DNA from: Terriglobia bacterium
GTDB taxonomy: Bacteria; Acidobacteriota; Terriglobia; Acidiferrales; UBA7541
DNA: 64,000 nt
Reading direction: 5' to 3'
Assembly: GCA_020073485.1 (NCBI GenBank)
Contig: JAIQFB010000004.1
Location: forward strand, 124,001 to 188,000
Shown here: in pieces, positions 1 through 64,000 of the stretch
Position numbering within the stretch: the stretch's first letter is position 1
Layout: every line of letters starts with the position of its first letter
Program-made: the position numbers and the translations under genes
The notes under the pieces: model-generated
What the model was told of the DNA's origin: nothing
Database searches by the model: none
The model's input: the letters and a program-made list of their open reading frames with translations, nothing else

Positions 1-44
1 GTTTCCGGCCGCGATATCAAGAGACGACCGGTGAGAGGTTTACC

Positions 45-1403
45 ATGATTCGCATCGAAGGAACACCAAAACGGGCGCTTTGGAGTGCAACGCTAGGTTT
101 CTTTGCAGGCTTTGCGGCAGTGGCACTTTTTGGTCCCTCGGCCACCCGCTTCCAGCAGGTCATGGAGCTTGGGCCGATGGCTGTCGGGTTTCTGGTGGCT
201 GTGCCCGCGTTTTCCGGCTCCTTGCTTCGAATCCCATTTTCGGCATGGGTAGATACGACGGGGGGTCGCAAGCCCTTCCTTGTGCTGCTCGGTCTTTCTT
301 TGGTGGGTATGGCCGGCCTGACGTGTGTTACCTGGTTTTTTTATCCCGCCCGCCTGACCGTCGCGTTTTATCCGCTCTTATTGTTTCTAGGAGTGTTGAG
401 CGGATGCGGTATCGCCACATTCACCGTGGGCATCAGCCAGGTGTCGTACTGGTTTCCGCAACGCCAGCAGGGCCGGGCGCTTGCGATCTTTGCCGGAGTG
501 GGCAACCTCGCGCCGGGGCTATTTTCTCTATTCCTGCCTCTGGCCCTATCTCGCCTGGGTCTAGGCGGATCCTATATTTTGTGGTTTTGCTTTCTTGCGG
601 CGGGTACCGCCCTCTATGCGATATGGGGCAGGAACAGTACTTATTTCCAGCTCCAGAAACATGGATTAACGCCGGAGGAAGCCAGGATACAGGCTCGCGA
701 ACTCGGCCAGGAGTTGTTTCCGGCGCGAAGTGTGATGGAAAGCCTGCGAATCTCCGCACGGGTTTGGCGGACGTGGGCGCTGGTTTGGATCTACTTCACA
801 ACCTTCGGTGGTTTCATCGCGCTCACGGCGTGGTTGCCCACGTACTGGATGAAATTCTTCGGAGTAAGTCTTGTGAAAGCGGGAATGCTAACCGCCGCCT
901 TTTCCATTCTGGCATCGCTCGTGCGGGTCGGCGGCGGAATTCTTGCGGATCAGCTGCAGGAAGGAGGCGAGAATACCGCTATCCTTGCACTTCTGATTGC
1001 GCTGGTCGGAGCGCTGGTGATGACCAGTTCACATCAATTTGAACTCTCGGTGCCGGGCGAAATCCTTCTCGCAGTCGGCATGGGTGTATGTAACGCGGCA
1101 GTTTTCAAGATCGTGCCGCAGGCCGTTCCCGAGGCCGTCGGGGGAGCTGCGGGCTGGGTCGGGGGATTGGGCGCATTCGGTGGCTTCGTTATTCCTCCAG
1201 TGATGGCTTTCGCAGTGCACAACCTAGGAACGACGGGCTATGCCATCGGCTTTGTGACGTTTGTTTTCTTGACGCTGTTTTCACTTTCCATGGCCTGGAT
1301 TCTCAAGTACACGCGAGAATTCGTCGTCCTTCAAACGGGGCAGGCAGAAGGCCATTCGGTACGGGAGACTTCGGTTCCAAGAGCGATGGAGTCCCACCGT
1401 TGA
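45..1403 (+). CDS. MFS transporter, NarK/NasA-like (nitrate/nitrite porter family)
   Basis: Polytopic inner-membrane carrier of 452 aa, the usual size for a 12-TM major facilitator. The loop after TM2 reads WVDTTGGRKPF, the MFS loop 2-3 signature in the form used by the nitrate/nitrite porter (NNP) group. Glycine-rich NNP-type segments are visible at about residues 150-160 (AGVGNLAPG) and 365-375 (GGLGAFGGF). The ATG is preceded by GAGAGG with good spacing. No nitrate reductase or assimilation gene lies in the window, so the substrate cannot be fixed; nitrate, nitrite or an organic anion are all possible. The gene stands alone on the plus strand; what lies upstream is outside the window. Family assignment is good, substrate assignment is weak. 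Confidence 0.85.
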   Translation: MIRIEGTPKRALWSATLGFFAGFAAVALFGPSATRFQQVMELGPMAVGFLVAVPAFSGSLLRIPFSAWVDTTGGRKPFLVLLGLSLVGMAGLTCVTWFFYPARLTVAFYPLLLFLGVLSGCGIATFTVGISQVSYWFPQRQQGRALAIFAGVGNLAPGLFSLFLPLALSRLGLGGSYILWFCFLAAGTALYAIWGRNSTYFQLQKHGLTPEEARIQARELGQELFPARSVMESLRISARVWRTWALVWIYFTTFGGFIALTAWLPTYWMKFFGVSLVKAGMLTAAFSILASLVRVGGGILADQLQEGGENTAILALLIALVGALVMTSSHQFELSVPGEILLAVGMGVCNAAVFKIVPQAVPEAVGGAAGWVGGLGAFGGFVIPPVMAFAVHNLGTTGYAIGFVTFVFLTLFSLSMAWILKYTREFVVLQTGQAEGHSVRETSVPRAMESHR

Positions 1404-1476
1404 CCATGACGAATCAGCTCATGCTCATACCTCTTCACACTACCGTGAGCGGAATGGGCAAGGTCCAAAGGAAAAC

Positions 1477-1662
1477 CTATCGTGTTGGTAGCATCGGCCC
1501 GTGATGATTCATATGGGGGTTGGGTGTCTGCTCTTGCTGGATTATTTGAAAGGCACCACGCGAGGTTCTCTCCACCGCATCCGATCCGCAGGTGCTACAC
1601 CGACCATGGCTGTCCAACTCAATTTGTGATATGCAGTTAACGCAGAACCATTGTTTCTTCAT
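1477..1662 (-). CDS. small zinc-ribbon-like protein
   Basis: Predicted 61-aa protein with two knuckles, CVNC near residue 6 and CSTC near residue 22, which would bind one zinc ion. The start was placed at the ATG giving MKKQWFCVNC because a GGGGGAG Shine-Dalgarno lies five bases upstream; a longer reading frame exists but has no such signal. No homologous family is recognised and the tail after the second knuckle is low in order-promoting residues. It lies alone in gene-poor DNA, so it may be a recently formed or decaying gene. Confidence 0.4.
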   Translation of the reverse strand: MKKQWFCVNCISQIELDSHGRCSTCGSDAVERTSRGAFQIIQQEQTPNPHMNHHGPMLPTR

Positions 1663-2849
1663 CGGCTCCCCCCATTGACCCTGGCTGTCGATTAAGCGGC
1701 ACTTGATCTCAAAACAGTGCAATGACTGGGCCAAGACCGTGATGGGGACAGCTTTTCCTGACAATCTGTGTTCTGAAAGTGACAGGTACCCGCGGCGAAA
1801 ACACTAGGCTTATCCCGGACAAAGTTTTGCGGTCTTGAAGACCGATTTCATGCCGCATAGCCGCAGAACCGAAACCTGCAAAAAGTTCCAATCACACCCA
1901 TTTCTTACATAGCGGGCGCATGTCCGCCTTAGCTAGTGCTACGAGCGCTAGCGACACTCTGCGTTGTGGCACATAGCGCGTGTCAATCTCCTTCGCGAAA
2001 TAGCAGGGGGACAGCTTGGTGAGCCACATCTCGAAGCAAGAAGGTTGCGCGCTAGGGCGGGGACGGAGTAGCTAATACCCCGCTCCCGGGATCATGAAAT
2101 CTGGGCGTTGACCTCGGGTGGCAGCGGTTGCCCTTTGCGCATCCGCTGTGCACGATCGTGTTGGGTCAGCATACGGTCGAAGGCCCGTTCCAGCGCGGTG
2201 GCGCAGCCAGGCATGTAACTAGATTGGGGAAAGCTTTGAAATCCATTTGCTCCTTATAGCCCAAGGCGATACGGCGAATCAGTTCCAACCAATCATATTA
2301 CATATTGCCATTAATATGACGATGACCCCAAGCGGTAAAATTGGATGTGGATCCTCCTCGGGCTAATTCCGATCGCGACCACGAGCTCTCAGGCCCTAAG
2401 CCGCTACCGTGAGGGATGGAGGCACATTGCCTGTTGCCATTCGAAAGTGCGCTTGCATTTCTTGCAAACCATGATTATGCCCATTTCTCCATCAAATAGT
2501 CTCGGATCAGTATATATAGCCGAGAAGCCCATTGTGATCCGGCGGCACGGCCCGTTTATCATAGCGCAAGAATATAACTATATAGTAAAAGATCGACGAA
2601 TAAGTGCCGCCGTACAGTATGCGCGGATGATAGATGGATGCCATGGTTTGGGGCCATGGCTATTGATGCGGTCTTTAAGGCCCCCCAACGCATCCGCAGG
2701 GAATCATCTATCTTTGGAAGCGGCGGCCAGATAGGCGAAGCCGTTGGAGTAACAGCCCGACTTTCGACGCACCGCCCAATCCGGACGGAGTGCGCCTGCG
2801 ACTGGCCGCTGCTCTGTTTTGTTTATCTCAGTACACAAACAGTGACAAG
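1663..2849. other. gene-poor stretch with a relic reading frame
   Basis: About 1.2 kb with no convincing gene. Base composition is mixed, with AT-rich patches around 2500-2610. The only interpretable piece is a 40-codon minus-strand frame at 2092-2214, listed separately, which resembles a second fragment near 44.6 kb. The rest looks like decayed coding sequence. Confidence 0.5.
2092..2214 (-). pseudogene. short relic frame ending in DRAQRMRKGQPLPPEV
   Basis: A 40-codon frame (ATG at 2214, TGA at 2092) encodes a charged helix followed by DRAQRMRKGQPLPPEV. Nearly the same segment, DRAQQMRAGQPLPP, is encoded on the minus strand at about 44567-44609, and the two DNA stretches (2117-2159 and 44567-44609) are visibly similar. 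This suggests two fragments of one family of unknown function. It is too short to be called an intact gene with any confidence. Confidence 0.35.
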
Positions 2850-3032
2850 ATGAGGTACGTTGGACGAACACCGGATTTATCCCTCCTCGTTTGCACCGTC
2901 TGCGGCGATTGGTTCGAATTGCCATGGGAGATTGAGGCAGATGCGTGTGTAGACTGCAGCCTTCGATCTCCCGAACAAATTCCCAAATTGGTTTCCGGCG
3001 TGGAGTTCTTCCAATCGGTAGGTCTCAGCTAA
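2850..3032 (+). CDS. small hypothetical protein with CxxC pairs
   Basis: Predicted 60-aa protein starting MRYVGRTPDL, with CTVCGDW at about residue 15 and CVDC at about residue 34, a zinc-ribbon-like spacing. An upstream in-frame ATG at 2790 would add a leucine-rich stretch but has no better ribosome site. No family recognised. It is followed 127 bases later by another small same-strand gene. Confidence 0.35.
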   Translation: MRYVGRTPDLSLLVCTVCGDWFELPWEIEADACVDCSLRSPEQIPKLVSGVEFFQSVGLS

Positions 3033-3159
3033 GGTCGTAAAGAACACGTTTTATCCTTGAACTACAATTTGGGGTAGCCAAATTGGGGCTGTGATATCCC
3101 AGCTGCAGTCTTTGGTTTTACCTTGCAACCTGGGGACTCAGTCTGCATCTAATTTCAAT

Positions 3160-3432
3160 ATGGCCTCCAGACAAATTAAGGGACGTGGGCGATTGGTCCC
3201 AACGCGGCTAACTGGTATTGCATACCAAGTCCGCTACGGAATCCATATTGTGGAAGAAGCTTTTCGCCGAGGCAGGGGAGAACCGCCAATGCAATGGGCC
3301 AAGTGTTCAGTGCGTTTCCCTGATGCCGGGCGAGTCCCGGACGGAAGTTATTTCCTCTACACCGATGATGGCAAGGTTCATCAATTAAAGTCTCTCGACG
3401 GTAAGTGGCACTGCTTGGCCGTAGCCGCCTAA
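3160..3432 (+). CDS. small basic hypothetical protein
   Basis: Predicted 90-aa protein. The ATG at 3160 was chosen over the one at 3091 because the chain then begins MASRQIKGRGRL and composition is uniform from there. It has a basic N-terminus, a central helix (IHIVEEAFRRGRGE) and a C-terminal half with several beta-like segments (GSYFLYTDDGK, HQLKSLDGKWHCL). No catalytic motif is visible and no named family is recognised. It has the coding look of a real gene but no supporting neighbourhood. Confidence 0.4.
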   Translation: MASRQIKGRGRLVPTRLTGIAYQVRYGIHIVEEAFRRGRGEPPMQWAKCSVRFPDAGRVPDGSYFLYTDDGKVHQLKSLDGKWHCLAVAA

Positions 3433-3520
3433 TTGGGTAGATAGTATTCTGGTTAACTTCCTGTTGGTATAAATCTGAACACCGTCGGCTTCACCACCCC
3501 CGTGGTTTTCATAATGCTCC

Positions 3521-3748
3521 ATGTATGCTCGAAATGTGACACTGTGCCGGCTCGATTACACTAGGTTAGTTCTTTACTTTGATCCAAGAGGGAAATACAC
3601 ATTGAACGCCACTGAACTTGCCCGCAATAAATTTAACGCTCTGTTCGCAGACTATGATGCGAAGAACATTCGCGCAACCGCAGAGGGGCAGAAGTCCGCA
3701 TTGAAAACAGCCAAGAAGTCAGCTAGGAAGCACGTCAAACCACAATAG
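3521..3748 (+). CDS. short hypothetical ORF with basic C-terminus
   Basis: A 75-codon frame with a lysine/alanine-rich tail (KTAKKSARKHVK) and no recognisable domain. The middle (ATELARNKFNALFADYDAKN) could form helices. There is no clear ribosome-binding site. It may be a relic. Confidence 0.22.
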   Translation: MYARNVTLCRLDYTRLVLYFDPRGKYTLNATELARNKFNALFADYDAKNIRATAEGQKSALKTAKKSARKHVKPQ

Positions 3749-4377
3749 GAATCGTAAACTCCGAAGCTTTATCGGAACAGCCTACGAGTGCCGAACTGTG
3801 CCGGCGTGAAAAACTGTCGTGCGTATCCTTCAATTGGGGATCACGCCCCCGCTGATTCATTCGGGTGTGTCCTTCGATTCCTCCACTGGATGACTTTCTT
3901 CCGCCGCCTCGCTTTCTGGAGCGTTACGATGCTCCATTTGCACCCATGAAAGCAACACGATGTCGGCGTCATTCGTTGCGACCAACTCTTCTAATGACAA
4001 CGAACTTTGTGACGACTCCTTTCGGTGTCTCTCCTCTCGGCAAGCAATTTCATGGCTAGATTTCATTTTGCGCTCTTCTAGTGGGCAACGACACGGCTGT
4101 GTTGGAGGTGTTTGCAGTGGCTAGTATGAGGGAGTTTCGGTGCCAAGCGAGACCCAGAGAGACTGGAGAAGGAAGAGTGTTTAAGGAATTGGTGGGAGAA
4201 GCGCCAGTTTCCGGTTTTGAGGTTTTTGCCGCCGTCGTCGGACAGGCTCCGCACTCAAAAACGTTGCTGGAGCATTGCATGCTGATTGGTTTGGGAGTAC
4301 GTTATCGGTCGGCCGGGAAGTCAAAATGGAAATTCCGGTTGTAATGTTCTCGACTAAGTGTCCAGGGGTGGTCCTTA
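3749..4377. other. intergenic stretch, one weak acidic ORF
   Basis: No secure gene. A 69-codon minus-strand frame at 3857-4066 encodes an acidic, glutamate/serine-rich peptide without a recognisable domain. It is mentioned only because its length and composition are not obviously those of a shadow frame. The 100 bases before 4378 should carry the promoter of the kelch gene, but no clear -35/-10 pair stands out. Confidence 0.35.
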
Positions 4378-5457
4378 ATGAATTCAACCATGCGCCGCAT
4401 GTTCTTTTTTCTATGCGTCAATCTGCTTTTGCCTCTTGCCCTCTGTGCTCAAGGGTATGGGCATTGGGTGACAACTACGAAGTTCGCGCCGCTGCCGGAG
4501 CCATCCGAGGAGTATTGGAGCGCCGCCGCGAATGGGAAGTTCTACCTATTTGGCGGCACCGCCGTGGGAACGGGCAGCCAACGCACGGGTCTGCCGCGGC
4601 GTGTGCTTGAATACGATCCCGCCACGGACAAATGGACTTCAAAAAAGCAGATGCCGTATGCCGCGGACCACATGACCGTCGCCGAATATCGCGGCAAGAT
4701 CTACCTATTCGGCGGCGCCGGCGCCGAAAAGCCAGGGGCCGTTGGACCCGGTAATGTACAACTCAATGACACCTGGGAATATGATCCTGCCAGTGATTCC
4801 TGGAAGGCGCTCGCGCCCATGCCAACCCGGCGAAGCGCAGGGGCGGCGGTGGCAGCTGGCGACAAGATCTACGTGCTCGGCGGAAGTGGGCTGGCGCCGG
4901 GGGCGTCCAATCCCCCCACAGCAGAGAATATGCTCGTGCTGGGGACGAACGAAGTCTTCGACCCTGCGACCAGCGCGTGGGAGACCAAGCGCGTGATGCC
5001 GACGCCGCGAAATCATCCGGCCATCGGCACGGTTAACGGGAAAATCTATGTGATCGGCGGCCGCATCGGCGGCGCCAACGTTGCGAATTTCATTTCAAGC
5101 CCGACCGACGTGGTGGAAGAGTATGATCCGGCCACTGACCGCTGGCGGGCAATGACCAAAATGCCCACGGCACGGAGCGGGCATGGTTGGGCGACGTATC
5201 AGAACCGGATCTACGTAGCGGGTGGCGAGGTGCGCGATCACCATATGGATGCGATATTTCGCGACGTGGAAGCGTTCGATCCTGCAACAAACGAATGGTT
5301 CCAGCTTCCTTCGATGTTGACTGCACGTCACGGCGTCAATGCGGCGGTATTGGGTAACCAACTCCACCTGATTGGCGGGCATATCGCATTTGATGGGGCA
5401 GCCGAACACGACGCCGATACGGGAGTCCATGAAGTATTTGAGTTCAGCGGAAAGTAG
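4378..5457 (+). CDS. exported kelch-repeat beta-propeller protein
   Basis: 359 aa. An N-terminal signal peptide (about residues 1-24, cleavage after LCAQG) is followed by six kelch repeats. Each repeat has the pattern IY-hydrophobic-GG, then YDPATDKW or a variant such as EYDPASDSW, FDPATSAW, EYDPATDRW or FDPATNEW. Six units fit a closed six-bladed propeller filling the whole mature protein. The first ATG at 4378 and a second at 4390 (MRRMFFF) are both possible. Secreted kelch proteins of this size include sugar-binding proteins and sialic-acid mutarotase-like proteins, but no catalytic residues identify an activity here. It stands alone, with about 950 bases of empty DNA downstream. Confidence 0.85.
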   Translation: MNSTMRRMFFFLCVNLLLPLALCAQGYGHWVTTTKFAPLPEPSEEYWSAAANGKFYLFGGTAVGTGSQRTGLPRRVLEYDPATDKWTSKKQMPYAADHMTVAEYRGKIYLFGGAGAEKPGAVGPGNVQLNDTWEYDPASDSWKALAPMPTRRSAGAAVAAGDKIYVLGGSGLAPGASNPPTAENMLVLGTNEVFDPATSAWETKRVMPTPRNHPAIGTVNGKIYVIGGRIGGANVANFISSPTDVVEEYDPATDRWRAMTKMPTARSGHGWATYQNRIYVAGGEVRDHHMDAIFRDVEAFDPATNEWFQLPSMLTARHGVNAAVLGNQLHLIGGHIAFDGAAEHDADTGVHEVFEFSGK

Positions 5458-6412
5458 ATTCTGTCGGGGGCTGTGCTCCGCAAGAATTCGATGAAGGCCA
5501 CAGGATTGCCCGTTTTCAAGGTTTTCACCTTCCTAAAGGTTCGATCAAGATTGTCGGCAGGTTCAATCACGCTGTGACCACTCTACTCATCGGGTCCGCG
5601 GTGCGAAGTCGCCTCATCATCAATCCAATATTCTTCCGTGTATGTTTTACCGCGACGGCTGGGAACTTTCCGCGCCGGATCTGGACGGTAGAGAGGAGGG
5701 AAGAGGACCGTAACAGAGTGCATCGGTTCGGTAGTGGCGCTTACTCGGATTCCACTGATCAATAATCATCCCGATCGATTTCTGGCATCCGCATATGCAA
5801 TTCGTACATTTCTCCTCGTATGTTCGCGCCGCAAATCGGCGGCGACCGCGTTCGCGGTAGATCGGGAGAAGCGGTGCGACACCGCGCCACGGAGGTGGCT
5901 GTGTCTCTTGCTCGATCTCGCCTCCAGTAACTTTCAGATCGCTTGCCTTATAACAATCAACGGTCTCAAGATGTGAATTGGCAATGGGCAGTGCATCAGC
6001 GGATAGCCGCGCCACAGATCTTCGTGGGGCAAACAACATATCGGTGAAGTGCGGTTCTTTTCTCTCGCCCCCACAGAACTTTCGACCAGTTTCCAGTTTG
6101 ACCCTGTTCTTTGTGCCCGTGCTGGAAAAGGCAACTTGCAGATTGCTTGTGGTTTACCTCAACTCCTTTTGCAAAATTGCATTGTGATTCTATCGGCGCG
6201 GCCGCCCCTGTCCGCGGACGCCCATCGGCATGGGCATATCTCCTGAAACTCAGATAGCTCAAAGCCGAAATGGCCGGGCCGGTTCTACGAGAAATTTCTG
6301 AAATCGATCACAAAGAACAATCCAGCCTTACCTCTCCGGAACCCAGACAAGTTCAATCACCGGAACTTGGCAAAGTAGTTTCACTACCACCCCAAACTAC
6401 CTGCTATCCCAA
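5458..6412. other. gene-free stretch of about 950 bases
   Basis: Only short overlapping frames on both strands, none with a ribosome site, consistent composition or a recognisable motif. No inverted repeat strong enough to call a terminator was seen after the kelch gene. Probably decayed sequence. Confidence 0.4.
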
Positions 6413-6715
6413 TTATTGAGCGGCTTCGACGGTGAGTCTCAACCCAATTGCCTTGGTGACAGCGACTAGCGTGGACAGCCGAGGGTTGCCGTGAATCGAC
6501 AGGGCTCGGTAGAGACTCTCGCGCTCTATGCCGGCAGGCTTGGTCACTTTGGCGATGCCCTGAGCTTGGGCGAGGTGGCGCAAGGCGATCAGCAGAACTC
6601 GGGGATCGTCCTCATCTTCCAATGTAGCTTTGAGAGTTTTCACGAACGATAACCGGATTTCTGTCAATAGTCGCAACAGAGTGTGAACAAGGCACCGCTG
6701 GAGCAATTCACGCAC
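6413..6715 (-). CDS. HigA-like addiction-module antitoxin (putative antidote family)
   Basis: 100 aa. The C-terminal two thirds match the small antitoxin family that pairs with RelE/HigB-type toxins: a DDPRVLLIALRHLAQAQG helix, then a lambda-repressor-like helix-turn-helix (GIERESLYRALSIHGNP), then a final helix with GLRLTVEA. The canonical N-terminal portion (a DxxEAI..YLEEAL segment) is replaced by an unrelated leucine/arginine-rich stretch starting from GTG, and an internal GTG at FVKTLK could be the real start. No toxin gene is visible on either side, where a partner would normally be within about 20 bases upstream. Likely an orphan or decaying antitoxin. Confidence 0.6.
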   Translation of the reverse strand: MRELLQRCLVHTLLRLLTEIRLSFVKTLKATLEDEDDPRVLLIALRHLAQAQGIAKVTKPAGIERESLYRALSIHGNPRLSTLVAVTKAIGLRLTVEAAQ

Positions 6716-7138
6716 GTTGTGGAAAAAGTTCTTGCCGTGGCATATCCAACCGTGTTATGAGAGCCGCATATTTTCCATGGCGGTTGGGGCCTGCTGATAT
6801 TTCGAGGGACACAGGCTATGTCGACAAAAGCTGTTTTTGGTTTGTCAGCTCCTGTAGTTGCTCGAACCTGTGGCTGCGCTGATTCGGTTGGGGGCAGCAG
6901 ATTTCCGGTAACAGTTCAGAACGGATTGGCCCATCGCGTCTTTTCTATTTTTCAGGCGATTCTCACTCAGCGCTCAGCGTAGTGGACAGATTCATTGCAA
7001 CGGAGTACGGACTGGCATAATCGTACAGGCCCGCAAGGTTTAGTAAGTCGTTCACTAGGCGATCTGTATAATTATTCGTGCTGCTCCTTGCTACCGACGC
7101 ATCGGGCTTTGCGCACGGATAGTTATTAGGAGGAAACG
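6716..7138. promoter_or_regulatory. leader and promoter region of receptor 1
   Basis: Gene-free 420 bases ahead of the receptor gene. A perfect TATAAT lies at 7067-7072, without a convincing -35 at 16-18 bases upstream. A strong Shine-Dalgarno AGGAGGAAACG directly precedes the ATG at 7139. Part of the stretch may be a remnant of a toxin partner for the antitoxin, but no readable frame remains. Confidence 0.4.
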
Positions 7139-10100
7139 ATGGACCGAAGGAAGCTGGGGAGTGGGGCGTTTTGCGCAGTCTTGGGGATAGCTGTATTGCT
7201 CGTGCTATCGATCACCGGTCCGGCATTCGCACAGGAGACAGGGACGATTCTGGGCGTGGTGAAAGACCCCTCCGGTGGCACCGTGCCGGAGGCGAAAATC
7301 ACGATCACGAACACGGACACGAACGATTCACGCCAGGCGGCGACGGGCGACGATGGCGCGTATCGTCTTTCGGGTCTTCGCCCGGGACATTACTCGGTCA
7401 GGGTTGAAAAGGACGGCTTCAAGACGTCCACACAGCCGGGTTTAACTTTGGACGTAGCCGCCCAACTGGTCGTCAACCCCGTGTTGGAGGTGGGCGCATC
7501 GACGCAGGAGGTGACTGTCACCGGAGAAGCCCCTGTCGTGAATACAACCACCAGCACGCTGGGAAGCCTGGTGGACGACCGGAAGGTCGCGGAGCTCCCG
7601 CTGAACGGCAGAAACTACATTGACTTGACGCTCATCCAACCGGGGATCCAAATCAACACTAGCCCCTCGGGTGGGGGGTCTGGTTCCTCTGGAACCTGGT
7701 TCAGCAGCAACGGGATGCCGCCCCGCTCGAACAATTTCACGATTGATGGCGCGCAGATTGGGAACCAGTATGGTACAGGGCCGAACTCCATCTCCGGCAG
7801 CACGCTCGGCGTGGACGGAATCAAGGAGTACAGGATCGTCACTAGCATGTTTGGCGCCGAATACGGGATGACCATGGGCAGCCAAATGGTCATTGTCAGC
7901 AAGGGCGGCACGAACCAGTGGCACGGCGACGTGTTCGAATACCTGCGGAACAATCACCTGGATGCGCGGAATTTCTTTGAACCGCAGCCTGCTAATTTGG
8001 GTGGCAACCGCATCTCGCCCTTCCAACGCAACAATTTTGGCGCCGCCGCTGGCGGGCCCATCCGGAAGGACAAGACGTTCTTCTTTCTGGTGTATGAGGG
8101 TCTCCGGCAGGCCCAGCAGGACGCGATTCAAACGACTACGCTTCCCGCCGCGTGCCATTTCCTGGATACCCCAAGTGGTCCAGTCATCGATGGAGGCGGC
8201 CCGCTTACTTCGGTTGTCACGGCCCCATCTGGTTTCACAGGCTTGAGCCCAACCATAGTGCGGACCCGGTTAACTGGACCGATTACGGTTCATACAGCGG
8301 GGTGCGGGGCAGTCGCGGCTACCGGGCCGGGCGCCACGCAGGTGAATCCAATGGTCACGCCATGGATTGGGCAATTCCCCTTCCCCAACGAACCCGGTTC
8401 GAACTCCAATTACACCTTTCCCGGTCATTCCCATGTCCGGGAGGACTATGGGCAACTTCGAGTGGACCAGAACATTTCGGGGAGCGACACCCTGTTCGCG
8501 CGGTACACGTTGGATGATAACCTCCTGACCACGCCGTACGCTTCGCTTTCCGCTTCCGATACTGGAGCCGCTTTTCCGCAGTTCTCCTCCATCGGAAGAA
8601 GCAGAAATCAGTATTTCACCGTTGGCGAGAATCATATCTTCTCGGCCGACGTGCTCAATCAATTCCGGCTCTCCTTTACCCGGACCAATTTCGCCGGATA
8701 TCCGGGAATCAATCGCGTTCCCGGCCTCAACCCGGATTTCGACATGATCGACACAGGGAGTACCCCGGGCAGCACCTGCTTATCGGCTACCAACCCCGTT
8801 TGCGTCTGGTCGTATCTTCCGGGAAGATTTAACGGAGGGCTTGCGCCTGGACAGGGCGTGACCACGCTTTCCTTCAATACCACCTTTCCCACGTACCATC
8901 CGCAAAATGTCTGGACTCTTGCGGATGATGTGTTCGTTAATCACGGCAAGCATGGGTTCAAGTTTGGAATCCTGATGAACAACTTTCAGGAACCTTCGAT
9001 CATGCAGAAGGGCGCCTACGGAAGCACGAATTCGGGGAACAGCATTGCGAACTGGATGCAGGGCTTCACGACGAGTTACCTGACAGTTACCCCGGTCCCG
9101 GGGTTTGCCACCAACGGCGTGCTTAACTCGCCTTTCCAGGGCAATTACCTGGACAAGGACTACATGTTCAAGACCTTCGGATTCTATTTCGGAGACGACT
9201 ATCGCGTTACCTCGAGGCTGACGTTGAACCTCGGTTTGCGGTACGAGTTCAATACGATTCCACACGAGCTTTACCACCGGAGTTCCACGATTTCTGACCT
9301 GCAGGGGGGATCTCAGACCTACACCGTCGGGTCCATCTTTAACCACAACTGGACGCACAAGAATTTTAGCCCGCGTGTCGGCTTTGCCTGGGATACCTTC
9401 GGTAACGGGAAGACAGCAGTCCGCGGCGGCTTCGGCATTTATTGGGATGTCGCCAATATCGGGTCCTTGTTGACTCAGGCCGCCAACGGCGTTCCGCCCT
9501 TCGCCGCTCAGACCCAAGTGGCCCAAGCGGCCAAGGCCTATTCGATTCCGTTTGTCGATGTAAACGGAGGACTGACAGATACAGCACCAGTACCTAACTT
9601 CACGCAAGCACAGTTCGGGCATGCCCTGCAGATGAATGACCCGAATATCAAGAACCCGCATTCGCTGCAATACAACCTTACGGTGGAGCAGCAACTTCCA
9701 CTCGGAATTGGCCTCTCGGTCTCGTACGTCGGCAACCGCGGCATTAACCTGTTCGCGCTGGTCGAGGGGAACCCTGTAGTACCCAATAATCTGGTGAATG
9801 GCAAACTGCCCCCCAATACTATGCCGACCTTCAACGTGAATAATGGTGAGGTTCAGTGCCAGAACAATGCCCTTACCTCTGTCAATGGCGTGACACAGCC
9901 TCTGATTCTGCCCGGTGTCAACGGCGGCAATCCCATAACTCCCACCACGACGATTACTGCGAACGGGGCTACGGGCATGCCGTATCCATGCAGAATGAAT
10001 CCCTTCTTCACAAGCACGCTGTTCATTACCTCACCCTCGAATTCCTGGTACAACTCTCTCCAAGTCGTAGTGACCAAGCACCTCAGCCATGGTTTGGATT

Positions 10101-10999
10101 TCCAGGGCGCCTACACCTACAGCCGGTCCCTCGACACGACGGCGGGCCAAATGTACAACACCGATTGCGGCAACGGAGCGTTCGGGACGGCAGTCGGTCC
10201 TGTTCCGTTCGATTTGAAACTGGACAAAGGGCCATCGTGTTCTGACGTGCCCCATTCGATGCACTTGAGCGTCCTGTATCACTTACCGGACTTCAAGTCG
10301 GAAGGGTTTGTCTCGAAGATGGTCAATGGCTGGTGGGTAGGGAACATCGTGACCGCGGTGCAAGGTTTCCCATTCACACCGCTCGTTGGGCTGGACCGGT
10401 CGTTCAGCGGCGTAATCACCCAGAGCAATCAGACGCCCGTGTCCTTGAATACCACTAGCACCACAGTAACTTATCCGGTCACCGTCAACTCGTCCCCCGT
10501 CCCTGGATGCACTTTCGCCAGCGGACCGCCTGCGGCGTCCTCGTGCACGTACAATTTCATCCCCTACGACCCGAGCAAAGTGGTTACCGGCGACCCCAAC
10601 CATTGGTTCAATCCCTTAATGTTTGGGGAAGCGCCGCTCGGACAAATCGGCAACTCGCCACGCGATATCCTCCGCGGGCCGGGAGTCGGTACTTGGAACT
10701 TCTCAATAAACAAAGACACCAAGCTCGGATTCCTCGGCGAACAAGGGAGCCTGGAGTTCCGCATGGAGATATTCAACCTGTTGAACCGGGCAAATTTTGG
10801 ACCGCCCAGCAACGTTACATTCGCGGGCACAACGGCGTTCAACAATCTCCCGCCAAATACCCTGAATTCATTCGCGGGCGGTAACATCCAAGCTCCAAAC
10901 GGCGCTTCAGCAAATAACCCTCTCGGAAACGTCGGGCAGATCACGACGACGTCAACCTCATCCCGCCAGATTCAGTTGGCGTTGAAGGTTGTCTTCTAA
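7139..10999 (+). CDS. TonB-dependent-type receptor with carboxypeptidase-regulatory-like domain (receptor 1)
   Basis: 1286 aa outer-membrane protein of the acidobacterial Oar/TonB-receptor type. Order: signal peptide (about 1-31, ending AFAQ); a CarboxypepD-reg beta-sandwich (about 33-115, TILGVVKDPSGG, then DGAYRLSGLRPGHY); the linker EVTVTGEAPVVNTT; the plug (about 145-260, ELPLNGRNYIDLTLIQPG); then a long barrel ending RQIQLALKVVF with the C-terminal Phe typical of outer-membrane barrels. It would move a large or scarce ligand across the outer membrane using the TonB-ExbBD system. The ligand is unknown. It is not obviously in an operon: a strong hairpin follows it. It shares the plug wording (LPLNGRNY) with the other receptors here. 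Confidence 0.9.
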   Translation: MDRRKLGSGAFCAVLGIAVLLVLSITGPAFAQETGTILGVVKDPSGGTVPEAKITITNTDTNDSRQAATGDDGAYRLSGLRPGHYSVRVEKDGFKTSTQPGLTLDVAAQLVVNPVLEVGASTQEVTVTGEAPVVNTTTSTLGSLVDDRKVAELPLNGRNYIDLTLIQPGIQINTSPSGGGSGSSGTWFSSNGMPPRSNNFTIDGAQIGNQYGTGPNSISGSTLGVDGIKEYRIVTSMFGAEYGMTMGSQMVIVSKGGTNQWHGDVFEYLRNNHLDARNFFEPQPANLGGNRISPFQRNNFGAAAGGPIRKDKTFFFLVYEGLRQAQQDAIQTTTLPAACHFLDTPSGPVIDGGGPLTSVVTAPSGFTGLSPTIVRTRLTGPITVHTAGCGAVAATGPGATQVNPMVTPWIGQFPFPNEPGSNSNYTFPGHSHVREDYGQLRVDQNISGSDTLFARYTLDDNLLTTPYASLSASDTGAAFPQFSSIGRSRNQYFTVGENHIFSADVLNQFRLSFTRTNFAGYPGINRVPGLNPDFDMIDTGSTPGSTCLSATNPVCVWSYLPGRFNGGLAPGQGVTTLSFNTTFPTYHPQNVWTLADDVFVNHGKHGFKFGILMNNFQEPSIMQKGAYGSTNSGNSIANWMQGFTTSYLTVTPVPGFATNGVLNSPFQGNYLDKDYMFKTFGFYFGDDYRVTSRLTLNLGLRYEFNTIPHELYHRSSTISDLQGGSQTYTVGSIFNHNWTHKNFSPRVGFAWDTFGNGKTAVRGGFGIYWDVANIGSLLTQAANGVPPFAAQTQVAQAAKAYSIPFVDVNGGLTDTAPVPNFTQAQFGHALQMNDPNIKNPHSLQYNLTVEQQLPLGIGLSVSYVGNRGINLFALVEGNPVVPNNLVNGKLPPNTMPTFNVNNGEVQCQNNALTSVNGVTQPLILPGVNGGNPITPTTTITANGATGMPYPCRMNPFFTSTLFITSPSNSWYNSLQVVVTKHLSHGLDFQGAYTYSRSLDTTAGQMYNTDCGNGAFGTAVGPVPFDLKLDKGPSCSDVPHSMHLSVLYHLPDFKSEGFVSKMVNGWWVGNIVTAVQGFPFTPLVGLDRSFSGVITQSNQTPVSLNTTSTTVTYPVTVNSSPVPGCTFASGPPAASSCTYNFIPYDPSKVVTGDPNHWFNPLMFGEAPLGQIGNSPRDILRGPGVGTWNFSINKDTKLGFLGEQGSLEFRMEIFNLLNRANFGPPSNVTFAGTTAFNNLPPNTLNSFAGGNIQAPNGASANNPLGNVGQITTTSTSSRQIQLALKVVF

Positions 11000-11037
11000 T
11001 CGAGAACGTAAGGTCGAAGAGTCGAAAAGCTCTCCGG

Positions 11038-11077
11038 AAAAGGGATGGCTGCAAACCGGCCATCCCTTTTCTCTTTC
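11038..11077 (+). terminator. intrinsic terminator after receptor 1
   Basis: Perfect 12-base inverted repeat AAAAGGGATGGC ... GCCATCCCTTTT (11038-11049 and 11059-11070) with a 9-base loop, followed by a pyrimidine-rich CTCTTTC. It begins 38 bases after the receptor stop codon. The A-rich/T-rich outer stem means it could act in both directions. Confidence 0.8.
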
Positions 11078-11289
11078 AGTCTGGCAACTTCGCGGCCGGT
11101 TCGAAATCAACGCGCTTCCCGTTCGGCCTGGTGGTTGTGGGAAGATGCGCGTACCTCTCTTGCTTGACATGGTTCGCACGGAAACGTACATTCCCTTGCT
11201 GCCGAGCGATGCGTTCGCAAGGCATAAAGAGAGCCGCGATTCCCCGTGTTCCGGGTGTGCACATTAGCAAAATGCCGGGGCAAATTAGG

Positions 11290-12468
11290 ATGAGAAATCG
11301 TAGTTGGATACCAGGAGTGCTTGTCCAATTGGCTCTAACTGGCCTTGCATTTGGTCAAGTAGGTGGCGTCTCCTCGATTTCGAAATCTATCCTTACATTC
11401 GAAGCACCTGGCGCAGGCAAGGGCGCCGGCCAAGGCACCAGTTCCCAGAGCATCAATGACGATGGCGAAATCACGGGCAACTACAAGGATTCCGCCAGCG
11501 TCGTGCACGGATTTGTGCGGCACAAGGACGGAACCTTCGAGTCGTTTGAAGCGCCGGGCGCCAGCAAGAAAGCAACCTTAGGCACCTTTCCGGAGAGCAT
11601 CAACGACAAGGGAGATGTCATCGGGTATTACTTCACCGATCCCGGCGGCGTAAGGCATGGATTTGTGCGGTACAAGGACGGCACGATTGTGAGGTTCGAC
11701 CCGCCCGGAAGCCAGGGCACAGTCGCAAAACACAATAACGACGATGGTTTGTTTACAGGGAATTACGTTTCTTACGATAAGGCTCACGCATTTGTGGCTC
11801 GCAGAGACAACAGCTTCACTACTTTCGATCCCCCGGGCAGTGCAAACACCGCTCCACAGGGCATCAACGCCCGCGGGGAAATCACCGGGTACTACGCGGA
11901 CGACGCCAACTCGTTGCGTGGCTTCATTCGCTACGCCGACGGCGCCTATGCGAAGTTTGATGTTCCCGGCGCGAACGCGATTGAGGGCAAGGGCACGCTC
12001 CCGATGGACATCAATTCAAACGGAGACGTTGTCGGCTACTACCACACGCGCCCCAAAGACGGAATGCGCGCGTTTATCCGGCATAAGGACGGAACTTTCA
12101 CGAAGTTTGATCCCCCCGGCAGCATCACCGATGATGCGCCGCATGTTGACGACGAGGGATATATTGTCCGCCCTACGGCCGCAGCCCTGAGCATCAATGA
12201 ATCGGGCGACATTGCCGGATATTACGGAGATACCGCTGGAGTGGTGCACGGATTCATCCGGCGCAGGGACGGCACGTACACCACGTTCGAGGCTCCCGGC
12301 GCGGCGCGACACGGAAACCTGGGGACATTTTCCGAGAGCATCAACAACCGTGGAGACATCACGGGTTTCTACTATACTGGAGCAAACGCGGTGCTCCGCG
12401 GATTCGTACTTCCGCACATAGCGGACCTATCCCAAGCTCCCGCAAAGGCTCCGGTGAAAAAGCCGTAA
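11290..12468 (+). CDS. exported HAF-repeat protein
   Basis: 392 aa from the ATG at 11290, chosen because it begins a clean signal peptide (MRNRSWIPGVLVQLALTGLAFGQ). In-frame codons reach back to 11131, through unlikely sequence. The mature part is seven imperfect repeats of roughly 50 aa: I-N-x-x-G-D/E-I-x-G-Y-Y, about ten residues, HGFVRHKDGTF, then FDPPGS or FEAPGA. This matches the extracellular HAF-repeat family (TIGR02913-type), whose function is unknown and whose fold is probably a propeller. The third repeat has drifted (NNDDGLFTGNY). The C-terminus is a short Ala/Lys/Pro tail. It lies 220 bases after the receptor terminator and is probably transcribed separately. Confidence 0.8.
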   Translation: MRNRSWIPGVLVQLALTGLAFGQVGGVSSISKSILTFEAPGAGKGAGQGTSSQSINDDGEITGNYKDSASVVHGFVRHKDGTFESFEAPGASKKATLGTFPESINDKGDVIGYYFTDPGGVRHGFVRYKDGTIVRFDPPGSQGTVAKHNNDDGLFTGNYVSYDKAHAFVARRDNSFTTFDPPGSANTAPQGINARGEITGYYADDANSLRGFIRYADGAYAKFDVPGANAIEGKGTLPMDINSNGDVVGYYHTRPKDGMRAFIRHKDGTFTKFDPPGSITDDAPHVDDEGYIVRPTAAALSINESGDIAGYYGDTAGVVHGFIRRRDGTYTTFEAPGAARHGNLGTFSESINNRGDITGFYYTGANAVLRGFVLPHIADLSQAPAKAPVKKP

Positions 12469-12532
12469 GCCTTTATAGGCGAAACTTTATTAGTGGAACC
12501 GCGAGCAGCGCTGCAGTGTCGCGTCTGTCGTC

Positions 12533-12922
12533 CTATTGAGGGTGCTCCAACATGCCAAGCTGTCTGCCATCGTGAAAGACGATTCTCTGAAGGAAACCGG
12601 CGGGCTTTCCATCTTTTGCCGGACTGAAAATGAGCGTGACCTCATCTCCGCGCTTGATGGCGTCCTCCGTCCAGCCAGCCCTGGCTAATTTGGCGGGGCT
12701 GAGAGTCTCGACGGTCCAATGAACAACGCCACCCTTCTCGTCCTTGACATCGAAATAAATCATAGTATGAGGATTGCTCCACATGAATCGCGTAACCTTT
12801 CCTGCTAGGGTGAGCGGCTTCAATTCGTCATACGCGGCATTTCCGTGGTGCGCCAGGATTGGACAACAAAACGCATGAAAACCGGCTGCGATCGCGAGAA
12901 CTTTGCTTAGTCGTCGCATCAT
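12533..12922 (-). CDS. DUF6152 family exported protein
   Basis: 129 aa from the ATG pair at 12922 (MMRRLSKVLAIAAG), which gives a proper signal peptide; the longer frame to 12979 does not. After the cleavage site comes HHGNAAYD, then the family-typical TLAGKVTRFMWSNPHTMIYFDVKDE, a W-T-V-E-T block and RGDEVTLIFSPAKDGKPAG. DUF6152 proteins are small beta-rich exported proteins of unknown role. In acidobacteria and proteobacteria they often sit beside TonB receptors and exported hydrolases, as here. It is the last gene of the minus-strand set that starts with receptor A, but separated from hydrolase 1 by about 300 bases, so co-transcription is uncertain. Confidence 0.8.
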   Translation of the reverse strand: MMRRLSKVLAIAAGFHAFCCPILAHHGNAAYDELKPLTLAGKVTRFMWSNPHTMIYFDVKDEKGGVVHWTVETLSPAKLARAGWTEDAIKRGDEVTLIFSPAKDGKPAGFLQRIVFHDGRQLGMLEHPQ

Positions 12923-13218
12923 GTCACAATTCCAGTACTCTCTGGAGCAATCTTGCAACTTGAAACTGACTAAAATCATACCACGGAAAACAGTGGCTCA
13001 AGATTTCGAGGATGTCCCGTTCCCGGCCATCAAATAGATGTAATTGATCCTGTGCCAGAACCGGAATATCGCGAACCGGGTGAAACCCCCGGACATGGGA
13101 TCCTCATGCAGGTGGAATTATGCATACGTTATCCCTCGACTGTTCCATTTTCCCAGGGCACCAAATGTAGACAATCTTGTAACTGCGAGAGTGCCCAGCC
13201 ACTGCGTGAACTCTTTCC

Positions 13219-14271
13219 CTATTGCAACGGGCCCGCCGACATCGCCGGCGCTCCCGCGGGATGATTCTCCCAATAGTCGACGAAGTTGATGTAGTCCTGA
13301 TTGAACTGTTCTGGATGCTCACGGTACATGAAGTGCCCGCCATTGTTATAGACGATCATTTGCACTTTCACGTTTCTGGAGGCGACGATATCGAACAGGC
13401 CCAGCTCTCCTTGCAGCTTCGCCGTAGCATCGTTTTCGCCCCAATCCAGAATGTCATTCTTTCCGGCGACCATCAAGACAGGCATCTGCAGGACGCCGTC
13501 CTTCTGCACACGGTCCCATTGTTTCTGCCGCCAGGCAGGAAAGTCCGGCAATTTTCCGACTCCCGCCGCAAGCTTTGCCCGCGCCTCCTTCGATTTCGGC
13601 AAGTCGGACATGGACTGGTCGGCCTCCCAATATTCGTTCGGGAATGTATCGGGCAGCCAGGCGAGCAGCCCCAATCGGCACTTCAGGCCCGCATACTGCG
13701 TCTGGTCCGCGCATTTCTTCAACAAAGGATCGAGCTTGCTCGGGCCAGCGGGCGGATCTTCGGGTCCCATGGCGAGGATCGTCAGTGTTCGTACGATTTC
13801 TGGATGTTGAACAGCCAGGTAAAAAACCAATCCACCGCCCGCCGAGTGTCCTATCAAATGAACCTGGCCGAGCTTCATGGTGCGGATGAAAGCGTAAATG
13901 AAGTCGACCTCGCCCTGCTGGTTGTAGTCCGTATCTTCCTTCGGATTGCCCGTCAACCCGCAGGCGAGGCGGTCGATGGCAAACACATGGAAGCGTTTCG
14001 CTAATCCGGGAATGTTGCGCGAAAATACGTTGGCCGTGGTCGCGCCTGCCTGGGCCCCACCGTGAATCATCACCAGAGGCTCGCCTTGCCCATATTCGAA
14101 ATAGCGCGTGCGCACGCCGTTTACTTCGATGAATTTTGCTTTGAGTCCGTCGATGGTGGCGTCCGGGTTGATCCCAGGCGTTGCCGAGGTCCGACCGGGC
14201 GGAAGCATAAAAAGTAGCGCAAACGCGGTCGCCCCAATTCTTGCCAAGTTACTCATGGAGTGTAATTTCAT
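13219..14271 (-). CDS. exported alpha/beta hydrolase (hydrolase 1)
   Basis: 350 aa. Signal peptide at residues 1-30, then the alpha/beta hydrolase core. It has the oxyanion strand VMIHGG, the nucleophile elbow GHSAGGG (about residue 145), acid candidates in the region NDILDWGEND (about 270) and the catalytic His in NNGGHFMYREHP (about 315). It is a paralogue of the proteins at 25237-26346 and 26385-27470; all three share the N-terminal wording LxxKFxxVNGxRTRYxE. The substrate is likely an ester, lactone or other hydrolysable bond in the periplasm; nothing narrower can be read. It lies 129 bases after the LVIVD gene, on the same strand as receptor A. Confidence 0.85.
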   Translation of the reverse strand: MKLHSMSNLARIGATAFALLFMLPPGRTSATPGINPDATIDGLKAKFIEVNGVRTRYFEYGQGEPLVMIHGGAQAGATTANVFSRNIPGLAKRFHVFAIDRLACGLTGNPKEDTDYNQQGEVDFIYAFIRTMKLGQVHLIGHSAGGGLVFYLAVQHPEIVRTLTILAMGPEDPPAGPSKLDPLLKKCADQTQYAGLKCRLGLLAWLPDTFPNEYWEADQSMSDLPKSKEARAKLAAGVGKLPDFPAWRQKQWDRVQKDGVLQMPVLMVAGKNDILDWGENDATAKLQGELGLFDIVASRNVKVQMIVYNNGGHFMYREHPEQFNQDYINFVDYWENHPAGAPAMSAGPLQ

Positions 14272-14399
14272 AAAATCCTCCGCAGATCATTTTGTCGCAG
14301 GGATATTGCAATCCTCAAATGCTTGACCATCGAAACACATTAGCCGGTATATTGCGGACCCATGGCGCGAATGGAATTTCCGGGCCGCGCAGCACTTGC

Positions 14400-15950
14400 T
14401 CAGGCGGCCCCTTCGTTGAGCTTGGGCAGCGACCACTCCTTCACAGCCATCGGGTCCAGGTTCGGTTTTCCCAGGTTCGGACAACTCAGCGCGTAGATAC
14501 CTGTATCGGCGGCCGCGTAAATGATGTTTCGATCCCATTCGACAAGGACGTTGTCCACAGTTCGGTTCCAGCTGCCCCAGTCGTTCAAATCGCCGCCTTG
14601 CGGAGGGATGAAGAAGGCAACCTCTTCCGGTTTGGAGAGATTCCCGATGTCGTAACACCGCAGGCCACCGGTGAAATACGAATAGGCGATGAAGTCCTGG
14701 TGCGGCTTGCCGGGAGCCTTGAGGTGCGGAGGATTATGCGTGCCGAAGCGTCCGCGCTTGAAGCAAAAGTCGGCGTACGGCGCCGACTGCGGAGGCACGG
14801 GCCGAGGGAGCTGCGCCACGGGTACGGGATGCTCTTCGTCGCGTATATCGATCACCCAGTTCGGCAGATAAATCTGGTTGCAGTCGGAATTTGTGGTTTC
14901 GCCGTTGGCGATCACAAAACCGCGCTCCAGCACGCCGCAATAAATAGTGTGAAAGGCGATGCCCATGCCTGCGTACTGCGGCGGCGGCTCGAACCGGCCG
15001 ATCTCTCTTTGATGGCTTGGGTCGGAAAGGTCGAGAATGATGAATCCGTTGCACCCGAACGAACCGTACCCGCGGGTGCCTCCGTCTTCCAGCTTCTTCG
15101 GGACATACACGGGACCGTGCAAACCCGCGAAGGGCGTCTGATCGCCCACAACCTTGGGCGGGACCAGCTTCGACCACATCCACTTCTCATACTCGATTTC
15201 CTCGCCCTTCCGCGAACCCGGCACCCACCAGAATGAAACCTGTTTGGGGTTGGAGGGGTCGGAGCAATCGATAATCATGTTGCCGTTGACCAGCGGCCGG
15301 AAATAGGAAGGCTGATGAATGAAGGTGTCGTCAGGCGAGGTGTCGAGATAGGCATACTTGCCGCCGTCGTAATAGTTCCGGTGCGTGCCGGAACCCGTCG
15401 CGCCCGTGCTGAATTCTGACAGCTTGACAACTTTTGACGGATCGGTGATGTCGTAGAACCGCACGCCGCGAAGCCCTTTGAAGTTTCTCCACTTGTCAGC
15501 CAGCTTGGGGTCGTCGTACTTCCCCATCGGCGCTGTTGGGGTGGAATCGGTGATCGGTGCCTGCGCTCCGGTCATCAAGATCCATTTCTTCAGGTCCTTG
15601 TTATAGGCGGCCTGAAGTTGGCCGCCTTCAAAGCATTTTCGGTTGTACACGGCGGGCTTGTGCAAGTCGCTAACGTCAATAATGTCGCCCTGCTGGAGCA
15701 GGTATCTCCGGTCCCCGACGGACATCATCTGCATTTTGCCGCCACGGCGCCCACCCGGCATGATGTGGGCAAGAACTTCCATATTGGAGACGTACATCCT
15801 GCGATCAAGATAGGTAATGCTGTTCGGAGTAGGGTGAGGATGATGATCGGCCAGGGCCGGAACCGCTGCGGAAGCCGCTACCAATCCTGCTCCCGCTCCG
15901 GCCTGCTTCAAGAATTGGCGACGACTGGACTTATCGCTCTTGTCTCTCAT
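14400..15950 (-). CDS. Tat-exported LVIVD-repeat beta-propeller protein
   Basis: 516 aa. The twin-arginine signal reads SSRRQFLKQAG, followed by a hydrophobic stretch ending ALADHH. The mature protein contains at least five LVIVD-type units in which a hydrophobic strand is followed by D-x-S-D-P-x-x-P: VRFYDITDPSKV, MIIDCSDPSNPK, FIILDLSDPSHQ, WVIDIRDEEHP and LRCYDIGNLSKP. Such repeats form propellers. Tat export implies folding or cofactor acquisition in the cytoplasm before export, and the run of histidines after the signal (HHPHPTP) may bind metal. No catalytic role is known. It lies 86 bases after receptor A and is followed by hydrolase 1, so probably one operon. Confidence 0.8.
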   Translation of the reverse strand: MRDKSDKSSRRQFLKQAGAGAGLVAASAAVPALADHHPHPTPNSITYLDRRMYVSNMEVLAHIMPGGRRGGKMQMMSVGDRRYLLQQGDIIDVSDLHKPAVYNRKCFEGGQLQAAYNKDLKKWILMTGAQAPITDSTPTAPMGKYDDPKLADKWRNFKGLRGVRFYDITDPSKVVKLSEFSTGATGSGTHRNYYDGGKYAYLDTSPDDTFIHQPSYFRPLVNGNMIIDCSDPSNPKQVSFWWVPGSRKGEEIEYEKWMWSKLVPPKVVGDQTPFAGLHGPVYVPKKLEDGGTRGYGSFGCNGFIILDLSDPSHQREIGRFEPPPQYAGMGIAFHTIYCGVLERGFVIANGETTNSDCNQIYLPNWVIDIRDEEHPVPVAQLPRPVPPQSAPYADFCFKRGRFGTHNPPHLKAPGKPHQDFIAYSYFTGGLRCYDIGNLSKPEEVAFFIPPQGGDLNDWGSWNRTVDNVLVEWDRNIIYAAADTGIYALSCPNLGKPNLDPMAVKEWSLPKLNEGAA

Positions 15951-16036
15951 CTCGGTTCCTCCCGTTTTCGGCTCTCTGTGGTTCTATCCCTGTCCCACTC
16001 CGAACATTGCTTCATTTGTCTAGTCGTGCCGCGGCC

Positions 16037-19000
16037 TCAGAAGCTCAACTTCAAGCCCAACTGGATCGCGCGGCTGCCCCCGTTTCCGATGACCGGGTTG
16101 TTATTCGAAACGTCAGGCGTAGCAAAGGAAGCGCCGAACGAGGAGGTCGCGCTCGGACTGTTGCCACCTGCGCCGTTGAACTGCGGATTGGCATATTGAG
16201 TCTGGTTGAGAAGATTGAAAACTTCAAAGCGGAACTGCGCGCCGAAGCGTTCCCGGAATTTCCAGTTCTTGGCAAGCGACATATCCAGGAGGTGCAAGCC
16301 GTTGCCCCGCAGGAGATTGCGGCCCATCGTGCCAAGGGTTCCCGGGGCAGGAGCGATCAGGAAAGAGCTGCCAACTGCGTAGCAGCCAAAATGGGTGAGC
16401 GAAGCCGTTGCGCCAATGGCCGCGGCCTTCCCTGCACAGGCAGCATTGTTAATGGCATAGGCGGGATCCGTGGGACCCAATGGATCGGTAGGTGGCGGCG
16501 TCCCGGGCTGAAAGAACGGGATGGGTGAGGCACCTCGGTTGCTGAAGTCGGAGGGATTTCCGTAGAAGTTCCAGCGATCTACGAGCTCTCCGGTTCCGCT
16601 CAGGTCGTTTGCGCTATCAATCACGCTCCACGGCAGGGCGCTCTGAATATTAACCATGGCATTGACCACCCAGCCTTCCAAAAGCTGTGCCGGCGATTGC
16701 CTGCCGGGGATGGCATAGGTCGAGGTGAATGTGAATCGGTGACGGATATCAAAGAAACTGCTCCCGCGTTCCAGCCCTGGGTTGTTGCTGTCGGTGGGAA
16801 CGTTGGTGTTCCAATCGTTGGAAACGTCATCAATGCCATGGGAGTAGGTATAGCCGGCCATGAACGACAGCCCACGGGAAGTCTGCTGGGTTAACGTTAA
16901 TTGCAGGCCGTTGTAGTTTGAGTTGTAATAGTTTCCCAGATAGTTGATGTTCGATAGATACGGGAACTTGCCAACGAATGGGCGGGCCGCCTGCTCGGCG
17001 GTTGTACTAACCTTGAATGCCGCGATCGCGGCCGGCGTCCATCCTCCCCCGATAGCCGGCTGGTTGAGATCAATAAGGCCGAGCAACTTCGTGCCCTTGT
17101 TTCCAACGAAAGCCATGTCCAGGGATAAAGTGTGCGTGAAAGCGTGCTGGATGCTTAGGTTCCAATTGCTTACATAAGCCGATTTGAGATTCTGATCCGC
17201 ACCCATGAGGGGACAGGGAGCGGCGTTGGTGCAACTGATGGCGGAGGTATTGGGGAAAATCGGCCCGGCTATGCTCCAGTTGAGGGGATTGCCCGGGGGA
17301 TTGAGGGTGACTGAGCCGACTGCAATATTGCCAGGGCTTGGAATGACAGTAGTAACGCCGCCGGTAGTTACTGAAATATTTGCTCCTGTGGGAACGGTGT
17401 TGAGGCCCGTGGTCACGGCGTTCGTGCCTTGCTGGGAAACGAGCAGGTTGAAGCCTTCCAGGACGTAGATGATCCCGGCGCCAGCCCGGATCACGTTCCT
17501 GCCACTGCCGGTGACATCCCAGGCAAAGCCCACTCGGGGCCCAAAGTTGTTGGGATCACCGTTGTAAGGGGAACTGATCTGCTTGCCTACCTGTACCATG
17601 CCGAGAGTTGGATCGAAGTTGCCAAGCAGGTCGTTGGCCTCCTTGACGGGCGTGACGTACTCGTAACGCAATCCCAAGTTCACGGTCAACCGGGGAGTGA
17701 CACGCCAGTCATCCTGGAGGAAGCCTGCGAATCCCCAATCGCTTAGGTGACGGCGAGGGTCTCCAACCAGGACTCTACCCTGGCTGGGCATGCCGGCCAG
17801 GAAGTCCTCCAGCGGCGACGCGCCAGCGAAAGGAACGATGCCCCGCGTTCCGAAGTTGAATGCGCCCTTTCCAGCGCGGAACGTGCCGCCGTTGTAGATG
17901 GCCTTGCGGAGTTCTCCGCCGAATTTGAAAGCGTGATTGCCGTGCAAACGGAAAATATTGTCAACGATCTCGACGTCCGTATCGGGACCCTGATATTTCG
18001 GGAAGTTGGCACAGCAGCCCAATGGAGTAAAGGACCCGCCAAATTGAATCTGCGGGAATCCACACGACGTCGCGCCCGTGTTGAGGCCGAAGTTCGGCTG
18101 GCCAATCTGCTGGCAATCACCCGGTAAACTGGGCTGGTAAAGGCGGTTGAATCCGAACCTGGCTTCATTCACCCAGTTGGAATTCGGCGTATAGTTCCAA
18201 GCCGCTCCAGCCACTTGAGACCGCGTGTGAATGCTGGTCCGCCAGTACGGCTGCACAATGTTTCCGCCCACGGCCAATCCCGAGTTGTCACCGAAGAAGT
18301 AGTACCCACCAAACTGGTGGTGATCGCTCAAATGGAAGTCCACTTTCGCCAGAGTGTTGTCCGAACGAATCTGAGTGACCGGCGCGACAGATATGTTCGT
18401 TGAAGAACCAGAATTACTCCAGATACCGGCACTCACCAGCTGAGCACTTAGGGGATTCTCCGCCACGGAGTGCGTCGCCATGTCGGCGAGAGCGTCCGGG
18501 ATGCTGTTGAATCTCCCTGCCCCAGCCGCCGATGTGGGTTCTTGAAGATTGAACGCGTTCCCCACGTTGTAGCGCTGGCCCTCATAAGCCCCGAAGAAGA
18601 ATATTTTGTCTTTTTTAATCGGTCCGCCGGCCGTTGCGCCGAACTGCTCCAGGGTCACCGCCTGTTTTGGTGTCGTGGGACTAAGAAAGGGATTTTTTGC
18701 ATCCATGGCGCTGTCGCGGCCAAACGCATAGGCAGTGCCATGAAGATCGTTGGTACCCGACTTTAGTCCGACGTTGACGATCGCTCCGGGCTTCCAGCCG
18801 TATTCCGCCTTGGGATTGACCTGGAGGTTGAATTCTTGGATGGCATCAATCGGCAAAATCGTGGAAGCGTCGCCCGCGATCCCCGCGCCATTGATCATGC
18901 TCAGAGCGGAAAACGGTTCGATGTCGCTCACGCCATCCAGGAGATAAACGTTGTGCTCGGGACGCAGCCCATTGGTGCTTTGGGTCCATGCGCCGCCGCC

Positions 19001-19531
19001 GGGATAAATCGCCACGCCGGGGCGATATTGCAGAAGATTCTGATAGTTGCGGCCATTCAACGGAAGGTCGTTGATGGTCTGATTGCTCAGCGTCCCGCCC
19101 AGGGTCGCCGTGGTCGTTTCGACCAGCGGAACATCCTCCGTGACCGTGAGCGTCTGCGTCTGCTCGCCAGGTTGGAGTTCAAAGTCCAGTCGAAGCTCCC
19201 TGCCAACTTCGAGCGTTATGCCCGCGCGTTCCGCAGTCTTGAAGCCTTTGTATTCGACTCTAATCGTATAGCTGCCCGGAGTCAGGTTGGGAGCGGAGTA
19301 CTCTCCCGCTTGATCCGTGGTCAGTGGCCTCGAGATACCTCTCGCCACGTCCAGGACCGTGACGGTCGCGCCGGTGACTACGCCGCCGGATTGATCATGA
19401 ACGTTTCCCGAAATGCGTCCGGTGTTCACCTGGGAGAACAGCGGGACGCAAAACGCAAATGCACAAACGATCAGGCCGAAAAGCCGAATCGCTTTTCTCA
19501 ATCCGACAGCTTCACCCCAATTGATATTCAT
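16037..19531 (-). CDS. TonB-dependent-type receptor (receptor A)
   Basis: 1164 aa from the ATG at 19531. A GGAGGGAGTGAAGACA ribosome site fixes this start; the frame continues upstream to 19660 through promoter DNA. Signal peptide about residues 1-34; CarboxypepD-reg domain about 36-120 (NTGRISGNVHDQSGG); TVTEDVPLVETTTATLGG linker; plug LPLNGRNYQNLLQYRPG; barrel to a C-terminal RAIQLGLKLSF. It is close to receptor B, sharing SNQTINDLPLNGRNYQNLL, YGWKPGAIVNVGLKSGTND and DSAMDAKNPF/DTPLDARNFF, so the two are recent paralogues. It heads the set receptor A, LVIVD, hydrolase 1. The upstream 300 bases hold the conserved palindrome also found before receptor B and hydrolase 3. Confidence 0.9.
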   Translation of the reverse strand: MNINWGEAVGLRKAIRLFGLIVCAFAFCVPLFSQVNTGRISGNVHDQSGGVVTGATVTVLDVARGISRPLTTDQAGEYSAPNLTPGSYTIRVEYKGFKTAERAGITLEVGRELRLDFELQPGEQTQTLTVTEDVPLVETTTATLGGTLSNQTINDLPLNGRNYQNLLQYRPGVAIYPGGGAWTQSTNGLRPEHNVYLLDGVSDIEPFSALSMINGAGIAGDASTILPIDAIQEFNLQVNPKAEYGWKPGAIVNVGLKSGTNDLHGTAYAFGRDSAMDAKNPFLSPTTPKQAVTLEQFGATAGGPIKKDKIFFFGAYEGQRYNVGNAFNLQEPTSAAGAGRFNSIPDALADMATHSVAENPLSAQLVSAGIWSNSGSSTNISVAPVTQIRSDNTLAKVDFHLSDHHQFGGYYFFGDNSGLAVGGNIVQPYWRTSIHTRSQVAGAAWNYTPNSNWVNEARFGFNRLYQPSLPGDCQQIGQPNFGLNTGATSCGFPQIQFGGSFTPLGCCANFPKYQGPDTDVEIVDNIFRLHGNHAFKFGGELRKAIYNGGTFRAGKGAFNFGTRGIVPFAGASPLEDFLAGMPSQGRVLVGDPRRHLSDWGFAGFLQDDWRVTPRLTVNLGLRYEYVTPVKEANDLLGNFDPTLGMVQVGKQISSPYNGDPNNFGPRVGFAWDVTGSGRNVIRAGAGIIYVLEGFNLLVSQQGTNAVTTGLNTVPTGANISVTTGGVTTVIPSPGNIAVGSVTLNPPGNPLNWSIAGPIFPNTSAISCTNAAPCPLMGADQNLKSAYVSNWNLSIQHAFTHTLSLDMAFVGNKGTKLLGLIDLNQPAIGGGWTPAAIAAFKVSTTAEQAARPFVGKFPYLSNINYLGNYYNSNYNGLQLTLTQQTSRGLSFMAGYTYSHGIDDVSNDWNTNVPTDSNNPGLERGSSFFDIRHRFTFTSTYAIPGRQSPAQLLEGWVVNAMVNIQSALPWSVIDSANDLSGTGELVDRWNFYGNPSDFSNRGASPIPFFQPGTPPPTDPLGPTDPAYAINNAACAGKAAAIGATASLTHFGCYAVGSSFLIAPAPGTLGTMGRNLLRGNGLHLLDMSLAKNWKFRERFGAQFRFEVFNLLNQTQYANPQFNGAGGNSPSATSSFGASFATPDVSNNNPVIGNGGSRAIQLGLKLSF

Positions 19532-20044
19532 TGTCTTCACTCCCTCCAATAAGAATTTCGCATAGGAAAGAACAGGCGGATTGGAAAACCGCAGGCATCG
19601 CCGCCATTTTGACAAAACAGCATCGCGAGAGCCGCGTCTAATATCCATGGACTCATTCACGCTTTTGACCCCACCACTAACGGAGAGGCCGTGGTCTTAG
19701 GCTTGGCGGGTGCCGCTGGATCCCTAAGTGATTTCGTCTGTCCTTAGCCGATGAAACGGGGACTTTCCCAAATGCTTGAAGGCATTCTTACGCTTGTGTG
19801 GGTTGTGCGCGCAGTGCGCTGTGTCACGCTATCGTGTGCCGTAGATCACCACATCATGTACTTTGAGTACTAGCAGGCTGTCACGAGTCGTGCTTTTGCT
19901 CATTGGAAGAATTGGTAGGAATGGCCGGAACGGCAGGCCGGAAGTGTCGCTGCTGTTTCTCTGAAAAGTTCCGTTCGGACTTAGCGCTAACTTGCGAAGG
20001 CGTTGTCGTCGGGTATTCCCCCGGCTGGGAGGCAAACGGTTTGC
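19532..20044 (-). promoter_or_regulatory. leader/promoter region of receptor A
   Basis: Gene-free 510 bases between receptor A and the S9-like hydrolase gene. It contains the conserved GTGATTTCG block (19728-19743) and the palindrome region (19811-19850), both with counterparts upstream of receptor B and hydrolase 3. Another similarity with the receptor B leader is the CATTCAC...TTGACcCCA stretch near 19653-19673. No canonical sigma-70 pair is obvious. Confidence 0.5.
19811..19850. promoter_or_regulatory. conserved palindromic operator-like element, copy A
   Basis: Core CACGCTATCGTG at 19825-19836 (arms CACG/CGTG, 4-base spacer), embedded in GTGCGCTGTGTCACGCTATC then GTGTGCC, and followed by TCACC. 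It is about 295 bases upstream of the receptor A start. Copies B and C lie at 25014-25060 and 27606-27650. Conservation extends beyond the palindrome arms, which favours a protein-binding site over chance. Confidence 0.55.
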
Positions 20045-21127
20045 TCAGTTGCCCCCGGCAGGAGTTGTGGGGGGCTTTAGCTCCGCCGTCATCTGCTGAT
20101 GTCGCGGATGCTTAAGGTGTTGGTCGAAGTAACCCATGAAGATGTCCCACGACTTTTGTTGAATGTCGTCGGGCTTGTAGGAACCGTCTTTCTGCGGGTA
20201 GATGAAGACATAGCCGTGCACGGGATGATCGAACTCCTCCCAGGTCACGTCCTTGGCCGCTTCCTTCATCCATTCATATGTCAGCTGGAAGATGCCATTC
20301 TGGTGATCGTGCACCCGCCCGAAGATCATGATCGGCATGTTTATCCGGCTGATGCGTTCCATTGCTTCGGCCTTGTTTGCCCTCTTGCGGACCACATCGA
20401 CGTTGTTGAATTGGATTTCGGTCCCTTCGCGGGGCGCTGTTGGGCCCGTGTCCACGGTCAGGAATTCGTGATCGGCCGGTTCGATCGCGATGCCCGCTCC
20501 CCAGGAATATTCGGCGGCGGCCTTCATGATCATTTCGCCGCTGTGACTTACACCCATCGATCCGATGGCGTCCTTATCGACATACGGGACAGTCTGAAGA
20601 TAGCGGACGACGGCGATCAGGTCCTCGTGATCCAGCGTGGGGCCCGATTTCAACATACGGCTGTTTCCACTGATGCTGTCCGGGAGATTCTGTGGCGGCT
20701 TGGCTTGCTCATACGCATAGGGAATTTCGTTGCGGTAGTTGATCGTGACGCATATGTAGCCGCGCGCGATCATGTGGTCCTGCATTTGCGCGAGGCGCTC
20801 CATGGTCTGAATGACTTGTTTCATTCCTCCCCGGCCCTCGCCGGAGGCCATGGTGATGGCGGGGAATGGCCCATCGCCTTTTGGCTTGCGAATGGAGATA
20901 GGCACGTAGACCTCGTCGCGGGTCAGGACAAAGACCAGATCCGCGGGGATGGACGACCCTTTGACGGGTTGGTTGGCGATCACGTAGCCATGAGTGGAGA
21001 CCGATTCGGCTGGCGCCGCTCCACCCGGCAGCTGGGCCCAAGCGGGGCTGATGACTCGGGAACCCAGGAATACCACGCCAAAAAAAGCGAGCGACCCCGC
21101 GAACAGGGTTGCCATCAAGCGTTTCAT
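20045..21127 (-). CDS. exported S9-like alpha/beta hydrolase
   Basis: 360 aa. Signal peptide about 1-31 (ending PAWAQ). Features fit the dienelactone hydrolase / prolyl-oligopeptidase-like superfamily: an N-terminal strand YVPISIRKPKGDGPFPAIT, a nucleophile elbow GVSHSGEM (about residue 192), an acid candidate near MIFGRVHDHQN and a catalytic His in DHPVHGYVF (about 310). The segment DHEDLIAVVRYLQTVPYVD is typical of S9-like proteins with an internal pseudo-dimer contact. Substrate could be a peptide, ester or acylated sugar. It lies 146 bases downstream of receptor B on the same strand, separated by a strong GC hairpin, so expression may be lowered relative to the receptor. Confidence 0.8.
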   Translation of the reverse strand: MKRLMATLFAGSLAFFGVVFLGSRVISPAWAQLPGGAAPAESVSTHGYVIANQPVKGSSIPADLVFVLTRDEVYVPISIRKPKGDGPFPAITMASGEGRGGMKQVIQTMERLAQMQDHMIARGYICVTINYRNEIPYAYEQAKPPQNLPDSISGNSRMLKSGPTLDHEDLIAVVRYLQTVPYVDKDAIGSMGVSHSGEMIMKAAAEYSWGAGIAIEPADHEFLTVDTGPTAPREGTEIQFNNVDVVRKRANKAEAMERISRINMPIMIFGRVHDHQNGIFQLTYEWMKEAAKDVTWEEFDHPVHGYVFIYPQKDGSYKPDDIQQKSWDIFMGYFDQHLKHPRHQQMTAELKPPTTPAGGN

Positions 21128-21214
21128 CGGAAACCTCCCAAAGTTGCAGGACGATGACTTGCAGCGATTTGTATTTCTACTGAGAATTCTTGCACGTGGC
21201 GCTGCTCGTAGTGT

Positions 21215-21244
21215 GGCGGGGCCGGACTTGTGTCCGGCCCCGCC
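21215..21244 (-). terminator. strong GC hairpin between receptor B and the S9-like hydrolase
   Basis: Perfect 13-base stem GGCGGGGCCGGAC / GTCCGGCCCCGCC with a 4-base loop. There is no U-run on either side, so it is not a textbook intrinsic terminator. On the minus strand it lies in the intercistronic space and could act as an attenuator or as an mRNA 3'-end stabiliser for the receptor transcript. Confidence 0.6.
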
Positions 21245-21273
21245 CGCTACTCTTTCAGATCCTCCCGCAAGGA

Positions 21274-24200
21274 CTAGAAGATGAACTTAAGACCCAACTG
21301 GATCTCGCGGGCGCCTCCCGATCCAAGAATAGGGTTGGACGCCGCCACGTCGGGCGTGGCACAGCCACAGCCCATCCCTGGGCCTGTCGAAGGATCGTTG
21401 TTGGCATAACCGTTGGCCCCCCCATATGGGTTGGCGAAGTTGGGATGGTTAAGAATGTTGAAGAACTCAGCCCGGAACTGGGAAGTGACCCGTTCCCCGA
21501 CCTTCCAAGACTTGGTCACCGACAGATCCCAGTTACGGAAGCCGGAGTCACGGAAGATACCGCGGCTTGCAGTGCCAAACGTTCCGGGGGCGGGGGGAAT
21601 CAGAACGGAGTGGCGCACTACATAACAGCCAAGACTACCAAGCTGATCTGCCATTGCCTGACCGACCGCGCGCGCCAAACAAGTGGAAGCGCCAGCGGGT
21701 GCACCGCTGACCACGCCTGTCACATGGTTGTTACCATCCACTACGAAGTTTGTGGGATCGATGTAAGGAATTGCAGTAGGACCGGATGTGAAGTCGGAGG
21801 GGTTCCCGAAGAAATCCCAACGGTCACCGTAATAGGCGGGATTGTTAACCTCGCCGGTCCCGGCGATATCGCTTCCGGTATCCTGTGCGCCCCAGGGTTG
21901 CCCGGTCTGTAGAGTCACGATGGAATTCAGCTTCCAGCCTTCCAGTAGTTGTGCAAACGACTTTTTCCCGGGGATGGCGTAGGACATCGTGAAAGTGAAA
22001 CGATGCCGAATGTCGAAGTCGCTGTTCCCGTACTCCGCCCTAAGATTGTTGAGGTCTTGTGCGGGGCCGTATCCCCAGTTGCTGGAAGATTGATCGAGAG
22101 CATGGGCGTAAGTGTAACCGACGACAAAGGACAGCCCGTGAGAAGTCCGCTGAGTCAGAGTCGCCTGCAGCCCGTTATAGTTAGAGTGATAAGCGTTCCC
22201 TACTTGGTTGATGGCCGCCAGGAAGGGGAACTTCGTGCCAAACGCAGATAGTCCAGTCGCGGGATTTACCTGGTTTATATCCTCGATGCTTATCAGCTTC
22301 GTGCCATGGTTGCCGACGTAACCAAGCTCAAGGGAAAGATTATTAGTAAAGGCGTGCTGGACGTTCAGGGTCCAGGAGGTCACATAGGGGGTACGCAGAT
22401 TGGGCGCCACCGACAGGATGTTGCAGGGGCTAGCACCGCAATTGATATGGTTGGCGCTGGAGAAGACCGGCCCGGCAACGGTCCAGTTGATCGCGGAACC
22501 CGGGAGGCTGAGGGCACCGGTATCGATCGTGCCGTTACCCGGCAGCACCCCGAGGCCTCCGGTGGGAATAATGTTGATGCCTAGTTGGTTGTTGAGCAAC
22601 AGGAACGTATTGTAGGCAATCTCCTCGTACACGATCCCGCCTCCTGCCCGAATTACAGTCGTCCCTTTGCCCGTGACATCCCACGCGACGCCCAGTCGTG
22701 GCGCGAAGTTGTTGTGATCGCCGTTATAAGGAGATTTGATCTGTTGGCCCACCTGTACAAGTCCGACGGCCGGGTCGAAGTTGCCAAGCAGGTTATGGGC
22801 CTCCACCATGACCGTGTTCAACTCGTAGCGCACTCCAAGGTTCACGGTCAGTTTCGGTGTGACACGCCAGTCATCCTGCAGGAAGGCTGCAAACCCCTCA
22901 TTGTGCAAATGACGAACAGGGTCCCCAACAAGAAGACGCCCGTCTCTGGGAATGCCTTCCAGAAAGGTCTGCAAGGTCCTGAATCTGACGCGACCGTTGG
23001 CACTTCGAAATGCGGCACCGTTAACGTTATTGCGCCGAATTTCGCCGCCGAACTTAAAGGCGTGGTTGCCGTGCAAATACGAGACGTGATCCACGAACTG
23101 GAAGACCTCGTCGGGCCCCTGTTGTTTCAGCAAGGTACCCCCCAATTGGCTAGTGCCAAAAGTGCCAATGAGAATCGCCGGCATTCCAAAATACTTGGGA
23201 TTTGTTACGCCCGTGTTGATGCCGTAGGTTGTGGGATTGACGCTGTTGTCGACGGGAAAGGTGGGCTGGTAAAGGCGCGAAAAACCAAACCGTGATTCAT
23301 TTACCCAAATGGAATTCGGCGCCCAGGTCCAGTTTTCTCCAAGCACTTGAGCCCGCGTGTGAACAAGCGACTCCCATTGTGGCGCCAGTTGGGTTGGCGC
23401 ATCATTGACGTTACCTGAGCTGTCGCCAATGAAATACTCGCTGGTCAACGTGTGGTGGTCATTGATGTGGTAATCGACCTTCGCGATCCCGTTGTCTTCC
23501 CGGACGTGGCTGGGTAACGCAGGGTTAACGAAATTTGGACCCAACGCATTGCCCCCATTATTGGTGGGGTACAAGCCCGGGGTTACTCTCTGGCAGCTCG
23601 TGTTCAAGCCCGCCAAGTTCAAGCTGAGTTGATTCAGCTCCCCCGTCGGCAAAGCTTTACAGGCGTCTATGATGCTATTGGCTGGATCACCCGCAGGATT
23701 GGAGGGTGTGGCCAGCGAAACCGTGGTCGGACTAAGCACATTGTACACTTGCGTCACTGTAAATCGTTGACCCTCGTAGCCCAGGAAGTAGAAGAGTTTG
23801 TCTTTCTTAATGGCCCCACCCGCGGTAGCGCCGAACTGCTCCAGGGCCCGTGGGGCCTTCGTTGGGGTCGGGTCCGTCACTCTGTTGAAGAAGTTGCGCG
23901 CATCCAAAGGGGTATCGCGGCCAAACGCGTAAGCGGTACCATGAAGATCGTTCGTACCCGACTTCAGCCCAACGTTGACGATGGCCCCCGGCTTCCAACC
24001 GTATTCCGCGCGGGGATTTTCCTCGGTGTTGAATTCCTGGATGGCATCCACGGGCAAGATCGTGGTCGTATCGCCAAACAGGGGCGCCCCATTGACAATG
24101 CTCTGGGCGGAGAAAGGTTCGTCGTTGTTCAGACCGTCCATCATGAAGACATTGTCCTCGGGACGAGTGCCGTTAGTGCTCAGGGTGGAGAATCCGCCTC

Positions 24201-24732
24201 CGGGGTAACGCGTGATTCCCGGGCGCACAGTGAGCAGATTCTGGTAGTTGCGCCCGTTCAAGGGCAGGTCATTGATCGTCTCGTTGCTGAGTGTTCCGCC
24301 CAGCGTGGCATTCGTGGTTTCGATCAGCGGAAGCGCTTCGGTGATTGTAATCGTCTGGCTCTGCTCGCCAGGCTGGAGTGTAAAATCAGCCCGAATGTCC
24401 TTACCGACTTCCAACCCAATGTCCGGGCGCTCGGCAGTCTTGAATCCCCTAGCCTCGACGCGGACCTTATATGTGCCGGGGACAAGATCGGGAGCAGCGT
24501 AGCCGCCCGATTCATCCGTGGTCAAGGTTCGCGAAACCCCTCTTTGCACATCCATGACGGTCACAGTGGCGCCCGCGATGGCGCCGCCGCTCTGGTCCAT
24601 GATGTTTCCCAGAATACGACCTGCATTTCCTTGCGAAAATAACGAAACGCAAAGCAACATCGAGCCGAAGATTAAACTAAGCAACCGGCTCGCTTTTCTC
24701 AATCCAATCGTTATACCTGCACGAGTTTTCAT
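21274..24732 (-). CDS. TonB-dependent-type receptor (receptor B)
   Basis: 1152 aa from the ATG at 24732, which has AGGGGTGG eight or nine bases upstream; the open frame extends to 25182 through promoter DNA and is not used. Signal peptide about 1-36; CarboxypepD-reg domain about 38-120 (NAGRILGNIMDQSGG); the linker TITEALPLIETTNATLGG; plug LPLNGRNYQNLLTVRPG; barrel ending REIQLGLKFIF. It is paralogous to receptor A along its length. It is followed by the S9-like hydrolase gene and is divergent from hydrolase 2; the 500-base divergent region holds palindrome copy B. Confidence 0.9.
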   Translation of the reverse strand: MKTRAGITIGLRKASRLLSLIFGSMLLCVSLFSQGNAGRILGNIMDQSGGAIAGATVTVMDVQRGVSRTLTTDESGGYAAPDLVPGTYKVRVEARGFKTAERPDIGLEVGKDIRADFTLQPGEQSQTITITEALPLIETTNATLGGTLSNETINDLPLNGRNYQNLLTVRPGITRYPGGGFSTLSTNGTRPEDNVFMMDGLNNDEPFSAQSIVNGAPLFGDTTTILPVDAIQEFNTEENPRAEYGWKPGAIVNVGLKSGTNDLHGTAYAFGRDTPLDARNFFNRVTDPTPTKAPRALEQFGATAGGAIKKDKLFYFLGYEGQRFTVTQVYNVLSPTTVSLATPSNPAGDPANSIIDACKALPTGELNQLSLNLAGLNTSCQRVTPGLYPTNNGGNALGPNFVNPALPSHVREDNGIAKVDYHINDHHTLTSEYFIGDSSGNVNDAPTQLAPQWESLVHTRAQVLGENWTWAPNSIWVNESRFGFSRLYQPTFPVDNSVNPTTYGINTGVTNPKYFGMPAILIGTFGTSQLGGTLLKQQGPDEVFQFVDHVSYLHGNHAFKFGGEIRRNNVNGAAFRSANGRVRFRTLQTFLEGIPRDGRLLVGDPVRHLHNEGFAAFLQDDWRVTPKLTVNLGVRYELNTVMVEAHNLLGNFDPAVGLVQVGQQIKSPYNGDHNNFAPRLGVAWDVTGKGTTVIRAGGGIVYEEIAYNTFLLLNNQLGINIIPTGGLGVLPGNGTIDTGALSLPGSAINWTVAGPVFSSANHINCGASPCNILSVAPNLRTPYVTSWTLNVQHAFTNNLSLELGYVGNHGTKLISIEDINQVNPATGLSAFGTKFPFLAAINQVGNAYHSNYNGLQATLTQRTSHGLSFVVGYTYAHALDQSSSNWGYGPAQDLNNLRAEYGNSDFDIRHRFTFTMSYAIPGKKSFAQLLEGWKLNSIVTLQTGQPWGAQDTGSDIAGTGEVNNPAYYGDRWDFFGNPSDFTSGPTAIPYIDPTNFVVDGNNHVTGVVSGAPAGASTCLARAVGQAMADQLGSLGCYVVRHSVLIPPAPGTFGTASRGIFRDSGFRNWDLSVTKSWKVGERVTSQFRAEFFNILNHPNFANPYGGANGYANNDPSTGPGMGCGCATPDVAASNPILGSGGAREIQLGLKFIF

Positions 24733-25236
24733 CGTATCCACCCCTGAGAACAAATTTTCGACATTGAGAGACCGCACGATATTAGGCTTTGCAGACATCA
24801 GCGCCTGTTCGGGAAAAATAATGTCATGCGAGCCCTGTTTGACTCCGATTGGTTCATTCACAATCTTGACTCCATATCTGGTCGATGAGCTGTGGCTTGG
24901 GGGGTATCCCGGGGCTACTAAACTGGCGCGTGATTTCGTCTGTCCAACACCTGTCGAACTGGAGCTATCCCCCAAGAACTTTACGACATGCTTACGCTGG
25001 CGCGGGTTGCGCGCGCCGTGTCCTGTGTCACGCTGCCGTGTGTCGCTGGTCACTGCAACGCGCACACTGCACACTGAGACTCCCCGTGACTCTATGCATG
25101 CTGGCGGAACGGTTCGGACGACTAGCCTCTTGAATCGCAGCAATATCTTCGGCCTGGCAATGTCAGAAGAAGCGATACACATAGCTGCGGCCGCAGGAAT
25201 TCGCCCGACGCAAAATCCGTTCGCGGAGGAAGAATC
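24733..25236. promoter_or_regulatory. divergent promoter region, receptor B / hydrolase 2
   Basis: Gene-free 500 bases between two divergent genes. Holds the GTGATTTCG block (24930-24945) and palindrome copy B. GGAGGAAGAATC just before 25237 is the ribosome site of hydrolase 2. One regulator bound here could serve both directions. Confidence 0.55.
25014..25060. promoter_or_regulatory. conserved palindromic operator-like element, copy B
   Basis: Core CACGCTGCCGTG at 25029-25040, within CCTGTGTCACGCTGCC then GTGTGTC, followed by GGTCACTGCA. It is about 297 bases from the receptor B start (almost the same distance as copy A to receptor A) and about 200 bases from the hydrolase 2 start. A run of CACACTG/CACACTGAG follows and may contain extra half-sites. 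Confidence 0.55.
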
Positions 25237-26346
25237 ATGTCTTCATCGGGATCGGCAAAGTGCAAAGTATCGTCTCTTACCGACAACTTGCGGTTGCGAG
25301 GTGGGTCACGTTTCCTGGCGTTTGCAGTGGGAGCATTGCTCGCGATCCTTGGAGGCGTGGCTGCAGCCGCAGCGGCAAATGATCCAGCCTCCATCCAAGG
25401 GCTTACGTCCAAGTTTGTGGACGTCAATGGCGTGAGAACGCGGTACTACGAAATGGGACAGGGTGAACCGATGGTGCTCGTCCATGGAGGGTCCACAGCT
25501 GGATCTTCCACCGCGAATGTCTGGTCCCGGAACATTCCAGGCCTTGCAAAACATTTCCACATCTTTGCCGTAGACCGACTCGGCTCCGGCATGACGGACA
25601 ACCCGCTTGAAGATAAGGATTACAGCACCCAAAGCCAGGTGGAGCATATTTATCAATTCATTCAGACCTTGAAATTGGGGCAAGTTCATCTGGTCGGTCA
25701 TTCCGCCGGCGGCGGAATCGTTTTCTTCCTGGCCATCTTGCATCCGGAAATCGTCCGCACACTCACCGTGGTCGCCCACGGACCGGAAGCACCGAGTGCT
25801 GACCCCAACGGAGGTCCGACCAAACTCGAGGCAGAACTGAAAAAATGCCCTGACCAGACGCAGTACGCGGGCCTGAAGTGCCGGGTAGTCGAACTCGCCT
25901 GGCTCCCCACCACCTTCGATGACCAGTATTGGGCGGCAGATGTGTACATGGCGACCCTGCCGAAGTCCAAACAAGCACGCGACAAAATCAATGCGGGGGC
26001 GGGCGAAGCCGAACGCAAAGCGTTCCCCGCCTGGCGTGCCACGCTTTGGGACAAAGTGAGAAAGGACGGCGTTCTGCAAGTACCGGTGCTGCTTTACGCA
26101 GGGAAAAACGACGTGCTCGATTGGGCGGCCGGCGATGCCACGGCAAAACTCTCCGGAGAATTGGGTCTATTCGACATCATTGCCGCAAAAAACACTCGAG
26201 TGCGCATGATCGTCCAAAATAACGGCGGCCATTTTATGTACCGGGAGTATCCCGAGCAATTCAACCAGGATTTGCTTGGTTTCATTGATTACTTCGAGCA
26301 TCACACGGACGTGCCGCCACAAGGCCAGCTGCAATTGCCGAAGTAG
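25237..26346 (+). CDS. exported alpha/beta hydrolase (hydrolase 2)
   Basis: 369 aa with a GGAGGAAG ribosome site. The hydrophobic export segment is about residues 26-47 (FLAFAVGALLAILGGVAAAA), preceded by a charged stretch. Core motifs: VLVHGGSTAGSS, nucleophile elbow GHSAGGG (about 155), NDVLDWAAGD (about 290) and the catalytic His in NNGGHFMYREYP (about 330). Closest in the window to hydrolase 1: both keep the CPDQTQYAGLKCR insert, which places two Cys residues that could form a disulfide in the periplasm. Divergent from receptor B and convergent with hydrolase 3. Confidence 0.87.
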   Translation: MSSSGSAKCKVSSLTDNLRLRGGSRFLAFAVGALLAILGGVAAAAAANDPASIQGLTSKFVDVNGVRTRYYEMGQGEPMVLVHGGSTAGSSTANVWSRNIPGLAKHFHIFAVDRLGSGMTDNPLEDKDYSTQSQVEHIYQFIQTLKLGQVHLVGHSAGGGIVFFLAILHPEIVRTLTVVAHGPEAPSADPNGGPTKLEAELKKCPDQTQYAGLKCRVVELAWLPTTFDDQYWAADVYMATLPKSKQARDKINAGAGEAERKAFPAWRATLWDKVRKDGVLQVPVLLYAGKNDVLDWAAGDATAKLSGELGLFDIIAAKNTRVRMIVQNNGGHFMYREYPEQFNQDLLGFIDYFEHHTDVPPQGQLQLPK

Positions 26347-26384
26347 GAGCGCACAAGGGCTGCATTTCCAAATTGCTACAATTC

Positions 26385-27470
26385 CTAGTGAGCCTCGGCC
26401 GCCTTCATGGACGGCACTCCTGGATGTTGTTCCCAATAATTGATGAAATTGATGACGTTGGTGTTGAATTCATCGGGATATTCGCGGAAATGGAAATGCC
26501 CGGCGTCGTTGACGGTGATCATCCGCACCCTGGGATTTTTGGCTCCCAGGACGTCGTACAGCGCCCACCCGTTCTGGATCATAGCGGAGGGATCGTCGTG
26601 TCCCCAGTACAGCAGGATCGGAACCTGCAGGATGCCTTCGTTCTTGATACGATCCAGTTGCGGCACTTTCCAGGCGTTAAATTCGTTATTCGGCCGCATG
26701 TCGTAAAGCGGCGCGCCGGCCCCGGCCTTGACGTTCGCGACGGTCTGCTGCGATTTCGGGAGGCCGGCCATATATTTTCCCGCTTCGAAGTATTCGTCGT
26801 CGAAGGCCAGGTCGGGTCTCTTGGTGATGGCCTGGATTCTGCATTTCCACTCTTCCGCATCCTCCTTTGGACAATTGCCAATGGCTTCCTGACGCCGTGT
26901 TGGAGGACCTGGAGGGGCCGCCGTGTTGCTGTCACATAGCACAAGGTCCCGGACGATTTCCGGATGCTTCACCGCGAGGAACAGGATATCCCCGGAGCCG
27001 TGCGACTGCCCGACCAGGTGAACCGGGCCGAGCTTCATCACGATGATGAACTGGTACAGGTGCTCGATTTCGCCCGGAAGATTGTAATCGTTCAGGTCCT
27101 TGGGATTGTCAGTCATTCCCGAGCCGATCTTGTCGAGTGCAAACACGTGAAAACGTTTTGCCAGGCCGGGAATATTCTTGGACCAGGCGTTGGCGCTGGA
27201 ATGCCCCGACCAGCCTTCGCCGTGCACCAGCACCATGGGTTCGCCGGAGCCCATTTCGTAATAGCGAGTACGGATCCCATTCACGTCCACAAACTTTGCC
27301 TTCAGGCCGTTCACTTCGCCATTGGGAGAAACATCGGCCCGAGCGCGGCTTCCCGTAAAAAGGAACACCAGCGCGGCGGCAATCGCGAACATGTGCGGCA
27401 ATCCTGATCGGCAAGAGCTCCGGCGGTCGCAAAACGCGAGCGCTCGGCGGCTTTGGATCTTATGCGACAT
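26385..27470 (-). CDS. exported alpha/beta hydrolase with variant nucleophile elbow (hydrolase 3)
   Basis: 361 aa; GGAGG lies nine bases before the ATG. Export segment about residues 25-45. It shares the GLKAKFVDVNGIRTRYYEMG start with hydrolases 1 and 2, but the elbow reads GQSHGSGD rather than GHSAGGG, and the insert between core and cap has diverged. The His motif is NDAGHFHFREYP. The different elbow suggests a different substrate from its two paralogues. It is convergent with hydrolase 2 (38 bases apart) and divergent from the NTF2-like gene. Its upstream region carries palindrome copy C. Confidence 0.85.
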   Translation of the reverse strand: MSHKIQSRRALAFCDRRSSCRSGLPHMFAIAAALVFLFTGSRARADVSPNGEVNGLKAKFVDVNGIRTRYYEMGSGEPMVLVHGEGWSGHSSANAWSKNIPGLAKRFHVFALDKIGSGMTDNPKDLNDYNLPGEIEHLYQFIIVMKLGPVHLVGQSHGSGDILFLAVKHPEIVRDLVLCDSNTAAPPGPPTRRQEAIGNCPKEDAEEWKCRIQAITKRPDLAFDDEYFEAGKYMAGLPKSQQTVANVKAGAGAPLYDMRPNNEFNAWKVPQLDRIKNEGILQVPILLYWGHDDPSAMIQNGWALYDVLGAKNPRVRMITVNDAGHFHFREYPDEFNTNVINFINYWEQHPGVPSMKAAEAH

Positions 27471-27945
27471 GATTTGAAGACCTCCATCGTTCGGCGATCA
27501 CAGGATCGTTTTGGCGCGCCGCGCCCTGCTGCCCGATTCCATTCGATCAAAGTGATTTCGCCGCAACACCTTAAATTTTATTTTCATGCTGATCGGTCAT
27601 GGGTGCGGTGCGCTATGTCACACTTTCGTGTGCCATGGGTCACTGCATCGCTCGTACTGCATCCTGACACTTACAATCATTTAGTTGGTGCCGGCAGATT
27701 GGTTCGGAATGCCTGCTGCAAGAATCGCCGCAGCAGATATGCATTTGGCGAGCCTGCCGAAATCGAACGAAGCGCTCGGAAAAGATAACGATAGCGCAAT
27801 GCCAGTCGCGATTGCAGGAATCAAGCTGCACGACGGCGGGTTGTTTTGAGAATCCGGCAATCCAGAAATCCTCATCCATGAGTACGGTGGAAGAAGCCTC
27901 CGAGGGTCCAGGAAAACAATGTTGTTTAAGTCAAAGGAGCGCACT
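27471..27945. promoter_or_regulatory. divergent region, hydrolase 3 / double NTF2-like gene
   Basis: Gene-free 475 bases. It contains a GTGATTTCG block with AACACCT (27553-27571) and palindrome copy C. A ribosome site AAAGGAGC precedes the ATG at 27946. The short frames on either strand have no family resemblance. Confidence 0.5.
27606..27650. promoter_or_regulatory. conserved palindromic operator-like element, copy C
   Basis: Core CACACTTTCGTG at 27619-27630 (extended arms CACA/TGTG), within GTGCGCTATGTCACACTTTC then GTGTGCC, followed by GGGTCACTGCATCG. It is about 149 bases from the hydrolase 3 start, closer than copies A and B to their genes. Flanking identity with copies A and B covers about 40 bases. 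Confidence 0.55.
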
Positions 27946-28818
27946 ATGAATCGTTTCGCTACGAAGACCTTCGTTTTGGGCATGGTCTGCGCGGGTATTC
28001 TGGCGCTGCCCGCAAGCAGGCCCGCAGCCGCCGCGGAGAACGATGCGGCGGTGCTCCAACTCGACAAAGCATTCGTGCAAGCAGTGGCAAAGCACGACCC
28101 GGCGGCGCTGAGCAAAGTCCTCGACAATGATTTCTTGTGGACCGATGCGTCGGGAGAGACACTTTCGAGGGCCAAGGCCCTGGCCGCATTGCCAGTGCCG
28201 ATGATGGGTGATGAAAACGGGGCGGAAGTGAGCGAGCGTTCATATGGCGAGGTTGCTGGCGTCCAAGTCGCTAACGGGAAGCAACACGTGGTGCGCATCT
28301 GGGTGAAGCGGCCCGCGGGCTGGCGATTGTTGGATTACCAGGAAGTCAAACAAGTCGACGTGGCGCCGGCACCCGGACCTACCACGAACGAGTGCATCAA
28401 CCCGTGCAAGACCGTGCCGTTCACTCCGAAGAACGAGGGCGAAGCGGGAGTCATCAAATCCTGGTCCACGCTGGAGACTGCCGTCACCAACCACGATCCG
28501 AAAGGCTGGGATCCCCATTTCCTCGACGAGTTCGTGCTGATCTCGTCGAACGGCACGCAAGTGATGACCAAGGCGGACCGCCTGAAAACGCTGGCCAAGC
28601 CCGGTATAGGTCCCGCGCCGCCAGGATTGGTTCACGCACAAATGTTCGATTTCCCCGGCGATCATCCGGAAACGATCGTGATGATCGCAACGGCCCAGGG
28701 CTATAGCGGCAAGCCGGTCCATATCTCGCGTATCTGGGCCAAGCGAGACGGCATGTGGAAGATGGCATTCAGCTATCAGACGACGATTCAGTCAGCTCCC
28801 GCGGTAATGCCGAATTAA
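27946..28818 (+). CDS. exported protein with two NTF2-like (DUF4440/SnoaL-type) domains
   Basis: 290 aa from the ATG at 27946, chosen for its AAAGGAGC ribosome site and the clean signal peptide ending PAAAAE. Two consecutive NTF2-like domains follow. The first (about 28-130) reads LQLDKAFVQAVAKHDPAALS...FLWTDASGETLSR; the second (about 165-285) reads SWSTLETAVTNHDPKGWDPHF...FVLISSNGTQVMTK. Both end with the RIWxKRxxxWRL/KM strand typical of DUF4440. Such domains form cone-shaped pockets and serve as small enzymes or ligand binders; no catalytic set can be named. A pair of Cys (CINPCKTV) marks the linker. Divergent from hydrolase 3. Confidence 0.8.
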   Translation: MNRFATKTFVLGMVCAGILALPASRPAAAAENDAAVLQLDKAFVQAVAKHDPAALSKVLDNDFLWTDASGETLSRAKALAALPVPMMGDENGAEVSERSYGEVAGVQVANGKQHVVRIWVKRPAGWRLLDYQEVKQVDVAPAPGPTTNECINPCKTVPFTPKNEGEAGVIKSWSTLETAVTNHDPKGWDPHFLDEFVLISSNGTQVMTKADRLKTLAKPGIGPAPPGLVHAQMFDFPGDHPETIVMIATAQGYSGKPVHISRIWAKRDGMWKMAFSYQTTIQSAPAVMPN

Positions 28819-28956
28819 ATCAACGAAATCATTGAGTGAACCGAGATTTTTGACGTTTCCATATTTGACGCTTTGGATTCCATGTATCGCGAGCAACTTG
28901 AAGCCGAAGCATCGGTAATCCGGGGGAAAAGCAAAGTGGAACAGCGAGAAGGATAT

Positions 28957-30291
28957 TTATGATTGCGAGGTTTTTGCCGTGCCGGATTTGGGTTCTTCGA
29001 GTTTCGTTTCGCTGATGGCGGCGGAGCGGTTTGCCATGATCCTGTGCAGGCCAGCCATTTTCTGACCTTCCAGTTCTTTCTCCCAACGGCTCACCACAAT
29101 CGTGGCCACGCCGTTTCCCACCACGTTCGTCATGGCTCGGCATTCGCTCATGAATTTATCGATGCCAACCAGAATCGCCAGCGCCTGAATGGGCACGTCT
29201 GGAACGGCGGAGAGAGTCGCGGCGAGCGTCACGAAGCCGGTGCCGGTTACACCAGATGCGCCCTTCGAGGCGATCATGGCAAATAGGAGCATGGCCAGAA
29301 GTCGGCTGAGGCTCAGATGTGTGTTGGTGGCCTGCGCGAGGAAAATCACACACAAGGTGAGATAAATGTTCGTGCCGTCGGTGTTGAAACTGTAGCCGGT
29401 AGGAAATACAAGCCCAACAGTTGTTTTCGACACACCCAGGCGTTCGAGTTTCTCCATCATATCCGGGAGCACGGTCTCCGACGAACTGGTGCCCAGCACG
29501 ATCAGCAACTCATCCTTGATATAAGCGATGAAACGCAGGATGGAGAAGCCCGCGAAATAGGCGATCGGTCCCAGGATGACCAAAACAAAAATTATGGAGG
29601 TAACATAGAACGTACCGATCAGTTTGAGAAGGTTGGTAAGCGAGCCAAAGCCGTAGCTCCCGACGGTGAAAGCCATGCCCCCCAGCGCACCGATCGGTGC
29701 GGCTCGCACGATGATACGGATAATGGTAAACAGCACTTTCGTGGTGGCATCAACCACGCGCGCGACGGCGTTGGCGCGTGAGCCAGCCTGCGTAATGGCG
29801 AAGCCGAACAGGACGGCGATGAACAGAACTTCGAGGACGTCGCCCTTCACGAAGGCGTCGAAGATCGTGGAAGGGATGATTCCGAACAGGAAAGGAACAA
29901 TTCCCACGTCTTTCGCGCGCGTCACGTAATTGGCTACCAGATGGGTATCCAGCGAAGCGGGATTTATATTGAACCCGCTCCCCGGGTGCAGAATGTACGC
30001 GGTCACAACCCCAATGACCAGCGCCAGCGTGGAGACCACTTCAAAATAAACCAGAGCCTTGAGCCCCACACGGCCCACCTGCTTCAAATTACCCATCGAG
30101 GAAATGCCCTGCACCACAACACAGAAGACGATCGGAGCTATCATCATTCGGATGAGGCCGACAAATGCATCGCCCAGCGGCTTCAGTTTCACGCCTGTTT
30201 GCGGAAAGAATCGCCCGATAACAATACCGAGGACGATGGCGATCAGGACTTGCACATACAGGACGGAATACCAGGGACGACGTTGTGCCAT
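28957..30291 (-). CDS. dctA: C4-dicarboxylate:cation symporter (DctA-like)
   Basis: 444 aa inner-membrane symporter of the dicarboxylate/amino acid:cation (DAACS) family. Key motifs are present: the serine-rich re-entrant loop [20 protein letters not shown], the conserved [17 protein letters not shown] and, near the end, [20 protein letters not shown]. These match DctA rather than GltP by the wording of the FNxDGTxIYLT segment. It would import succinate, fumarate, malate or a related acid with protons or sodium. It is the last gene of the catabolic operon, 55 bases after the D-2-hydroxyacid dehydrogenase, so the imported acid is probably connected to that pathway. Confidence 0.88.
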
Positions 30292-30346
30292 GTATACCCC
30301 TTGCCGTGCCTGGGCGGATGCGTCCGAAATGCCCTGGCTCCGCGCG

Positions 30347-31327
30347 TCAATACACGCGGTTGAGAGGCGGCTGATTTTCTACGGTCACTCGATGGACATT
30401 GCGCCACGCCGCTCGGTAGAGCAACGCAGCGGACTGGCGCGTCACTCCGGCGATATGTGGAGTAAACAAAACCCGGCGAGCGGCCTCCCCTTCGAGCGCC
30501 AGCAGCGGGTGATCCGCCGCGGGAGGCTCGGCGGAGTATACATCAATCGCCGCGCCTGCAATGCTCCCGGATTGGAGAAAGCGCGCCAGCGCGGCTTCGT
30601 CTACGATGCCGCCGCGTGAGGCTTGAATCAACACTGCTCCGGCTTTCATTGATGCGAGTTCGCGGTCGCCGATGAGCCCTTGCGTTTCCGGCAGAAGCGG
30701 CACGTGAAGTGTGATCACGTCGGCGTTTTTCAGAAGTTCCTCGAGCGGCAGAGATTTTGCCTGCAGCGCCGCGGCGCCCGCCGGGTCGCGCGGAGCCGGA
30801 TCGAAATAACAGATCCGGCAGCCCACTTTGTGGAACGCTTCCGCGACGGCCATGCCGATCGTGCCCAGACCCACCACGCCAACGAGCAACCCGTCCAGCC
30901 CCGCGAGGTTATCGGCCAGCATGCGTGCGCGGAACGCCACGTAATTGCCGCGGCGAATTTCGTTGTCCGCCCAGCATAGCCGTCGCAACAGCACCGATGC
31001 GCACGTCATCACGTATTCCGCCACGGCGCTATTGCTGCCGCCGGGCACATTCGCCGCAGGAATTCCCAGGCGCTGCAGTGTTGCCGCGTCGAGGCGATCC
31101 ATCCCTGCGCCCGTCACTTGGACCAGCACCACGGAACTTTCTTCAAAAAGCGATGGGGGCAATTTGGGTCCGACGGCGGGAATGACCAGCGCCTTCGCGC
31201 GTTTCATCAGCGCGGGTACGTCGGCGTCACCCGGCGCGCGGTAAACGACTTCGAGCGCCGGGGGCGGCAGCGCCTCTACGCGCTCAAAATCCGCGCGCGG
31301 CCGCAGGCATAAGACTTCGACGGTCAT
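30347..31327 (-). CDS. D-2-hydroxyacid dehydrogenase, NAD-dependent
   Basis: 326 aa of the D-isomer-specific 2-hydroxyacid dehydrogenase family. NAD-binding fold [16 protein letters not shown] (about 150) with an acidic residue at the end of the second strand (CYFD); catalytic Arg in [10 protein letters not shown], Glu in DVYSAEPP and His in FTPHIAGVT. It would interconvert a 2-oxo acid and a D-2-hydroxy acid. The start ATG overlaps the stop of the cupin gene by four bases (ATGA), so translation is coupled. The exact substrate is not readable; neighbours suggest a carboxylated breakdown product. Confidence 0.88.
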
Positions 31328-31719
31328 CGATTTTGGGGCGGCTCCGGCGAAGGTGCCTCTTCAGTGGATTTGGTCACGTCGGCAACAGGGAAGAAACATA
31401 ACAGCAACAGCGGCTCGCTTCCCGTATTCCGCGTGACGTGTCTTTCGCCGGCCGGCATCAGGATGGTGTCCCCTGCTTCCAATTTGAATTCGCCGCTCTC
31501 GGCAAACGTCGTGGCCCGGCCGGACAAGACGTAGATGCATTCCTCGGTGTCATTGTGATAGTGGGGGCCACGCAGCGGTTCGCCAATCGCAGGCACGGCA
31601 ATCTCCACCAGCCGCAGCGTCATTCCGCGCGCGCCTTTTTCCCCGGAGACGATTTCCAAAGATGTCCGTCCGGGCAATCCAAGCCGCTTGGCTTCCGATT
31701 GTTTGCACAGGTGCGCCAT
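31324..31719 (-). CDS. small single-domain cupin
   Basis: 131 aa. The start at 31719 overlaps the creatininase-family stop by one base (TGATG). An open frame runs further upstream but inside that gene. Cupin motif 1 is HYHNDTEECIYVLSGRATTF (two His and a Glu as metal ligands) and motif 2 is GDTILMPAGERHVTRN. Single cupins of this kind act as isomerases, dioxygenases, lyases or metabolite sensors. In this operon it probably handles an intermediate between the creatininase-type and dehydrogenase steps. Confidence 0.82.
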   Translation of the reverse strand: MAHLCKQSEAKRLGLPGRTSLEIVSGEKGARGMTLRLVEIAVPAIGEPLRGPHYHNDTEECIYVLSGRATTFAESGEFKLEAGDTILMPAGERHVTRNTGSEPLLLLCFFPVADVTKSTEEAPSPEPPQNR

Positions 31720-32519
31720 CACATGGCCCGCTTTCCAGTGATTTCGCCGACGCCGCCTTGCACTTCGTCGAGTTGTCGGAAAATTTCTGTAGCCTCGCCG
31801 GCGATGGCGTCCGCGATGCTCGCGACCATGCGCTGGCCCTTTGCCGCGGTGGCGGGCTGAGGATCGCCGTACCAGCCGGTTGGCGCAATCGTGCGAATAT
31901 TGCTGAGCACAGGCTGGTAGCTGCGCGTTCGGCGTAGCTTGTCCATCTTTTTGGCGTGGTGTTTTTCTGAGGAGTGCGCGGCGCGATCCAAATGCACCAG
32001 TTCCGCGCGTTCGGCCAGGACGGCCAGGGCTTCGATCTCTCCGCCGTGCGTCAGCCCCCCGTATTCGGCGCCGAAAAGATCCGCGGCAACGTAGCAGGCT
32101 TGCACGGTCAGAACGGTCATGCCATGCACGCGGTGCAGGGCATCGGCCGCTATGGCCAGCGACGGGATATTGCCTTCGTGCCAGTTGAGAATGAGCAAAT
32201 ACTTCGCGCCATGGCTCGCGGTGGAAGCGCACGTTTCGATGACCAGGCGCATATACGTGTCGGGCGAAAGCGAAATGGTGCCCTCGTACGGCATGTGAAA
32301 CGGCGTCACGCCCAGCGGTCCGCCGGGCAATACCAGTCCATCCATGCGTTCCGCAACGCCGTGGGCGATCGCCTTTGCCGCGTAGATATCCGTGCCTGTC
32401 GGCAGGTGCGGCCCATGCTGCTCCACGCTGCCCGCCGGCAGGATCACCAGCGGGTGCTTCCGGAATTGCGCGGCAATCTCGGGCTGCGTGAGATCGATGA
32501 AGTAGCGGCTAGGAAGCAT
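31719..32519 (-). CDS. creatininase-family amidohydrolase
   Basis: 266 aa. Metal-binding start GSVEQHGPHLPTGTD (about residues 30-44), with Glu, His and Asp ligands; second site NWHEGN (about 112); HGGEIEALAVLAE (about 160). Family members hydrolyse cyclic amides (creatinine) or formamides, or process mycofactocin. The usual NGHGGN is here NWHEGN and the usual HAGExET is HGGEIEA, so creatinine itself is unlikely. The gene overlaps the oxidoreductase upstream by 11 bases and the cupin downstream by one base. Part of a tightly coupled catabolic operon. Confidence 0.82.
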   Translation of the reverse strand: MLPSRYFIDLTQPEIAAQFRKHPLVILPAGSVEQHGPHLPTGTDIYAAKAIAHGVAERMDGLVLPGGPLGVTPFHMPYEGTISLSPDTYMRLVIETCASTASHGAKYLLILNWHEGNIPSLAIAADALHRVHGMTVLTVQACYVAADLFGAEYGGLTHGGEIEALAVLAERAELVHLDRAAHSSEKHHAKKMDKLRRTRSYQPVLSNIRTIAPTGWYGDPQPATAAKGQRMVASIADAIAGEATEIFRQLDEVQGGVGEITGKRAM

Positions 32520-33603
32520 GAGCGCTCTCGGTGAGTTTCGCGCGTGCTTGCTCGATCATTTCCGCAACCCTTACCAATTGCCCGTTCCTTTCGATCGAAC
32601 GCAGCGCGGCATTCACTACGGCGACGGCCGTGTACCCGTTTTTCGCGGTCAATTCACCATCTTGGCCCGTGCGGCAACTTTCGGCAAACATTTCCAATTC
32701 GGTGCGGAACATGTCGCTTTCCGGCACTTTCAGAACTTCGCGGCTCGCGTATCCCTGCTTGCCTCGCTGAATGTAAAGCGTGGAGGTCTCGTGCAACTTA
32801 TCGGGCGTGTCCCACGTGCCGAAGTCGATCTCATAATGCATTAGCCCCTTGGAGCCAAACACGCGCACGGAAAATACTCCGGGCGAGGTCCAGCAGGAGC
32901 CGACATAGCCGACCTTGCCGTCTGCAAATTTGAGCAGCGTCATCGATTGATCGTCCACTTCCGCGCCTACCGGCGAAAGCTTGGAAGCCACCGAACTGGC
33001 TTCGACAATGTCGCCGCCAAGGTAGTGCATCACATCGAAGTGATGGATGGCAAGTTGAGAAAGCGGCCCGCCCGGCGCGCGGTCCTTGTACCAGCGCCAG
33101 GTCTTCGGCGTCAATTCCAGCGCCCGCTCGTTGGAGAAATTGGCTTCCAGAAAGGCGACCCTCCCGAGTTCTCCACGATCGATTGCCGCCCGGATCATGC
33201 GGATTCCCGCCATCAGCCGCGCGCTGTGACCAACCGTTACCGTGACTCCGTATTTCTCGCGCAGGGCAGCGATCTGAAGTCCATCCTCAAGTGTGCTGGC
33301 GATCGGTTTTTCCGTATAGACGTGCTTGCCGGCCTTGGCCACTTCCCGGGCCACCGGCAGGTGCTGCTCGTTGGGCACCGTTAGAATTACACCCTGAATA
33401 TCGGATTTGGAAAGAAGGGTTTGCAGATCCGGCATCGACGGGACCCCGAGCTCTTTCTCAAATTCCTTGCGCTTTTCCTCCGAGCGGCTGTAGCCAGCCA
33501 CGATCTCCAGCTTATCGGACTTTTTCGCTGCGCGGGTGAGTACCTTGGCCCAGCGGCCAAGCCCGATAATGCCGACACGAACCGGCTCAACGCTCATAGT
33601 CAA
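32509..33603 (-). CDS. Gfo/Idh/MocA-family oxidoreductase
   Basis: 364 aa. N-terminal Rossmann domain with VGIIGLGRWAKVL (about residue 8) and the family signature TEKPIAST (about 95), in which the Lys takes part in catalysis. The C-terminal domain has the family's beta-sheet with GGPLSQLAIHHFDVMHYLGG (the His pair near the active site). It would oxidise a sugar, cyclitol or related polyol with NAD(P). First gene of the overlapping set oxidoreductase, creatininase, cupin, D-2-hydroxyacid dehydrogenase, dctA. Either of two ATGs (33603 or 33597) may be used. Confidence 0.87.
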   Translation of the reverse strand: MTMSVEPVRVGIIGLGRWAKVLTRAAKKSDKLEIVAGYSRSEEKRKEFEKELGVPSMPDLQTLLSKSDIQGVILTVPNEQHLPVAREVAKAGKHVYTEKPIASTLEDGLQIAALREKYGVTVTVGHSARLMAGIRMIRAAIDRGELGRVAFLEANFSNERALELTPKTWRWYKDRAPGGPLSQLAIHHFDVMHYLGGDIVEASSVASKLSPVGAEVDDQSMTLLKFADGKVGYVGSCWTSPGVFSVRVFGSKGLMHYEIDFGTWDTPDKLHETSTLYIQRGKQGYASREVLKVPESDMFRTELEMFAESCRTGQDGELTAKNGYTAVAVVNAALRSIERNGQLVRVAEMIEQARAKLTESAHAS

Positions 33604-33993
33604 TGTCCTTTTGAATTAATTTAGATACGGCGCTGATTTCTGCTCTTGTGTTCCACGCAAGAGCCCGCCGCTGCCTGATCGTAATAAAAAGTATTCGACC
33701 ATTGCAACTGGTGCGCCAGCTAAGAATACGAACTCGAAAGCTTCTCCCACTCCCAAATTGTAGCTTACCTATCCATTTTCCAGGCGCATTACTAATTGAC
33801 TTGACCGGGGATTCTTGTACCAGGTGAAATGAGAGAGAATTGTCAACCTCAAGATACAAGATAAGAGAAGATTGGCAGGACAGGACAATTCACGCGCAAA
33901 ATGCACGCGATGTTCACGTCCTGCACTACGTGTGACCCGCTCCCCTGTCGCGAATTTTGCGCAGCGCGTCGAGTTGTTCCTGGGTGACGATGA
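33604..33993. other. intergenic region upstream of the catabolic operon
   Basis: About 390 bases without a gene. It presumably holds the operon promoter for the minus strand. A short palindrome CTGGTGCGCCAG (about 33706-33717) is present. Near 33960 a short frame reads TQEQLDALRKI on the minus strand immediately after the amidohydrolase stop, which may be a decayed C-terminal fragment. Confidence 0.35.
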
Positions 33994-35082
33994 TTAGACC
34001 TTGAACCGGGGAAATAGCCGCTCGGCATTCCCGCGATCGATGGCGTGCAGGTCCTTGGCCGAGAGACCGAAATGCGCGAGCGGGTCAACGGTTGTCGGGA
34101 TAGGCTCGGCTGGATAATCGGTTCCGAATAGGATCTGTGAAGTAGGCACAAAATGGGTCAGTGCGGCCAGCGGCGCGGCATAAGTCGCATGCGCGACTTC
34201 ATAATATAGTTTCTTGATTTCGTACAGCACGCCGTTGGGCACTTTGTCCATGCGATCCTTGGGGAAACGGTCGTTGATGCGCCCCGCGAGCACCGGGAGA
34301 GTCCCTCCGGAGTGGACAAAAATCAGTTTCATGTTCGGGAACCGCGCCAGCGTCCCGTTCACGAGCAGGCTTTCGACGCAGCGCGTGGTGTCAAAATCAA
34401 ATTCGGCCATGGTCGGCGTGATGCCGGGAATGAGATTTTGGCAGCAACTCGGCCCGTTTGCGTGAATGAACACGACGGCGTTGCGCCGGTTCAACTCCTC
34501 GAATACCGGAACAAACGCCGGGTCGCCAGGCCACCTATCCATGTAGCTGGTCAGCAGGCCGATGCCGTCCGCCTTGAGCGTGTCATAGGCGTATTCGATC
34601 TCTTTCAGGCTGCCTTCCTGGTCCGGCAGAGGGATCGCCGCGAACAGCCCGAAGCGGCCGGGATGGTCCTGAACCGTCTGGGCCATGTAGTCGTTGCATT
34701 GTCGCGCCAAGACTCGCGCTTTCTGGTCGTCTCCAAACCAGATCCCCGGCTGGGTGATGGAAAGCAAGGCGGTCGCGATGCCATACTTGTCCATCTGTTC
34801 GATGGACTCCGCCGGCGTCCACGTCCAATTTGCGAATCGCCCCGTGGTCTTCACATAGATGGGGGGATTGGCATGATGATGCACGTCAATTCGCCCGGTT
34901 TTGAGATTGACGCCGGGCCGGGCTGCCTGGGCGATCAAATTGCCCACAGGAAACATCGCGCCTGCCCCCACGGCGGCAAGCATTTTCAGCAGCTCCCGGC
35001 GCGAAGCGCCGGAAGCAAAAGGCATCACTTCCGGACGAACCGCGTCGATCCAGTTGCCGTTTTCAAAGCGTTCCCGTTTCAT
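33994..35082 (-). CDS. exported amidohydrolase (ACMSD / amidohydrolase-2 type)
   Basis: 362 aa from the ATG at 35082, with AAGGAGAGG just upstream; the frame extends to 35139. A Tat-like signal ASRRELLKML is followed by a hydrophobic stretch ending FPVGNLIAQA. The TIM-barrel metal ligands are DVHHHANPP (HxH), VFIHANGP, LIFVHSGG and the Asp in GTDYPAEP, the layout of the aminocarboxymuconate-semialdehyde decarboxylase family. These enzymes decarboxylate or hydrolyse aromatic and lactone acids. It lies 60 bases downstream of receptor 4 and upstream of the oxidoreductase operon, which suggests that an aromatic or cyclic compound is imported and opened here. Confidence 0.85.
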   Translation of the reverse strand: MKRERFENGNWIDAVRPEVMPFASGASRRELLKMLAAVGAGAMFPVGNLIAQAARPGVNLKTGRIDVHHHANPPIYVKTTGRFANWTWTPAESIEQMDKYGIATALLSITQPGIWFGDDQKARVLARQCNDYMAQTVQDHPGRFGLFAAIPLPDQEGSLKEIEYAYDTLKADGIGLLTSYMDRWPGDPAFVPVFEELNRRNAVVFIHANGPSCCQNLIPGITPTMAEFDFDTTRCVESLLVNGTLARFPNMKLIFVHSGGTLPVLAGRINDRFPKDRMDKVPNGVLYEIKKLYYEVAHATYAAPLAALTHFVPTSQILFGTDYPAEPIPTTVDPLAHFGLSAKDLHAIDRGNAERLFPRFKV

Positions 35083-35142
35083 GGCCTCTCCTTGGACTTC
35101 GCTCAGATGGCACGACAAGCTGCTAACCGGACCCTCCACCGC

Positions 35143-38100
35143 CTAGAACATGACCTTCAACGCGAGCTGAATCTGCCGTGAAAATGTGCCCAAGGTGGTG
35201 GTTATCTGCCCTGCATTGCCAATGGGGGCCTGCGTATTTGCTGTCCCAGCATAGACAGTGCGTGCGGGTATATCGAAATTCGGATGGTTCAGAATGTTAA
35301 AAAATTCCGCGCGAAACTCCAGGTTTCCTTTCTCTCCCAATCGGTGGACCGCGGTATTCTTCACCAAAGAGAAATCCAGATTCGTCAGCCCAGGTCCCCG
35401 CAGGATATTCCTCCCCGTGTTCCCCAGAAACCCGGCCGCGGGAATCAAAAAGCCGCAGGGGTCATACCACAAATTTGGAGTCCCAAGAGCTTGGCCGGCG
35501 GTGGGGCAGGGATCGATTCCATTCGAGGTTGATACACCGTGGGTAATGTTGTATGGGTTACGGCCGGGTGCAAAGTCCGGACGATCCAGATTGGCCAGAC
35601 TCACGAAAGCTCCCGAGGCGGACCGGTTCGTTTGCATGTTTACGGTAAAAGGATAACCCGTCTCAACCGTCAGGATGCCGCTCATTTGCCATCCGTTGAC
35701 CACTGTTGGAAGCAACCCGGTTTTCCCGGATAGTTGTGGCAACTGATAAATCGTATTGAAGCGCCAATTCTGCGTCACATCAAATACGGACGGCCCATAA
35801 TCGGTCCAGTTGTGAAACGCGTCTGTCGGCTGGACCGGCGATGAGGAGACCACCTGAGTCGCCTCGGCCTGCGCATTATCCGTGAGCTTGCTCCATGTAT
35901 AAGAGCTTTGGAATTGCAACCCGCGACTCAACCGCTTTGCCAGTCCGAACTGCAGAGCATTGTAAAAGGAGTTGGCGGGGGCGCTAATCAAACTGATGCT
36001 GAAAGGAATATTGGGATTGTAAAAGTGGTTGGGATTCACGCCCAATACGGTTGGGGCCCAGCACGCGGTCGCGGAGCCATCCACCATGCTGCTAAGATTT
36101 GCGGTTTGGCCGGAAGGGAGAGGCTGGCAAACCCCATTCACCGGCGCCCCTGCGGGAATCCGGGGATTGCCGTCGCGAGTTCCAAGCAGATCAATTCCCC
36201 TCGATCCGGCATAGGCCACGCTTAGAGCGATCGAGAATGGCAATTGCCGTTCCACCGTGAGGTTGTAGGACAACATATGCGGCTGGCGCATATTGTAATT
36301 GAAGAGAGAGAGTGTGTTGGCGATGCTTGCCGGCGGCATGACGAAAGGAATCGTAAACGTACCGCCAAGAGCAGTGCTCCCGGAAGAAAACGGCTGCGCA
36401 TTGGGCTGGATCACGTTCATTCCCGTCCCATAGGTCGAAAGATCGTAGAGTTCGGCGAAACCGCCTCGCACTGCTGTCTTGCCATCTCCCATTACGTCCC
36501 AAGCAAACCCGAAGCGGGGGCTGACATTGTGCAATGTGGGATTCTTGAATGGGACCCCGACGGTGGGACTGGAATCGGTCGCCAGATTACGGATGGACGA
36601 CTGGATACCATCTTTTTCGTGCAATTGATTCATGAACTCGTAACGGAGTCCGAGGTTCAAAGTGAGGCGCGAGGAAACCCGGAAGTCGTCCTGCGCATAG
36701 AATCCTATCGTGGTGTAACGGTAGTTCCGCGAGAGGTTCGATCCCGGCGTAAGTTCCGCGAAGTTCTGTAGTGCCCCCACCATGAAATTGGCAAGATTGG
36801 CGAACGTGGCCGTACCTCGATAGCCCCTGGCCGTGGAGTCAAACAATTGGAACCGGTTGATCAGCGTTCCAATTTTAAGGGAATGCCTTCCTCGAGAATA
36901 GAAAACATCGTCGCTCCATGTATAGACGTTCTGGGGCAGGTAGGCCGGACTGGTGACGTTCGGGCCCAGCGGTGCGATGCCCGTTATATTGATGTTCCCG
37001 AGCTGATTCGAATTGGCCGGGACCATCGCATATTGTGAGCCGGAATAGGGTGGTTGGGAGTCAAATCGGGGCGCCGTCCGACTGAAAGAAATGCGCACTG
37101 TATTCAATAGGGCAGAAGAAAAAACATGGTCCTCTGACAGCGTCGCAAATTGACCCCGGCTGCGGCTGTCCTGCGTGTACCCGGGATAGGATTGAAATCC
37201 TCCAGCCGTTTGAATGGCCGCCATGACTTCCGCATCGTCGACCGTGTACCGTGCAAACAGACTGTCTCTCGCCGAAAACACATGGTCTACACGGATTTGT
37301 CCATAATCGTCCCTCGTGGGAGCGACAAAAGGATATGTGAACTGATTGGAGGGCAAGTTCGGAATGGGGTAGGCCGTAGTCAACAGTGTATAAATCGAGC
37401 TGGGAATCGTCGAGGCTGAGGTCAAGGTAGACGCGCAGGCGGCGGCGTGAGGAGTTGTGTCAAAGTTATAACTGCCGCTGCCGTTCAGCACCAGGTTCTG
37501 ATGGCACGCTTGCGGAATCATGTTATCTATGATGGTGAGTCCTTGACGCTGCCGCAATCCCTCATAGACCGCGAAGAAGAAGGTCTTATCTTTCTGGATC
37601 GGACCTCCAAACGCGCCACCGAAGTTGTTCCGCTCAAACGGCGGCAGCCTCTTGCTCGGATAAGGAAGGCTCTTGTCCGCGCCCTTCCCGTTTACGTTAT
37701 TGCGATCGATGGCGTCAAAGAAATTGGCCGCGTCCATCACGTTATTTCGAAGATATTCGAACACGTCCCCGGACCAGCGGTTGGTTCCGCCCTTGCTGAC
37801 CATAACCACCTGGCTGCCCATGGCCATTCCATATTCGGCGCTGAAGGCGTTGGTGATGACGCGGTATTCGCGAATGCCATCCAGTCCTAATGTGGCTCCC
37901 GAGGCTGAGGCCGAATTAGCGCCTAGAAAACTGGACAGAGAGGCGCCGTCCAGCAGCAAGTTATTGGAGCGCACCGGCGCTCCGTTGCTGCTGTACCAGA
38001 GGCCGACGTTTGTGGGATTGGCGCCGATCTCGCGGTGCTGCGTGACTCCCGGTTGCAGGAGGGTCAGGTCGATGTAGTTCCGTCCGTTCAAGGGAAGATT

Positions 38101-38523
38101 CTGAACTTTTTGCTCGTTGACGAGGCTGCCCAGTGAACCGCTGGTTGTATTGACGATAGGGGCTTCACTCGTGACGATAGTGACCTGTTCCAGCCCGCCC
38201 ACCTTCAGTTCAAAATTGACAACCGCTTCATCCCCCACGTCGAGGGTCAGCCCGGAACGAACGTCGGTCTGGAATCCGGACTTCTCCGAGCGGACTTCAT
38301 ACTTTCCGACCGGCAAGGCCGAGAAGCGATAGGAACCATCGCCGCCGCTGACCGCCGTTCGAGTTTGCCCAGTCTCCGTGTTGCGCGCCGTCAAATTGGC
38401 GTCGGGCACCACCGCTCCCGAGGAGTCTTTCACGACACCCAAGATGGTCGCGGTGGGCAGTTGCGCGGATGCCACCGGCACACAAACCAAAACAAACAGC
38501 AGACACCCCACGACACGTCGCAT
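35143..38523 (-). CDS. TonB-dependent-type receptor (receptor 4)
   Basis: 1126 aa. The second ATG, at 38523, was chosen because the AAGGGGG ribosome site abuts the first one (38532) but sits nine bases from the second. Signal peptide, CarboxypepD-reg domain (TATILGVVKDSSGAVVPD, about 22-105), plug LPLNGRNYIDLTLLQPG, and a barrel ending RQIQLALKVMF. Very similar to receptor 5 (40952-44317): both contain YSSNGAPVxSNNxLLDGAS and PPFxRNNFGGAFGGPIQKDK. It is followed by the amidohydrolase gene with only 60 bases between, so probably an operon. Confidence 0.9.
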   Translation of the reverse strand: MRRVVGCLLFVLVCVPVASAQLPTATILGVVKDSSGAVVPDANLTARNTETGQTRTAVSGGDGSYRFSALPVGKYEVRSEKSGFQTDVRSGLTLDVGDEAVVNFELKVGGLEQVTIVTSEAPIVNTTSGSLGSLVNEQKVQNLPLNGRNYIDLTLLQPGVTQHREIGANPTNVGLWYSSNGAPVRSNNLLLDGASLSSFLGANSASASGATLGLDGIREYRVITNAFSAEYGMAMGSQVVMVSKGGTNRWSGDVFEYLRNNVMDAANFFDAIDRNNVNGKGADKSLPYPSKRLPPFERNNFGGAFGGPIQKDKTFFFAVYEGLRQRQGLTIIDNMIPQACHQNLVLNGSGSYNFDTTPHAAACASTLTSASTIPSSIYTLLTTAYPIPNLPSNQFTYPFVAPTRDDYGQIRVDHVFSARDSLFARYTVDDAEVMAAIQTAGGFQSYPGYTQDSRSRGQFATLSEDHVFSSALLNTVRISFSRTAPRFDSQPPYSGSQYAMVPANSNQLGNINITGIAPLGPNVTSPAYLPQNVYTWSDDVFYSRGRHSLKIGTLINRFQLFDSTARGYRGTATFANLANFMVGALQNFAELTPGSNLSRNYRYTTIGFYAQDDFRVSSRLTLNLGLRYEFMNQLHEKDGIQSSIRNLATDSSPTVGVPFKNPTLHNVSPRFGFAWDVMGDGKTAVRGGFAELYDLSTYGTGMNVIQPNAQPFSSGSTALGGTFTIPFVMPPASIANTLSLFNYNMRQPHMLSYNLTVERQLPFSIALSVAYAGSRGIDLLGTRDGNPRIPAGAPVNGVCQPLPSGQTANLSSMVDGSATACWAPTVLGVNPNHFYNPNIPFSISLISAPANSFYNALQFGLAKRLSRGLQFQSSYTWSKLTDNAQAEATQVVSSSPVQPTDAFHNWTDYGPSVFDVTQNWRFNTIYQLPQLSGKTGLLPTVVNGWQMSGILTVETGYPFTVNMQTNRSASGAFVSLANLDRPDFAPGRNPYNITHGVSTSNGIDPCPTAGQALGTPNLWYDPCGFLIPAAGFLGNTGRNILRGPGLTNLDFSLVKNTAVHRLGEKGNLEFRAEFFNILNHPNFDIPARTVYAGTANTQAPIGNAGQITTTLGTFSRQIQLALKVMF

Positions 38524-38716
38524 AAGTAACATCCCCCTTCTCGACGAGAATCAACCCGTAGCTACTGGTTCGATCAAACCCGCCTTGCGACTCGGATTTT
38601 TCCTGGAAAACACCTCCACCGCAAGGAAGAGGCCCCAGCACCCAATGGGAGCAAGAAAGGGCTATCTAAAATTCCTCGTCTCGTGTCCGGTTACGGCCCT
38701 GCAGGCTGAATTTAAG

Positions 38717-39433
38717 TCACTCGTTGAGACAGACTCCGTATGTTTTGTAGCAACCCCGCTTTTTCATATCCATATAGACGTCGTCTGAAGCGGGGAACGA
38801 ATTTCTGTTCGGCATCTTGACCTTCGCGAGCGTCTCGCTGTTCATCACCTCGTCTTCCTTGATGAGGCCGTTCTTGAACAGAATGAAAGCAGTAAGCGCG
38901 TAGACCTGATTCGCGTTGAGCGTTCCGGCTCGGAACATGGGCATCTCGACCGCGATGGTATCGAAGATCACCATTGGCGATGGAGCCGTGAAGGCAATCG
39001 TGGTGATTTGACCCGGGGAGGGCTTATAGAGCTGCACGCCGGTGCCTCCCTCCAGCCGGGGACCGTGGAGTGGAGAAAATGCCATGGGGTCCCAATGGAC
39101 GCCCTCGGAGTCTTGCCCGTGGCACATGGAACATCTGCCCAAGTAGAGCGGCGCCCCTTGCTGGGCGGTTCCGCTTCCGGGCGGGAGATCCTTTCCCATG
39201 AAACCAGCGGCCAAGGCGAGATTCCCCAGGTCTTCCGGAGTGGGAGAAGTGCCCACGCCGCTATAGAGGGGCACTGGCGAGGGCGCCGACGCTTGCGGCT
39301 TTTGCTTCGTCTGTGCCGCCTTCTTGGAGGGTGGCTGCTTCTGCGGTTGGGGCTGCGTCTGCGCGCTGACGCAAGCAATGCCGGTCACGAAGGCCAATGC
39401 GGCCACCATCACCTTAGATAGAAAATATCGCAT
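38717..39433 (-). CDS. exported mono-haem cytochrome c
   Basis: 238 aa from the ATG at 39433 (GGAGGG with good spacing). The start overlaps the molybdoenzyme stop by 20 bases. Signal peptide 1-24, then a Lys/Gln/Pro-rich linker (about 25-55), then a class I cytochrome with CSMCH at about 101-105 and a likely axial Met in VEMPMFRAGTL. The C-terminal 60 residues contain two more Cys (KRGCYKTYGVC). The overlap with a sulfite-oxidase-type gene indicates that it accepts electrons from that enzyme, as in SorAB or SoxCD-type sulfite dehydrogenases. Confidence 0.87.
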   Translation of the reverse strand: MRYFLSKVMVAALAFVTGIACVSAQTQPQPQKQPPSKKAAQTKQKPQASAPSPVPLYSGVGTSPTPEDLGNLALAAGFMGKDLPPGSGTAQQGAPLYLGRCSMCHGQDSEGVHWDPMAFSPLHGPRLEGGTGVQLYKPSPGQITTIAFTAPSPMVIFDTIAVEMPMFRAGTLNANQVYALTAFILFKNGLIKEDEVMNSETLAKVKMPNRNSFPASDDVYMDMKKRGCYKTYGVCLNE

Positions 39434-40889
39434 TGGTAACCCTCCCGTCACTGTCTATCTTCCAAGGTTGAGCGATGTTATTGCGCTGGATCGTCCTTGT
39501 CTTGAGCGTTTCCACGTCGATACCCCGTATTCTGGCTGCCTCGCTGGTCGTTGGTTGAGTGGAACCCCGTTCGTCCGTGCAGCGGGACGCGATGATCGCG
39601 TCTTCTCCGTTCCAAGTCCAAGGGTAGACAAACCGGGTATGCGCTTTGGAATTTACCGGCCCTTGAATCACGGCATCTTTCCAAGTCTTCCCGCCGTTTA
39701 CGGTGACTTCGACTCGCACGACTTTGCCACCGCCGGACCAGGCCACACCCCGAATCTCATGAAATCCACGCTGGTTGAGTTTTTGTCCGCCGGAAGGACG
39801 CAGAATGCACGATTGTGGCGGCATCTCCAGGCGGAACCAGGTGATCTTGTTGTTGGGATGCACCTCCTGGTACATCCTGTGGAAAAGGGTCAGGTCATCG
39901 GTGATCTTGATTCTCCGCAGCCGCTTGATGCTGGTGGTGCCTTGAAAACCAGGGTTCAACAGCCGGAGAGGAAAACCTTGCTCGGGCCGCAGTGGCTCAC
40001 CGTTTTGGCCATAGGCGATCAACGCGTCGTCCATGGCCTTCCAGATCGGAAGGGCCCAGGTTTGGTTGTATTCGTCACCTGCCGACGCATAGAACCATTT
40101 CGCCCCTTTTTTCACTCCGACCAGGTCGAGTAGCGTGGACATCAGCACGCCCGTCCATTCGGTGCAACTGTTCTCCGCGAACGCATGCCCGGCGGTTGCC
40201 CAAGGCATATTCCGAAGGCCGCCGGTCACTCCATCGGTGTTGCACTCAAGGGTATGAATCCGGGATACGGAAGGCAGGTTCATCAGTTCTTCCATCGACA
40301 AACTTACAGGCCGATCCACCATACCGAAGATGGTGAGATGGTGCTCCCGTGGATCTATCTCAGGAACCTCCCCATGCTCGTCGGTGAAGTGGAGCCCGCT
40401 GGGCGTGATGACCCCCATTTGAGCTTCCACCGGAGACATTAACGAAAAGAAATAGGACTTGGCAGCGCTCGGCGCGGTGGGAGTCCCGGTGTAACCGAAA
40501 GCCGAGCCGCCGTCGAAGCCCCGGCGGACGGAGGTCACGAAACGCGAGCGAACGCCGTAGAGGCGGGAGTCGACTTCCAGCGTTCCATACTTGCTACCCA
40601 TGGCCCTGGCATTTTTTCGGTAAGCCTCCCATTGGGGCGTTCCGGTCCAGTTCACCACCAGATTTCCTTCTTCGTCCCGCATCATTTCTCCGGACCACGG
40701 ATCGCGCAAGACGTGGTCCTTGGGCACTTGCTCTTCGGGGACGTAATCGGTTCGCAGTTTCGGATCTTCGCCCGGGCCTTGCGCGGCGGCAGCTCCGATG
40801 CCTGCCGCAGTCATAGCCGCGAGAGCGGCGCCTTGCTTCAGAAAATGCCTTCGGCCGGATTGCCTGGAATCCTTGCCATCCATGCTCAT
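39414..40889 (-). CDS. sulfite-oxidase-type molybdopterin enzyme (SorA/SoxC-like), Tat-exported
   Basis: 491 aa from the ATG at 40889 (AGGAGAAATAC ribosome site). Tat signal SGRRHFLKQ. An N-terminal extension of about 140 residues precedes the molybdopterin domain. The candidate Mo-ligand Cys is in HTLECNTDG (about residue 216), where SoxC proteins usually read ECSGN; FPLRLLNPGFQGTTSIKRLRRI is the conserved substrate/cofactor region, and the C-terminal dimerisation domain has VRVEVTVNGGKTW. It would oxidise sulfite or a related oxo-anion in the periplasm and pass electrons to the overlapping cytochrome c gene. It follows receptor 5 by 62 bases. Confidence 0.87.
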   Translation of the reverse strand: MSMDGKDSRQSGRRHFLKQGAALAAMTAAGIGAAAAQGPGEDPKLRTDYVPEEQVPKDHVLRDPWSGEMMRDEEGNLVVNWTGTPQWEAYRKNARAMGSKYGTLEVDSRLYGVRSRFVTSVRRGFDGGSAFGYTGTPTAPSAAKSYFFSLMSPVEAQMGVITPSGLHFTDEHGEVPEIDPREHHLTIFGMVDRPVSLSMEELMNLPSVSRIHTLECNTDGVTGGLRNMPWATAGHAFAENSCTEWTGVLMSTLLDLVGVKKGAKWFYASAGDEYNQTWALPIWKAMDDALIAYGQNGEPLRPEQGFPLRLLNPGFQGTTSIKRLRRIKITDDLTLFHRMYQEVHPNNKITWFRLEMPPQSCILRPSGGQKLNQRGFHEIRGVAWSGGGKVVRVEVTVNGGKTWKDAVIQGPVNSKAHTRFVYPWTWNGEDAIIASRCTDERGSTQPTTSEAARIRGIDVETLKTRTIQRNNIAQPWKIDSDGRVTNAIFSI

Positions 40890-40951
40890 GTATTTCTCCT
40901 GTGGAAAAGGACGATGTTGCAGCAACGAATATCAAACAATTATATTAATAT

Positions 40952-43900
40952 CTAGAACATAAGTTTCAACGCGAGCTGAATCTGCCGCGACGTCGCGCTC
41001 CCGGTGGTCGTAATGGCTCCGCCGCTGGGATAGTTGTGGTTGCCCGGGATGGCGAAGTCCGCGTGGTTGAGAAGATTGAAAATCTCCACGCGAAACTCCA
41101 TGTTCCCGTTCTCTCCCAGTTGCCGGATGGCCGTGTCCTTCAGCAGGGAGAAATCCAGATTCGACAGCCCGGGGCCCCGCAACATGTTCCGCGGTTCATT
41201 GCCCAAGAAGCCGGCAGGCTGGAGCGTAAAGGCGCAGGGGTCGAACCACAGATTGGGAGTGCCCAGAGGCGTCCCTGCAGCAATCGTCACGGTCCCCGGT
41301 TTACCCGGGTTGATGATACAGCCAGGGGAAGTGCCGTGCGTAATGCTGTAAACGCTGCGGCCCGGCACCAAATCCGGCCGGTCCAGATTCGTCCCGCCGC
41401 TGAACACCGCGGACCCAGACTGATTATTCGCGAGGTTTACGGTAAAGGGATAGCCCGTCTGAATCGATTCGATGCCGCTCACCTGCCAGCCGTTCGCGAC
41501 TTTTGGCAGCAGGCCCGATTTCCCGGACATTTGAGGCAGGCGATAGGTGGCATTGAAGCGCCAATTGTGCGTGGCGTCGTAATTGGAGACGGCGTAATCC
41601 GGCCAATTGTGGAATGCGTCGACCGGGTAGACCGGCGCCGAACTCATCTCGTTGGGCGCTTCGGATTGAGGGAAGTCCATCATCTTGCTCCAGGTGTAAG
41701 CGCTTTGAAATTGCAGCCCCTTGGTGACTCGCTTGTTCAGCACCACTTGGAGCGCGTTGTAGTTTGAGCTCGCCGCCCCGGTTTGCAAGAGGATGCTGGC
41801 CCAGGCGGGGTTGATATAGGGATTGGGGTTTACCCCAGCAACAGTCGGAGCCCAGCACGCCGTTGCCGATCCATCCATCATGCTTGTTAAATCGCGGGTC
41901 CCCGAAGTAAGGGGCACGCAGGTTTCAACTCCGCCCACGACCGAAGGGACGCCATTCGGCTGCCTGGGGTTGGCATCGCGACGCGACATCAGGTTGAGTC
42001 CCCGCGAGCCCGCATAGGCCACGCTCAGGCCCATGGAGAAGGGCAACTGTTGCTCCAGGGTCAGGTTGTAGGACAACAGATGCTGCTGCTTGATGTTGTA
42101 ATCGAACAAGGCGATGTCGTGCGCGATGATTGCCGTGCTTACTGGAAATGGAATTGTCACCGTAATTGGAGACGAAGCCGAACCGAGTATCGTGCTGGTG
42201 GTGGTGAATGGCTTTTCGTTTGTCTGGATCACGTCCATGGCAGTGCCGTAGGGGCTGAGATCATACAAGAGGGCATACCCTCCCCGTACGGCCGTCTTGC
42301 CGTTTCCCCTCACATCCCAGGCGAAGCCGAGCCGCGGACTCGCGTTGTGCAACGTCGGGTTCTTAAACGGAGGTCCCACCGTCGGGCTGGCATCGGTCCG
42401 GACATTCACCAGGGCATCCTGAACGCCATTTTTTTCGTGCAACTGTGTCATGAATTCGTAGCGCAGACCGAGGTTCAATGTGAAGCGAGAGGTAACCCGG
42501 AAGTCGTCCTGGGCGTAGAACCCGATTGTGGTGGAGCGGTAATCGCGGACCAGACTTGAAGTGGGCGTGAGATACGCCAATGTTGCAGACGTTTTTCCCT
42601 GCAGGAATTCCGAGATGGAGTTGAAGGTCGCCGTGCCGCGGTAGCCTCGGGCGGTGTAGTTATGCTGCTGGTAGCGGTTGATGAGCGTTCCAAACTTGAA
42701 CGAATGACGGCCCCGCGTGTAGAAGATGTCGTCGCCCCAACTGAGAATGTTCTGCGGCAGGTACGCCGGAGCAGTTGGGAATGGACCCATGGGGGAAATT
42801 GCTACGCCCGCAATATTGATGAGCCCAAGATCGGCGGTAGCAGCTCCCGGAACAAACTGGTATTGCGAACCAGCGTAAGGGGAACCAGAGTCGATTCGGG
42901 GCGTTGTCCGGCTAACGGAGAATCGTGCCGTATTCAACAGGGACGGAGAGAAAACATGGTTCTCCGCCAGAGTGGTGTATTGGCTCTGGCTGCTTATGTC
43001 CATCGTGAACCCGGGATAGGACCAAGGCCCCGCATTTTGAATCACGGAACTATGTAACGATCCATTGTCGATGGTGTACCGGGCAAACAGGCTGTCGTTC
43101 GCCGAAAATGTATGATCGACACGAATCTGCCCATAGTCGTCTCGGGTCGGCGCGACAAATGGATACGTGAATCCGTTGTTGGGCATATTGGAGTTCGGGT
43201 ATAGCGCCAGCAGGGGAAGGATCTGTGTGGCCACGGTGCATCCTCCGCACCCCGGGTTAGCTGTCGCCACATGGTCCGCGGCGGGGAATACAGTGTCAAC
43301 GATCGTAACTCCCAGCCGCTGTCGCACTCCTTCGTAAACCGCAAAGAAAAATGTTTTGTCTTTCTGGATCGGACCTCCAAACGCTCCGCCGAAGTTGTTC
43401 CGCTGAAAGGGCGGCAGCCTCTTTCGCGGATACGTAAGACTTTTGTCGGTGCCAAAGCCGTTTATGTTTGCGGTATCCGTCGCGTCGAAGAAGTTTCTGG
43501 CGTCCAGTGCGCTATTCCGCAGATATTCGAACACGTCCCCGGACCATTTATTTGCTCCGCCCTTGCTCACCATCAGCACCTGACTGCCCATAGTCATCCC
43601 GTACTCGGCGCTGAATGAATTGGTAATGATGCGGTATTCCCGGATTCCGTCCACCCCCAGGGTGTAGCCAGAGGCGGAAGCCGAATTGACTCCTTGCAGA
43701 TTGGACATGGAAGCGCCGTCCAATAGAAAGTTATTGGAGTGCACGGGCGCCCCGTTACTGCTGTACCAGAGGCCGACGTTCGAGGGGTTCGCTCCCAGAC
43801 TTCTATGCTGTGTGATTCCGGGCTGCAGAAGTGTCAGGTCCACGTAGTTGCGGCCGTTCATGGGAAGCTGGGCAACCTGCTGCTCGTCCACAAGGCCTCC

Positions 43901-44317
43901 CAAGGAACCACTGGTTGTGTTCACCAGGGGAGCTTCGCTCGACACAACCACCTCTTGCACCATAGATCCCACTTGGAGCGCAAAATTCACGACCGCTTCC
44001 TGCGCCACATCCAGCGTTAGTCCAGAGCGCACATTAGTTTGGAATCCGTTCTTTTCCGCACGGACTTCGTACTTGCCTACCGGCAACGCAGAGAACCGAT
44101 AGGAGCCATCTGCTGCGCTGGTCGCCGTCCGCGTTTGCCCCGTTTCAATGTTGCGAGCCGTCAATTTGGCTTCCGGTACCGTCGCTCCTGTGGAGTCCGT
44201 TACGATACCCAGGATTGTAGCCGTTGGCATTTGAGCCATAAGTACTGATGTCCCGAGCAGAAGAAGCAAGAACACTCCAATCCAGGTCGTTCCAATTGGT
44301 ATCGCTGTACGCTTCAT
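40952..44317 (-). CDS. TonB-dependent-type receptor (receptor 5)
   Basis: 1121 aa; the ribosome site GGGAGG lies seven bases before the ATG. Signal peptide about 1-28, CarboxypepD-reg domain (TATILGIVTDSTGATVPE, about 30-112), EVVVSSEAPLVNTTSGSLGG linker, plug LPMNGRNYVDLTLLQPG, barrel ending RQIQLALKLMF. Paralogue of receptor 4. It is the first gene of an operon with the molybdoenzyme and cytochrome c. A CRP-like site lies about 115 bases upstream. The association suggests a sulfur-containing ligand, but this is inference from the neighbours only. Confidence 0.9.
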   Translation of the reverse strand: MKRTAIPIGTTWIGVFLLLLLGTSVLMAQMPTATILGIVTDSTGATVPEAKLTARNIETGQTRTATSAADGSYRFSALPVGKYEVRAEKNGFQTNVRSGLTLDVAQEAVVNFALQVGSMVQEVVVSSEAPLVNTTSGSLGGLVDEQQVAQLPMNGRNYVDLTLLQPGITQHRSLGANPSNVGLWYSSNGAPVHSNNFLLDGASMSNLQGVNSASASGYTLGVDGIREYRIITNSFSAEYGMTMGSQVLMVSKGGANKWSGDVFEYLRNSALDARNFFDATDTANINGFGTDKSLTYPRKRLPPFQRNNFGGAFGGPIQKDKTFFFAVYEGVRQRLGVTIVDTVFPAADHVATANPGCGGCTVATQILPLLALYPNSNMPNNGFTYPFVAPTRDDYGQIRVDHTFSANDSLFARYTIDNGSLHSSVIQNAGPWSYPGFTMDISSQSQYTTLAENHVFSPSLLNTARFSVSRTTPRIDSGSPYAGSQYQFVPGAATADLGLINIAGVAISPMGPFPTAPAYLPQNILSWGDDIFYTRGRHSFKFGTLINRYQQHNYTARGYRGTATFNSISEFLQGKTSATLAYLTPTSSLVRDYRSTTIGFYAQDDFRVTSRFTLNLGLRYEFMTQLHEKNGVQDALVNVRTDASPTVGPPFKNPTLHNASPRLGFAWDVRGNGKTAVRGGYALLYDLSPYGTAMDVIQTNEKPFTTTSTILGSASSPITVTIPFPVSTAIIAHDIALFDYNIKQQHLLSYNLTLEQQLPFSMGLSVAYAGSRGLNLMSRRDANPRQPNGVPSVVGGVETCVPLTSGTRDLTSMMDGSATACWAPTVAGVNPNPYINPAWASILLQTGAASSNYNALQVVLNKRVTKGLQFQSAYTWSKMMDFPQSEAPNEMSSAPVYPVDAFHNWPDYAVSNYDATHNWRFNATYRLPQMSGKSGLLPKVANGWQVSGIESIQTGYPFTVNLANNQSGSAVFSGGTNLDRPDLVPGRSVYSITHGTSPGCIINPGKPGTVTIAAGTPLGTPNLWFDPCAFTLQPAGFLGNEPRNMLRGPGLSNLDFSLLKDTAIRQLGENGNMEFRVEIFNLLNHADFAIPGNHNYPSGGAITTTGSATSRQIQLALKLMF

Positions 44318-44432
44318 TGCAATCCTCCCTGTTGACGCGTCCGGAATACTTCCACCCCAAAAAGATTGTCATGATCGTGATATGACTTGCGCGAGCTTGC
44401 CACGGCTTTTACTTTGGCTAGGAGAATAAAGA

Positions 44433-44448
44433 TGTGACCGCTGTCATA
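44433..44448 (-). promoter_or_regulatory. CRP/FNR-like inverted repeat upstream of receptor 5
   Basis: TGTGACCGCTGTCATA matches the CRP half-site layout TGTGA-N6-TCACA at nine of ten positions. It lies 115 bases upstream of the receptor 5 start codon. A single match of this kind in 64 kb has limited weight. Confidence 0.35.
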
Positions 44449-44465
44449 CGGCAAGGTGATTGAAG

Positions 44466-44774
44466 TCACATGCCTTCATGCCGTGGAGCGCCCGGAAAGT
44501 CGACGCGCAGATAGTCAGGGCGTGCGGAGAGAAACTGGCGTAAGCCCATCGCCGATTGCCAAACGGGAGGCAGCGGTTGGCCTGCGCGCATCTGTTGCGC
44601 ACGATCGTCCAAAGGATGTGGACAGTGCGCACAACGCACACTCAAGTTCCGTCCTGCACGATAAGGTTGCCGTGGTTGGTTGTTCGGTTCTTTATCCGGC
44701 AGGTCTTCCATCGGCACAGGGGGGTAGGCAAGGGGCGCGCACCATAATTTCTGATGTCTTTTTTCGGGCTGCAC
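44466..44774 (-). pseudogene. possible relic with CAHC knuckle and DRAQQMRAGQPLPP motif
   Basis: A 102-codon frame containing CAHCPHPLDDRAQQMRAGQPLPP. The DRAQ.MR.GQPLPP segment is shared with the short frame at 2092-2214, with DNA-level similarity over about 43 bases. There is no ribosome site and the flanks look non-coding. It may be a fragment of a family of unknown function, or a short zinc-knuckle protein. Confidence 0.3.
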
Positions 44775-45135
44775 AATTCACATTTTTGCGGGAGTTGTGG
44801 GGTTGCAGGCGGGGTTCACCGTCTATTCCATGGGTTTCGATGAGCGTGGGGATGCGTTCCTGTTGTTTTCGATCAGTCCAAACGAACCAGCTTCGATTCG
44901 TTCAAACTGGATTGTTGATACCCAATGTCGACAGAGCCGCCTGCTTGATAATTCATCCGAGCCAAACGAGCTAAGTTTACCCGCCTGTTTCCTTCCGGCG
45001 GGGCATTTGAAATTCACAGGGGACCTGAGCTGCCGTCCGATCTGGGGTCGATTCGGCCGGATCCCGCGTTCCGGATATTTCCGCCAAGCCCTGACCGAGA
45101 TCTGAGAGAGACTCCTCTAAAGGGAGGAACCAAAC

Positions 45136-45633
45136 GTGACTGATCAAACAGTGACACACCTTACTCGCACGCCGGAAATTGGAAATCTCCTGGAAAGTGA
45201 TCCATTCTTCGAACTTGCCCAAGAACTCGACGAGTTGATCTCTCAACGCGCCTATGAGCTGTTTGAAGCAACGGGCCAGGCTCATGGCCATGACCGGGAG
45301 AACTGGCTCTGCGCTCAGTCGGAAATCCTGCTCAATGTGCCCGTGGAAGTATTGGAAACAGAAACGGAATTTACTGTTCGCGCCGATGTCCCGGGCTTTG
45401 GTGAGAATGATCTGGAGGTGCGCGTAACTCCCCGCTTTGTGTGCATCATAGGGAAACGGCCGAAGCCACCGGAACAGGGCGAAGCACGACTTGTTTACTC
45501 GGAGCGCCGCGCAGACAGGATTTTTCGCATGCTGAATCTGGGATCGGAAGTCGACGCGGAAAAGGCCACCGAAGTAATGCTGAAAACTGGCGAATATGGC
45601 CAATTCACTATGGCATTGCCTTTTTGTGCCTAG
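45136..45633 (+). CDS. DUF2934 / Hsp20 (alpha-crystallin) fusion
   Basis: 165 aa from a GTG with GGGAGGAAC upstream. Residues about 30-60 (LDELISQRAYELFEATGQ then AHGHDRENWLCAQ) match DUF2934, a short helical domain normally found as a separate small protein. Residues about 65-165 form an alpha-crystallin domain (LNVPVEVLETETEFTVRADV, PGFGENDLEVRVTPR, FRMLNLGSEVDAEKA). The usual C-terminal I-x-I/V anchor for oligomer assembly is absent: the chain ends TMALPFCA. It would act as an ATP-independent chaperone. It is convergent with the XRE-cupin regulator. Confidence 0.85.
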   Translation: MTDQTVTHLTRTPEIGNLLESDPFFELAQELDELISQRAYELFEATGQAHGHDRENWLCAQSEILLNVPVEVLETETEFTVRADVPGFGENDLEVRVTPRFVCIIGKRPKPPEQGEARLVYSERRADRIFRMLNLGSEVDAEKATEVMLKTGEYGQFTMALPFCA

Positions 45634-45672
45634 CCTTTGCTCGTCATCACTGTTTCGGGACAGCCGGCTAAC

Positions 45673-46260
45673 TCACGGTACGGTAACGACGATTGCATCA
45701 CATGGTTTCTGACTGACTCTTCTGTAGGAGTGCGGCAGCGAGGAATCGAAATAGATTGAGTCTCCTGACTCAAGAATGTGGTCTTCCGTTCCAATGTGTA
45801 ATTCCAGCTTCCCCCGGAGTAGTGATAGGAACTCGACACCTGCGTGATGGTGTAGGCGGGCCTTTCCGGGCTGGAGAGGCTCGAACTCAGCGTAGTAGGC
45901 ATTCAACTTGCGCTCCACTGCGGCGAAGTCCAGCGATTCGAAGTAGAAAGAAATATCACGCCCATCGGGCCTCTCCGGAAAACGTTTGCGCTGGGCACGA
46001 CGCACGATCCCGATAACGTGCCGCTTCTGATCATCAGAGAAGAAGTACTCCAGGCCAACGCTAAACACCAAGGCGATGCGTAAGAGCGTCGGCAGGGTCG
46101 GAAAAAGCTTTCCGCGCTCAACCTTTGACAGCATCGCCGCAGACAGGCCCGTGTGCCGGCCCAATTCAACGAGTCCCATCTTCTTTTTCAGGCGGAGGGC
46201 ACGCAGCTTATCTCCAATGGCATAGTCGCTCAATCCCTTGGCCAGAGTATCGGACAGCAC
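45673..46260 (-). CDS. XRE-family regulator with C-terminal cupin
   Basis: 195 aa from the GTG at 46260, chosen because GGAGGGAATTC lies directly upstream; the frame extends to 46311. HTH-XRE domain about 12-67 (IGDKLRALRLKKKMGLVELG then LSAAMLSKVERGKLFPTLPT) and a cupin about 120-190 (HHHAGVEFLSLLRGKLELHI, GDSIYFDSSLPHSYRR). This is the PuuR/SutR-like architecture in which a small ligand or metal bound by the cupin controls DNA binding. It is divergent from the DUF378 gene and convergent with the Hsp20 fusion, so it probably controls one or both. Confidence 0.87.
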   Translation of the reverse strand: MLSDTLAKGLSDYAIGDKLRALRLKKKMGLVELGRHTGLSAAMLSKVERGKLFPTLPTLLRIALVFSVGLEYFFSDDQKRHVIGIVRRAQRKRFPERPDGRDISFYFESLDFAAVERKLNAYYAEFEPLQPGKARLHHHAGVEFLSLLRGKLELHIGTEDHILESGDSIYFDSSLPHSYRRVSQKPCDAIVVTVP

Positions 46261-46349
46261 GAATTCCCTCCGCTTTTTAACCAGGAAGCAAAAAGCTCCC
46301 GAAGATTTCACTGCGAATCACTCGACTTTTAGTTTGGCGTGTATTTTCC

Positions 46350-46377
46350 TTGCTGTCAAATAGTTTTTCTCTATAGT
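46350..46377 (+). promoter_or_regulatory. sigma-70-type promoter candidate for the DUF378 gene
   Basis: TTGCTG (46350-46355), 16-base spacer, TATAGT (46372-46377), about 50 bases upstream of the ATG at 46425. It lies in the region divergent from the XRE-cupin gene. Confidence 0.5.
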
Positions 46378-46424
46378 TACAGATGCAGTCAGCAACAAAC
46401 GGACAAAACTTGGAGGAGATGATC

Positions 46425-46667
46425 ATGAAGAAATTAGACGTTCTCGCAGCCATCCTCGTGGTGGTCGGCGCGCTCAACTGGGGACTCGTGGCCGTAGCTC
46501 GTTTCGACTTGGTGGCAGCGATCTTCGGTATGAAGTTCGGTGAAGTCTCGGTGTTCAGCGGAATCGTTTACGGACTCGTCGCTCTGGCGGGACTATATCA
46601 GGGCCTGGGCTGGAAAGCCATTCAACACCGGTGGCATGGGGAACCGGTTCTTCAGCGTTCGCGATAG
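46425..46667 (+). CDS. DUF378 membrane protein
   Basis: 80 aa. The start at 46425 follows GGAGGAGATGATC. Two predicted membrane helices (about 5-25, LAAILVVVGALNWGLVAVA; about 38-58, FSGIVYGLVALAGLYQGLG), with the family-typical ALNWGLVA and GIVYGLVALAGLY. Function unknown; DUF378 genes are often near stress genes. Confidence 0.85.
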   Translation: MKKLDVLAAILVVVGALNWGLVAVARFDLVAAIFGMKFGEVSVFSGIVYGLVALAGLYQGLGWKAIQHRWHGEPVLQRSR

Positions 46668-46753
46668 CAGCATCGGATATTCAGAAGAGTAGTGAAGGGT
46701 TTAGGGATCAACAATCAGATTCGAAACGTAAGTGAAATTCAAGGAGAAGAAAA

Positions 46754-47269
46754 ATGGCACGAAGCTTCAAGCAAGGGTTAAGAGTTACTTCTATTGTCAT
46801 GGCGGCGGCCCTCGTGCTCTGTCTGGCCCTCGGGGCATACGCGGGTCCCAAAGCGGCGTCGCAGGACATCGTAGACACTGCAGTCGCTGCAGGCTCATTC
46901 AAGACTCTGGCTGCAGCTCTCCAGGCAGCCGGTCTTGTGGATACTCTGAAGGGCAAGGGCCCTTTTACGGTCTTTGCTCCTACAGATGAGGCGTTCGCGA
47001 AGTTGCCTCCAGGAACGGTCGAAGATCTGTTGAAGCCGGAGAACAAGGAAAAGCTTGTCGCCATCCTGACCTACCACGTGGTATCAGGCAGGGATTTGGC
47101 GTCTCAAGTAACCAAAATGAGTTCAGCCAAGACGGTGAACGGCCAGTCTCTAGCCATTAGGGTCAACGGTGGCAAAATAATGGTCGACAGTGCCAAAGTG
47201 ATCAAGACTGACATTCTATGCAGTAACGGGATCATTCACGTGATTGACTCAGTTGTTCTGCCAAAGTAG
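46754..47269 (+). CDS. exported fasciclin-domain protein
   Basis: 171 aa with AAGGAGAAG as the ribosome site. Signal peptide 1-30 (ending GAYAG), then a single FAS1 domain with the H1 box ([17 protein letters not shown], about residue 69) and H2 box ([14 protein letters not shown]-terminal). FAS1 domains mediate adhesion or ligand binding on the cell surface. This short, single-domain secreted form is common in bacteria. It is followed by a strong terminator. Confidence 0.9.
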
Positions 47270-47288
47270 ATCCTCAAAGCATGCCAGC

Positions 47289-47325
47289 GGGCCCTGTTCA
47301 GCATCTGAACAGGGCCCCTTCTTCA
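47289..47325 (+). terminator. intrinsic terminator after the fasciclin gene
   Basis: Inverted repeat GGGCCCTGTTCAG / CTGAACAGGGCCC (47289-47317) with a very small loop, followed by CTTCTTC. It begins 20 bases after the stop codon. Confidence 0.85.
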
Positions 47326-47411
47326 CTGGAAATCATATAGAGGTTCTTGTCGATGATGTTTGAAGGACAAGTAGTAGGGAAAAATCAAAGGAAATGAAAC
47401 CGAGGTGAGAA

Positions 47412-48038
47412 ATGAGTGTGATGTGGGAATCAGAAACTCAGCAAGACCAAAGCATGTCATTGGTATTGACGGAGGGGGCCAAGACGGATCGCTTGGAGAG
47501 GATTATCGGGGATTTAATGACAGAACTCGGTCTGGACCTGACTAACCAGCACTTTGACGGTACGCCTGCACGGGTGGCCCGCCTTTATCGGGAGTTGACG
47601 CGTGGCTCTGGGGTGGACCCCGCAAAGATCTTAAAGACCTTCGATTCAAAACATAGTGAACTCATTGTTGTTTCTGAGATCAATTTCTACTCCCTCTGTC
47701 CACATCACCTCCTCATTTATCGAGGAAAGATGCACTTTGGCTATGTTCCGGACGGCAAGATCGTGGGCCTTTCCAAGATTCCCCGCCTGATTCAGGCGAT
47801 GGCGTCTCGACCTATCGTGCAAGAAGATCTTGTTTCAGAGATTGCAGACTCTTTCATGTCGGTGGTCAGGCCTCTAGGCTGCGTGGCGCGCGCTACCGGT
47901 CGCCACGATTGCGTTGCCGTCCGCGGAGTGAAATGTCATGAGGCACAGATGACAACCGTGGCCTTGCGCGGTCTTTTTCGCGAAAAGCCATCTCTTGTGG
48001 AAGAGTTTCACCAGGTCTTAACGCGGGTCGATAAGTAA
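47412..48038 (+). CDS. folE: GTP cyclohydrolase I
   Basis: 208 aa, close to the family's usual length. GTP to 7,8-dihydroneopterin triphosphate, the first step to folate and tetrahydropterins. Motifs: TPARVARLYREL (about residue 51); the zinc site FYSLCPHHLL, where the usual CEHH is CPHH; VGLSKIPRLIQAMA; the second Cys in GRHDCVAVRGV. The N-terminal 20 residues are extra. It heads a plus-strand set that includes a photolyase; folate-type pterins can serve photolyases as antenna chromophores and their supply is co-induced by light in several bacteria. A housekeeping copy may exist elsewhere. Confidence 0.9.
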   Translation: MSVMWESETQQDQSMSLVLTEGAKTDRLERIIGDLMTELGLDLTNQHFDGTPARVARLYRELTRGSGVDPAKILKTFDSKHSELIVVSEINFYSLCPHHLLIYRGKMHFGYVPDGKIVGLSKIPRLIQAMASRPIVQEDLVSEIADSFMSVVRPLGCVARATGRHDCVAVRGVKCHEAQMTTVALRGLFREKPSLVEEFHQVLTRVDK

Positions 48039-48081
48039 CTTGCTCGCCTAATGAGTTCTCGTTTCAAGAAGGAGAAATACC

Positions 48082-48456
48082 TTGCAGGATTCATGTTTGG
48101 TGATTTTTGCTCACGGGAGCCAAGACAGTAGCTGGCGACTTCGCTTCGAGGAACTGACAGCGAGCCTGACAGAGAGTCATGACACGGACAAAGTGCGTCT
48201 TGGTTATATGGAGTTTGTACATCCCACGTTAGCCAATATAGTTCGGGAAACTGCACGAGACGGCAAGTCTCACCTTCTTGTGTTGCCGCTCTTTTTGGCA
48301 GCTGGTGCTCATGTTGGAGAAGACATTCCCCGACAGATCGCAGCCTGTCAGGAGTCTTTTCCATAAGTCAAGATCGAACTCCTGCAACCGATCGGTGAGC
48401 ATCCTCGCGTGAAAGAACTTTTCCGGGAGATCGTCTGCGATTACGCGTGGGGCTGA
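48082..48456 (+). pseudogene. CbiX-like sirohydrochlorin chelatase, interrupted by an in-frame TAA
   Basis: Reading from TTG at 48082 (AAGGAGAAATACC upstream), the first 94 codons encode a CbiX/SirB-type domain: LVIFAHGSQDSSW (metal/substrate His), VRLGYMEFVHPTLANIV, and HLLVLPLFLAAGAHVGEDIP with the second His. A TAA at 48364-48366 then interrupts the frame. The same frame continues for 29 codons with family-like sequence (VKIELLQPIGEHPRVKELF) to TGA at 48454-48456. Together they give the 124-residue size of short CbiX proteins. The stop removes the last strand and helix. It could be a nonsense mutation, a sequencing error, or a truncated product that still folds. The intact enzyme inserts Co or Fe into sirohydrochlorin. 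Confidence 0.75.
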
Positions 48457-48511
48457 ATTGCAAGATTGGAGAAAGCATTCTGGGGCTTAGGGCCTGACCA
48501 ACCAATTGTCT

Positions 48512-48964
48512 ATGCGACTTATTCTGTGCATTCTGGTTTGCCTTGGGGCTGCGGGGGTCGGGTCGTTGCTGACCACTCCAGCGCTTCGCCCGTGGTATGC
48601 GAGTTTGAGTAAGCCCAGCTGGACTCCACCCAATTGGTTATTTGGGCCTGTTTGGACAATCTTGTACATAGCGATGGCAATCGCAGTGTGGCTCGTTTGG
48701 CGGAAAGTTGGGCTGACAGCAGCTCCAATGCGACTCTTCCTGCTGCAATTGTTGCTCAACGTTGCGTGGTCAGCAGTGTTTTTTCGTCTGCGATCTCCAG
48801 GACCAGCCTTTGCCGAAATCGTCATGCTATGGTTCGCCATCCTGGCGACATCGATCGAATTCTGGAGAGTAGTCCCGGTCGCGGGCTTGTTGCTCTTGCC
48901 GTATTTGATCTGGGTTAGCTACGCGACAGCGCTCAACTTTTCAATATGGCGGTTGAACGCTTGA
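48512..48964 (+). CDS. tspO: TspO/MBR family tryptophan-rich sensory protein
   Basis: 150 aa with five predicted membrane helices. Signature features: WYASLSKPSWTPPNWLFGPVW at the loop after TM1, NVAWSAVFF at TM3, and YLIWVSYATALNFSIWRLN at TM5. TspO binds porphyrins and other tetrapyrroles and modulates light and stress responses in bacteria. It lies next to the tetrapyrrole-type cbiX and the photolyase, which fits that role. An upstream TTG at 48506 is an alternative start; neither has a strong ribosome site. Confidence 0.88.
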   Translation: MRLILCILVCLGAAGVGSLLTTPALRPWYASLSKPSWTPPNWLFGPVWTILYIAMAIAVWLVWRKVGLTAAPMRLFLLQLLLNVAWSAVFFRLRSPGPAFAEIVMLWFAILATSIEFWRVVPVAGLLLLPYLIWVSYATALNFSIWRLNA

Positions 48965-48995
48965 CCATTTTCTTTACGACCACAGGAAAACCCCA

Positions 48996-50489
48996 TTGAA
49001 CTCAGTTCCCGCGATTCGCGTTAGGTCTGTGAATTCCTTGCCAGTCCGGCAGCAGGGAGATTTTGTCCTCTACTGGATGATTTCCTCCCGCCGGGTGACC
49101 TGGAATTTTGCTCTGGATCGAGCTGTGGAATGGGCCGAAAAGCTGCAGAAGCCATTGGTTATCTTGGAAGCATTGCGCTGCAGCTATCCCTGGGCGAGCG
49201 ATCGGATACACCGATTCGTGATTGATGGTATGGCGGAGAATGCCTGCTGGCTTGAGGGCACCGGCGTTCTCTACTATCCGTACCTGGAGTTCGCACCGAA
49301 TGCGGGGAAAGAATTGGTCTCGTCTCTGGCAGGGCGTGCGTGCGTTGTAGTGACGGACGAGTTCCCCTGCTTTTCCTTCCCGCGGATGGTCGCATCCGCG
49401 GCTCGGCAAGCCCCGGTGCTCATGGAGGTAGTGGACTCGAATGGCGTGCTTCCGATGCGGCAAGCGGAGAAAGCCTATCCAACTGCGTATGCTTTTCGCC
49501 GGTTCCTGCAAACGGAACTCCCGCGACATTTGATGGACTTTCCTAAGCCCAATGCACTGTCGAAGGCACAATTGCCGCCAGCGAGACCTCTTCCTGCGGC
49601 AATCACAAAGCGTTGGCCGAAGGCTTCACCTCGACTTTTGAATACGGGAGAGAGTGTACTGGCAGGAATTCCCCTAGATCACGGGGTTCCCCCGGTTGAG
49701 ATCCGTGGGGGGAGCACTGCCGCTCAAACACTTCTGAGAAACTTCCTGCGAAATAAGCTGTCAACTTACGCTGAGGCACGAAATGAACCAGCACGCCAGG
49801 CCACGAGCGAACTCTCTCCGTATCTCCACTTTGGCCATATTTCCGTGCACCAGATTTTCTCTGAACTCACAGCACAAGAAGGCTGGTCTCCAAGCCATCT
49901 CGCTGTATGCGCAACGGGCAGCCGTTCCGGTTGGTGGGGTGCTAGCCAAGATACTGAAGCTTTTCTGGACCAAGTCATTACTTGGCGAGAGCTTGGCTTC
50001 AATTGTTGCCAGATGCGAAAAGATTATGACCAGTTCGAATCGCTGCCGGCATGGGCTCTGAAGACTCTTCGACTGCATGCACGTGATGAGAGGTCCTACG
50101 TCTACACTCTTGAGAAGTTTGAGCGTGCCAAAACGCACGACCCACTGTGGAATGCCGCGCAGACACAATTGCTCCAAGAGGGGCGAATCCACAATTACCT
50201 GCGCATGCTGTGGGGAAAGAAAATCATCGAGTGGACTCGCACTCCGAAAAAGGCACTCGCAATCATGGTGGAGTTGAACAACAAGTATGCACTCGATGGG
50301 CGGGATCCGAATTCTTACAGCGGGATCTTTTGGTGTCTGGGGCGCTATGATCGCCCCTGGGCCCCGGAGCGACCTATTTTCGGGACGGTCCGCTATATGA
50401 GCTCCAAAAACACGGCCCGCAAGTTCAATGTCCAAGAGTACGTTCAGCAATATAGTTCTTCCTATAAAGGCGTGACGCTTGAGAAATAA
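48996..50489 (+). CDS. phr: class II deoxyribodipyrimidine photolyase
   Basis: 497 aa; TTG start after AGGAAAACCCCA (an in-frame GTG a few codons downstream is possible). N-terminal antenna domain starts DFVLYWMISSRRVTWNFALD. The C-terminal FAD-binding domain has class II hallmarks: LSPYLHFGHISVHQIF, ITWRELGFNCCQM, GRIHNYLRMLWGKKIIEW and NNKYALDGRDPNSYSGIFW, then YDRPWAPERPIFGTVRYMS. It repairs cyclobutane pyrimidine dimers in DNA using blue light. Its last codons overlap the start of the SDR gene by 11 bases, so the two are translated together. Confidence 0.92.
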   Translation: MNSVPAIRVRSVNSLPVRQQGDFVLYWMISSRRVTWNFALDRAVEWAEKLQKPLVILEALRCSYPWASDRIHRFVIDGMAENACWLEGTGVLYYPYLEFAPNAGKELVSSLAGRACVVVTDEFPCFSFPRMVASAARQAPVLMEVVDSNGVLPMRQAEKAYPTAYAFRRFLQTELPRHLMDFPKPNALSKAQLPPARPLPAAITKRWPKASPRLLNTGESVLAGIPLDHGVPPVEIRGGSTAAQTLLRNFLRNKLSTYAEARNEPARQATSELSPYLHFGHISVHQIFSELTAQEGWSPSHLAVCATGSRSGWWGASQDTEAFLDQVITWRELGFNCCQMRKDYDQFESLPAWALKTLRLHARDERSYVYTLEKFERAKTHDPLWNAAQTQLLQEGRIHNYLRMLWGKKIIEWTRTPKKALAIMVELNNKYALDGRDPNSYSGIFWCLGRYDRPWAPERPIFGTVRYMSSKNTARKFNVQEYVQQYSSSYKGVTLEK

Positions 50490-51924
50490 TTCTAGATTGA
50501 TTCTCCTGACGGGGGCGACGGGCTACGTCGGCGGGCGATTGCTTCATGCGCTCGAAACCGCTGGTTACCGCGTGCGTTGCCTGTCACGCCATCCCGAAGC
50601 TCTAAGTCAGCGCGTCGCCCAGAAAACCGAAGTCGTAAAGGGTGATGTTCTCGACGCGCCGTCTCTTGCCCCCAGCATGGTCGGTGTGCACACCGCCTAT
50701 TACCTAGTGCATTCAATGGCTTCGGCAAACTCTTTTGAAAAGGAAGACCGTCTTGCGGCGCATGCGTTCGCAGCTGCAGCTCGCGATGCGGGTGTGCAGC
50801 GCATCATCTACCTGGGTGGCCTCGGCAGCGGCAGCGAACTGTCGGCGCATCTGAGGAGCCGCCAAGAAGTCGGGCGGGTTCTGAGAGAGTCTGGGGTCCC
50901 GACCATTGAATTTAGGGCCGCGATCGTCATCGGTTCGGGCAGCGCTTCCTTCGAGATGATCCGGGCCCTGGTTGAGAAGCTCCCGGTGATGATCACTCCA
51001 CGCTGGGTCAACACCAGCACGCAGCCAATTGCGGTCGAGGATGTGATTGCTTATCTGAAGCAATCGCTGGATCTGGAAATCAACGGCAGCAGGATTATTG
51101 AGATCGGTGGAGCTGACCGGGTCACCTACTTGGATCTCATGAAGGAATACGCCCGTCAGCGTGGGCTAAAACGTTGGATGATTCCCGTACCAGTGCTCTC
51201 TCCACGGCTGTCGAGTCTCTGGCTGGGCCTTGTGACACCTGTCTATGCGCGTGTGGGCCGCGAGTTAGTGGACAGCTTGCGCAACGAAACGATTGTGAGA
51301 GATGGATCTGCGAATGATCTGTTCTCGATTCGACCGCTTGGGTCTCGCGAAGCTCTGAAGCGAGCGCTCGCCAATGAGGATCGGGAATTTGCGGAAACGC
51401 GCTGGTCCGACGCATTCTCGTCCGTTAGCGGTTCGCCGCATTGGGGTGGGGCCACTTTTGGCCGACGCATCGTGGATTCGCGGACGGTGCACGTGTCTTT
51501 TTCTCCGTCCATGGCCTTTCGACCCATCGAGCGGCTGGGAGGTAAGACTGGCTGGTACTACGGGGATTGGCTCTGGAGAATTCGAGGGGTTCTGGATCTG
51601 TTGCTCGGCGGCGCGGGGATGCGACGGGGGCGACGTGATCCTGACCGGTTGTTAGCAGGTGATACACTTGACTTCTGGCGCGTCGAAGAGATTCAAACTG
51701 ACAGCCTGCTTCGATTAGCCGCAGAAATGCGCCTGCCTGGCAGGGCATGGCTGCAATTCGAGGTCAAACCGGACGGCTCGGGGTCGGTCGTTCGCCAAAC
51801 AGCGATTTTTGATCCTGCGGGAGTGCTGGGGCAGCTCTACTGGTATCTCTTATATCCTATCCATCAATTTGTCTTTGCCGGAATGCTGACAGGAATTGTG
51901 GATGCGATGGGAGAATCGCGTTGA
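50479..51924 (+). CDS. SDR-type NAD(P)-binding protein with C-terminal DUF2867
   Basis: 481 aa from TTG at 50479; no ATG or GTG is placed to serve the Rossmann start. N-terminal atypical SDR fold: LILLTGATGYVGGRLLHAL (nucleotide site), TAYYLVHSM and IIYLGGLG. The C-terminal part (about 290-481) is DUF2867: RPIERLGGKTGWYYGDWLW, FWRVEEIQTDSLLRLAAEM, FDPAGVLGQLYWYLLYPIH. This fusion is often next to photolyase or cryptochrome genes and is light-induced in some proteobacteria; the reaction is unknown. Overlaps the photolyase and, by four bases (TTGA), the DUF523-DUF1722 gene. Confidence 0.88.
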   Translation: MRNNSRLILLTGATGYVGGRLLHALETAGYRVRCLSRHPEALSQRVAQKTEVVKGDVLDAPSLAPSMVGVHTAYYLVHSMASANSFEKEDRLAAHAFAAAARDAGVQRIIYLGGLGSGSELSAHLRSRQEVGRVLRESGVPTIEFRAAIVIGSGSASFEMIRALVEKLPVMITPRWVNTSTQPIAVEDVIAYLKQSLDLEINGSRIIEIGGADRVTYLDLMKEYARQRGLKRWMIPVPVLSPRLSSLWLGLVTPVYARVGRELVDSLRNETIVRDGSANDLFSIRPLGSREALKRALANEDREFAETRWSDAFSSVSGSPHWGGATFGRRIVDSRTVHVSFSPSMAFRPIERLGGKTGWYYGDWLWRIRGVLDLLLGGAGMRRGRRDPDRLLAGDTLDFWRVEEIQTDSLLRLAAEMRLPGRAWLQFEVKPDGSGSVVRQTAIFDPAGVLGQLYWYLLYPIHQFVFAGMLTGIVDAMGESR

Positions 51925-52886
51925 CCGTGTCCCCGAAACCAAGAATTGTCATCAGCAAGTGCATCGGCTTTGATCCCTGCCGATACGACGGAAAAATCGT
52001 ACAGGACAAGTTCGTCGCACACCTGGAGCCACATGTGGAGTTCGTTTGTGTTTGTCCCGAGGTCGAGATTGGATTAGGGACTCCCCGTGCGCCCGTGCGG
52101 ATCGTTTCCTCGGGAGACAGTTTCAAAATGATCCAGCCGTCCTCCCGCTTGGACGTTTCCCGCAAAATGCGAGAATTTAGTCGCGAGTTCCTCGATGGTT
52201 TGGAAGAGGTGGATGGGTTCATTTTGAAGAACCGATCGCCATCTTGCGGCTTCACGGACGTGAAGGTTTATTCCGGGCCCGAAAAGGGTGCGTCCATCGG
52301 CAAAACGGCCGGCTTCTTTGGCGGCGCCGTGCTGGAAAAATTCAGCGACCGAGCGATAGAAGACGAAGGCCGCCTCAAGAATCTAAACATCCGCGAGCAT
52401 TTTCTGACGCGTGTTTTTGCGTTTGCTCGATTCCGCAGACTGCAACAATCGGCATCCATGCATGATCTTGTGCGCTTTCATGCTTCGAATAAGCTGCTCC
52501 TGATGGCTTACAGCCAAAACAAGATGCGAGAACTTGGAAGGATTGTCGCAAATGCCGAGGGAAATAGAATAGGTGCGGTATTGGAGCTTTACGGAAAGTG
52601 TTTTCGGGAGGCATTCCATAGACCGCCGAGACACGCGTCACCGATCAATGTCCTCATGCACATTCTCGGTTACTTCAAGAAGCAGCTGTCCGCCAGGGAA
52701 AAGCGACACTTCCTTGAAGTTTTGGAAGCGTATCGTCATGGAAGGACACCCTTAAGCAGTGCGGTTAGCATACTAAGATCTTGGGTCATGCGGTTTGAAT
52801 CGGAATATCTACGCGAGCAGACTATTTTCATGCCTTTTCCAGAGGAACTTATGGCGCTCGATGATTCTGGTAGGGGGCGGGTCTGA
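51921..52886 (+). CDS. DUF523-DUF1722 fusion protein (YbgA-type)
   Basis: 321 aa from TTG at 51921, overlapping the SDR stop. N-terminal DUF523 (about 7-155) has the conserved Cys set: ISKCIGFDPCRYDG, VCVCPEVEIGLGTPR and NRSPSCGFTDVK. C-terminal DUF1722 (about 190-305): DLVRFHASNKLLLMAYSQNK, MHILGYFKKQLSAREK. The Cys set suggests a metal or Fe-S site. Homologues (E. coli YbgA beside PhrB) commonly accompany photolyases. A role in light or UV response is inferred from context; no reaction is established. Confidence 0.88.
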   Translation: MTVSPKPRIVISKCIGFDPCRYDGKIVQDKFVAHLEPHVEFVCVCPEVEIGLGTPRAPVRIVSSGDSFKMIQPSSRLDVSRKMREFSREFLDGLEEVDGFILKNRSPSCGFTDVKVYSGPEKGASIGKTAGFFGGAVLEKFSDRAIEDEGRLKNLNIREHFLTRVFAFARFRRLQQSASMHDLVRFHASNKLLLMAYSQNKMRELGRIVANAEGNRIGAVLELYGKCFREAFHRPPRHASPINVLMHILGYFKKQLSAREKRHFLEVLEAYRHGRTPLSSAVSILRSWVMRFESEYLREQTIFMPFPEELMALDDSGRGRV

Positions 52887-52961
52887 GCGGGATGTTCGTG
52901 AATAGCAATTAGAGAAACTGATTCGCCATGGCGCAAAGACAAAGTCAGGACGTCGGGAGGA

Positions 52962-53574
52962 CGCAGTGACTCGGGAATCCGTGTGGGATTACCCGCGTCC
53001 ACCGAAGGTCGAACCGATAACGAAGCGTGTTGTTGGTACCTGCTGTCACAAAATCCCGGTGTAAAAGACCGTCTAGTCAGTGAGATACGCGATATTCTTG
53101 GTGATCGTATACCGGGGCCTGCCGATCTCTCCCGCTTGCGCTTCGCAGAGGCTGTCGCACTCGAATCTTTGCGCCTATATCCACCGGTTTACGCTTTTGG
53201 CCGAGAGGCTGCGAAAGACTATGAGGTCGGAGGATATCGGATACCTCGTGGCGCCTTGGTTTTTTTTCAGCCAATGGGTGATGCATCGTGACCCGCGCTA
53301 CTTTGACTGCCCGAACAAATTCGTGCCCAATCAATGGGTTAACGGGTCAGCAAGGACGCTCCCGAAGTATGCCTATATCCCATTCGGTGCCGGCCCCCGC
53401 AATTGCATCGGAGCAGGTTTCGCTATGATGGAGATTGTCTTGCTTTTGACAGCAATGGCCCAGAGATTTCAGGTCACAGTTGCTCCCGGGCACGTGGTTA
53501 TTCCACAAGCCTCCTTTACTTTGAGGCCCAAGAACGGCATTCCTGTTGTGTTGTCGAGTCGTCGCACGGCTTGA
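52962..53574 (+). pseudogene. cytochrome P450 remnant: N-terminus missing and frameshifted
   Basis: Only the last third of a P450 remains. Readable parts in order: ACCWYLLSQNPGVKDRL (end of I-helix/J-helix region), ESLRLYPP (K-helix ExxR), DYEVGGYRIPRGALVFF, then after a frame change SQWVMHRDPRYFD, and the haem loop FGAGPRNCIGAGFAMMEIVL with the Cys ligand. The frame change is in a run of eight T (53260-53267): removing one T restores IPRGALVFFSQWVMHRDP. The I-helix oxygen-binding motif (normally AGxET) is degraded to GRTDNE, and about 280 N-terminal residues are absent. It lies directly after the DUF523-DUF1722 gene. Confidence 0.85.
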
Positions 53575-53664
53575 AGCTGAATCGTGCTGTCCCGCGCGAG
53601 TGGGAGTCAACCCTGACCTGATGGAGTTTTTGTACCAGGCGAGTGAGAGAGTTTACATCGCAGC

Positions 53665-54711
53665 CTAGAAGCCGTTCGGGCGAATCCAGAAGCTCTCCTG
53701 CCAAATTTCACCGGGAGGAAGCATCTGGAGTTCGTGGTAGAGACCACGATAGGCGAGATTCATCGCATCCGTGATGCCAGCCATTGGTTCGAAGCAAATA
53801 AAGTTCGGAATTGCGCCAGCTCGATTGGCCAAGTCGAGCGGCTTCGGGGAAAAAACCACCACCGTGTTGTATTTGAGCCCGAAAAGCATTTCCAGCTGCT
53901 GTGACTTGCCTTTGACCCTCATCAGCGCCCGGCCGTCCGCATCGCGCACGAGATCGCTAAACACGTCATCGAGGCTGTAGTCTTTGAGCGCAATTCGATC
54001 CGGGTCGGGGAACATCTGTTCCATCGGCTCTGTCTCTCCGGTCGGGATCTTGTCGCCGTTCAAGAGCCAGTGTTTCTTTGCGCCAATATGCACGGTCCAG
54101 TCCTGGCGCGGCGAATCGGTCAGCTGAAAATAAGGATGAAATCCGATCGAGACCGGCATCGACTCGGAGCTTAGATTCTGCAGCCGGAGCTTTACTTCCA
54201 GCACTCCCGCCGCGAGCCTGTAGGTCATCTCGATGGTGTGAGCGAAGGGGAATTGGGCCATCCAGGTCGGCTCGCGGTAAAATTCCAAGCGGCTGGTTAC
54301 CCAAGCGGCTTCGTGATCTGCTTTGACCTCCGTCAATTTCCATTTATCGGTAAAAGACAGAAAGCCGTGGATGGGATGAGCGCCGCTGACATTATCCAAG
54401 TCCATATTGAAGGCGTATCTTTTGCCGTTGGCGTAGAACGCCTGTTCGTCCAGGCGATTGGCCCACGGCCCAAGAAACGGAATGCCACTAACCTTAGGGT
54501 GGCTGCGGAATTCCGCGATGTCTGCATAAGGGAAATAAAGTACATTTTGATCTTTCACCCGCATCTCGAACGCAACATTTCCTACACTGAGAACAATGGA
54601 TACGCGAATCTGGTGAGCGGAATCCTCCAGATGCACGACCTCGCCGTCAGTACGCGCTGAATACTGGGCCTTGGCAGACGAGACAAACAACAGAGCAATG
54701 AGAATGCGCAT
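53665..54711 (-). CDS. exported aldose-1-epimerase-like protein
   Basis: 348 aa from the ATG at 54711, which gives a compact signal peptide MRILIALLFVSSAKA; a frame to 54807 would add 32 basic residues. Galactose mutarotase fold: the substrate-site motifs GPWANRL, HPIHGFL and SIGFHPYFQL (two His in the catalytic layout), and FICFEPMAG with the likely catalytic Glu. It would interconvert sugar anomers in the periplasm. Last gene of the minus-strand set after the two esterases and the ceramidase-like protein. Confidence 0.82.
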   Translation of the reverse strand: MRILIALLFVSSAKAQYSARTDGEVVHLEDSAHQIRVSIVLSVGNVAFEMRVKDQNVLYFPYADIAEFRSHPKVSGIPFLGPWANRLDEQAFYANGKRYAFNMDLDNVSGAHPIHGFLSFTDKWKLTEVKADHEAAWVTSRLEFYREPTWMAQFPFAHTIEMTYRLAAGVLEVKLRLQNLSSESMPVSIGFHPYFQLTDSPRQDWTVHIGAKKHWLLNGDKIPTGETEPMEQMFPDPDRIALKDYSLDDVFSDLVRDADGRALMRVKGKSQQLEMLFGLKYNTVVVFSPKPLDLANRAGAIPNFICFEPMAGITDAMNLAYRGLYHELQMLPPGEIWQESFWIRPNGF

Positions 54712-54825
54712 GACTGCTTTGGCTATTGCCCTCGCGTTACATGACAAGACCGGCCCCTTTGCGTCGCGCTGCCTGCGTTGCAGGCGATGACGGGAGATGA
54801 GAATCATTCTGATGGTGCGATGAAG

Positions 54826-56223
54826 CTACTTAGCCATGTATTGGGTCACCAGGTCATCCAAACCGCTGGCAATACCCTCCTCGGCGCAGCCGGGCTTCAA
54901 ACGCGATCCCAGCACCTGGAAGGTGTTATGTCCGAATGAGGAGTCGTCTGGGATGTAGCCCGAATTGGCCCTGCCGTTTGCCAGCGTGACCACGACCGTG
55001 TTGGCCATCGGAGAGTGTTGCTTCGTCCGCTGGGCGATCGTTGTGTAGAGCTCGGCGTTCACGGCAGTCAAGGCGATATCTCCAATGCCTAACATTCCCA
55101 GCCGGACGTTTACTGGATCGCCGTCTTTATATGTTCCGGGTTCTCCCTCACGCCCCGTGTTGGTGCGCTCCCGCCCGGGACAGCTAATCGTTTTTTGCGC
55201 GCCCCAGATCTGTACTTCGCTGCTCCTGTTTTGGCTGTTGGTCATCACCCGGATGATCTCCTCGCCCAACACATCGCCTTCGCTTTCAATCCAGCGCTCG
55301 AGCCGGTCGGCCACCTTGGGATCCAGCATGCCGCGCGGCACTTTTCCGTCGCGTAAGGGTCCCTCGACATCCTCGCGAACCAAGTCATAGCCGGTGATCT
55401 TGACGCCTGACAACGACGCGAGTGCGTTGGTCGAGGAGCGCATTAACAGCGGATTCTGGTCGCCTGATGCGCCTTGCGTAAACACCATCACCATCTTGTC
55501 GTCGAATGCCTCCTCGACGTAGCGGGATGCCGCTCCTGGGAAATCCGCGCTGGTAATGCCAACCAGATAACCGTTAATGGGATGCATAGCGTAGTTCACG
55601 TACGCAGCGATCGGATCACCTGCCGGATTAGTGAACGTCACCACAGCCACGGTTTTGTCCGAAACGGCGTTTAGATTGGGCGCCTGGGTCCAGCGATGTG
55701 TTTCATCGCTCACCGCGTCTCGATTCGCGTTCAAATACGAGAGACCCGTTCCAAAAGCCACGTTGGCCGGCTGGAGTTTTGCCTTGGCCTGCCTGATGGC
55801 ATCGAGCATTGCGCTCACAACTGAAGCAGTGGATGGCATCGCAGGAGCTGCCGACGCGGGCGGTCCCGCGGGAACGCCGCTATGCGTGTGAATGGCCGAC
55901 ATGACGATGTTTTCGACCGGGCAGTTAAGCTCTTCCGCAATCCGCTTGCTCGCGTTCGCCCAGACGGCCTCGGGCATATTGCCCAGATCGGCATTCAGGA
56001 GCGCTGCGCGAGTCACACCGTTGTCCAATACGATTGATCGGACGTACAGGTGCTCGTGTTCGTACTTGCCCGAAGGCGGATACTGTGGATTCACCGGCGG
56101 AGTGATGTCCACACGGGCCGCGCCGACGCGGAGAGGACCTCGCTCCGCGGCCGCTCCGAAGGCAGAACTACAAATGAAGAATGCAGCCAGCACGCACGTC
56201 CCACATCGGATGGTCATTTTCAT
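54826..56223 (-). CDS. exported neutral-ceramidase-N-terminal-domain protein
   Basis: 465 aa; the start at 56223 is preferred since GGGAG is at the correct distance from it. Signal peptide 1-24. Family features: VGAARVDITPPVNP, AIHTHSGVPAGP (zinc His pair) and VNYAMHPINGYLVGITSADFP. Neutral ceramidases have a nucleophilic Ser in a GDVSPN-like loop; here the corresponding segment appears to be QGASGDQNPL, and the C-terminal Ig-like domain is absent. So it may cleave a different amide or ester, or bind rather than hydrolyse. It lies 21 bases after the esterase upstream. Confidence 0.82.
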   Translation of the reverse strand: MKMTIRCGTCVLAAFFICSSAFGAAAERGPLRVGAARVDITPPVNPQYPPSGKYEHEHLYVRSIVLDNGVTRAALLNADLGNMPEAVWANASKRIAEELNCPVENIVMSAIHTHSGVPAGPPASAAPAMPSTASVVSAMLDAIRQAKAKLQPANVAFGTGLSYLNANRDAVSDETHRWTQAPNLNAVSDKTVAVVTFTNPAGDPIAAYVNYAMHPINGYLVGITSADFPGAASRYVEEAFDDKMVMVFTQGASGDQNPLLMRSSTNALASLSGVKITGYDLVREDVEGPLRDGKVPRGMLDPKVADRLERWIESEGDVLGEEIIRVMTNSQNRSSEVQIWGAQKTISCPGRERTNTGREGEPGTYKDGDPVNVRLGMLGIGDIALTAVNAELYTTIAQRTKQHSPMANTVVVTLANGRANSGYIPDDSSFGHNTFQVLGSRLKPGCAEEGIASGLDDLVTQYMAK

Positions 56224-56244
56224 CAGCATCTCCCTGTCGTAACC

Positions 56245-57936
56245 TTATGCGCCGTAGACTGCGCGACGAGCTTCGCCGTCTGGATTCATCCGGACTTCGC
56301 ACTTGTTGTCGAAAATCATCAGGGTGCCTTCTTTCGCCGTAAACGCCGGCCATTTCGGAAGGCCGGGATGATTAGGGTCGCCCTTTCTCGCAAAAGCAAT
56401 CCAGGCGTCGGAAACCCGGCCACCGAGTTCTCGTGCTTCGGGACTGCCGCCGGTCATCGCTGCGGCGCGATCGGTATTGTTGAACACGAAGGGAAGCTCG
56501 GAGCAATGGAAGGCGCGAGGGCGTCCGTCCAACACAGGGGTTTGCCAAGTAAACCAGAACATATGAACCGGAGCGCCGCCCAGATTGGCTTGGCGTTCCG
56601 CCTGAGTCACACAGTTCTGCCGGCTTTCCGCCGCGAATGCTACCGAGAGGACGTCAAACGGTTTCGCCTTGGGATAAAGCTTCTGGTAGGCGGTGATGAC
56701 GGCTTCCGCGCGATCCTTGAAACGCTCGTGTGCGCGGCGCAAAACGTCGTCCATGGTCATATCCTCATATTCCGGATGGTTGATCCCGTGGGTCATCTCG
56801 TTGAGCACCGTGCCCACAAGAAGCGGAATGCCGGCAGAGATCGCCGGAGCAACGGGGTCGAAAGGCTGCGACGGCAGGAGGCGGCCGTCGGGCGTAGGAC
56901 GCCAGCCTCCGCCGGTTCCCGGGATTGCGGTTTCCGGAAACGCTTTCAACAGGGCCTCTTGCTGAGCCTGGGCGAGTTTTTCGAACGGCACGTCATGCAA
57001 TTTCGAAACCTGAGAAGGACTGAGGCCGAGGACATCGAACAATGCGGCCGCGAGCTTTTCCGAGTACTCGGGAGTGCTTTGACGCAGGCTTGATCCGCTC
57101 TCAATCGCCGCTTTATGGAAGAGCCCTTTCGCGGCGGGCATCGCCATCAGCGTGCTGACCTTGCTTCCGCCTCCGGACTGGCCGAAGATCATCACATTGC
57201 CCGGGTCGCCTCCGAAGTTGCCGATGTTGTCGCGAACCCATTCGAGCGCAGCTACCAGATCCAGCATGCCCACATTTGCGGAGCTTGCGTATTCCTCGCC
57301 ATACCGTGACAGGTCGAGATACCCAAAGACGTTCAACCGGTGATTGAGGCTGACCAGGACGACGTCGCCGTGGCGAGCGATGCTTTCGCCGTAGTAGGCC
57401 TTAAGCTCCTGGCCCGATCCGGCCGAAAAACCTCCGCCATGAAGCCAGACCATGACGGGTCGCTTGCGATTATCGGCGCCTGGTGTCCACACGTTGACGC
57501 GCAGGCAATCTTCTCCCGGTTGCCCGTCATCCCACTCGAACATGAACGACTCCTCGTCGTTCTTCCATCCGGCGCGGGCTCCTTGCGGACAAACTTGCCC
57601 GTAATACATGGAGCTGCGAAGGCCTGCCCATGGCTTGGGCTTTGACGGCGGCATGAAGCGGTTCGCCCCGGTGGTACTCCCGGCAAACGGGATTCCCTTG
57701 AACGTCAAGATTCCCTGCGCGGAGTAGCCGCGCACCTTCCCCGCGGTCGTTTCAACAACAGGGTTCGAGGACGAAGCCACAAGGAGAGGCTCCTCCCGCG
57801 ATGTGACTGGCCGCGACGAAGTTTTCGCGGTCGCGGGGGTAACGAATGCGGCCAATCCGGTGCCGGTGAGCGTAGCAGCGTTCCTCATGAAGGCCCGGCG
57901 GGCAATTCCGTGATTTTCCTTTTGTTGTCGAATCAT
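56245..57936 (-). CDS. type-B carboxylesterase, Tat-like signal
   Basis: 563 aa; ribosome site GGAAGGAAT. The N-terminus [19 protein letters not shown] resembles a Tat signal. Carboxylesterase B fold: [39 protein letters not shown] (oxyanion hole), nucleophile elbow GQSGGGS (about 245), the acid in NEMTHGIN and His in [10 protein letters not shown]. Hydrolyses carboxylic esters in the periplasm. It overlaps the esterase upstream by four bases (ATGA), so the two are made together. The two esterases differ in elbow (GQSGGG against GQSAGA). Confidence 0.87.
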
Positions 57937-59546
57937 TCGATATTCCTTCCACGATTTGACATTCCGCCAGATGGCTGCGCCGGCTTTTTCAGGTATGCAA
58001 TCTGAAACGCCAAGCGCTCAGGCGTAGCGGTTTCCGGCATGGGGCCCATTTTTGTGCCAAGTTCCATAGTCTTATGCGCGTCTGCCTTGTACGGAGGCCA
58101 ATTGGCGAGTGATTTCCCGTTTGGGTCTCCCGACGCTGCGAAATTCATCCAATACGAGGAGAAGGCGTCTGAGACCTGCTGATCGATCGGTTCGAACGGG
58201 TGACGCGTCAATTCGAGATTCCCGAAAACATATGGCACTTCCGAAGTGTGAAACGCTCCGAATTCCGGATGCTCGGGCCAGGGAATCGCGCGATCGAAAT
58301 AGTACGTGTAGACTCTTCCGCTCAGCTTGACCTGGTTTGCCGACCACAAGTCAATCGAGACGCGTGCCTGATCGCGGGCCGCATCCTTCTTCGTTGCCGC
58401 GGCATTCTCATCCGAGGTTACTGGATAGAGGTTCAGAAACTCATCTGCCTTGTCGCCGTATTTTTTCTTCGCGGCGTCTCGATAAGATGCCACCGAAGGT
58501 TTTTGCCCGGGACCGAAGTCAGGAGGATTGACGCCGATGTCATCCGCGACCATCCCCACAATCAGCGGAACTTCGCTCGCAGGCGGAGCAGAGCCCGGAG
58601 CGGGGAGCACCCAGCCATCCGTGACCGGCTGGCTTGGCAGAGCGGGTCCGCCAGCTTCCGCAGATTTGAACAGGACATCGGGTGAGAGCGCGCGAAGTTC
58701 GGCCAGCGAATGCGCGCCTTTGGATTCGGCCCATCGGACACCCAATTGTTCCCGATCCGCGACAGTGGGTTGACGGTCGGATGAGCCAGCGAAAATGCGC
58801 ATTCCGCTTTCCGCGACGGCTCGCGCAAAAAGCCCCTTCGCCAGCGGGCTTTGCATCAGCCCATAAACAGAACTGGCGCCCGCCGATTGGCCAAAGATCA
58901 TCACGCGGCCGGGGTCGCCTCCGAACGCGGCTATATTCTTCTGCACCCACTGCAACGCGGCGATCTGATCGAGCAATCCGTAATTGCCCGAGCTGCCGTG
59001 CGGGGATTCCTTCGTGAGCTCGGGGTGGACGAGAAATCCAAGCGGGCCGACGCGGTAATTCAGGTTCACGACTACTGCGCCATGGCTAGCCAAGTGCGTG
59101 CCGTCGTAAACGGCAACCGATCCCGAACCTTCCACGAATCCGCCGCCACACAGGTAAACCATTACCGGCCGGCGTTCGCTTGGCGATTTTGCGGCTGTCC
59201 AAACATTGAGATAGAGACAATCTTCGCTGACCGGACCTTGCTCCATGAACGGCTCGCTCCAGGGAAGCCGCGAGTAATCCTGGATCTGAAAACAGGCCTT
59301 GCCGAAATGGTCGGCTTTGCGGACGCCGCTCCAGCGCGCGGCCGGTTGCGGAGCTCGCCATCGCAAATTGCCCAAGGGCGGAGCGGCGAATGGGATGCCC
59401 TTATATGAGGTCACGCCTTGCGAATCGGTGACGCCGGAAATGGGGCCGCCTTCCGTGCGGACGACGCCGGATTCGCCGGCGGGGAGGAACAACAATGCCG
59501 TGGCAATAACTGCTACGATCGCAATCGTCCAATATCCACGAGTCAT
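57933..59546 (-). CDS. type-B carboxylesterase
   Basis: 537 aa from the ATG at 59546 (AAGGGAGCTACC upstream; frame open to 59570). Hydrophobic export signal about 5-25 ([19 protein letters not shown]). Core: [41 protein letters not shown] (oxyanion hole), elbow GQSAGAS (about 218), acid near [12 protein letters not shown], His in [12 protein letters not shown]. First gene of the four-gene set; divergent from the Nif3 pair. Confidence 0.88.
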
Positions 59547-59788
59547 GGTAGCTCCCTTGGAAACGAGCAACTACGGGTCCCTCGCCTGTACGCGACGGCA
59601 GCGGCAAACCCTTGTCTGAACGACCGGACCCGCGATTTGCCATCGCCGTCGATTCGTATCCTAGAGAAATTGTTTTGCAATATATACCTATGTATACTCG
59701 GCATCCTACAAAGATTATTGTTAACGATGAAGAAAGTAATTCCACGCCAGTTGATATTCACGATCGCTCGCAGCGGGGGTTGGCAAAC

Positions 59789-60658
59789 ATGGCGACAAGT
59801 CTGACGGCCAACGCAGTGGTGGAAATGATTCGCAGCCAGGTGAGCAGAAACTGGATGGGCGGCACCAGTGAAGGCTTTCAATGCGGGGATCTGAACGCAA
59901 CCGTCACGGGAATTGCCACCGCCTGGACACCCACCATCGAAGCCCTTCAGAAGGCGATTTCCCTAAACCTTAATCTGATGATCTCGATGGAGCCGCCATT
60001 CTGGCGTGAATCCGGACCGGTGTTCACCGAAGTCAGCATGGGCACGCCGTCGATGAAAGTCCTGGAAGCGAGTTCGGTCTATCAATACAAAAAGAAGCTG
60101 ATCGACGACCACGGATTGATTCTCTGGCGCTTCAACGAAAATTACAGGGCGCTTGCTTCAAACCCGCGGCTGAACGCTCTGGCCCGAACCCTGGGCTACA
60201 AAGCGCACGAGAATGCGGCGGCCACGCAAAGGCTTGCGGCGATTGGCGCCGGAGTGTACGCGATTCCGGAAATCCCGCTCGCGGATCTGGCGAAAAAGAC
60301 CAGAGACAGCGCGAACGCCAAGGCTTTGCGCGTGTTGGGGGATCCGAAGGAAAAGGTGAAAAGCGTCGCGTTGCTTCCGGGTTACATTGAGAACGAGGAC
60401 ATCATGGCGATGGTTCGCGATCGCAACGTGGATGTTGTCGTTTGCGGAGAGCCCTGCGAATGGGAAGCATTCGAGTACGCGGAAGATTGGATCACGGCCG
60501 GCTGGGGCAAAGGCATGATCATGCTCGGCCGCGCTGCGTCCGAAGATCCCGGCGCCAAAGAGCTTGCGGCCTGGATGCGCTCTTTTATCACCGACGTGCC
60601 TGTGACCGGGATTGCAGTTGGCGAACCGTTTTCCTACGTTCCGTCGCACAAGGCCTGA
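59789..60658 (+). CDS. Nif3-like protein lacking metal-ligand histidines (paralogue 1)
   Basis: 289 aa from the ATG at 59789, which matches the length of its neighbour; the frame opens earlier at 59612 through low-quality sequence. The Nif3/YbgI dinuclear-metal fold is recognisable by alignment with the next gene, but positions that carry ligands there are replaced: SMEPPFW for THEPTIW, RFNENYR for RTHDSWH, and MLGRAASEDPG for IASHESGEENG. No signal peptide is apparent, unlike its neighbour. It may be a structural partner of the active paralogue. The genes are 12 bases apart. Confidence 0.75.
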   Translation: MATSLTANAVVEMIRSQVSRNWMGGTSEGFQCGDLNATVTGIATAWTPTIEALQKAISLNLNLMISMEPPFWRESGPVFTEVSMGTPSMKVLEASSVYQYKKKLIDDHGLILWRFNENYRALASNPRLNALARTLGYKAHENAAATQRLAAIGAGVYAIPEIPLADLAKKTRDSANAKALRVLGDPKEKVKSVALLPGYIENEDIMAMVRDRNVDVVVCGEPCEWEAFEYAEDWITAGWGKGMIMLGRAASEDPGAKELAAWMRSFITDVPVTGIAVGEPFSYVPSHKA

Positions 60659-60670
60659 GAGGAGTTTCCG

Positions 60671-61546
60671 GTGCAAATATCAAGAAGGGAATTTGGACAG
60701 CTCAGCATTTCCACTGGGGCGGCGGCGATGCTGGGGCTTTCCGCGGGGCCGGTATTCGCGGATGCTCCGATCACCGCCCAGCAAATCGCGGACAAAATTT
60801 TGGCGATCATGGGTCCGGCCTGGAATCCGGAAAGCTACCGGGACACGTTCAAAATGGGAGACCCAAACACGCTGGTCAACGGAGTTGCTTCGTGCTTCAT
60901 GTCCACGTTTGATGTCATCAAGCGCGCGCACGACAAGGGGCTGAACTTCGTTATCACGCACGAGCCGACCATCTGGACGGACGCGGATTTGCTGCCGCCG
61001 GTGCAAAACGATCCGCTCTACAAGTTGAAGCTCGAGTACGTGAACGACAACAAGATGATCCTCTGGCGGACGCACGATTCGTGGCACAAAATGCAGCCCG
61101 AACCCATGAACACAGCGCTAAACAAGAAACTCGGATGGGACAAATACACGCTGGCGAGCGACCCGAGGACCTGCCAGTTTCCTCCGATACCTTTGCGGGA
61201 AGTCGTGGCGCAGTACGCGCAGAAAGTGCCGACGGATAGCGTGCGGGTGATCGGCAATCCGGATTGGGAGGTCAAGAGCCTGACTTACTGCGGCCACAGT
61301 TGCTTGCAAAATATCGAAGAATTGGAGAAGAGCGACGCAACCATCTCCATCGAGGCACGAGAATTTGAAACGGCAGAATACGGCCGCGATTTGCTGGCCA
61401 GTGGTGGAAAGGGAGCCATGATCATCGCTTCGCATGAGTCAGGCGAAGAGAACGGAATGGGATATTTCACCAGTTGGTTTAAGGAACATCTTCCGGGTAT
61501 ACGCATCGAGTTCATTCCCACTACAGACCGGCTCTGGACGCTCTGA
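60671..61546 (+). CDS. Nif3-like dinuclear metal protein (paralogue 2), Tat-like signal
   Basis: 291 aa from GTG at 60671 with GAGAGGAG upstream. N-terminal SRREFGQLSISTG resembles a Tat signal, ending FADAP. Nif3 metal-site features are retained: THEPTIW (in the place of the family's HHP), THDSWH, and the C-terminal HESGEENG with His and Glu four apart. Nif3/YbgI proteins form hexameric rings with two metals per subunit; a function as hydrolase (GTP cyclohydrolase IB-like or phosphodiesterase) has been proposed. Export of a Nif3 protein is unusual. Confidence 0.75.
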   Translation: MQISRREFGQLSISTGAAAMLGLSAGPVFADAPITAQQIADKILAIMGPAWNPESYRDTFKMGDPNTLVNGVASCFMSTFDVIKRAHDKGLNFVITHEPTIWTDADLLPPVQNDPLYKLKLEYVNDNKMILWRTHDSWHKMQPEPMNTALNKKLGWDKYTLASDPRTCQFPPIPLREVVAQYAQKVPTDSVRVIGNPDWEVKSLTYCGHSCLQNIEELEKSDATISIEAREFETAEYGRDLLASGGKGAMIIASHESGEENGMGYFTSWFKEHLPGIRIEFIPTTDRLWTL

Positions 61547-61706
61547 GACAATTCGCGGGAGGTAGCTGACCGCTCTTCGGCGCCGCCTTGCAGCCTGCTT
61601 TAAGCCTTGCTGCAATCTGTGAGCTCAGTGGGGAAGGGGATGAGAAAGGTTTCCTTGGTTCTTTGTAGCCCCACGCAACCAAACGTATGTTCCAATCGAA
61701 ACGGCC

Positions 61707-61864
61707 CTACTCAATCAACTTGCCGGCAACAATAAAGAACCAGGCCGCGCCACCTACCATGGTAACGAGTGCGGCAAAATCCAAGGCGTAGGTCCAGCCA
61801 AGCGTAGTTGCGATAAAGCCAGTGACCACCGGCGACGCCGCTCCGCCAACGAGCTGCAAACCGC
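61707..61864 (-). pseudogene. C-terminal remnant of an MFS transporter
   Basis: The minus strand encodes GGLQLVGGAASPVVTGFIA, TTLGWTYALDFAALV and AAWFFIVAGKLIE followed by TAG (61709-61707). This is the last two helices of a major facilitator (ACS/NarK-like subgroup). Upstream sequence is not readable in frame as MFS, so only about 50 codons survive. Confidence 0.6.
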
Positions 61865-61936
61865 CAGAATCAACAGGATGGATAGATCAAGGGCGCCCGC
61901 CCTGACGCCAGGCTTGATTTGTCCCATTGCCACGTC

Positions 61937-63457
61937 CTACTGAACCGTCATGGTCGCGATTGCCTTCGATACGATATTGCCGCTGGTCCCGCTGATTGTG
62001 AGAGTGAAGGTCTTCTTCCTCGTGTTAGAAGTGGTACTCACCGTAAGCGTGGACGTCCCGGAGCCGGCCACCGAGGTTGGATTGAATAAGGCCGTGGCGC
62101 CCGAAGGTAATCCGCTGATCGTGAAAGTTTCTGTTCCTGTGAACCCGGCGCCCGCAGTTGTTGTAACCGTATAGGTTGCGACCGTTCCTGCCGTGATCGT
62201 CTCAGCGGTTGGCGAAACGGCCACGGTAAACGTCCCGGTCAGGACCAGAGTTGCCGCCACCGAATGAACCTCGCTGCCGTCCGTACCGGTAATCGTAAGG
62301 GGATAGGTCCCTACAGGAGAGGACAGGGTGGTGGCCACCGTCAACGTTGTCGAACCAGACGTCGTTCTCGATGCGGGACTGAAACTTGCTGTCGCTCCGG
62401 TTGGAAGACCAGTGACACTGAATGTGACCGTCCCGGTAAAGCCAGTCAGCGTTGACATTGTGGCCGAGTAGGTAGTGCTCTTTCCTTGGACAATCGTGCG
62501 TGAGGTCGGCGTTTCGGTAAGCGTGAAGGTCGAGGCAGGCGAATTTACCATCAGCGTCGAGGTCGCGCTGTGCGTCAGCGCACCGCTTGTCCCCGTAATC
62601 GTGAGTGTGTAGCTGCCTGCCGGCGTGGTACCCGATGTAGTGATGGCTAGCGTGGATGTCCCGGAACCCGTAACGGATGTGGGGTTGAACGTCCCCGTCG
62701 CCCCGGTTGGTAACCCGGTCACGGAGAAGGTAACAGCTCCGCTGAATCCGTTCGTCCCAGTGGCTGTTGCCGTGAAGCTGGTACCGCTACCCTGGACCAC
62801 CGACTGTGAAGCGGGCGAGGAGGATAGCGTGAAGTTCGGCACCGGCTCCGCGTTCACCACAAGTGTTGCGGTCGCACCATGTGTTAACGCTCCACTGGTG
62901 CCTGTAATCGTCAGTGTGTACGTGCCGTTGGGTGTCGTTGCCAGGGTCGTTACCGTCAGCGTCGATGTGCCGGAACCTGTAACGGAAGTGGGATTGAATG
63001 TTCCGGTCGCGCCGGTCGGCAATCCGTTCACACTGAGGGAAACGGCTCCGTTGAAACCGTTCACAGCCGTAATCGTTGCCGTATACGTTGTGCCGGTGCC
63101 TTGCACTACCGATTGTGTGGCTGGCGAAGCCGTTACTGTGAAATCGGGGGTGACCGGCGCATTCACAACGAGCGTAACGGTCACGCTGTGCGTCAACGTT
63201 CCGCTGGTGCCGGTGATCGTCAGCGTGTACGCGCCGGTCGGAGTCGTTGCCGCAGTCGATACCGTCAACGTCGAGGTTCCCGATCCCGTGACTGAGGTGG
63301 GACTGAACGTCCCGGTCGCACCAGCGGGCAACCCGCTCACGCTGAAGGAAACCGCTCCGCTGAAACCGTTTGCCGCGGCTGCGGCCGCCGTGTACGTCGT
63401 AGTGCCGCCTTGGGTCACAGTCTGCGACATTGGCAAGGACGCCAGCGCGAAGTCGGG
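61937..63457. repeat. five tandem Ig-like repeat units (about 300 bases each)
   Basis: Repeated protein-coding DNA; the block GTAACGGAnGTGGGnTTGAA with flanking GGTAACCCGGTCA-like text recurs in each unit. The middle units are the most alike, while the first and last have drifted. Long identical stretches would support unit gain and loss by recombination. Confidence 0.8.
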
Positions 63458-64000
63458 AGAGAGCGTGGCGCCGCCGTAAATCTGTTGAACTTCGGAGGCC
63501 GACAACGCCCGGTTGTAAAGCTGTAGATCGTCCATCTGGCCACCGGCGAAGGATGTGGTGCCGGCGCGCGAAAATATGTAAAGAGGATAGGTGCCGAAGC
63601 TTCCGGAATTATTGCTGTTGTACGTCTGCTTCAATGCTGTTTGCAGGACGCCGTCGATGTAGAGGTTCACCTCATTGGCCGCTGCCTGGGTCATATCGTA
63701 GACAACTGCCAGATGGTGCCAGACGCCCGACGTGGGCTGCGAAAAGCACTTGATGTTGAATCCGGTGTTGCCGTCGATACCGATTTCCATGGCGGTAACG
63801 CCGCAGTCCGGCGCCTCGTCCGGAAAGAACGCAAAGACGTTGCTGTAATTGTTGTAATTGTCGCTGAATTCAAACAGGGTATCGCCGTTGGTTCCCCCGC
63901 TGGTGTAGGTGCGGTTCACCCAAGTCGCAACGGTGACTGCGCTGGTCGCGCTCAAATTGATGGAAGCGGTGCTGGCGTACTGATTGGTGTTGTTGGCCGA
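61937..64000 (-). CDS. large LamG plus Ig-like repeat surface protein (partial, C-terminal part)
   Basis: The frame is open to the window end, so the N-terminus is outside; 687 codons are visible. First comes a LamG/concanavalin-like domain (about 150 residues): ATWVNRTYTSGG, IGIDGNTGFNIKCFS, WHHLAVVYDMT, LYIDGVLQTALKQ, MDDLQLYNRALSASEVQQIY. From about 63457 to the end lie five tandem Ig-like repeats of about 100 aa with FSVTGLPTGATGTFNPTSVT, GSGTSTLTVST and YTLTITGTSG. The DNA of the repeats is also similar. Likely secreted, cell-surface carbohydrate-binding or adhesive protein. Confidence 0.85.
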   Translation of the reverse strand, partial: SANNTNQYASTASINLSATSAVTVATWVNRTYTSGGTNGDTLFEFSDNYNNYSNVFAFFPDEAPDCGVTAMEIGIDGNTGFNIKCFSQPTSGVWHHLAVVYDMTQAAANEVNLYIDGVLQTALKQTYNSNNSGSFGTYPLYIFSRAGTTSFAGGQMDDLQLYNRALSASEVQQIYGGATLSPDFALASLPMSQTVTQGGTTTYTAAAAAANGFSGAVSFSVSGLPAGATGTFSPTSVTGSGTSTLTVSTAATTPTGAYTLTITGTSGTLTHSVTVTLVVNAPVTPDFTVTASPATQSVVQGTGTTYTATITAVNGFNGAVSLSVNGLPTGATGTFNPTSVTGSGTSTLTVTTLATTPNGTYTLTITGTSGALTHGATATLVVNAEPVPNFTLSSSPASQSVVQGSGTSFTATATGTNGFSGAVTFSVTGLPTGATGTFNPTSVTGSGTSTLAITTSGTTPAGSYTLTITGTSGALTHSATSTLMVNSPASTFTLTETPTSRTIVQGKSTTYSATMSTLTGFTGTVTFSVTGLPTGATASFSPASRTTSGSTTLTVATTLSSPVGTYPLTITGTDGSEVHSVAATLVLTGTFTVAVSPTAETITAGTVATYTVTTTAGAGFTGTETFTISGLPSGATALFNPTSVAGSGTSTLTVSTTSNTRKKTFTLTISGTSGNIVSKAIATMTVQ

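Follow-up and report, generated by a model that had tools for sequence, protein, structure and literature searches.

The window analyzed here, a stretch of 64,000 nucleotides from a Terriglobia bacterium, contains two large receptors of one family, each with a start guessed from its signal peptide. Receptor A (1164 aa; 16037..19531, minus strand), which we take to be an Oar-like TonB receptor, has an OMP_b-brl_4 barrel and a CarboxypepD_reg domain, and receptor B (1152 aa) lies at 21274..24732 on the minus strand. Divergent from receptor B is alpha/beta hydrolase 2 (25237..26346, plus strand), followed by alpha/beta hydrolase 3 (26385..27470, minus strand) and, divergent from the latter, a gene for a DUF4440 protein (27919..28818, plus strand), the start region of which has a duplicate at the end of contig C13 of the same genome. 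A further receptor, of PF25183 type, lies at 40952..44317 on the minus strand (row G000:C36:164976-167570).

An earlier note on this DNA had described three near-identical blocks centered on a palindrome, and all three are present where it placed them, i.e., CACGCTATCGTG at 19825, CACGCTGCCGTG at 25029, and CACACTTTCGTG at 27619, with a single occurrence of each in the window. Even with up to six mismatches allowed, the 27-base block that surrounds these palindromes occurs in the window at just these three places. The symmetry, however, had been misread. On the gene strand, the block consists of two adjacent 14-base boxes of the Crp/Fnr type, GTGA-N6-nCAC, with a gap of exactly 8 bases (22 bp from center to center), so that the quoted palindrome is the seam between two boxes and the true symmetry resides in the boxes that flank it. 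The inverted repeat GTGA-N6-TCAC of a CRP-type operator is found, with many of the listed sites being fully symmetric; copies A to C depart from this symmetric form since the far half of each of their boxes reads GCAC or ACAC instead of TCAC.

Double box A (19814..19849, minus strand) has its outer box at 19836-19849 (GTGATCTACGGCAC) and its inner box at 19814-19827 (GTGACACAGCGCAC), separated by the 8-base spacer, and lies 282 bp upstream of the guessed start of receptor A. Double box B (25018..25053, minus strand; outer box 25040-25053, inner box 25018-25031) precedes receptor B by 285 bp and the divergent hydrolase 2 by 184 bp, while double box C (27608..27643, minus strand; outer box 27630-27643, inner box 27608-27621) stands 138 bp ahead of hydrolase 3, with the divergent DUF4440 gene 276 bp away. 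The window holds a fourth double box, with one mismatch, at 44434..44469 on the minus strand (outer box 44456-44469, inner box 44434-44447), 116-117 bp upstream of the PF25183-type receptor. Chance is an unlikely source of these three perfect and one near-perfect double boxes, because ten composition shuffles of the window yielded a mean of only 0.2 at up to two mismatches.

The same arrangement recurs across the genome. At up to one mismatch, the genome gave 76 matches compared to 3 for a reversed-pattern control, and these fall at 46 places, of which 36 are outside ORFs of at least 140 aa (19 of 22 for the places without mismatch). When the gap was left free between 0 and 30 bases, 27 of the 31 strand matches in this genome had a gap of 8, as did 326 of 537 in a set of 101 genomes, some 46 times what the other gaps have on average; the reversed-pattern control yielded 32 strand matches with a free gap and two at gap 8. 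The double box is very probably an operator, as the earlier note had proposed for its block. The palindrome pattern CACRCTnnCGTG, by comparison, has only four matches in this genome at up to one mismatch; at two mismatches, it has three (L005, L006, and L007, with L006 inside a large ORF).

No regulator gene is evident in the window, in agreement with the earlier note; candidate regulators are encoded elsewhere, the nearest on the same contig, about 26 kb to the left of the window start (C36:97571). The genome has six Crp-type genes above the curated cut-off. Three genes adjoining double boxes, which lie 45, 50, and (with one mismatch) 336 bp upstream of them, belong to the Crp/Fnr superfamily, with both cNMP_binding and HTH_Crp_2 domains above the curated cut-off. 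Of the four close Crp/Fnr paralogues whose N-terminus carries cysteines, three have the pair upstream; genes of the CxxCP subclass, defined below, lie at C41:166233 and C42:95832, and a pair is found at C41:167072. Three proteins reach 56-59 bits against the NCBIfam CRP equivalog cut-off of 266 bits, and the NCBIfam FNR cut-off is not reached by the regulators. A PDB search with the N-terminal part of the regulator retrieved weak Crp-family matches only (E 0.5 or more), and an AlphaFold model generated from six sequences has a mean pLDDT of 46, too low for the model to be of use.

Regulator matches from this genome and its relatives numbered 85, of which two at contig edges (G027 and G041) were left out, as was a duplicate fetch of the G043 gene; of 83 loci, 76 were scored, the other seven having given no ORF match with a simple caller (one of these, in G009:C4, has the pair 54 bp upstream). 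A pair within 450 bp upstream was found at 29 of 34 loci of the subclass with a CxxCP...C pattern, compared to 4 of 19 loci with CxxC not followed by P and 3 of 23 of the rest (7 of 42 together; Fisher 1.7e-9 for the first subclass against the others, a value inflated by related species and leaders). The pattern sorts the subclasses imperfectly, since 11-12 of the 23 loci in the rest class still have the cysteines by alignment. The cysteines are arranged as C-x2-C-x8-C-x38-C, where the first three define both CxxC subclasses and every aligned member of the two (33 of 33, 19 of 19) has the fourth. By genome, again with inflation from related species and leaders, boxes are found in 37 of the 50 genomes with a regulator match and in 4 of the 51 without one, and within the family in 32 of 36 and 2 of 25, respectively. 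The exact double box is absent in 13 of the 50 genomes with a match, and G053 has eight double-box strand matches although it has no regulator match. Among cultured species, Silvibacterium bohemicum S15 has the pair. Binding of the boxes by a Crp/Fnr regulator is a prediction, drawn from adjacency and co-occurrence.

In class II promoters, the box is centered about 41.5 bp upstream of the transcription start and the -10 hexamer follows 22 bp past the box. We looked for such a hexamer in gene-facing flanks, omitting sites inside ORFs of at least 140 aa, the three regulator sites of this genome, and flanks that no gene faces within 450 bp. Across 29 regulator sites, a TATAAT-like hexamer peaks at an offset of 22 past the inner box (2.66 of 6 matches, background 1.28, reached in 0 of 1000 rotations), and the same offset stands out in 35 flanks of this genome without regulator genes, copies A to D included (2.11, background 1.41, 6 of 1000 rotations). 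The class II distance is therefore seen in two sets, with the starts themselves being predicted, and the position of this peak would put the inner and outer boxes near -41.5 and -63.5. In the window, the corresponding minus-strand hexamers are TAAGAA (19785..19790; 23 bp past inner box A and within 1 bp of the peak), TAAGCA (24989..24994; 23 bp past inner box B), AT-rich GAAAAT (27580..27585; 22 bp past inner box C), and TAAAAG (44406..44411; 22 bp past the inner box of the fourth pair). Sigma-54 and ECF41-like promoter readings were dropped by eye because the spacing did not fit the consensus.

We consider it likely that the block is the paired operator of an autoregulated Crp/Fnr activator which combines FNR-like cysteines with a CRP-like recognition helix. 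As 22 bp corresponds to two helical turns, two dimers of the regulator would be neighbors on the same face of the DNA, one on each GTGA-N6-nCAC box. The regulator would most likely be of the CxxCP subclass, with its four cysteines (putative ligands of an Fe-S cluster) and the recognition helix RETVTR, which is found in all four paralogues of this genome and has the RExxxR form of CRP that is linked to GTGA half sites. It would control its own genes through the same paired operator and act mainly as a class II type activator, as the inner box lies near -41.5, while the outer dimer near -63.5 may contribute cooperativity in binding or a further contact with RNA polymerase. A wider regulon, possibly responsive to redox or low oxygen, would then include receptors A, B, and D (the last on another contig) and the receptor at 40952.

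The same operator could have a different reader, i.e., a CxxC-not-P or other Crp/Fnr paralogue, or several with overlapping specificity, which is compatible with the explanation above and which we regard as doubtful. The recognition helix, where caught by pattern, is RE-x-x-x-R in all subclasses, this genome alone offers the six Crp-type genes mentioned, and G050, G055, and G060 have boxes while the homologues found in them are not of the CxxCP subclass by motif pattern; the concentration of upstream boxes at that subclass speaks against such a reader. Differing in sign only is the rather unlikely case of repression, in which the two dimers would block RNA polymerase. A box centered at -41.5 covers part of the -35 region, and negative autoregulation is common, but a class II activator requires just such a fixed distance of 22 bp from inner box to -10 as is seen across many promoters, whereas a repressor would tolerate more positions.

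The preferred reading of a paired activator operator has also to be set against the kinship of the leaders. A fourth copy of the block, D, was found on another contig (G000:C13:111524). Over 121-124 bp, leader A shares 73% identity with leader B and 71% with leader D. Between C and D, the identity is 95% across 421 bp, on the side of double box C that faces the DUF4440 gene and extending about 100 bp into that gene, which makes part of copy C a recent duplication. Judged by these alignments, copies A to D are related leaders and not independent occurrences, and the match between C and D enters coding DNA, whereas the earlier note had held that the copies match in non-coding DNA only; the circumstance that it named as counting against a regulon, that of segmental duplicates, applies in part, C and D sharing a recent duplicate and the leaders of A, B, and D being homologous. 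The motif GTGATTTCG, noted as lying nearer the gene in A to C, is indeed found at 19728, 24930, and 27552 but is not specific, since it matches also at 31738 (plus) and 11466 (minus); in A and B it is part of the longer common leader, and copy D differs there. The distances of A, B, and D to the guessed start codon (282-289 bp) are greater than at most regulator sites. A leader profile (R1; 126 positions, without structure) has strong matches in this genome at A to D only (E 8.7e-18 or better), and it was through its weak matches in G001, G060, and G020 (E 1e-4 to 0.02 per genome) that the two-box layout was recognized; at E up to 1, it matches in 43 of 101 genomes, and most of the other weak matches are probably chance.

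This kinship could mean that A to D are functionless remains of duplicated leaders or of gene conversion, which we judge improbable. Consistent with inert homology, the best leader match among the receptor homologues of 28 relatives is E 0.014 over 37 bp, and none of these homologues (one per genome, within the stretch fetched) has a double box at up to one mismatch, so control of the receptors is not seen to be conserved. However, identity among the receptors is only about 46-51%, and the protein of this genome that is closest to D (L033, 55%) has no leader match to A, B, or C of comparable strength, which argues that an unconstrained leader would hardly be alignable; moreover, the same double-box architecture stands at more than 40 other places in the genome.

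The earlier note had further proposed a dedicated operator linking TonB receptors with hydrolases around the palindrome, which is very improbable on present evidence. Copies do adjoin receptor A, receptor B together with hydrolase 2, and hydrolase 3, yet at up to two mismatches the double box is found in only 4 of the 42 receptor leaders scanned (up to 700 bp each, some much shorter, with guessed starts), and, the leaders of A to D being related, a receptor-hydrolase regulon is not supported as stated. The genome scan did return sites that are mostly intergenic, as given above, but these are not concentrated at receptors or hydrolases; among 30 neighboring proteins at other places (Pfam), seven are transcription regulators, three of them Crp/Fnr, and the remainder is mixed (universal stress protein, P-type cation ATPase, HypD, and others). 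Nor is the palindrome a conserved unit, since in 60 relatives it has, at up to one mismatch, a single genome match, which we read as lying within the reading frame of a hydrolase. The length of the leaders in A, B, and D (about 285 bases) and the inverted repeats might suggest a mobile repeat or a structured leader RNA, but either is extremely improbable, given that RNAalifold on the four leaders found 1 of 17 pairs changed on both sides (covariation term -0.94) and that the many copies alike beyond the element which an interspersed repeat or MITE would show are not seen, as the leader profile scores strongly in this genome at A to D only, whereas the boxes by themselves are widespread.

The Acidobacteriota belong to the most common bacteria of soils. 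In this bacterium, the predicted paired switch stands at dozens of places, frequently before Crp/Fnr regulator genes, and many relatives have it too; it would represent a Crp/Fnr variant that appears to read DNA as a fixed pair of dimers. This computational analysis yields a concrete predicted operator together with a candidate regulator and a set of predicted target promoters, each of which can be tested in culture. A broader reading, possible but tentative and by our estimate short of probable, is that of a Terriglobia-wide system in which a new type of Fe-S regulator, with a new four-cysteine arrangement and CRP-like specificity, would bind as a dimer of dimers to obligatory 22-bp pairs and regulate itself, Oar-like TonB receptors having been recruited here into its redox regulon. 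Neither a genome-wide 22 bp pair nor a Crp/Fnr regulon in Acidobacteriota was found among the titles and abstract openings that a literature search listed, and the words "tandem" and "Acidobacter" are absent from the main text of PMC8510549 and PMC9603854.

Compared to known systems, the sites resemble the E. coli CRP operator in box length, inverted repeat, GTGA core, and class II distance from inner box to -10, but they are paired with a dominant spacing of 22 bp, and their candidate regulator has FNR-like N-terminal cysteines. The E. coli operator reads TGTGA-N6-TCACA. FNR proteins are [4Fe-4S] oxygen sensors with the cysteines C-x2-C-x5-C plus a far fourth and a TTGAT box; the regulators share with them the cNMP_binding fold, HTH_Crp_2, and an N-terminal CxxC...C, and their structure matches include entries named "FNR type regulator" (e.g., 5cvr). 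In contrast to FNR, their cysteines do not follow that ligand pattern, the third standing eight residues after the second, and both recognition helix and boxes are CRP-like (GTGA) rather than TTGAT. The tandem CRP or FNR promoters of enterobacteria likewise place two dimers at one promoter, but there the spacing varies between promoters, whereas here one spacing dominates the genome and many of its relatives.

The conserved unit upstream of these genes is, on sequence comparison, a pair of Crp/Fnr-type boxes set 22 bp apart. A search of the window confirmed the three blocks, A (upstream of receptor A), B (receptor B/hydrolase 2) and C (hydrolase 3), where an earlier note had placed them, with no further copy of the 27-base block there at up to six mismatches, and a search of the whole genome (5.05 Mb, 46 contigs) with the palindrome core found a fourth copy, D, close to the end of contig C13, in front of a further receptor from the family of receptors A and B. 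At two mismatches the core gave three further matches in the genome versus one control match, one of the three (L006) lying inside a large ORF. A profile built from the four leaders found weak matches in relatives, and the aligned part that was kept reads GTGA-N6-nCAC, eight bases, GTGA-N6-nCAC; the palindrome that the note took as the unit instead runs from the end of one box across the spacer into the start of the second. When 0 to 30 bases were permitted between boxes, with the reversed pattern as a control, a gap of 8 accounted for 27 of the 31 strand hits in this genome (control, 1) and for 326 of 537 over 101 genomes, this one included, about 46 times the mean of another gap; the control gave 32 strand hits over all gaps in the 101 genomes, and the 2 at gap 8 both came from one genome. 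Strand hits outnumber places because symmetric sites are counted on both strands; the window sites deviate from the symmetric box form. One genome of the same class (G043) has 12 free-gap strand hits with none at gap 8, and may thus use another spacing or a repeat family.

The leader, receptor and C/D identities show that copies A-D are not independent: leaders A, B and D are old relatives with one well-kept block, and C carries a recent duplicate. Over 121-124 bp, leader A is 73% identical to B and 71% to D, and the receptors behind these three leaders are about 46-51% identical to one another. C and D share 95% identity across 421 bp (window 27600-28020 and G000:C13:111508-111928), a stretch that extends from the element and reaches roughly 100 bp into a DUF4440 gene; contig C13 terminates within its copy of this segment. 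The earlier view that the copies are no simple duplication and match only in non-coding DNA does not hold for the recent C/D duplicate. L033, the nearest relative of D in this genome by protein (55%), has a leader without a comparable match to those of A, B or C. All three sites recur with identical letters at identical coordinates in a relative from the same family (G029). When the best receptor homologue from each of 28 relatives was compared, no leader match was better than E 0.014.

At up to one mismatch the pair occurs at 46 places in this genome (76 strand hits; control, 3). The note had suggested a genome-wide scan, and the matches are indeed mostly non-coding: 36 of the 46 places and 19 of the 22 exact ones lie outside ORFs of at least 140 aa, B being scored as inside only because its ORF extends upstream beyond the likely start. 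In two clusters the boxes form triple arrays in 22-bp steps: one (C36:114603 and 114625, spanning 114603-114660) lies upstream of an Rrf2-type regulator, the other (C28:200468 and 200490, spanning 200468-200525) upstream of a DUF6152 protein. A Pfam scan of 30 neighbouring proteins, one of which points towards its site and some of which lie several hundred bases off, left 4 without a match and gave 7 transcription regulators (three Crp/Fnr, an Rrf2, an Xre-type HTH, a PAS-sigma-54 regulator and a Trans_reg_C protein); the remainder is mixed and includes Usp, a P-type cation ATPase, HypD (286 bp), a molybdopterin oxidoreductase, a TPP enzyme, and TonB, AsmA-like and ankyrin proteins.

The proposal that one operator links TonB receptors with hydrolases is not borne out as it stands. 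Receptors do belong to the box-carrying set, since with two mismatches allowed 4 of 42 receptor leaders scanned have the pair (those of A, B, D and the receptor at 40952-44317, whose double box is at 44434; mean of 50 shuffles, 0.16), but they are not its core, the other neighbours being mixed. Control of receptors by the pair was not seen in relatives: with one mismatch allowed, none of the best receptor homologues from the 28 relatives had a double box. Sites A, B and D lie 282-289 bp from the guessed start codon, a distance that calls for a long leader. The genome holds about 40 PF25183-type receptors in 5 Mb (57 match rows, some being pieces of one gene).

Exact pairs were found in 41 of the 101 genomes (this one and 100 relatives). 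In a draw of 297 genomes from the phylum, 29 had any pair: 16 among the 33 from this genome's class (itself included) and 13 among the 264 others, where genomes with pairs had at most 4 strand hits each. The control gave 5 strand hits over the draw. A scan of named genomes gave Acidobacteriota names on 39 of 80 among the matches listed and one Prevotella MAG with 22-bp arrays on 14 of 80, the others being scattered. This uncultured MAG, RUG759, has serial GTGAC-N4-GTCAC-like boxes with an exact 22-bp period (L262, L263, L286, L292, L298, L307, L327, L329 and L333), which may be a repeat family or the Bacteroidota equivalent of this operator pair.

Promoter geometry is consistent with activation. 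Across 29 regulator promoters, similarity to TATAAT is highest 22 bases beyond the inner, gene-proximal box (2.66 of 6; background 1.28; 0 of 1000 rotations as high), and 35 gene-facing flanks in this genome, regulator genes excluded, have their maximum at this offset too (2.11; background 1.41; 6 of 1000), although effective numbers are smaller because some promoters and flanks are orthologues or related leaders. The -10-like hexamers are TAAGAA at site A and TAAGCA at site B (both at offset 23) and TAAAAG at site 44434 (offset 22); site C has GAAAAT (offset 22). The peak would therefore put the inner box near -41.5 and the outer near -63.5 relative to the predicted start. A box at -41.5 is where a class II activator binds, and here a second dimer would sit two helical turns further up.

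The candidate regulator is itself of the Crp/Fnr type. This genome has six Crp-type genes over the curated cut-off, and four of them are close paralogues, with 44-62% identity to the first. The pair stands upstream of three of this genome's Crp/Fnr genes, at 45 bp (C41), 50 bp (C42) and 336 bp (C36, where the pair has one mismatch). A homologue at E <= 1e-40 occurs in 50 of the 101 genomes; 37 of these 50 have boxes versus 4 of the 51 without it, and for the family alone the counts are 32 of 36 versus 2 of 25, tests that are inflated by the relatedness of the genomes. Several genomes have the regulator without pairs or pairs without the regulator. When 76 of 83 examined loci, our own included, were sorted by N-terminal motif into classes whose labels are ours and imperfect, the pair (up to one mismatch, within 450 bp upstream) was present at 29 of 34 loci of the CxxCP...C class versus 4 of 19 with CxxC not followed by P and 3 of 23 others. 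At the best locus per genome (n=30) the pair was upstream in 23 and on the 3' side in 4; in a pattern scan of named public records, a homologue adjoins the pair in 6 of 80 among the matches listed. We propose cooperative binding of the double box by two dimers of a regulator that is FNR-like and may carry an Fe-S cluster; this regulator would activate its own gene together with a mixed regulon that may be redox-related.

The helix RETVTR, common to the paralogues in this genome, fits the RExxxR that reads GTGA in CRP. FNR, in contrast, reads TTGAT and spaces its cysteines differently, whereas here the boxes are GTGA and what defines both CxxC subclasses is a set of three cysteines, C-x2-C-x8-C, with a fourth 38 residues further in 52 of 52 aligned members.
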